DNA from: a virus
Reading direction: 5' to 3' (one strand)
DNA length: 22,021 nucleotides
Virus record (IMG/VR): IMGVR_UViG_3300044681_000727
Location: 1-22,021 of that record
Shown: positions 1 to 22,021 of the stretch, piece by piece
How positions within the stretch are numbered: the first letter of the stretch is position 1
Layout: every line of letters starts with the position of its first letter
The notes under the pieces: model-generated
What the model was told of the DNA's origin: nothing
Database searches by the model: none
The model's input: only the letters and a program-made list of their open reading frames with translations
Translations under genes and position numbers: made by a program

Positions 1-293
1 ATAATAATTGCATAAGGACTATCAGAAGTCTCCATCCAATGTTTGATTGCTTTTAAATGAGAAGTTGTACAACCAATCTCACCAGAGGTCATATTCTCTG
101 GATACCTACCTTTAATGATGTCACTTAGATCATCTTCCCTCCCATCATAAGCAGAAATGCGAGTATAGTTATCAATTTCCCAATACTTAAATTGCTCCTC
201 CATATATTGCTTTCTTTCTGGTTGATCATCCAGATTTAAATAATATATTGGAGGGATATTTTTAAGTTTATATGCTGATTTATTTTTATCCAT
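1..293 (-). CDS. Glycosyltransferase family 25 (LPS biosynthesis type), C-terminus cut by window edge
   Basis: The frame is open from the ATG at 293 to the window edge (97 residues seen). The N-terminus has the GT25 opening (IYYLNLDDQPERKQYMEEQF, residues 16-35), then a segment ending SAYDGRE (around 52-58) and the family signature GEIGCTTSHLKAIKHW (around 75-90), followed by the start of the strand that carries the acidic metal site (PYAII). GT25 enzymes transfer galactose or other hexoses to LPS cores or glycoproteins. The start overlaps the stop of the upstream GT11 gene (TAATG), so it belongs to the same operon. The substrate cannot be told from the fragment. Confidence 0.85.
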   Translation of the reverse strand, partial: MDKNKSAYKLKNIPPIYYLNLDDQPERKQYMEEQFKYWEIDNYTRISAYDGREDDLSDIIKGRYPENMTSGEIGCTTSHLKAIKHWMETSDSPYAII

Positions 294-1147
294 TAAATTA
301 CAATCCAGTCTGAGCAATAAAGATCTTTTGTATCATGAAAACTATATGCAGGACCAAACCACATTTTTGGAGCAATCACTTTTTTATTTGGATTTTTTTG
401 CAACCAGGCACCCCACCAACTCATGCTACTGTTAGCAATAATAGCATGAGAACACAAACTCATCAAGCAAAGATCAATGTAAGGAACTAATGCTCCGTCG
501 TCATACTTGTCTTCTGGTTCAGAGAACATAAACCTATCGGGTTTAAAAAACTCTTGCTCTTTACACCAATCAATAGCATCTGAAAATACCAACACGGGCA
601 TATCTTCTGGAAAGTGATCCAATGCTTTTTCATAATACTCAAGAGGTTGAACAGGATGTTGATCTTGAAGATTTACATACGCCCATTTAAATCCACGTCT
701 ATCGGTTAAATTGGGGTCACCTCTCCTCACATGGAGAAAAACAATTTCTTCCCCATTAAATTGATTCATAAAGTCTAGACAAGGTTCTAACCATTCTTTT
801 TTAAAAGTATAATCCTCTCTAATTTCTTTCTCTACATGACGAAAGTATTTTTCTGTCTGAAAAAATCCAGCAACATTTGATCCGTCAACACAATTATTAA
901 AAAGATCTTCATCAAAATGAAAATAAGATTCTTGTGCAGGAATCATATTATATGAAAATTTAATATGATCCACATTTGTCATCTCAAATGCGTCTAACAA
1001 TCCATAGTTATCAATTTGAGTTTGTGAGTTACTTGGAGGAATACAATATTCAAATCCCAGATTACGTGCAATTCCCTTTACTGCCGCATGTTGAAACATT
1101 TGATTTCCCAAACGACCCATGGTTCCTATAGAATCAAAACCAATCAT
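293..1147 (-). CDS. Alpha-1,2-fucosyltransferase-like glycosyltransferase, family GT11
   Basis: 284 residues, the usual GT11 size. Family motifs seen: GRLGNQMFQHA at 11-21, the nucleotide-sugar-binding HVRRGD at 139-144, and NSSMSWWGAWL at 239-249. GT11 enzymes move L-fucose from GDP-fucose to the 2-OH of a galactose-like acceptor, and some related enzymes tolerate GDP-L-galactose. The start is supported by a strong ribosome site (GGGAGGT) at the very end of the upstream epimerase gene, four bases away. There is no signal peptide or membrane segment, so it should act in the cytoplasm. It is the second GT11 gene of the window; the other lies at 13692-14465 and is clearly diverged. No GDP-fucose synthesis genes are seen here. 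Confidence 0.9.
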   Translation of the reverse strand: MIGFDSIGTMGRLGNQMFQHAAVKGIARNLGFEYCIPPSNSQTQIDNYGLLDAFEMTNVDHIKFSYNMIPAQESYFHFDEDLFNNCVDGSNVAGFFQTEKYFRHVEKEIREDYTFKKEWLEPCLDFMNQFNGEEIVFLHVRRGDPNLTDRRGFKWAYVNLQDQHPVQPLEYYEKALDHFPEDMPVLVFSDAIDWCKEQEFFKPDRFMFSEPEDKYDDGALVPYIDLCLMSLCSHAIIANSSMSWWGAWLQKNPNKKVIAPKMWFGPAYSFHDTKDLYCSDWIVI

Positions 1148-1151
1148 AATA

Positions 1152-2054
1152 TCAACCTCCCTTATTATTTTGAATCCATTCCTCTAATTTCATTTTTGGT
1201 TCCCAACCAAAAGTTTTTTTAATTTTATCAATATTTGCTAAACTCGTTCTTGCCTCTCCAGGTCTTGGAGCAATATTGACAATATTATCAGATATCATTC
1301 TGGCAATCTGTACAATTGAGTGATTGATTCCAGTACCAACATTATAAACTTGACCAAATGCTTCAGGATCAGGATTTGAGATCGCTACCATAACGTTAGC
1401 ATTTGCAACGTCACCAACATAAACAAAATCTCTACGTTGCTCCCCATCCCCAACAATGGTTAGTGCTTCTCCAGCAGCAAGTTGTCGAATAAAAATTCCA
1501 AGCACCGGTGCATATTGACCTTTCCGTGGCGCTCTTTCACCATAAACATTAAAATACCTGAAAATGACTGTTGGCAATCCATATAAATCAGTATACATTT
1601 TACAAAGTTTTTCTCCAGCAACTTTAGATACTGAATAAGGATTTAAACAATCATCAGATTGCTCCTCAAAGTTTGGATAAGAATTAAGTCCATATGCGGC
1701 AGAAGTGGAAGAATACATGACTCGTTTTACACGCGCTTCTCTAGCACATTGTAAAACTGTACAAGTTCCCAAAGTGTTAATTTCTACGGCATTTACTGGG
1801 TTTTCAATAGCAGGTCCAATACGTGCCTCTGCTGCAACATGAAATACATAATCAACACCGTCATAAAGAGGACGTGTATTTTCGTAGTCGGAAATATTGA
1901 ATTTATAGTTCTGACATTTATCATTCCAATAAAAATTTTCATTATCAGAATATTGATTGTCAATAACAACAACTTCATGCCCCATATTAAGAAGTCTATC
2001 TACAATATGAGATCCAATAAAACCTGCACCGCCAGTTACTAAACTTTTAGTCAT
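1152..2054 (-). CDS. NAD-dependent sugar epimerase, UDP-hexose 4-epimerase-like (extended SDR)
   Basis: 300 residues from the ATG at 2054. This start is preferred over the upstream in-frame ATG at 2093 because AAAGGAG lies about ten bases before it and the protein then begins directly with the NAD-binding strand (TKSLVTGGAGFIGSHIV). The catalytic YSVSK follows at about 153-157, with FRYFNVYGERAPRKGQYAP and GDGEQRRDFVYVGDVA, all typical of GalE/WbpP-like 4-epimerases of UDP-glucose or UDP-GlcNAc. The start overlaps the upstream HAD-nucleotidyltransferase gene by eight bases. The exact substrate is not readable; GDP- or dTDP-sugars are also possible. Confidence 0.85.
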   Translation of the reverse strand: MTKSLVTGGAGFIGSHIVDRLLNMGHEVVVIDNQYSDNENFYWNDKCQNYKFNISDYENTRPLYDGVDYVFHVAAEARIGPAIENPVNAVEINTLGTCTVLQCAREARVKRVMYSSTSAAYGLNSYPNFEEQSDDCLNPYSVSKVAGEKLCKMYTDLYGLPTVIFRYFNVYGERAPRKGQYAPVLGIFIRQLAAGEALTIVGDGEQRRDFVYVGDVANANVMVAISNPDPEAFGQVYNVGTGINHSIVQIARMISDNIVNIAPRPGEARTSLANIDKIKKTFGWEPKMKLEEWIQNNKGG

Positions 2055-2796
2055 AAACTTCAAACTCCTTTCTTTTTGAATTAACAGAATCACAAATTAA
2101 ATTTTTTAATCTAGTACTTGAATATTCATGATTATCTCTATCTAACCAGACTATCTTAATATCAATATCTTTTCCCGTATAGGAACCATCTTTATAATCA
2201 GTTCCTAAAAAACGAATGTCATAATCTTGAAGATAAGAAAGAAATGTATCTTCTGCCTGATAAACTACAACTTTATCAACGTATTTAATCGCTCTCAAAA
2301 TCTCCTTTCTTTCGTCTACGGTTTGTACGGGAGATAGTTTATGTGGTCTCGCAAAAGATGGATCTTCATGTAGGGCAACTGTGAGGTGATTACAATACTT
2401 TTTAGCATCCTGGAACATTCTAATATATCCAGGATGTATAACATCAAAAGCACCAGCAATAATACCTCGAACTTTGGGTTGCCTGCTTTTCCAGTCTTCT
2501 ACATTAATTCCCTTATCGTCAATAAAGACATCAGCAGTTGGTTTGCAGAACATTGGGAATAGTTCATGATACTTATATCCCCAATCATCAAGTTGTTTTT
2601 TTGTCAGATCAGTATGATCAATACCAGATCCTTTTCCTCTTGCAGTTTGCATAATGATGTAATTACCTTCATCATACAAACGATTAACTTGCTTCACCAT
2701 AAATGGATATGGTTTAGCATTTAAATAATCTGGTTTTCCTTTTTCATTATTTGGAGTATGGCAAAGAGTCCCATCAATGTCAAAACAATATCTCAT
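2047..2796 (-). CDS. Fused HAD phosphatase and cytidylyltransferase-fold nucleotidyltransferase (sugar-phosphate activation)
   Basis: 249 residues from the ATG at 2796, which overlaps the stop of the SIS gene (ATGA) and has GGAG five bases upstream; the in-frame ATG at 2829 would only add an unstructured tail. Residues 1-105 are a HAD hydrolase of the capsule-biosynthesis type: FDIDGTLCH (nucleophile D6, D8), QTARG at 50-54, lysine 85 and IDDK at 92-95. Residues 110-235 are a HIGH-superfamily nucleotidyltransferase: GAFDVIHPGY at 115-124, where Tyr replaces the second His of the usual HxGH, and SSTRLK at 226-231. Behind an isomerase and a sugar kinase, it fits removal of a phosphate followed by nucleotide activation of a heptose 1-phosphate. 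That role comes from context; the nucleotide (ADP, CDP or GDP) is unknown. Confidence 0.85.
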   Translation of the reverse strand: MRYCFDIDGTLCHTPNNEKGKPDYLNAKPYPFMVKQVNRLYDEGNYIIMQTARGKGSGIDHTDLTKKQLDDWGYKYHELFPMFCKPTADVFIDDKGINVEDWKSRQPKVRGIIAGAFDVIHPGYIRMFQDAKKYCNHLTVALHEDPSFARPHKLSPVQTVDERKEILRAIKYVDKVVVYQAEDTFLSYLQDYDIRFLGTDYKDGSYTGKDIDIKIVWLDRDNHEYSSTRLKNLICDSVNSKRKEFEVYD

Positions 2797-3296
2797 ACTA
2801 CTCCATGAAGAAAAATTTGGTGGACACACTCAACAATGCCATAATCTGTACTATCTATATGATAGTCCCATAGAGCATTATGAGCAATACTTCGTGCTTT
2901 ATTTCCTGGATTAAACCCAGTCAATATGCCATAGGGAATAGAATTGTTTTCACAATATTTGATACAATTAATAATGTTAGGTGATTCTCCACCAGAACTA
3001 ATTAAAATACAAAGAGTATCAACTTTTGCATAGTATTGAAGAAATCTACAATATGCATTTTCCATACCAAAATCATTAATAAAACAAGTAAGCATGGATG
3101 GATCAGAAAAGACCAAAGAATTTTTATTGTGAAATTTCACATAGTCTTGGGATATATGAGAGGCAACTGAGTTACTTCCACCATTACCTAATATGATAAT
3201 ATTATTGTATTTGTTAAATGCCTCACTAAATTTAACAAACTGCTCTTCTATATGAGCGCCTTGAAGTGCATTAATATAACTTATAAAAGGATTCAT
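2793..3296 (-). CDS. gmhA: SIS-domain sugar-phosphate isomerase, GmhA-like
   Basis: 167 residues, slightly short for phosphoheptose isomerase (about 190). The SIS fold motifs are clear: ILGNGGSNSVASH at 35-47 and LISSGGESPN at 98-107. The C-terminal helix has ECVHQIFLH, keeping the two histidines five residues apart that GmhA has near its metal site; the HxxxE of the family appears as HISQD. GmhA turns sedoheptulose 7-phosphate into D-glycero-D-manno-heptose 7-phosphate. The upstream neighbour is an HddA-like kinase and the downstream one a phosphatase-nucleotidyltransferase, which makes this the first step of a heptose route. The start overlaps the kinase stop by four bases. Other ketose or aldose phosphate substrates cannot be excluded. 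Confidence 0.75.
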   Translation of the reverse strand: MNPFISYINALQGAHIEEQFVKFSEAFNKYNNIIILGNGGSNSVASHISQDYVKFHNKNSLVFSDPSMLTCFINDFGMENAYCRFLQYYAKVDTLCILISSGGESPNIINCIKYCENNSIPYGILTGFNPGNKARSIAHNALWDYHIDSTDYGIVECVHQIFLHGVV

Positions 3297-4240
3297 ACTT
3301 TATAACCAGACACACCTTGAGAAGATACTCCTATTTTAACAGAATGATAAGGAATATTCAAGCTTTCTTTTTCAGAAAATGCGAGAAAAAATCCACCATT
3401 ACCCGCACCACAAAGTTTATGACACAAGACAGATTTATTTGAATACAGTTCTTGATCCATAAATTTTATCGTTTCGTTTTCAGTTATAATCGAACTAGTC
3501 TTTTTCTTTTCTTCCCAAGATTCACTAAGGAGATCGAATACTTTCATGTGATTGTTTGAGATAATGGCATCGTATGCTTCATCAACAATTGGAAGTAAGT
3601 TTTTTACCTTATCTAGATTTTGACTTACATCTTTAAGGACATTTTTTGAATTTCGTGTCACTCCTGTAAATATTAAATGAATATCGTATGAATCAAAAAA
3701 AGAAGTTGGCAAATAATCATACGTTACTCTATTATTTGGATAAAATTCAATTCTTTTAAATCCACCAACACCACATCCATATGGGTCCTGATATCCACAA
3801 TATGGATTAAACTTTCGTTCTAAAGAATATGCCAAAGAACATATTTCAACTTCTGACATATTCTTATTCAAGAACATGCACATTGATTTTATTAAACTAA
3901 TAATGTATGACGAAGAAGATGCCAATCCACTTCCTTGAGAATAGGCATCACCAAACAAATTAATTTGTACTGGATCAATATTAAAATGCTCTAAAACAAC
4001 TCTAATTACTTCATTCTTAATGTCTTGAATAGTAGATACATCTTCTCGTTTTGAATAATTTAAACGATACTTGTGATCTAAATTATTAACACCAAATAAA
4101 TCCCTACCAACAGTAACATATGTTTTAAGAGTTGATGCAAAACTAATTACAGATCCATATCCATATTTTTCAACAAAATATGGATTATCTGTTGATCCTC
4201 CAAAAAGTGAAATCCTTAAAGGGCAATGAGAAATGTACAT
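3293..4240 (-). CDS. hddA: GHMP sugar kinase, D-glycero-D-manno-heptose 7-phosphate kinase-like (HddA)
   Basis: 315 residues from the ATG at 4240, chosen over an upstream in-frame ATG (4288) because it overlaps the previous stop (TAATG) and the protein then begins with the family opening CPLRISLFGGSTDNP at 6-20. GHMP motif 2 (GSGLASSSS) is at 103-111 and motif 3 (CGAGNGGFF) lies near residue 285. HddA phosphorylates D-glycero-D-manno-heptose 7-phosphate at C1 with ATP. The nearest alternative families are fucokinase and galactokinase-like GHMP enzymes; the adjacent SIS isomerase gene makes the heptose role most likely. Confidence 0.8.
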   Translation of the reverse strand: MYISHCPLRISLFGGSTDNPYFVEKYGYGSVISFASTLKTYVTVGRDLFGVNNLDHKYRLNYSKREDVSTIQDIKNEVIRVVLEHFNIDPVQINLFGDAYSQGSGLASSSSYIISLIKSMCMFLNKNMSEVEICSLAYSLERKFNPYCGYQDPYGCGVGGFKRIEFYPNNRVTYDYLPTSFFDSYDIHLIFTGVTRNSKNVLKDVSQNLDKVKNLLPIVDEAYDAIISNNHMKVFDLLSESWEEKKKTSSIITENETIKFMDQELYSNKSVLCHKLCGAGNGGFFLAFSEKESLNIPYHSVKIGVSSQGVSGYKV

Positions 4241-4896
4241 TATACTACTCTTTGTGGTAAGTAAAATTGTTTCATATATGAAATACACTCAAGAGATTGT
4301 TGTTGCGATAATGGATGATAAGTTACAGTTTGATTGCCGTCAGAACTTGTCTGATAAAAATAAGGATCATCAAAGGCATAAACGTTGTGCCAGCGTTGGA
4401 CTTCGGCAAATCCAATATCTACATGATCTTCAATATTATATCCTGCATGATAACATATACGTTTTGCAAGGTCAATATATCGATCAGAAATATACAAAAT
4501 TGCATGTCCACTTAACATGTTGTAAGTGCGAACAATATCATCAGAAACTTTTTCCCACTGTACAAAAGGACCAGAATGAGAATTCATTCTCCCCCATCCA
4601 GAAATACCAAGATAAAAGGCATCGGTATCTTCTGGAATTTCTATAATTGGATCCCAACGTTTTACAGAAATATCATCTTCAACAAGAACAAAGGGATTTC
4701 CGTTGTGAGCAAGTTCCAACGCTTTAAGCATAGATCTAGGTGTTCCTGCAGCACCATTACTATGCCGAATTGCATCGACTCTTATAATATTTTTAATTCC
4801 TAAAGCAGTTAAATCTGCCTTAACTTTATTATTTCGTTCTACTGCATTATCAAGATTAATGTAGTAAAAAGGAATTTCTCTAAGATCTAAGTTCAT
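4240..4896 (-). CDS. GT25-like glycosyltransferase
   Basis: 218 residues. The N-terminus reads FYYINLDNAVERNNKVKADL, the pattern that opens GT25/LPS glycosyltransferases, followed by RVDA (39-42), a shortened acceptor-side segment, and FVLVEDDISV with the acidic pair expected for metal and nucleotide-sugar binding. The later TYNMLSGHAILYISDRY also fits the family. It differs from the textbook form in lacking the GE(I/L)GC-SH signature seen in the gene at 1-293, so the assignment is looser. The start lies inside the end of the GT6 gene (17-base overlap), and its stop overlaps the kinase start. Confidence 0.65.
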   Translation of the reverse strand: MNLDLREIPFYYINLDNAVERNNKVKADLTALGIKNIIRVDAIRHSNGAAGTPRSMLKALELAHNGNPFVLVEDDISVKRWDPIIEIPEDTDAFYLGISGWGRMNSHSGPFVQWEKVSDDIVRTYNMLSGHAILYISDRYIDLAKRICYHAGYNIEDHVDIGFAEVQRWHNVYAFDDPYFYQTSSDGNQTVTYHPLSQQQSLECISYMKQFYLPQRVV

Positions 4897-5575
4897 TGTG
4901 ATTCTTTTTCAAAGCAATAATTTTAGGTTCATATGGATAATCTGTTCCATAAAACTCTTCTGCATAACAGTATGAAGGAGTTAATTTTAAAGAAGGAGGA
5001 TTGTCAATAAGGTAACGATTCATATGACTTTCATCGTGCCAAAGAGCAACAATACCTTTTTCAAGATCTTGATTTACTCTATCGGCAATAACTTCTGCCA
5101 TTTCCATGAAACTCTCAGTTTTTCCACCATTAAACCCCCCTGCATAGTATGTTTCACCTTCACCCATAGGAACATATGCCAATGATTCTGGATTGCGATC
5201 ATAAGACATATCATTTACAGAATGAAATGATTGATATGGATGCTTTGTGGCAACAACACCATCAGCAAGAACTTCTTCACCAACAGGATTATCAATCCTC
5301 ATATCGGCATCAAAATAGAAGCAATAATCATGTTCAAGAATAAAATCCTTCTCCTTCATAAAGTAGTTATAACGCTTTAGAGTAGGCATTGGCCAAGGTT
5401 CGTGGTCAATATAATGAACTCGAACATTATCACCTGCCTCTTCAATTTCATGATCGGTAAAAAGAAGACAATTGATTTCTGCACCAGGTAAAAATTTTTC
5501 AGAGAGATCAGTATACAACTTTTCTACAAACTGAAGATACTTATTGGTTGCGATTGTTAGAATACAAATTTTCAT
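4880..5575 (-). CDS. Glycosyltransferase family 6 (relative of the ABO blood-group and alpha-1,3-galactosyl transferases)
   Basis: 231 residues: a bare catalytic domain without the N-terminal membrane anchor of vertebrate members. GT6 landmarks are in order: opening ILTIATNKYLQF, LLFTD at 37-41, PTLKRYNYF at 64-72, metal-binding D89-A90-D91 in YFDADM, the acceptor segment ATKHP, YYAGGFNGG at 143-151, and WHDESHMNRY at 179-188 containing the catalytic glutamate. GT6 enzymes are retaining transferases that add Gal or GalNAc from UDP-sugars in alpha-1,3 linkage. Known bacterial members mostly have NxN in place of DxD; this one keeps DxD. It sits between FkbM and GT25-like genes in the same operon. 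Donor and acceptor are unknown. Confidence 0.92.
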   Translation of the reverse strand: MKICILTIATNKYLQFVEKLYTDLSEKFLPGAEINCLLFTDHEIEEAGDNVRVHYIDHEPWPMPTLKRYNYFMKEKDFILEHDYCFYFDADMRIDNPVGEEVLADGVVATKHPYQSFHSVNDMSYDRNPESLAYVPMGEGETYYAGGFNGGKTESFMEMAEVIADRVNQDLEKGIVALWHDESHMNRYLIDNPPSLKLTPSYCYAEEFYGTDYPYEPKIIALKKNHNELRS

Positions 5576-6240
5576 TTTTTCAAATCTCCCCTAACAAATA
5601 CTGTATTAATGTGATCTTTAAAGATTTCCACATATCCCTTATCAGAAATATACTCTCGAAGATTTTTAATATCATTGATGAGAGTTTCATACTTTTGAAA
5701 TGAAGGATGCTCATCTTCCAATTCAACAATTAACATTTTAGGATTCCATTCACTCAGATCAAAAGTTTGAAAAACTTCAGATTCCTTACCTTCAACATCA
5801 ACAACTAGAACATCGAATTCTTTAGGAACTTCGATTTTTTCCATGAGGGTATCTAATCTCATTTGATCACATACAGTTTCACTGAATTTAATATGCCTTG
5901 CCCAATCTATTTCACTATACCTATTAACTTGATCTTCATCTAAAGTCGTAAGAGTATCTCCATAATAAATTGTCTTCTCACCTTCTTCCAAACCTATAGC
6001 AACATTAGCAACGGTAACATTATTTTTATCATGTCTTTTCATACACTTTAAATAATGATCATAGATTGGTTCAATATACAAACCTTCCCAACCATGATCT
6101 GCAAGACAAGAAGTGTTTGAGGCAAATTCACCGTCATAAGCACCAACTTCTACAAAGTATCCTTTAGATGGATACCCAAAATATTGCTCATAAATTTCAC
6201 TCAGATTTTCAATCTGACAAGTTTCTACAGTATCATACAT
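5572..6240 (-). CDS. FkbM-family SAM-dependent methyltransferase (second of a tandem pair)
   Basis: 222 residues from the ATG at 6240, chosen because AAGGAGA lies eight bases upstream; the open frame continues to 6282 without a comparable ribosome site. The SAM-binding strand and loop are FVEVGAYDGEFASNT, followed by YIEP, then VTVANVAIG, and the FkbM signature FDVLVVDVEGKESEVFQTFD; the end is IVELEDEHPS. FkbM enzymes O-methylate sugars, so it may cap or decorate the glycan. It overlaps its neighbour at 6233 by eight bases. The two are distant paralogues, not a recent duplication. Confidence 0.85.
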   Translation of the reverse strand: MYDTVETCQIENLSEIYEQYFGYPSKGYFVEVGAYDGEFASNTSCLADHGWEGLYIEPIYDHYLKCMKRHDKNNVTVANVAIGLEEGEKTIYYGDTLTTLDEDQVNRYSEIDWARHIKFSETVCDQMRLDTLMEKIEVPKEFDVLVVDVEGKESEVFQTFDLSEWNPKMLIVELEDEHPSFQKYETLINDIKNLREYISDKGYVEIFKDHINTVFVRGDLKK

Positions 6241-6868
6241 TTTTAGTCTCCTTAATATAAAAAGCATCTCCCCAAGTATCACCAGACCAATCAGTTTCTA
6301 CTCTGACAAATCCGTATGGAGTTAAAAATGCATCCAAATCATTAACATGTGGTGCATTTTCATACACTTCTTCTCTGTTGATTTCTGTGTAGATGTAATC
6401 AATAGTATTTAACGTCTTTTCAGATCCCTTCAAAACTTCAAGTTCATATCCCTGAACATCAATATTCAAAAGATTATAATTGTGAAAATCAATCTCAGCA
6501 TCGTCCAATCGAATCATTTTAACTGTTTCACGTTCGTTGAACTTAATAGCAGGGTATTGTTCTAAAACGACTTTTGGTTTTAAAACTGAACTGCACATAC
6601 CTTCATGACTACTTACATACATTTCCACTTCCTTCTCTTCGTTTCCAAGAGCATATGGAAATATAACAATATTTGCTTTATCGGCATAGTACCCTAAATT
6701 TTCTTCCAGTACTTCTAGACTTTTAGATAAAGGTTCGAAAAAAACCAAATTATCAACACCCCGATCAATATAATCTTTAATTTCTTCTCCATGATGGGCT
6801 CCAATATGAAGTACACCATTTACTTTCATATTATATTTTTCAAAGAGATTTGAAAAATTAATTAGCAT
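6233..6868 (-). CDS. FkbM-family SAM-dependent methyltransferase (first of a tandem pair)
   Basis: 211 residues. It opens with the phage-type N-terminus LINFSNLFEKYNMKVNGVLHIGAHHGEE, in which HIGAHHGEE is the SAM-binding loop. FFEPLSKSLE follows, then FPYALGNEEKEVEMYVS and the FkbM core YNLLNIDVQGYELEVLKGSE. The C-terminus WGDAFYIK closes the fold. The ATG at 6868 has GGAG about nine bases upstream and lies inside the end of the preceding glycosyltransferase gene. Predicted role: O-methylation of a sugar in the surface glycan; the target hydroxyl is unknown. Confidence 0.85.
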   Translation of the reverse strand: MLINFSNLFEKYNMKVNGVLHIGAHHGEEIKDYIDRGVDNLVFFEPLSKSLEVLEENLGYYADKANIVIFPYALGNEEKEVEMYVSSHEGMCSSVLKPKVVLEQYPAIKFNERETVKMIRLDDAEIDFHNYNLLNIDVQGYELEVLKGSEKTLNTIDYIYTEINREEVYENAPHVNDLDAFLTPYGFVRVETDWSGDTWGDAFYIKETKNV

Positions 6869-7724
6869 TGAAAATCTCCAAAAGTTTATTTACAGACGCT
6901 TTATACGACAAGTTTTCTTCTACAAAAAGACGTGGAGTATAATCTCCTATTCTACTATAAAACTTCTCAAATGTCTCCTCCATTTGAGAAAGTTCATAAA
7001 ATTTTTCACCACACTGATCAGACCAATATGGAACTGAAGTTGCAGGTACTGACCACTGTGGACCCTGATCATTCCAAGAAGATAAATCCCACACAAAAAA
7101 TGGAACATTATTAGACATTATTTCTTGAACTGCAATTCCTTGACTTTCTGTTCCATTTACTAGAAAACAAAATTTAGATTGACTTGCAAGTAATTCAAGA
7201 TCAGATTCTGAATAACTTCCATATGAAATAATATTATATGTTAATTTTTTACTTTCAATAAAATCAATAACTTTAAGCACCTCTTCGTCACTTCTACGCT
7301 TAGAATAAATTAAACAATCATACTTAACGTTGCGATTTAAATTTGATAGTTTAATTCCCACTGGCCAAACTTTTATTTTTTGTTCGGGAAATCCAAATTT
7401 TTGTATTGCAAGATTTTTAACCCATTCAGAAGGAACCACAAAACATTTAAAATAATCTAAATGTTTTTTTAGAAATTGAACATGCTCATCAAAAAACCAT
7501 ACTTGTGGTCCTATCACACAATGCTCTAATTCTAAATTAGAATGTTTTTGGTGTCCAAGATAATCATAATGAATTAAAAAATTAAATTTATACTTTTCTT
7601 CATTTACAACATAATCAACACATTCTTGCTGAAGACTTTCAAGAAGATTATGAACTACTTTTTTGGGGCCATTCATAGTTGAAGAATGACCCCAGTAAGA
7701 TTCTGAATAAAATAAATTAAGCAT
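6858..7724 (-). CDS. GT-B fold glycosyltransferase (GT4-like)
   Basis: 288 residues, short for a GT4 enzyme. The N-terminal half is poorly conserved but contains NGPKKVVHNLLESL, like the GG-loop region of GT-B enzymes; CFVVPSEWVKNL and KIKVWPVGI mark the domain junction. The C-terminal half ends with GTESQGIAVQEIMSNNVPFFVWD, the E-x7-E type donor-binding motif. No signal or membrane segment is seen. It overlaps the genes on both sides by a few bases. The donor sugar cannot be assigned. Very AT-rich and lysine/asparagine-rich compared with the GME gene at 14462. Confidence 0.7.
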   Translation of the reverse strand: MLNLFYSESYWGHSSTMNGPKKVVHNLLESLQQECVDYVVNEEKYKFNFLIHYDYLGHQKHSNLELEHCVIGPQVWFFDEHVQFLKKHLDYFKCFVVPSEWVKNLAIQKFGFPEQKIKVWPVGIKLSNLNRNVKYDCLIYSKRRSDEEVLKVIDFIESKKLTYNIISYGSYSESDLELLASQSKFCFLVNGTESQGIAVQEIMSNNVPFFVWDLSSWNDQGPQWSVPATSVPYWSDQCGEKFYELSQMEETFEKFYSRIGDYTPRLFVEENLSYKASVNKLLEIFNAN

Positions 7725-8838
7725 TAATTTCCCTCACAACATTCAATTCCTTCATTTTTTGATTACATGAATCAACAATACTATCAATAGAATTAAAAGA
7801 ATGTAACCACTCTTTATATTCTAACACACTATCATAAACAGTTCTTTTTGGCGACCATCCTAAAGACTTAAGTTTTGAAATATCAGAACAAATATTTCTT
7901 GTATCGCCAAATCTATATTTCCCACAAGGTTTTGGTTCATAATCACAATATCCATAGACATTAGCAACAACTTTAGCAAAATAATTTACTGTCATTGGTA
8001 CACCACCACCAACATTAAACATTTCATAATTTGCTCTATCGTCATTCATTACTAAAATATTTGCATCAACAACATCATGAATATTCACAAAATCTCTAAT
8101 TTGATTTCCATCTTCATAAATCTGTGGTTCTTTTCCACTATAAAAAGAAAGTGAAAAAATTCTACAAGCACCACTGTAAGCATTATAGAAACTTTGACGG
8201 GATCCTTGAACAATAGAATATCTCATGGATACAGAAGGAATGTTATATCTCTTTCCCAAAAATAATGCAAACATTTCTTCCGATATTTTACTCATACCAT
8301 ATGGATTCTGCGGATTAGAAATCGTTTCATCAGTTTCTACCCAATGAATTGGAGCAATAAATCCACGTGGGCATTCTGGTTCCCAGTTTGATTTTTTAAG
8401 TTCTTCTTCTGATCTCATATTAGGAAGAACTCTTTTACCATTCGAATCTAAATACAAACCCTCACCAAGAGTTGCTTGACTACTGGCAACAATAACTTTT
8501 TTAATTGGAAGATTATGTTCCACAATCAATTCATAAATTTTAGCAGTTGACGAAATATTAACATCGACAAATTTACTAAAAATAGGAAGATAATCTTGAA
8601 AAGCTGCAAAATGAAATACTATATCACAACCAATTAGTGAATTTAGTAATGTTTCACCGTCACAAACATCCCCCCTAATAAATTCAATTCTAGGGTCAAG
8701 ATATTCTGGAATTTGATTATTTGGATGCACAGGTTCAGTTAAATTATCTAAAACTCTAACACTATGCCCAAGTTGTAATAATCTATCAGCCGTGTGAGAA
8801 CCAATAAATCCTGCACCACCAGTAATTAAAATTTTCAT
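7717..8838 (-). CDS. NAD-dependent epimerase, similar to dTDP-L-rhamnose 4-epimerase-type SDRs
   Basis: 373 residues, longer than its SDR neighbours. NAD-binding GGAGFIGSHTADRLLQLGH opens the protein; VFHFAAFQDY and the catalytic YGMSK (about 180-184) follow. Between them is a 50-60 residue insert with GEGLY, RSEEEL and WEPECPRGF, an arrangement known from dTDP-L-rhamnose 4-epimerases that make 6-deoxy-L-talose, although the paired CxxC of some members is reduced to a single Cys. Downstream motifs IRDFVNIHDVVDAN and FNVGGG are standard. With RmlB and RmlC at the head of the operon, a dTDP-6-deoxyhexose substrate is plausible but not proven. Confidence 0.75.
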   Translation of the reverse strand: MKILITGGAGFIGSHTADRLLQLGHSVRVLDNLTEPVHPNNQIPEYLDPRIEFIRGDVCDGETLLNSLIGCDIVFHFAAFQDYLPIFSKFVDVNISSTAKIYELIVEHNLPIKKVIVASSQATLGEGLYLDSNGKRVLPNMRSEEELKKSNWEPECPRGFIAPIHWVETDETISNPQNPYGMSKISEEMFALFLGKRYNIPSVSMRYSIVQGSRQSFYNAYSGACRIFSLSFYSGKEPQIYEDGNQIRDFVNIHDVVDANILVMNDDRANYEMFNVGGGVPMTVNYFAKVVANVYGYCDYEPKPCGKYRFGDTRNICSDISKLKSLGWSPKRTVYDSVLEYKEWLHSFNSIDSIVDSCNQKMKELNVVREINA

Positions 8839-9470
8839 GATTTGATAGCAGTAAATCCTTTATATCTTCCAGAGGGATCTGTTAAAGCGTAATCTGCATA
8901 AAATTCAAATTCCCAATCTGGCATGTGCATGGACCACCATTCGGGAGGTCGGATATGCCAACAATCTCTATGATACTCATCACCCCAAGGTTCTGAAGCA
9001 GACCACAATGATCCTGTAGGAGCAACCTCATCCACTGCTTTTAAAATATCAACAACATCCTCATCACACAAATGTGCTAATACACACATCGATGAAAAAA
9101 ATGTTGGACTATTCAATTTTAATTTTTTAACTTCTTTTTCAGCAAATCCAACAATGTACTCGACTTTCGTTTGATCTGGATATAACTTTTTACTTATATC
9201 AGTTGCTGCTTGCGAAGGTTCAATAGCATAAACTTTTTCATAATCTCTATGGTTAATCAAATAATTGGAAAACCATCCAGATCCAGATCCAATATCTACG
9301 GCAACAGAAAAAGAATGATTATCAAGATTGTTTCCATGAGGAATATCATCTTGATAGAGGAATTTAAAATTATCTGAATTATGCTCTAAATGACCTTTTT
9401 TCTCTCTCTCAAAAGCCTCTTTTTGAACATACTCAGAATTATGATTTTCATATGAATCCAAATTAAACAT
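8835..9470 (-). CDS. Class I SAM-dependent methyltransferase
   Basis: 211 residues. Motif I is clear (VAVDIGSGSGWFSNYL), followed by VYAIEPSQAATDISKK (acidic residue binding the ribose) and VEYIVGFAEK. The middle SMCVLAHLCDEDVVDIL and WSASEPWGDEYHRDCWHIRPPEWW give the typical late motifs of small-molecule methyltransferases. It lies between a GT4 gene and an epimerase, overlapping both starts and stops by four to eight bases, so a sugar or glycan substrate is likely. Not FkbM; the exact subfamily is not recognised. Confidence 0.78.
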   Translation of the reverse strand: MFNLDSYENHNSEYVQKEAFEREKKGHLEHNSDNFKFLYQDDIPHGNNLDNHSFSVAVDIGSGSGWFSNYLINHRDYEKVYAIEPSQAATDISKKLYPDQTKVEYIVGFAEKEVKKLKLNSPTFFSSMCVLAHLCDEDVVDILKAVDEVAPTGSLWSASEPWGDEYHRDCWHIRPPEWWSMHMPDWEFEFYADYALTDPSGRYKGFTAIKS

Positions 9471-10569
9471 TGACTATTCCCTTATAAAGTTCAACAAATT
9501 TTTTAATAATTGAATCAATATTATAAATTTCAGAATAACGTTTAAATGCGTTACTTGAACATTGCTCATAGTATTTATTGTCTACCATAAGAGATCTCAT
9601 GACATTAGAATATTCTAGATAATCATTAACAACTTTTCCAGCATCACCAATTTGCTCAACCTGTCCCATACTAGGAGCAGTATGACTAATTACAGGAAGT
9701 GAGTGTGATAATCCTTCAATAATTGAACTAGAACACTGCTCACCGTCAGATCTTCCATGAGTATATACATTCAGTGTATGTAAGAACTTATGAATTAGAT
9801 TTACGTCACTTGTAGTATCCAAAAAATAAACATTTTTTAATTGAAGATCTTTTGCTTGTTTTTTATAATTTTCACTTCCACCCAAAATTATGAATGAGGT
9901 ATTATCATTTTGTATTTCTTCATATGCCTCTAAAGGAATTGGTGAAAAAATATTTTTATCATTTCGTTGATGCATTCCAAAAACAAATTTTTTATCTAAA
10001 TTAAACTCATCACGGTAGGAAGTAGAAAACATAGTATCTTCTGGAACTTCTACAGGGACGGGAATAACAAACGCTTTACTAGCATTACCACCTGCAGAAA
10101 TCCACCGATTTTTTTGCTGTTCCGATACCAAAATAGTAGCAGCAACATTTGATTTGTTTTCTGCCATTCCAGCAAGATGAATACTATCAACTATTGGAGT
10201 ATTATTGATGTGAATAAATGGATATTCTGGATGTCCCGATCTACCCGTTTGAATTATGTCATAATCACTTTCATTAAAGACTTCCCAAAAATTAGTATCA
10301 ACCCAATCATGAGTTGATACTGTGACATTTTTAAATCCAACATCAAACTTAATTAAATTAATGCCATTACTTTTACAATATTCAACTCTTGATTGATCAG
10401 TATTAATATGTTTAAAATCTGATCCAATATAAGGTGCGGCATCACAATAGAAAAAATCTACCTCAAAGAGGTCTTTGGGTAAATATGCTGCAATAGTTTG
10501 AAGGTACTTTTCAGTACCCCCATTTGCCATCCCACCAAATTTTATAAAGGCAACTTTGATATTATTCAT
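9463..10569 (-). CDS. Glycosyltransferase family 4 (GT-B)
   Basis: 368 residues, standard GT4 length. The N-terminal domain begins VAFIKFGGMANGGTEKYLQTIA, with the GG loop that approaches the donor phosphate. ATILVSEQQKNRW and the PVPVEVP hinge lie mid-protein. The C-terminal domain has FVFGMHQR, FIILGGSE, LNVYTHGRSDGEQCSSSIIEGLSHSLPVI (donor-binding E-x7-E type motif) and GDAGKVV. It should retain the anomeric configuration of an activated sugar, acting in the cytoplasm. Its ATG overlaps the upstream gene's stop. The sugar is unknown. Confidence 0.85.
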   Translation of the reverse strand: MNNIKVAFIKFGGMANGGTEKYLQTIAAYLPKDLFEVDFFYCDAAPYIGSDFKHINTDQSRVEYCKSNGINLIKFDVGFKNVTVSTHDWVDTNFWEVFNESDYDIIQTGRSGHPEYPFIHINNTPIVDSIHLAGMAENKSNVAATILVSEQQKNRWISAGGNASKAFVIPVPVEVPEDTMFSTSYRDEFNLDKKFVFGMHQRNDKNIFSPIPLEAYEEIQNDNTSFIILGGSENYKKQAKDLQLKNVYFLDTTSDVNLIHKFLHTLNVYTHGRSDGEQCSSSIIEGLSHSLPVISHTAPSMGQVEQIGDAGKVVNDYLEYSNVMRSLMVDNKYYEQCSSNAFKRYSEIYNIDSIIKKFVELYKGIVNV

Positions 10570-11458
10570 TAAGTCTTTCTCTGAGTTGTGGGATCTGCCA
10601 TATATTAAGACCTTTGAAGTAGTCTACTCCATATTCATCAAAATGTCTATAGATATCTGGTAAAAGATTCTTTCTTATAAAATTTTCTTCTTTCCACTCT
10701 GGATCAAAATTTGGAATATCTGGAGTTGGAATTCCTTCAATCCATTCCTTTGGCATTTCTCTCATACCAACATTTTGATCCTGATAGCAGATATGGTATT
10801 TGGCGTTAATCGCGCCGAGAGCACCAGGTCCTTGTTGAACTAATTCACCAACTTGACACCATGCCTGCTTGAGTAGAAAGTTATTAAAATATGAGAATTG
10901 ATAATGTAAGACGGCACCGTGCTCAACCTCCAATCGGCGGAGAGTATCATCATTGTTTGGTCCAATAGTTCTCCCCTCACACATATAATTGTATGAATAC
11001 TTCAAATCTGGATGATCGGCAACAATAAAATCTTTAAAGTTACGACTCCATACGGTGTGATCATCACGATAGTGAGTGCAACTCTTCCACAATGCTAACC
11101 ACTGCATATAAACTTTTTCACCAGGATTGAGTTGAGACATAATGTCTCTTGCAATAGGAACAAAGTTTGAAGTGAATGTTTCATCAGCATCCAGACAAAC
11201 AAAATGAGTTCCACCTGCTTCTCTTGCATAGTTAAACAAGTGCTGACGAATCAATCCACAAGTCCATCCACCCTTAAGATTTTCAGTATCCTCATAACCC
11301 TTTACAATCACACCAGCATCTTCCATAATCTGACGAGAATTATCTGTTGAGTGATCATCAACCGCAATAATCTCATCACAAATTGGTTGAACATTGGACA
11401 GATATGTTGGGAGATATTGCTCCTCGTTTTTAAAAGGTAGAATTCCTATAACTTTCAT
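10562..11458 (-). CDS. Glycosyltransferase family 2-like (GT-A)
   Basis: 298 residues. It opens with VIGILPFKNEEQYLPTYLSNV, the GT2 nucleotide-binding strand, then EIIAVDDHSTDNSRQIMEDAG and FVCLDADETFTSN, where DADE is the metal-binding DxD. The rest of the protein (WSRNFKDFIVADHP, then GRTIGPNNDDTLRRLEVEHG) resembles phage and cyanobacterial proteins of this type. No membrane helix is seen, unlike processive GT2 synthases. It overlaps the neighbouring methyltransferase start by four bases. Confidence 0.8.
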   Translation of the reverse strand: MKVIGILPFKNEEQYLPTYLSNVQPICDEIIAVDDHSTDNSRQIMEDAGVIVKGYEDTENLKGGWTCGLIRQHLFNYAREAGGTHFVCLDADETFTSNFVPIARDIMSQLNPGEKVYMQWLALWKSCTHYRDDHTVWSRNFKDFIVADHPDLKYSYNYMCEGRTIGPNNDDTLRRLEVEHGAVLHYQFSYFNNFLLKQAWCQVGELVQQGPGALGAINAKYHICYQDQNVGMREMPKEWIEGIPTPDIPNFDPEWKEENFIRKNLLPDIYRHFDEYGVDYFKGLNIWQIPQLRERLNE

Positions 11459-12075
11459 TTTACATACACTCCAAATCCAGTATCATTATGTGCCCATTCA
11501 GTTACATCATATTTTTGACTGAAAGGAGTTTCAACGTGCCATTTCCACTTGGTTCTTTCTGACATGATTGGACGAATATCATCAACCATGATGATACAAC
11601 CATCTTTTAAGTATGGTTTCCAAATTTCATACTCTGCCTTTACTTGCTCATATGTATGAATTGTATCCATAAAAATCATAGAGATACTTTTCTTCTCAAA
11701 TTCACGTTGAACACGATCAGCATCAAGTGAGTTAAAATCATTTAAAATTTTAACACGTTTATCATTACGAATTTTTTCACCAATGAATCTAATATCATTA
11801 ACGATATCAAGAGTATAGAAGGTTTGATTTTCTTTCATTGCATCATATACAGAAAGAATACCAAGACCCTCACGATTACCAAGTTCAACAATTATTGCAT
11901 CATCATCAAGATTGGCAGTGGCACGATTTAAAAGAGAAAAATATCCATGATTCCCATCTTTGTTAAACATGAATACATTATAAACATTATTATCCCTAAT
12001 TAAATCCAATAGAGATTCATCATTCCATTTAATGTATGGAGACTGTTTACATTCTTCAATAACTTTACTAATCAT
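11455..12075 (-). CDS. Class I SAM-dependent methyltransferase, Methyltransf_24/CmcI-like
   Basis: 206 residues. The SAM-binding region reads IIVELGNREGLGILSVYDA with FYTLDIVND behind it; the later SMIFMDTIHTYEQVKAEYEIWKPYL and GCIIMVDDI form the metal-dependent O-methyltransferase-like site (acidic residue, His, then DD) found in CmcI/Methyltransf_24 proteins. It is placed between two GT2 genes and overlaps both slightly. Probable job: methylating a sugar of the surface glycan. An alternative is modification of another small molecule. Confidence 0.75.
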   Translation of the reverse strand: MISKVIEECKQSPYIKWNDESLLDLIRDNNVYNVFMFNKDGNHGYFSLLNRATANLDDDAIIVELGNREGLGILSVYDAMKENQTFYTLDIVNDIRFIGEKIRNDKRVKILNDFNSLDADRVQREFEKKSISMIFMDTIHTYEQVKAEYEIWKPYLKDGCIIMVDDIRPIMSERTKWKWHVETPFSQKYDVTEWAHNDTGFGVYVK

Positions 12076-12850
12076 TTTTATAACTCAAAGCAGGAGTTTT
12101 GACATTATCAACAATAATATTTTCCACATCATACTTTTCCGCTTCAGGAATTAGATGTGGTTCAAGAACATTCAAACCATAACGAAGTTCAATCACAGTT
12201 CTTTCAAGTGGTTGTTTACTGTTAGGACGAGTGCTGGCACCCATACCCTCATTCAAATAATAACCAAGAATTTTAGGAATATGTAGACCTTTACCATTGA
12301 ATGCCAGACGAAGTGCTAGATCAAAATCAGCACCAGAAACTAACTGCTCATCAAATATACCTGCTTTCTTGATAGCAGACTTTCTAAACATAAAGAAAGG
12401 TCCAAGAATCATTCCTTTTGTTAACCATTCTTCTTTTCCAGTTTCATCAACCAACTGACCCTGCTTCCCACCAAATGTGGGAACAACAATAAAGTTACCA
12501 TAAACAAAATCAACATCAGGATTTTCGTCCAAAGTGTTTGCCATTATTTCAATAGAATTTGGTGTGCGAAGATCGTCCACATTCCAAATACAAAGATAAT
12601 CCCCTGTAGAGTATTCAATACAGCGATTCATTGAAACACCAATTGGATCTACACCTTCAACTTGAATATGAAGTATATTGTCATAAGTTTCATTATACTT
12701 TTCAACAAGTTCAATTTCTTGTTGACTAGAATTATTATGATCCAATACTACTTCTAAATCTTTATGAGTTTGTGTAGAAAGATTTTCTAAAAAACCTTTC
12801 ATATACTTACCCATGTTATAGCAAGGTGTAATTGTACTTACTTTGGTCAT
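12068..12850 (-). CDS. Glycosyltransferase family 2 (GT-A)
   Basis: 260 residues. It opens VSTITPCYNMGKYMKGFLENLSTQTHKDLEVVL, the classic GT2 N-terminus. YLCIWNVDDLRTPNSIEIM holds the DxD-equivalent (NVDD), and GADFDLALRLAFNGK corresponds to the ED/QxxRW region in a variant form. No membrane helices are seen. The ATG overlaps the stop of the upstream SDR gene (ATGA). An inverting cytoplasmic sugar transferase of unknown donor. Confidence 0.85.
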   Translation of the reverse strand: MTKVSTITPCYNMGKYMKGFLENLSTQTHKDLEVVLDHNNSSQQEIELVEKYNETYDNILHIQVEGVDPIGVSMNRCIEYSTGDYLCIWNVDDLRTPNSIEIMANTLDENPDVDFVYGNFIVVPTFGGKQGQLVDETGKEEWLTKGMILGPFFMFRKSAIKKAGIFDEQLVSGADFDLALRLAFNGKGLHIPKILGYYLNEGMGASTRPNSKQPLERTVIELRYGLNVLEPHLIPEAEKYDVENIIVDNVKTPALSYKND

Positions 12851-13695
12851 GAATAATTTACCTTGACTGACTCAAAAATTTTAGAAATACCTTCTTCAAT
12901 AGAAGTTGTTGGTTGCCACCATTTCAAAATAAAGGTATCTGCAACGTTTCGTTTATCCAACTGAACACTATCTTTTTCCACAGAAGGTTTAACTTCTATT
13001 TTCCTGTCAATTAAATTAAACTGACCTGCAATTATAGAAGCAATATCAATAATTTTAGTTGACCTGAAACTGGTAATATGAAGATTATCTTCTGAAGTAA
13101 AATCAGTATAATTTTCCATAATAGTTTCTAATGCCTTGCAACAATCTTCGGCATACAAAAACTCTCTTTCTTCCTTACCATCGGTAAGCATATCAATTAC
13201 ACCAGTTTCAAATCCTTTACGGATAAAATCTGTAACGACATGTGCTTTTTCATGATCATGTTCAATTCCATAAACATTCCAAAATTTAACGATCAATCCA
13301 TTCAATGACTTAGTATAAAGTTCTCCCACATTTTTAAGAACACCATAAGGAGAGTAACTCATGTTACTCATTTGCGATGATGCAAAAATAAATTTTTTGT
13401 TATACTTATGCAAATAAGTAAAAGCATTTGCCATTAAGCGAGTATTATTGTTTATGAATTGAAAGGTGTGTTGGTATTTTTTAAGATACCTAGACCCACC
13501 AACATCAAAAGCTAAAAAGAAAACAAAATCAGAGTTACTAATACTATGTTCAAGATAATCATTTGGAATTGTCGTCATGTCCTGCTCAGGTCCATTGACA
13601 ACATCAACCTCTGTTACTTCATGTCCTTTTCCTTTTAGATATTCTGTTAAATAACCACCTATTTGACCGCGTGATCCAAGAATTGAAATTTTCAT
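12847..13695 (-). CDS. NAD-dependent epimerase/dehydratase (SDR), divergent
   Basis: 282 residues from the ATG at 13695, which overlaps the GT11 stop (ATGA); the frame also holds an ATG at 13707 adding only four residues. NAD-binding motif ISILGSRGQIGGYLTEYL (G-x2-G-x2-G), then FVFFLAFDVGGSRYLKKY, SSQMSNMSYSPYGVLKNVGE with catalytic Y and K, VKFWNVYG and EEREFLYAEDCCKAL. It is more distant from known sugar epimerases than the others of the window. The nucleotide-sugar substrate and reaction (epimerase, reductase or dehydratase) are not readable from the sequence. Confidence 0.75.
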   Translation of the reverse strand: MKISILGSRGQIGGYLTEYLKGKGHEVTEVDVVNGPEQDMTTIPNDYLEHSISNSDFVFFLAFDVGGSRYLKKYQHTFQFINNNTRLMANAFTYLHKYNKKFIFASSQMSNMSYSPYGVLKNVGELYTKSLNGLIVKFWNVYGIEHDHEKAHVVTDFIRKGFETGVIDMLTDGKEEREFLYAEDCCKALETIMENYTDFTSEDNLHITSFRSTKIIDIASIIAGQFNLIDRKIEVKPSVEKDSVQLDKRNVADTFILKWWQPTTSIEEGISKIFESVKVNYS

Positions 13696-14465
13696 ACTTT
13701 TATCCATGTATCTAACATTATCTCAGATCCTGTTCCATTTGTAAACCATTTCTTAGGACCTATTGTAATTTTTGAATCTGCTAAAAATGCAGACCACCAA
13801 CTAAATGTACTATTTGCAATAATATGATTGTTACAAGACTGCATCAAGTACATATGACCAGAATCTCTTTCACCAGAATATTCTGAATCAACATAAATTA
13901 CTTCGTGTTTTTTATTTTTGATATTTTCTTTACACCAATCAATATCTTCAGAAAAAACATAATAAGTTACTTCTTCATATGCTTCTTCAATAATATTCAT
14001 ACATTTTTCATAGTATTGAGAATCCATATGTTCATTATGAGCATATGCAGTTGGATTTTGAATAAAGTCTCCACGCCTAACGTGAATGGAAACCGAATTA
14101 TTTTTAGATATGATTTGATTATGAAGATCAATAATATTTTCTGAAAAAGAAATTGAAAATTTAAATTGTTCTTTAACTTCTTCAACAACGTTGGAAAATT
14201 CTTCAATATTTTGAAACCAACCTTGCAACATTGTACCACCCTCTGGAGTTTCTCCAGTAGTTTTATATTGAATACTTAATAGGTCTAAATCAAAACCCCG
14301 CCCAGTTAAACCATTTACAATAACTTTTCGTTTTTGATTTTGATAAAAAGAAGTATCTAAAATAAGATTAGTGAATTGAGAATACTCTTTAAGAGCAGAA
14401 AGTCCAGCGGCATACTGAAACATTTGATTTCCCAATCCACCTTGCAAGTAGACATATAAATTCAT
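13692..14465 (-). CDS. Alpha-1,2-fucosyltransferase-like glycosyltransferase, family GT11
   Basis: 257 residues. Motifs GGLGNQMFQYA at 9-19, IHVRRGD at 127-133 and NSTFSWWSAFL at 218-228 define GT11. The gene directly follows, with a four-base overlap, the GDP-mannose 3,5-epimerase gene, whose products are GDP-L-galactose and GDP-L-gulose. L-galactose has the ring stereochemistry of L-fucose with a 6-OH, so this transferase may use it; that is inference. Diverged from the other GT11 at 293-1147 outside the motifs. Confidence 0.9.
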   Translation of the reverse strand: MNLYVYLQGGLGNQMFQYAAGLSALKEYSQFTNLILDTSFYQNQKRKVIVNGLTGRGFDLDLLSIQYKTTGETPEGGTMLQGWFQNIEEFSNVVEEVKEQFKFSISFSENIIDLHNQIISKNNSVSIHVRRGDFIQNPTAYAHNEHMDSQYYEKCMNIIEEAYEEVTYYVFSEDIDWCKENIKNKKHEVIYVDSEYSGERDSGHMYLMQSCNNHIIANSTFSWWSAFLADSKITIGPKKWFTNGTGSEIMLDTWIKV

Positions 14466-15508
14466 GCTTTAGTAATTTGTTCAGAAATCCATGTGTATGT
14501 TTTACGAATACCTTCCTCAAGAGTTTGAGAATAATCCCATCCAAGTTCTCTACGAACTACATCGTTATTAGAATTACGTCCACGAACACCTAAAGGTCCG
14601 TCAATATGATTCTTCTCTACCTTTTTACCTGCAACCTTTGCAGCAGTCTCTACTAATTGGTTGATAGTCACCATTTCTTCGGAACCAATGTTTACTGGAC
14701 CAATGAAGTTAGAATCCATCAAACGACGAGTTGCTTCAATACACTCATCAATGTAAAGGAATGAACGAGTTTGTTTTCCGTCACCCCAAACTTCTATAGT
14801 CCCACCTTCTTCTGGAAGATATGCAACTTTTCTACAAATTGCTGCTGGAGCTTTCTCACGTCCTCCTTCCCAGGTGCCTTCAGGTCCAAAGATATTATGA
14901 TAGCGAGCAACACGAACGGGAATGCCATAGTTGCGGTGAAAAGCGAAATAGAGTCGTTCGCTGAAGAGTTTTTCCCATCCATATTCGGAGTCTGGGTTTG
15001 CTGGGTATGCTGATTCTTCACGGCAATCTGGGTTATCTGGATCGAGTTGATTGTGCTCAGGATACATGCAAGCAGATCCAGAATAAAAGATTTTGGTTTT
15101 ATTTGAACCAAGTCTTTCGTTCATTTGATGCTGCATCTCAAGAACATTGAGATTGATCGTTGCCGAATTGTGCATAATGTCAGCATCGTTCTCACCAGTA
15201 AATACAAATCCAGCACCACCCATATCGGCAGCAAACTGATAGATCTCATCAAACGATTGGATATAACGATAAGGTACTGACTGATAGAAGTTGCCACGAT
15301 CACCTTTATATTCAAGAACACGGCGAACAAAATCTACATCACGAAGATCGCCAAGAACAAACTCGTTTGCTTCGTGTTTAGAAAACTCTGGATACTTAAG
15401 GTCTACACCTCGAACCCAATATCCTTCGGATCGTAATCTACGAACCATATGACTTCCAATAAATCCACCAGCACCAAGTACAAGTGCTGTTTTCTTATAT
15501 TCACTCAT
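14462..15508 (-). CDS. GDP-mannose 3,5-epimerase-like extended SDR
   Basis: 348 residues. NAD loop GAGGFIGSH at 12-20. The proton-transfer and catalytic residues known from the Arabidopsis enzyme (C145, Y174, K178, K217) are all found here two positions later: C147 in SGSACMYPE, Y176 and K180 in YGWEK, K219 in GGREKAPAA. The long signatures RYHNIFGPEGTWEGGREKAP, WGDGKQTRSFLYIDEC, PVNIGSEEMV and GVRGRNSNN also match. The enzyme converts GDP-D-mannose to GDP-L-galactose/L-gulose. A 20-25 residue insert at about 66-85 is unlike the plant form. Base composition is distinctly richer in GC than the flanking genes (56 of 120 bases in 14941-15060), a sign of separate acquisition. Confidence 0.88.
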   Translation of the reverse strand: MSEYKKTALVLGAGGFIGSHMVRRLRSEGYWVRGVDLKYPEFSKHEANEFVLGDLRDVDFVRRVLEYKGDRGNFYQSVPYRYIQSFDEIYQFAADMGGAGFVFTGENDADIMHNSATINLNVLEMQHQMNERLGSNKTKIFYSGSACMYPEHNQLDPDNPDCREESAYPANPDSEYGWEKLFSERLYFAFHRNYGIPVRVARYHNIFGPEGTWEGGREKAPAAICRKVAYLPEEGGTIEVWGDGKQTRSFLYIDECIEATRRLMDSNFIGPVNIGSEEMVTINQLVETAAKVAGKKVEKNHIDGPLGVRGRNSNNDVVRRELGWDYSQTLEEGIRKTYTWISEQITKA

Positions 15509-16802
15509 TGTTTTTTAATATGTAAGAGTTAATAACTTCTTCTATATATTCTACCATAGAATCCGTAATTGTGGGAGAACACCCAACAAAAAATACATTA
15601 TCTAAAACTTTCATTGCATTTGGATAATTAAATGCAGATTCTAGATGTCTATAAGCAGGATGAATTAAAAGATTACCTGCAAAATAATTTCGAGTTTGAA
15701 TTTTATTTTCTTCCAAAAATTTAACTATATTAGATTTATCACCACCACAAATAATAGGCACACCAAACCAACTTGTCTCGGCATGTGGTAATTCATCTAT
15801 GCTACGAACTCCAGGAATCTTTTCAAATATTTTTTGAATTCTCAATTTATTAAGTCTACGAATATAGTGAATTTCATCAAACTTTTTAATCTGAACAGAT
15901 CCAATTGCTCCAAGCATGTCAATTGGTTTTAAATTATATCCAATATTTCCAAACACATACTTGTGGTCAACGACTTTATCATATCCAACTAGCCAATTAT
16001 CAAATCTTTTACCGCAAGTACCACAACTTAAAAGATTTTGAGAACCTACACAATAACAATCTCTACCCCACCAAGCAAAACTACGAGCAATATCTACAAC
16101 TTCTTTAATATTAGATGATACCATTCCACCTTCAATGGTAGTAATATGATGTGCAGGATAAAAAGAACAAGAAGCGGCAACAGCGTGATCTGTAAGATAT
16201 TTTCCCCTCCACTTACTACCAAGACTATCACAATTGTCTGCTATCAAATGAAGATTATATTCATCACAAATATTTAAAACCTTATCATAATCATAAGGAT
16301 TGGCAAGAACGGGAGATGAAAATATTGCTCGTGTTTTTGAAGTAATTTTTTTACAAACTTGATCTAAATCCCAATTAAGATCTTTATAATCAATATCTAC
16401 AAATACTGGTTTTAAATTATTTTGAATGATTGGATTAAGAGTTGTAGGAAACCCACAGACAGACACGATTATTTCATCACCATCATTCCAACCAAAATAT
16501 TTTTTAAGTGCCGCAATCATTACAAGATTTGCAGAACTTCCAGAATTAACCATTACAGAATGATTAAAATTAAATTTTTTAGAAAATTCCTTTTCAAATT
16601 TATTAACTTCTTCTCCAGATGAAAGCCATTTTCCAGTTAAAAAAGTTTTAAGTGCTGCTTCAATTTCTTGATTGTCCCAATACGGTCCAGAATAAAAAAT
16701 ATTACTTTCACCCTTTACATAATTGTTATTATAGAGATAAGGAAAGAAATTTTCTTGAGTATCAAATAAATGGTCAATAAAATGTTTTACTTGTTCTTTC
16801 AT
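15501..16802 (-). CDS. rfbH: RfbH-type CDP-4-dehydro-6-deoxyglucose 3-dehydratase (DegT/DnrJ/EryC1 family, PLP and Fe-S)
   Basis: 433 residues, the RfbH size. It is an aminotransferase fold, but the PLP lysine is replaced by histidine: SFYPAHHITTIEGG with H218-H219, the hallmark of the 3-dehydratase E1. Cysteines C191, C249, C251, C260 and C263 fit the [2Fe-2S] motif of E1, with exactly 57 residues between C191 and C249 and one between C249 and C251. The reaction removes the C3 hydroxyl of CDP-4-keto-6-deoxyglucose on the way to 3,6-dideoxyhexoses. Its usual partners (RfbF, RfbG and an RfbI-like reductase) are not in the window. AGGA precedes the start by about nine bases. Confidence 0.88.
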   Translation of the reverse strand: MKEQVKHFIDHLFDTQENFFPYLYNNNYVKGESNIFYSGPYWDNQEIEAALKTFLTGKWLSSGEEVNKFEKEFSKKFNFNHSVMVNSGSSANLVMIAALKKYFGWNDGDEIIVSVCGFPTTLNPIIQNNLKPVFVDIDYKDLNWDLDQVCKKITSKTRAIFSSPVLANPYDYDKVLNICDEYNLHLIADNCDSLGSKWRGKYLTDHAVAASCSFYPAHHITTIEGGMVSSNIKEVVDIARSFAWWGRDCYCVGSQNLLSCGTCGKRFDNWLVGYDKVVDHKYVFGNIGYNLKPIDMLGAIGSVQIKKFDEIHYIRRLNKLRIQKIFEKIPGVRSIDELPHAETSWFGVPIICGGDKSNIVKFLEENKIQTRNYFAGNLLIHPAYRHLESAFNYPNAMKVLDNVFFVGCSPTITDSMVEYIEEVINSYILKNNE

Positions 16803-16806
16803 TTTT

Positions 16807-17631
16807 TTAATTCCTATTACATAATTTAGTTAATCCTTGCTCCAGTTTAATAAAATTAAAATTTTCAAAAGATTTAATTTTATTAATATTAAGAGTACTA
16901 TTTTTCACTTGAATAAATTTTTGATTTTTTGGAAATGGCACTTCAACCAAATTACTTTGACTTTTTATCAATTCTCGTGCATTAATAATAATATCTTTAA
17001 ATAAAAATGATTCTCCAGATGCAATATTATAAATCTCATTTACATCACTTTTATTAATTAAAGTATAAATTACTCTACATATATCTTCAACAAACATATA
17101 ATCCTTTAAAAATTTACCACCTTCGTAAAGATTAATATCTTGATTTTTTTTAAGGAGTTCAATCATAAACCCAAGAACATTTTTACCTGGTGATATTGTT
17201 TTATCTAAACCGTAAACATTCCCAATTCTGAAAATTCTATACTTAATTCCGAAAGTTTCGCAAAAGGAGATTAAGAGTTGTTCGGCACATCTTTTAGTAA
17301 TTGAATAAAATCCAGTTGGATTGCAACAATCAGTTTCTTTAGCATCTATTACATCATTACCATAAACAAAACCTGAACTGATAAAATTAAAAGTTATGTC
17401 TTTGTCTTTACAGTTATTTAAAATATCAACAAATAAACTTAAATTTGTATCAATATCAATATGCAAATTTGTAAAAATGCTTTGATTTGTTGTTGTACTT
17501 ATAAAATACAAGACTTCTTGGGTTTTTGGATATTTACTTCCTCTCGGTATAATTACAACTTGGTCAGAAAACAATTTGCAAAATGTTCCTCCAATAAATC
17601 CAGTCCCACCAAACACTGATATTTTATTCAT
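16807..17631 (-). CDS. NAD-dependent epimerase/reductase (SDR), possible dTDP-4-keto-6-deoxyhexose reductase
   Basis: 274 residues from the ATG at 17631, which places NAD-binding SVFGGTGFIGGTF at the N-terminus and overlaps the RmlC stop by eight bases; an ATG at 17649 in frame would add six residues. Further motifs: FISSGFVYG, catalytic YSITK, FRIGNVYG, KDYMFVEDICRVIY, YNIASGESF. Following RmlB and RmlC where RmlD is usually found, it may reduce the 4-keto sugar, but it lacks the compact RmlD form and could be an epimerase. It is strikingly AT-rich: only 26 of 120 bases in 17041-17160 are G or C. Confidence 0.7.
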   Translation of the reverse strand: MNKISVFGGTGFIGGTFCKLFSDQVVIIPRGSKYPKTQEVLYFISTTTNQSIFTNLHIDIDTNLSLFVDILNNCKDKDITFNFISSGFVYGNDVIDAKETDCCNPTGFYSITKRCAEQLLISFCETFGIKYRIFRIGNVYGLDKTISPGKNVLGFMIELLKKNQDINLYEGGKFLKDYMFVEDICRVIYTLINKSDVNEIYNIASGESFLFKDIIINARELIKSQSNLVEVPFPKNQKFIQVKNSTLNINKIKSFENFNFIKLEQGLTKLCNRN

Positions 17632-18160
17632 ACTTTTCACAATCTTCAAAAGTAAATCCTACTTCATCTTTATTAGACAAAATTGGATTTGAAACTTTCC
17701 AATCAATATTTAAAGTTTTATCACTCCACAACAAAGTTCTTTCATGTTCAGCATATTGGTAATCAGTAACCTTATAAAGAACCTCTGCAGTGGAAGACAA
17801 AACAGAGAATCCATGAGCAAATCCAGGAGGAACCCATAGTTGATAAAGACCTGGTTTTAAATGAACACCAATCCATTTTCCAAATGTTTGAGAACTTTGG
17901 CGAAGATCCACAATCACATCATAAATTTCTCCAGATAAACATCGAACAATTTTTCCTTGAGCATGATCGATTTGATAATGCAATCCACGTATTACATTTT
18001 TTGTAGATACTGAATGACAATCTTGGACAAATTCATACTGTCCAATAATTTTTTGAACTTCTTGAAGATTGAAAGACTCTGTAAAAGAACCTCTATGATC
18101 TTCATACACTCTCGTTGTAAAAAGATATGCGTCTTTAAGTTCAGTTTCTATTGCGTTCAT
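17624..18160 (-). CDS. rmlC: dTDP-4-dehydrorhamnose 3,5-epimerase
   Basis: 178 residues from the ATG at 18160, which gives the normal RmlC N-terminus (NAIETELKDAYLFTTRVYED); the in-frame ATG at 18193 lies deep inside rmlB. The cupin motifs are present: HRGSFTESFN at 22-31, FVQDCHS at 44-50 and RGLHYQ at 58-63 with catalytic H61, then QGKIVRCLSGEIYDVIVDLR, and WVPPGFAHGFSVLS with the second active-site region. It makes dTDP-4-keto-L-rhamnose from the RmlB product. It overlaps the end of rmlB by about 20 bases. No RmlA is in the window, so dTDP-glucose must come from elsewhere, perhaps from the host. Confidence 0.93.
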   Translation of the reverse strand: MNAIETELKDAYLFTTRVYEDHRGSFTESFNLQEVQKIIGQYEFVQDCHSVSTKNVIRGLHYQIDHAQGKIVRCLSGEIYDVIVDLRQSSQTFGKWIGVHLKPGLYQLWVPPGFAHGFSVLSSTAEVLYKVTDYQYAEHERTLLWSDKTLNIDWKVSNPILSNKDEVGFTFEDCEKYE

Positions 18161-19067
18161 ACCACTCAATTGTTTTTTGAAGTCCATAGTCAAGAGAAAA
18201 TGATGGTGTCCAGAAGAGACTGTTTTTTATTTTAGAAATGCTCGTAGAATATCTACGATCGTGTCCTGGTCTATCTTTTACATATTCTACCATACTTTCA
18301 GGTTTGTTCATAATCTTAAGAATTTTTTTAATCAAGTCAATATTACAAACCTCACACTCACCACCAATATTATACTTCTCTCCAACCACACCATCTTTCC
18401 ATACCTTAATTAGAGCAGTGCAATGATCTTGAACATATAACCAATCACGAATCTGCATACCATCACCATACACAGGGATTTTTTTTCCAGAAAGAATATT
18501 TAAGATTGTCTGTGGAATTAATTTTTCCTTATACTGTCTAGGACCATAATTATTTGAGCAATTAGTAATGTTTACAGGTAACCCATAAGTGTGGTGATAT
18601 GCCATTACAAAATGATCACTTGCTGCTTTCGATGCTGAATAAGGATTTCTTGGATTATAAATTGTGTTTTCAGTAAAATATCCATTATCTATAGATCCAT
18701 AAACTTCATCAGTAGAAATATGAATAAACTTTTCTACTTCATATTTCAAAGCAAGATTTAAAAGATTCACTGTCCCGTTAACATTAGTATGAACAAATGG
18801 GAGAGAGTCTTTAATCGAATTATCTACGTGACTTTCTGCTGCAAAATGAAAAATTGTTTCAATCCTATGCCTCGAAAAAATAAGATCACAATCATCTTGA
18901 GATGCTATATCAACGGTATATAACTTGACGGAATCTGGGATATTGTGCCAGTCTGCAGCATAAGTCAACTTATCAATACAGACTACTTCTTCATCAGTTA
19001 CAGTAACCAAATAATGAAGAAAGTTACTTCCAATAAAACCAGCGCCACCAGTAACTAGAATACTCAT
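18141..19067 (-). CDS. rmlB: dTDP-glucose 4,6-dehydratase
   Basis: 308 residues from the ATG at 19067, one base after the stop of the preceding nucleotidyltransferase gene. An ATG at 19130 in frame is rejected because it would precede the NAD-binding GGAGFIGSNFL by over 20 unrelated residues. The RmlB motifs are complete: DKLTYAAD, HFAAESHVDNSI, catalytic T119-D120-E121 in HISTDEVYGS, Y143 and K147 in YSASK, NCSNNYGPRQ, GDGMQIRDWLYVQDH and DRPGHDRRY. It forms dTDP-4-keto-6-deoxyglucose, the branch point for rhamnose and other 6-deoxy sugars. Confidence 0.93.
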   Translation of the reverse strand: MSILVTGGAGFIGSNFLHYLVTVTDEEVVCIDKLTYAADWHNIPDSVKLYTVDIASQDDCDLIFSRHRIETIFHFAAESHVDNSIKDSLPFVHTNVNGTVNLLNLALKYEVEKFIHISTDEVYGSIDNGYFTENTIYNPRNPYSASKAASDHFVMAYHHTYGLPVNITNCSNNYGPRQYKEKLIPQTILNILSGKKIPVYGDGMQIRDWLYVQDHCTALIKVWKDGVVGEKYNIGGECEVCNIDLIKKILKIMNKPESMVEYVKDRPGHDRRYSTSISKIKNSLFWTPSFSLDYGLQKTIEWYERNRN

Positions 19068-19068
19068 G

Positions 19069-19569
19069 TCAATCGTTTTTGAGCGAATACTTATCCAATA
19101 ATTCTGGAGAATATTGGTGGGGAGATTCAATTATCTCTTGCGTTTCTTTTTTTTCTTTTTCTAAAAGATACACACGATTACGAATTTCGGATGAAGAATA
19201 TTGATGTCTTCTCAAATGATAATGAATTTCAATTCCATTATCAAGGCAATATTGCTTTCCAGTTACTTCAACATGTCTATATTCTTCACTCAAAAATCTA
19301 ATGTGAAATGTTTGTGTCTGAATTAAATTTAACAAATCTGCTTCAGTTTCATATACAAGGATTTCATCGACATATTTACATCCCTGCAACTGAATATATC
19401 TTTCATAAACTGATTGGACTGGTTTATTTTTAATTCCAGGTCTATCGATAGAAGGATCTACTTGTAATGCAACTTTTAAATAATCACACAACTCCTTTTC
19501 CATTTTAAGCATTGTCACATGCCCAGCGTGAAAAAGATCAAATGAACTGCAGTTAAAACCGATTTTCAT
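19069..19569 (-). CDS. Cytidylyltransferase-fold nucleotidyltransferase (TagD/HldE-C-like)
   Basis: 166 residues. The HIGH-superfamily site is FDLFHAGH at 10-17 with an intact HxGH, followed by VALQVDPSIDRPGIKNKPVQ, IRFLSEEY and the C-terminal YSSSEIR that replaces ISSTxIR. It attaches CMP or another NMP to a sugar or polyol phosphate, for example glycerol 3-phosphate or heptose 1-phosphate; the substrate is not readable. It is related to the C-terminal domain of the fusion protein at 2047-2796 (both share VAL-DPS-RP, PVQ and a YVD segment). It is the first gene of the 25-gene sugar operon, starting about 20 bases downstream of a perfect -10 box. Confidence 0.85.
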   Translation of the reverse strand: MKIGFNCSSFDLFHAGHVTMLKMEKELCDYLKVALQVDPSIDRPGIKNKPVQSVYERYIQLQGCKYVDEILVYETEADLLNLIQTQTFHIRFLSEEYRHVEVTGKQYCLDNGIEIHYHLRRHQYSSSEIRNRVYLLEKEKKETQEIIESPHQYSPELLDKYSLKND

Positions 19570-19589
19570 ATAAAAAAAACTTTTGTAGT

Positions 19590-19618
19590 ATTATACTAAA
19601 AAAGGAGAGTTTATGCAA
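19590..19618 (-). promoter_or_regulatory. Sigma70-type promoter of the surface-sugar operon
   Basis: On the minus strand TATAAT (19595-19590) is preceded at exactly 17 bases by TTGCAT (19618-19613), which matches three of six bases of the -35 consensus. Transcription would begin near 19583, leaving a leader of about 14 bases before the ATG at 19569. The -35 lies in the loop of the upstream terminator hairpin, and a 10-base direct repeat (AGTTTATGCA on the plus strand at 19608-19617 and 19632-19641) covers it, so a regulator site is possible. Confidence 0.7.
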
Positions 19619-19623
19619 CTCTC
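19598..19623 (-). terminator. Intrinsic terminator of the upstream small-gene unit
   Basis: On the minus strand a perfect seven-base stem, GAGAGTT pairing with AACTCTC around the loop GCATA, is followed by C and six T (19603-19598). It ends the transcript that carries the 71- and 77-residue protein genes, or could act as an attenuator in front of the sugar operon. Confidence 0.75.
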
Positions 19624-19773
19624 TTCTACTCAGTTTATGCAGTCTTGCCAAGTTATTATTTTTACTGGGTAATAACTAATTCCCAGGTGGAAGAAAGTCC
19701 CATACACACCAGCAAGAATTTTTAAAGTCCCTTATCTTGCAGAGACATAAGAGGTCAAATTTGGCTCCACCAC
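19624..19773 (-). ncRNA. Structured untranslated region, no convincing gene
   Basis: About 150 bases without a supported reading frame. Read on the minus strand it contains a possible closing helix (GGTGGA 19771-19766 with TCCACC 19691-19686), an internal hairpin (GCAAGA 19740-19735 with TCTTGC 19717-19712), an AT hairpin (GTTATTA with TAATAAC, 19676-19652) and a competing CTGGG/CCCAG helix (19686-19665). The octamer GGGACTTT occurs twice (19731-19724 and 19701-19694). TCTTGC could alternatively pair with another GCAAGA at 19648-19643. It runs directly into the terminator at 19623. It may be a 3' UTR, a small RNA or a leader with switching helices; a tRNA or tmRNA is excluded by the missing T-arm. 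An RNA role is inference. Confidence 0.4.
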
Positions 19774-19792
19774 TTAGTTTTGAGAAACTAAG
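19773..19792. repeat. Perfect 8-bp inverted repeat over a stop codon
   Basis: CTTAGTTT and AAACTAAG flank the loop TGAG. It covers the last codons and stop of the 77-residue protein gene. No T run follows on either strand, so it is not a classical terminator; it could stabilise the 3' end or begin the folded region downstream. Confidence 0.6.
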
Positions 19793-20007
19793 AAAAGTTG
19801 TATAAGTTTTGGTATTTCAATTGCAGCATAAAAACCACAAAGAACTAATATATCCCAAAACTTATATTTGAGTGCAAAAGGAACTACGAAAGCATTTCCT
19901 ATACACTTTACTAATAATCCAGATTTTGGATCTCCCCATAACAGAAAAAAGTATCCTGATAAGAGGAGAATATTTCCAATGTATCGCAATACATCAGTGT
20001 TTTTCAT
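19774..20007 (-). CDS. Small membrane protein of unknown function
   Basis: 77 residues. Hydrophobic stretches at about 9-23 (YIGNILLLSGYFFLLW), 29-43 and 50-72 suggest two to three membrane spans; DVLRYIGN begins the chain and LVSQN ends it. No catalytic motif is recognised, though the pattern is close to small PnuC/MtN3-like half-proteins in hydrophobicity only. No clear Shine-Dalgarno site precedes the ATG. It probably shares a transcript with the upstream 71-residue gene. Its stop codon lies in a perfect eight-base hairpin (19773-19792). Confidence 0.7.
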   Translation of the reverse strand: MKNTDVLRYIGNILLLSGYFFLLWGDPKSGLLVKCIGNAFVVPFALKYKFWDILVLCGFYAAIEIPKLIQLFLVSQN

Positions 20008-20033
20008 AAGGGGGATTTCATCACCGACTAGGG

Positions 20034-20041
20034 TTTTTATA
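20034..20041 (-). promoter_or_regulatory. Possible T4-type late promoter box
   Basis: TATAAAAA on the minus strand, one base different from the T4 late consensus TATAAATA, lies 27 bases before the ATG of the 77-residue protein gene. In such AT-rich DNA this can arise by chance. Confidence 0.25.
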
Positions 20042-20054
20042 GACTTTTTATGTC

Positions 20055-20270
20055 TTAAGCAACCTCTACGGTTTCCAAATCATTATAAAGATATTCCATC
20101 AACATTTCATAATCATCAAGAGGATCTCCAGAGAATACAACTCCTTCGTTTTCATAGTAACGACGAACCTTTTTATAAAGTTTTGGACTCTTTACATCAA
20201 GGTAGATTTCTCCGTTAGCAGCAAGACGAAGAATGCTAACATCTTTCTTGAATTTTTGAATCAGAGACAT
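20055..20270 (-). CDS. Conserved-type small phage protein of unknown function
   Basis: 71 residues from the ATG at 20270. A longer frame with a TTG start (20291) is rejected because the promoter upstream would start transcription at about 20287, inside that codon. The protein is soluble and charged: SLIQKFKKDVSILRLAANG, then YLDVKSPKLYKKVRRYYENEG, and an acidic end (DDYEMLMEYLYNDLETVEVA). No catalytic motif is recognised. Its own consensus promoter suggests early, strong expression. Confidence 0.75.
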   Translation of the reverse strand: MSLIQKFKKDVSILRLAANGEIYLDVKSPKLYKKVRRYYENEGVVFSGDPLDDYEMLMEYLYNDLETVEVA

Positions 20271-20293
20271 TGTTTTGTGCTGTTTACTCAAAT

Positions 20294-20322
20294 ATTATAG
20301 GGTACTTAGAGTTTTATGTCAA
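20294..20322 (-). promoter_or_regulatory. Consensus sigma70 promoter
   Basis: TTGACA (20322-20317), a 17-base spacer and TATAAT (20299-20294) on the minus strand: a perfect match to the bacterial housekeeping consensus. It drives the 71-residue gene and probably the 77-residue gene as far as the terminator at 19623. Such promoters fit phage early transcription by host RNA polymerase. Confidence 0.9.
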
Positions 20323-20334
20323 GTAGACCAGTTT

Positions 20335-20463
20335 TTAAAGTGGACCACCTTTTCTATTATGTATAACCATAATTCCAAAAATAGGAACGACAATAATGCC
20401 AAATCCACAGAGACCCAACCATATTGGACTTGCTGCGAGTGTCTCTACAATATGAAAAATCAT
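20335..20463 (-). CDS. Small single-span membrane protein (42 residues)
   Basis: The chain starts IFHIVETLAASPIWLG; a hydrophobic helix at about 13-34 (PIWLGLCGFGIIVVPIFGIM) is followed by the positive tail HNRKGG, so an N-out, C-in orientation is likely. The ATG overlaps the stop of the upstream 65-residue gene (ATGA), typical of translational coupling. No function is recognised. Confidence 0.65.
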   Translation of the reverse strand: MIFHIVETLAASPIWLGLCGFGIIVVPIFGIMVIHNRKGGPL

Positions 20464-20657
20464 CTTCCTCTCCAATTCTTGTATTCAAAGTAAAAGTATT
20501 GGTCTACCTCATCAAGACCGCTCAGAGGAGCATCTACACCCCACTCAGACCACTCTAAACAAAACTGCCTGATATCGTGATTATTTACAACAGAGTGTCC
20601 GTGTATTCTCACAAATGATGACATAGCAAACTGATACTTCTTATTGTGGGTAGGCAT
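20460..20657 (-). CDS. Small soluble protein of unknown function (65 residues)
   Basis: The protein is rich in aromatic and polar residues (VRIHGHSVVNNHDIRQFCLE, then EVDQYFYFEYKNWRGR) with no membrane segment. GGGGAC about eight bases before the ATG serves as the ribosome site. It overlaps the upstream 28-residue gene by 17 bases and the downstream 42-residue gene by four. Function unknown. Confidence 0.7.
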   Translation of the reverse strand: MPTHNKKYQFAMSSFVRIHGHSVVNNHDIRQFCLEWSEWGVDAPLSGLDEVDQYFYFEYKNWRGR

Positions 20658-20727
20658 TGTGAAGTCCCCAGTTTATGAATAGAGCAATTGCCGAAAAAAG
20701 TAAAATGGCTGATATGGAAGTTTTCAT
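20641..20727 (-). CDS. Very small membrane protein (28 residues)
   Basis: The product (KTSISAILLFSAIALFINWG, then LHNAYPQ) is one hydrophobic helix with a short basic N-terminus. It has the best ribosome site of the block, GGAGGA about six bases before the ATG, which argues for translation despite its size. The ATG overlaps the stop of the 41-residue gene (TAATG). It resembles a single-span membrane micropeptide; a cleaved signal-peptide-like role is possible. Confidence 0.6.
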   Translation of the reverse strand: MKTSISAILLFSAIALFINWGLHNAYPQ

Positions 20728-20852
20728 TACATTCCTCCGTTTCTAAATCCGACTATGTATCCGATAATAACTCCACACATAAATGCCACAAACATATAAA
20801 GCATATGTGAAGCAAACTCAATGAATAATAACCAGTCCGTCGTCGTAATCAT
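20727..20852 (-). CDS. Small membrane protein (41 residues)
   Basis: ITTTDWLLFIEFASHMLYMF begins the chain, then a helix VAFMCGVIIGYIVGF and the tail RNGGM: one or two membrane segments. The ATG at 20852 has GAGG four bases upstream and lies inside the preceding gene in another frame (35-base overlap). An internal ATG at residue 17 is a possible later start. Function unknown. Confidence 0.55.
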   Translation of the reverse strand: MITTTDWLLFIEFASHMLYMFVAFMCGVIIGYIVGFRNGGM

Positions 20853-20952
20853 CGTCCTCATAAGTAGATGGCTCTTCAAATAATTCAATCATTTTTTGTT
20901 TCAAAACTATTTCTTGTAACTCTTGTAAATCTTCTTCTGTTAAACTTATCAT
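20818..20952 (-). CDS. Small acidic protein (44 residues)
   Basis: It begins ISLTEEDLQELQEIVLKQK, a likely amphipathic helix, and ends with a strongly acidic tail (YEDDDYDDGLVIIH). The ATG overlaps the previous stop (ATGA), and the end is read in a second frame as the start of the 41-residue membrane protein. Function unknown; the charge suggests a protein-binding role, which is speculation. Confidence 0.6.
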   Translation of the reverse strand: MISLTEEDLQELQEIVLKQKMIELFEEPSTYEDDDYDDGLVIIH

Positions 20953-21128
20953 TTGTCCTTTAAAAGTTCTTCTAGTCTTTTACGCATACTGGAACTTTCT
21001 TGCTTCATATAGTCTCTGAGAGAATATCCTCTTTGACCTTTCATAATGCAAGTTCCTTGATAAAACATAGTACCAGCAAATACTAAAAGGAAAATAATTC
21101 CTATTATTTCAGGGTAATGTCTAACCAT
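20949..21128 (-). CDS. Small membrane-anchored protein (59 residues)
   Basis: A helix at about 7-24 (EIIGIIFLLVFAGTMFY) is followed by a charged cytoplasmic-type region (MKGQRGYSLRDYMKQ and MRKRLEELLKDK) that may form a coiled helix. It starts 25 bases inside the end of the 68-residue gene and is coupled downstream by ATGA. Function unknown. Confidence 0.65.
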   Translation of the reverse strand: MVRHYPEIIGIIFLLVFAGTMFYQGTCIMKGQRGYSLRDYMKQESSSMRKRLEELLKDK

Positions 21129-21310
21129 GGGAATATGGGAGGAATAACACCTACAAGTCTTAAAAGTCCCTCAGCAAATAAAGCAAGAACAACCCAACCA
21201 ACGCACATAGAAATAATGGAAGCATTCCGATTGTGCCTTCGTATAGCAGCATCAATCATCTCCTGAACTTCAGTATGAGTCGCATAATCATCATCAAATG
21301 GTTGCATCAT
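21104..21310 (-). CDS. Small membrane protein (68 residues)
   Basis: An acidic, soluble N-terminus (QPFDDDYATHTEVQEMIDAA) with a basic segment (RRHNRN) leads into a hydrophobic region at about 31-61 (SIISMCVGWVVLALFAEGLL, then GVIPPIFPWL), enough for one or two spans. GGAG lies eight bases before the ATG, and the start overlaps the previous stop by four bases. Function unknown. Confidence 0.7.
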   Translation of the reverse strand: MMQPFDDDYATHTEVQEMIDAAIRRHNRNASIISMCVGWVVLALFAEGLLRLVGVIPPIFPWLDITLK

Positions 21311-21456
21311 TTTTCATCTCCAAGAAACTTTGCTAAAGGGTCTCTTCGGGTCTTTACAATTTCAACTGCTCTTTTGTAAAACATATTGTCTAGATTTCCA
21401 GAAGCTTCGAAAGTTTCCTTGATCTTCACCCAATTATCATAGGTGTGTTGATCCAT
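21307..21456 (-). CDS. Small soluble protein (49 residues), first gene of the small-protein unit
   Basis: A short charged protein starting DQHTYDNWVKIKETFEASG and ending RRDPLAKFLGDEK; the pattern DNWVKIKE and MFYKRAVEIV is of a type common in T4-like cyanophages. It has no membrane segment and no recognised function. It begins about 25 bases below a promoter with a TTGACA box. Confidence 0.7.
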   Translation of the reverse strand: MDQHTYDNWVKIKETFEASGNLDNMFYKRAVEIVKTRRDPLAKFLGDEK

Positions 21457-21479
21457 AGGTTTTAAGTTGAATACTACTA

Positions 21480-21510
21480 GTTATACTAGTGAGTATTTTA
21501 ACTGTGTCAA
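21480..21510 (-). promoter_or_regulatory. Promoter of the small-protein unit with an operator-like dyad
   Basis: TTGACA (21510-21505) is followed by TATAAC at 19 bases (21485-21480) or TAGTAT at 16 bases (21488-21483); either could be the -10. ACTAGT TAT ACTAGT (21476-21490) overlaps both candidates and may be a repressor site. Confidence 0.55.
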
Positions 21511-21537
21511 GTTTGTGTTGATACAAAAATATAGATT

Positions 21538-21564
21538 AAAAAAATATAAAATTTGTTACAAATT
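21538..21564 (-). terminator. AT-rich intrinsic terminator
   Basis: On the minus strand AATTTG TAA CAAATT forms a six-base hairpin overlapping the stop codon of the 85-residue protein gene; TTATATTTTTTT follows. Weak in GC but correctly placed. Confidence 0.5.
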
Positions 21565-21820
21565 ATCTTATTTCAAAATCCAGTCGCCTTACTTTTCTTT
21601 GGCGACGTGCTTCTTGCCAAGCAATATCCTCATTCGTCAAAATATTATTTTTTACTTTAGTATTATATGAATTTAACATAACAACTTGTGATAGATCATT
21701 TGCAGATATCTTATCACCACGAATAGTTGCCATATTAGGACAACCACATGTTATTGTTTTACTATGATGCCCTTCCAACTCCATACCACAGGATCGGCAT
21801 CTAATTCTTAAGTTTTCCAT
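21563..21820 (-). CDS. Small zinc-ribbon protein of unknown function (85 residues)
   Basis: The N-terminus carries CRSCG (C8, C11) and TCGC (C25, C27), four cysteines spaced like a short zinc ribbon: NLRIRCRSCGMELEGHHSKT then CGCPN. The rest is polar with a basic C-terminal helix (WQEARRQRKVRRLDFEIR) that could bind nucleic acid. This kind of small protein occurs in T4-like cyanophages, but no function is recognised. It is separated from the upstream gene by 25 AT-rich bases. Confidence 0.75.
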   Translation of the reverse strand: MENLRIRCRSCGMELEGHHSKTITCGCPNMATIRGDKISANDLSQVVMLNSYNTKVKNNILTNEDIAWQEARRQRKVRRLDFEIR

Positions 21821-21845
21821 AGTTAATTTATCAATTTATTATATA

Positions 21846-22021
21846 TTATTGAAGTGGTGCTTGTTGTGGAATTTGTTCTTGAGGTTGTTCTGTAGCAACA
21901 TCCTCTATTGCCATTTTTTGATTTTTTTCTGTTATGGATCTCAACATCCACACAAACTTACCATGAGATTCCATTAAATCTTGAAGAAGATTTTCAGTTG
22001 CATATGATCTCTGAGATCCAG
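21846..22021 (-). CDS. C-terminal end of a probable Dps-like ferritin (cut by window edge)
   Basis: 58 codons of an open frame end at 21846. The visible part begins QRSYATENLLQDLMESHGKF and continues VWMLRSITEK, the pattern of the last helix of Dps proteins (T-x2-LL-x2-L-x3-H-K-x2-WMLRS), then a tail rich in Q and P (EQPQEQIPQQAPLQ). Dps proteins bind DNA and store iron, limiting oxidative damage. The ferroxidase residues lie outside the window, so the assignment rests on one helix. Confidence 0.55.
   Translation of the reverse strand, partial: GSQRSYATENLLQDLMESHGKFVWMLRSITEKNQKMAIEDVATEQPQEQIPQQAPLQ

Follow-up and report, generated by a model that had tools for sequence, protein, structure and literature searches.

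Can one short stretch of phage DNA end one transcript and begin the next, and if so, to which of the two does the structured RNA lying directly upstream belong? This question is raised by the head of a long sugar operon in IMG/VR record IMGVR_UViG_3300044681_000727. The window (the whole stretch of DNA that was analysed, 22,021 nt) is a 22-kb virus fragment, and all 24 of the 24 phage records that match the junction region are Synechococcus phages. An earlier note had proposed that a terminator and a promoter are superimposed at the head of a 25-gene operon. Indeed, the hairpin, the T run, the -35 box and the perfect -10 all lie on the minus strand where the note had placed them, and we counted 25 minus-strand frames over 3-19569. 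While the note was right about the composite, it missed the wcaG RNA, the consensus promoter P1 and the recurrence in cyanophages, which are described below. The composite and the operon behind it consist of the following features:

19605..19623, minus strand: terminator hairpin GAGAGTT-GCATA-AACTCTC, with a 7-bp stem that covaries in relatives and a 5-nt loop
19598..19603, minus strand: T6 run of the terminator, within the promoter spacer
19613..19618, minus strand: -35-like hexamer TTGCAT of promoter P2, spanning the hairpin loop and stem
19590..19595, minus strand: -10 hexamer TATAAT of P2, 6/6 to consensus
19069..19569, minus strand: first gene of the sugar operon, cytidylyltransferase-like (PF01467), with its ATG 20 nt past the -10
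3..19569, minus strand: sugar operon, 25 non-nested frames of at least 105 aa, running off the window

The sequence has the make-up of an intrinsic terminator, a GC-containing hairpin with a T run directly behind it, a single C at 19604 separating the hairpin from T6 on the minus strand. At about -9 kcal/mol the window hairpin is weaker than those of four relatives (-15 to -18 kcal/mol, on stretches of 37 and 47 nt) because one outer pair is broken (A-C). Compared with the sigma-70 pattern, P2 has a 6/6 -10 at a spacing of 17 nt and a -35-like TTGCAT that matches TTGACA at only 3/6 positions, while relatives carry TTGACA or TTTACA at the same place. Transcription from P2 would start near 19583. 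The P2 sequence, GTATAATAC, does not match TATAAAT, the T4-type late promoter motif as quoted in PMC3037559. An N4-type hairpin promoter was set aside, as the sigma-70 register is kept.

We compared the element with shuffled sequence. By the strict definition the window holds a single composite, whereas none was produced by 5000 dinucleotide shuffles of the 204-nt intergenic stretch or by 30 shuffles of the whole window; a looser definition is satisfied in 17 of the 5000. Taken by itself, the terminator is ordinary, with 11 terminator-like sites in the window against 7.0 (sd 2.9) expected. So is a -10 of at least 5/6, for which the shuffle baseline in such AT-rich flanks is 0.42-0.59, on a flank set partly picked by the composite itself. 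The weight of the composite lies in its fixed register and its conservation and not in the terminator or the -10 taken singly. Folding of the 265-nt region was uninformative (z -1.1), and the predicted structures do not include the pseudoknot.

An Rfam scan of the window returned one family, the wcaG RNA, which ends just upstream of the composite; the hairpin starts 13 nt past its end. Since 2010 wcaG has been regarded as a candidate riboswitch that apparently regulates the genes behind it (Weinberg et al. 2010, PMC2864571), a role that two later cyanophage papers repeat in the passages considered here. Upstream of the composite we found the following features:

19637..19748, minus strand: wcaG RNA (RF01761), 42.8 bits over the full model length, barely above the cut-off of 42
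19686-19682 and 19669-19665, minus strand: wcaG pseudoknot arms CTGGG and CCCAG, covarying in relatives
19758..19849, minus strand: upstream hairpin module, a sub-threshold wcaG match (21.8 bits, cut-off 42) that overlaps the 3' end of the 77-aa gene
19774..20007, minus strand: small gene of 77 aa from the ORF list (PHROG 2318, function not known)
20055..20270, minus strand: small gene (PHROG 552, function not known); the frame has 78 aa from TTG 20291 and its likely start is ATG 20270
20294..20322, minus strand: promoter P1, TTGACA-17-TATAAT, 12/12, with 23 nt from the -10 to the ATG at 20270

In 58 of 62 relatives the wcaG pseudoknot, formed between the CCTGG segment and the loop, pairs in one of six forms; among the forms other than CTGG 19 of 22 pair, compared with 1.8 when partners are dealt anew. 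A module similar to the upstream one, comprising a hairpin and TGGTGGAGTCA..TGACCC, precedes wcaG in 101 of the 121 loci with enough upstream sequence, as found by a regular expression whose motif was picked by eye. It looks like the Rfam wcaG model covers just part of a larger multi-hairpin RNA. Some annotated small hypothetical genes overlap wcaG (S-SRM01 191417-191623, S-SM2 143388-143582 and Syn9 163128-163286) and may be false gene calls. Additionally, the wcaG pattern hits at least 80 loci (118 stretches) in genome contigs from many unrelated taxa, which we presume to be chance matches.

P1 is conserved to at least 11/12 in 148 of 153 distinct stretches upstream of orthologues, a count that covers the orthologues within the collected loci. 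In 98 of 123 loci wcaG comes shortly after the end of a same-strand frame, and in a further 16 the opposite-strand frame is longer and a same-strand frame is also present; one locus has none and eight are too short. Because P1 is conserved and a same-strand frame ends before wcaG, the most likely place of wcaG is in a short unit that runs from P1 to the terminator. The P1 -35 of orthologues is often immediately preceded by a hairpin such as TGCCAGT..ACTGGCA, which sits just after the 3' end of a tRNA.

Does the composite recur behind wcaG? Two routes, a wcaG pattern and resemblance to the first gene, yielded the loci, and promoters played no part in the choice. This gave at least 130 distinct wcaG loci, all from related phages and distinct in the sense of not being letter-identical; leaving out seven with less than 140 nt downstream reduced the set to 123. 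A hairpin with a T run follows within 200 nt of wcaG in 102 of these, and in 94 of the 102 the hairpin starts 40-59 nt past CCTGG. At least three quarters of 93 loci have the hairpin 20-24 nt from the last GTGGY of wcaG. A -10 matching at 5/6 or better is present at 94 of the 102 wcaG terminators, and 85 of those 94 have their best -35 at 17 nt, with score ties resolved toward 17 nt. The hexamer at that spacing is TTGCAT in 57, TTTACA in 12 and TTGACA in 12 (81/102). A stricter rule recognises a full composite in 81 of the 123 loci; of the rest, the stem is imperfect in 3, a terminator stands alone in 21, a tRNA gene is present in 6, and 12 show neither signal. As a raw count, uncorrected for chance, the loops of 88 of 95 distinct terminators contain a TTG or TTTACA hexamer. 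Presence of a -10 and of a -35 is only loosely linked at the wcaG-locus terminators (82, 4, 6, 3; p 0.017). We also observed wcaG directly before tRNA-Gly or tRNA-Leu (L103, L104, L111, L112, L171, L195 and S-PM2, which is L333), in some cases with a hairpin that has no T run. Genes behind wcaG are not limited to sugar or high-light genes.

The stem and the loop of the composite behave differently. In an alignment of 39 different hairpins, 66 stem cells are doubly changed, compared with 19.2 in shuffled rows and 0-17 when the rows are slid, and 99.1% of stem cells are paired, compared with 83.6 in shuffled rows. Two further covariation measures are weak: the pairs with changes on both sides number five, compared with 4.0, a value reached in 21 of 500 shuffles, and there are 15 further pair types compared with 13.4, reached in 60 of 500. 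Apart from the window, all rows came from a search that required a T run and a -10, TTG/TTTACA loops were picked, and 9 of the 39 come from loci chosen by the composite itself. Because the rows were selected for T run, -10 and loop, the alignment speaks for the stem only; conservation of the loop is carried by the hexamer counts at the 102 wcaG terminators and the 95 distinct terminators. Two functions on one sequence would be expected to leave such a trace: a stem free to vary while paired, and within it a loop in which a -35-like word persists.

The distance from P2 to the gene behind it falls within a narrow range. In a collection of 174 composites, 140 have one of six listed -35 hexamers, and an ATG frame follows 133 of these. 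The median distance from -10 to ATG is 21 nt (quartiles 20-24) in the 133, a set that includes loci chosen by the composite itself and in which loop, T run and spacing are partly built in. A Shine-Dalgarno-like word is found in just 9 of the 133. Leaders of about 15 nt, mostly without such a word, were also noted at the first genes behind composites, which suggests near-leaderless translation of these genes. Within the window, a Pfam scan of 8 of the 25 operon frames identified sugar-type enzymes in every case. We additionally scanned 25 different first genes behind composites, chosen from 54 start motifs in 131, a set partly picked by the composite itself. Eight have matches to epimerase or GDP-mannose dehydratase, four to family 11 glycosyltransferase, two to nucleotidyl transferase and two to cytidylyltransferase-like families.

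Among 15 cyanophage records, RF01761 occurs once each in 10, nine of them above the cut-off. By eye, four of these 10 named phages (S-SRM01, Bellamy, S-SM2 and S-SKS1) have the full composite with a block of sugar genes behind it, and four others (RN05-S, S-H68, S-SCSM2R and S-SCSM1) have a hairpin and T run with no clear promoter. Syn9 has a TTGACA-17-TATAAT promoter and no terminator before a high-light gene, and S-PM2 has a hairpin without a T run, followed by tRNA-Gly. On the sequences compared, the composite is frequent behind wcaG and not obligatory.

Nor is it confined to wcaG. In S-H68 a composite lies directly before a cytidylyltransferase gene, away from wcaG. By eye, at least 12 of 53 composites follow genes or tRNAs without wcaG, the 53 including loci picked by the composite itself. 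Composites were also seen before hli (high-light inducible) genes in S-SM2 (167143), Bellamy (184220) and S-PM2 (124302). Across six cyanophage genomes we counted 24 composites at 154 terminators, with about 5 expected from shuffled flanks; two slightly different rules lie behind these figures, one of which also accepts TTGCAT with a perfect -10. Per genome the counts are 3/24, 4/20, 2/30, 0/21, 9/28 and 6/31, with Syn9 at 0/21. None of 25 terminators in the T4 genome has a composite.

Taken together, we consider it probable that a single piece of DNA serves here as both terminator and promoter, making the locus an insulated operon junction, and that wcaG lies on the other transcript. At the RNA level, the hairpin and its U run would end a short upstream unit comprising P1, the two small genes and the wcaG RNA. 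At the DNA level, the region of the hairpin loop would serve as the -35 of P2, a promoter of the host sigma-70 type, with the 3' arm and the T run filling its 17-nt spacer ahead of TATAAT. Transcripts from P1 would end in the T run, and P2 would begin the sugar operon about 14 nt before the first sugar-gene ATG, most relatives having no Shine-Dalgarno sequence there. The suggestion in the earlier note that the upstream unit can be closed while the sugar operon starts anew is backed by the comparison, which points to the same bases carrying a terminator and a promoter. What the aligned loci speak for is the joint conservation and register of the two signals, the conservation of P1 and the position of wcaG; that both signals work during infection, and the extent of read-through, we infer. 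Because the sugar operon would have its own start and wcaG would lie on another transcript, wcaG could act in cis on the sugar genes only via read-through, and the arrangement appears to cast doubt on wcaG as a simple leader of these genes.

A rival reading is that wcaG is a leader riboswitch with the terminator as its expression platform, the promoter-like hexamers being a coincidence or a minor basal start. It agrees with the listing of wcaG as a candidate riboswitch of exopolysaccharide and high-light genes (PMC2864571), with the tight wcaG-hairpin distance given above, and with some loci, among the 12 with neither signal, in which a gene start follows wcaG immediately and no terminator intervenes. 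However, an expression platform is at odds with a stem that varies freely and with a fixed promoter-to-gene spacing. Duplex energies of the hairpin arms in the 93 loci also argue against it: pairing of the 3' arm with upstream RNA is -7.20 for native and -7.34 for swapped combinations, and that of the 5' arm is -9.85 compared with -9.65 (sd 0.17). Pairing shared between aptamer and terminator was thus not seen in these arm duplexes, and since the terminator pairs with its own wcaG no better than with a swapped one, no classical attenuator is seen. We regard the leader riboswitch as quite unlikely. The short and fairly fixed wcaG-hairpin distance leaves room for an antiterminator acting on the polymerase. 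A speculative and rather unlikely proposal is that wcaG is a phage-borne antitermination RNA, acting on polymerase a fixed step before the terminator-promoter, and not a leader riboswitch. With wcaG working, polymerases from the strong P1 would run through the sugar operon; otherwise they would stop and the weak embedded promoter alone would feed it.

Alternatively, just one of the two signals may work, either a terminator with AT-rich, promoter-like letters or a promoter whose hairpin is kept for some other reason. The poor -35 of the window, the frequency of -10-like words in these flanks, the loci with a terminator and no clear promoter, and the Syn9 promoter without a terminator would all fit such a reading. 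Against it, most of the 123 loci hold both signals in a single register, the -10-to-ATG distance is fixed, and none of the 5000 shuffles reproduces the strict composite; we judge it improbable. The earlier note had also drawn attention to a direct repeat:

19641-19632 and 19617-19608, minus strand: 10-nt direct repeat TGCATAAACT, 24 nt apart, not conserved

This exact repeat is present as described and touches the -35, but the idea that a DNA-binding protein on the repeats controls the junction found no support. Among 93 wcaG-terminator loci, only 3 (the window, L121 and L159) have 9 nt or more repeated between the hairpin and the 32 nt preceding it. The downstream copy is the conserved loop with its flanks, whereas the upstream copy falls in the variable linker past wcaG. 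At 3/93 loci, the repeat was rejected as an operator, a role we consider extremely improbable.

Overlapping terminator and promoter signals are known from E. coli frd/ampC and from the gene VIII/III junction of filamentous phages. As in those systems, the signals of two adjoining units share DNA at the insulated junction proposed here. Unlike them, it has the -35 in the hairpin loop and the T run in the spacer, keeps one register in many phages, and lies behind a structured RNA. The window RNA reaches the family score and resembles the wcaG motif in the relevant passages of PMC2864571 in having a pseudoknot and in its place near sugar genes in a cyanophage; unlike the motif as described there, it has a terminator and a separate promoter between itself and the genes. 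EAR, the processive antitermination RNA of the B. subtilis eps operon (exopolysaccharide), offers a further parallel in the passages concerned (PMC7858274): wcaG, too, is a structured RNA near terminators at a long polysaccharide operon. In contrast, EAR sits within its operon; the likeness is one of structure and position, and antitermination by wcaG would be conjecture. For T4-like cyanophages, the phage group concerned here, PMC3037559 gives predictions of both kinds of signal, sigma-70 promoters and terminators; they were predicted separately, and the sections considered do not mention overlap.

Within the portions considered of the literature on wcaG, cyanophage promoters, overlapping signals and antitermination, no promoter behind wcaG is described. 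As far as these sources go, what is new is the recurrent fusion of terminator and promoter behind wcaG and its consequence for the role of wcaG, while the components are of known kinds. Given a separate promoter between wcaG and the genes, read-through should be tested before a ligand is sought. Because stem and loop can be changed apart, both functions are directly testable. More broadly, the element would be an example of a compact phage genome insulating a cargo gene block with one stretch of DNA under two constraints.
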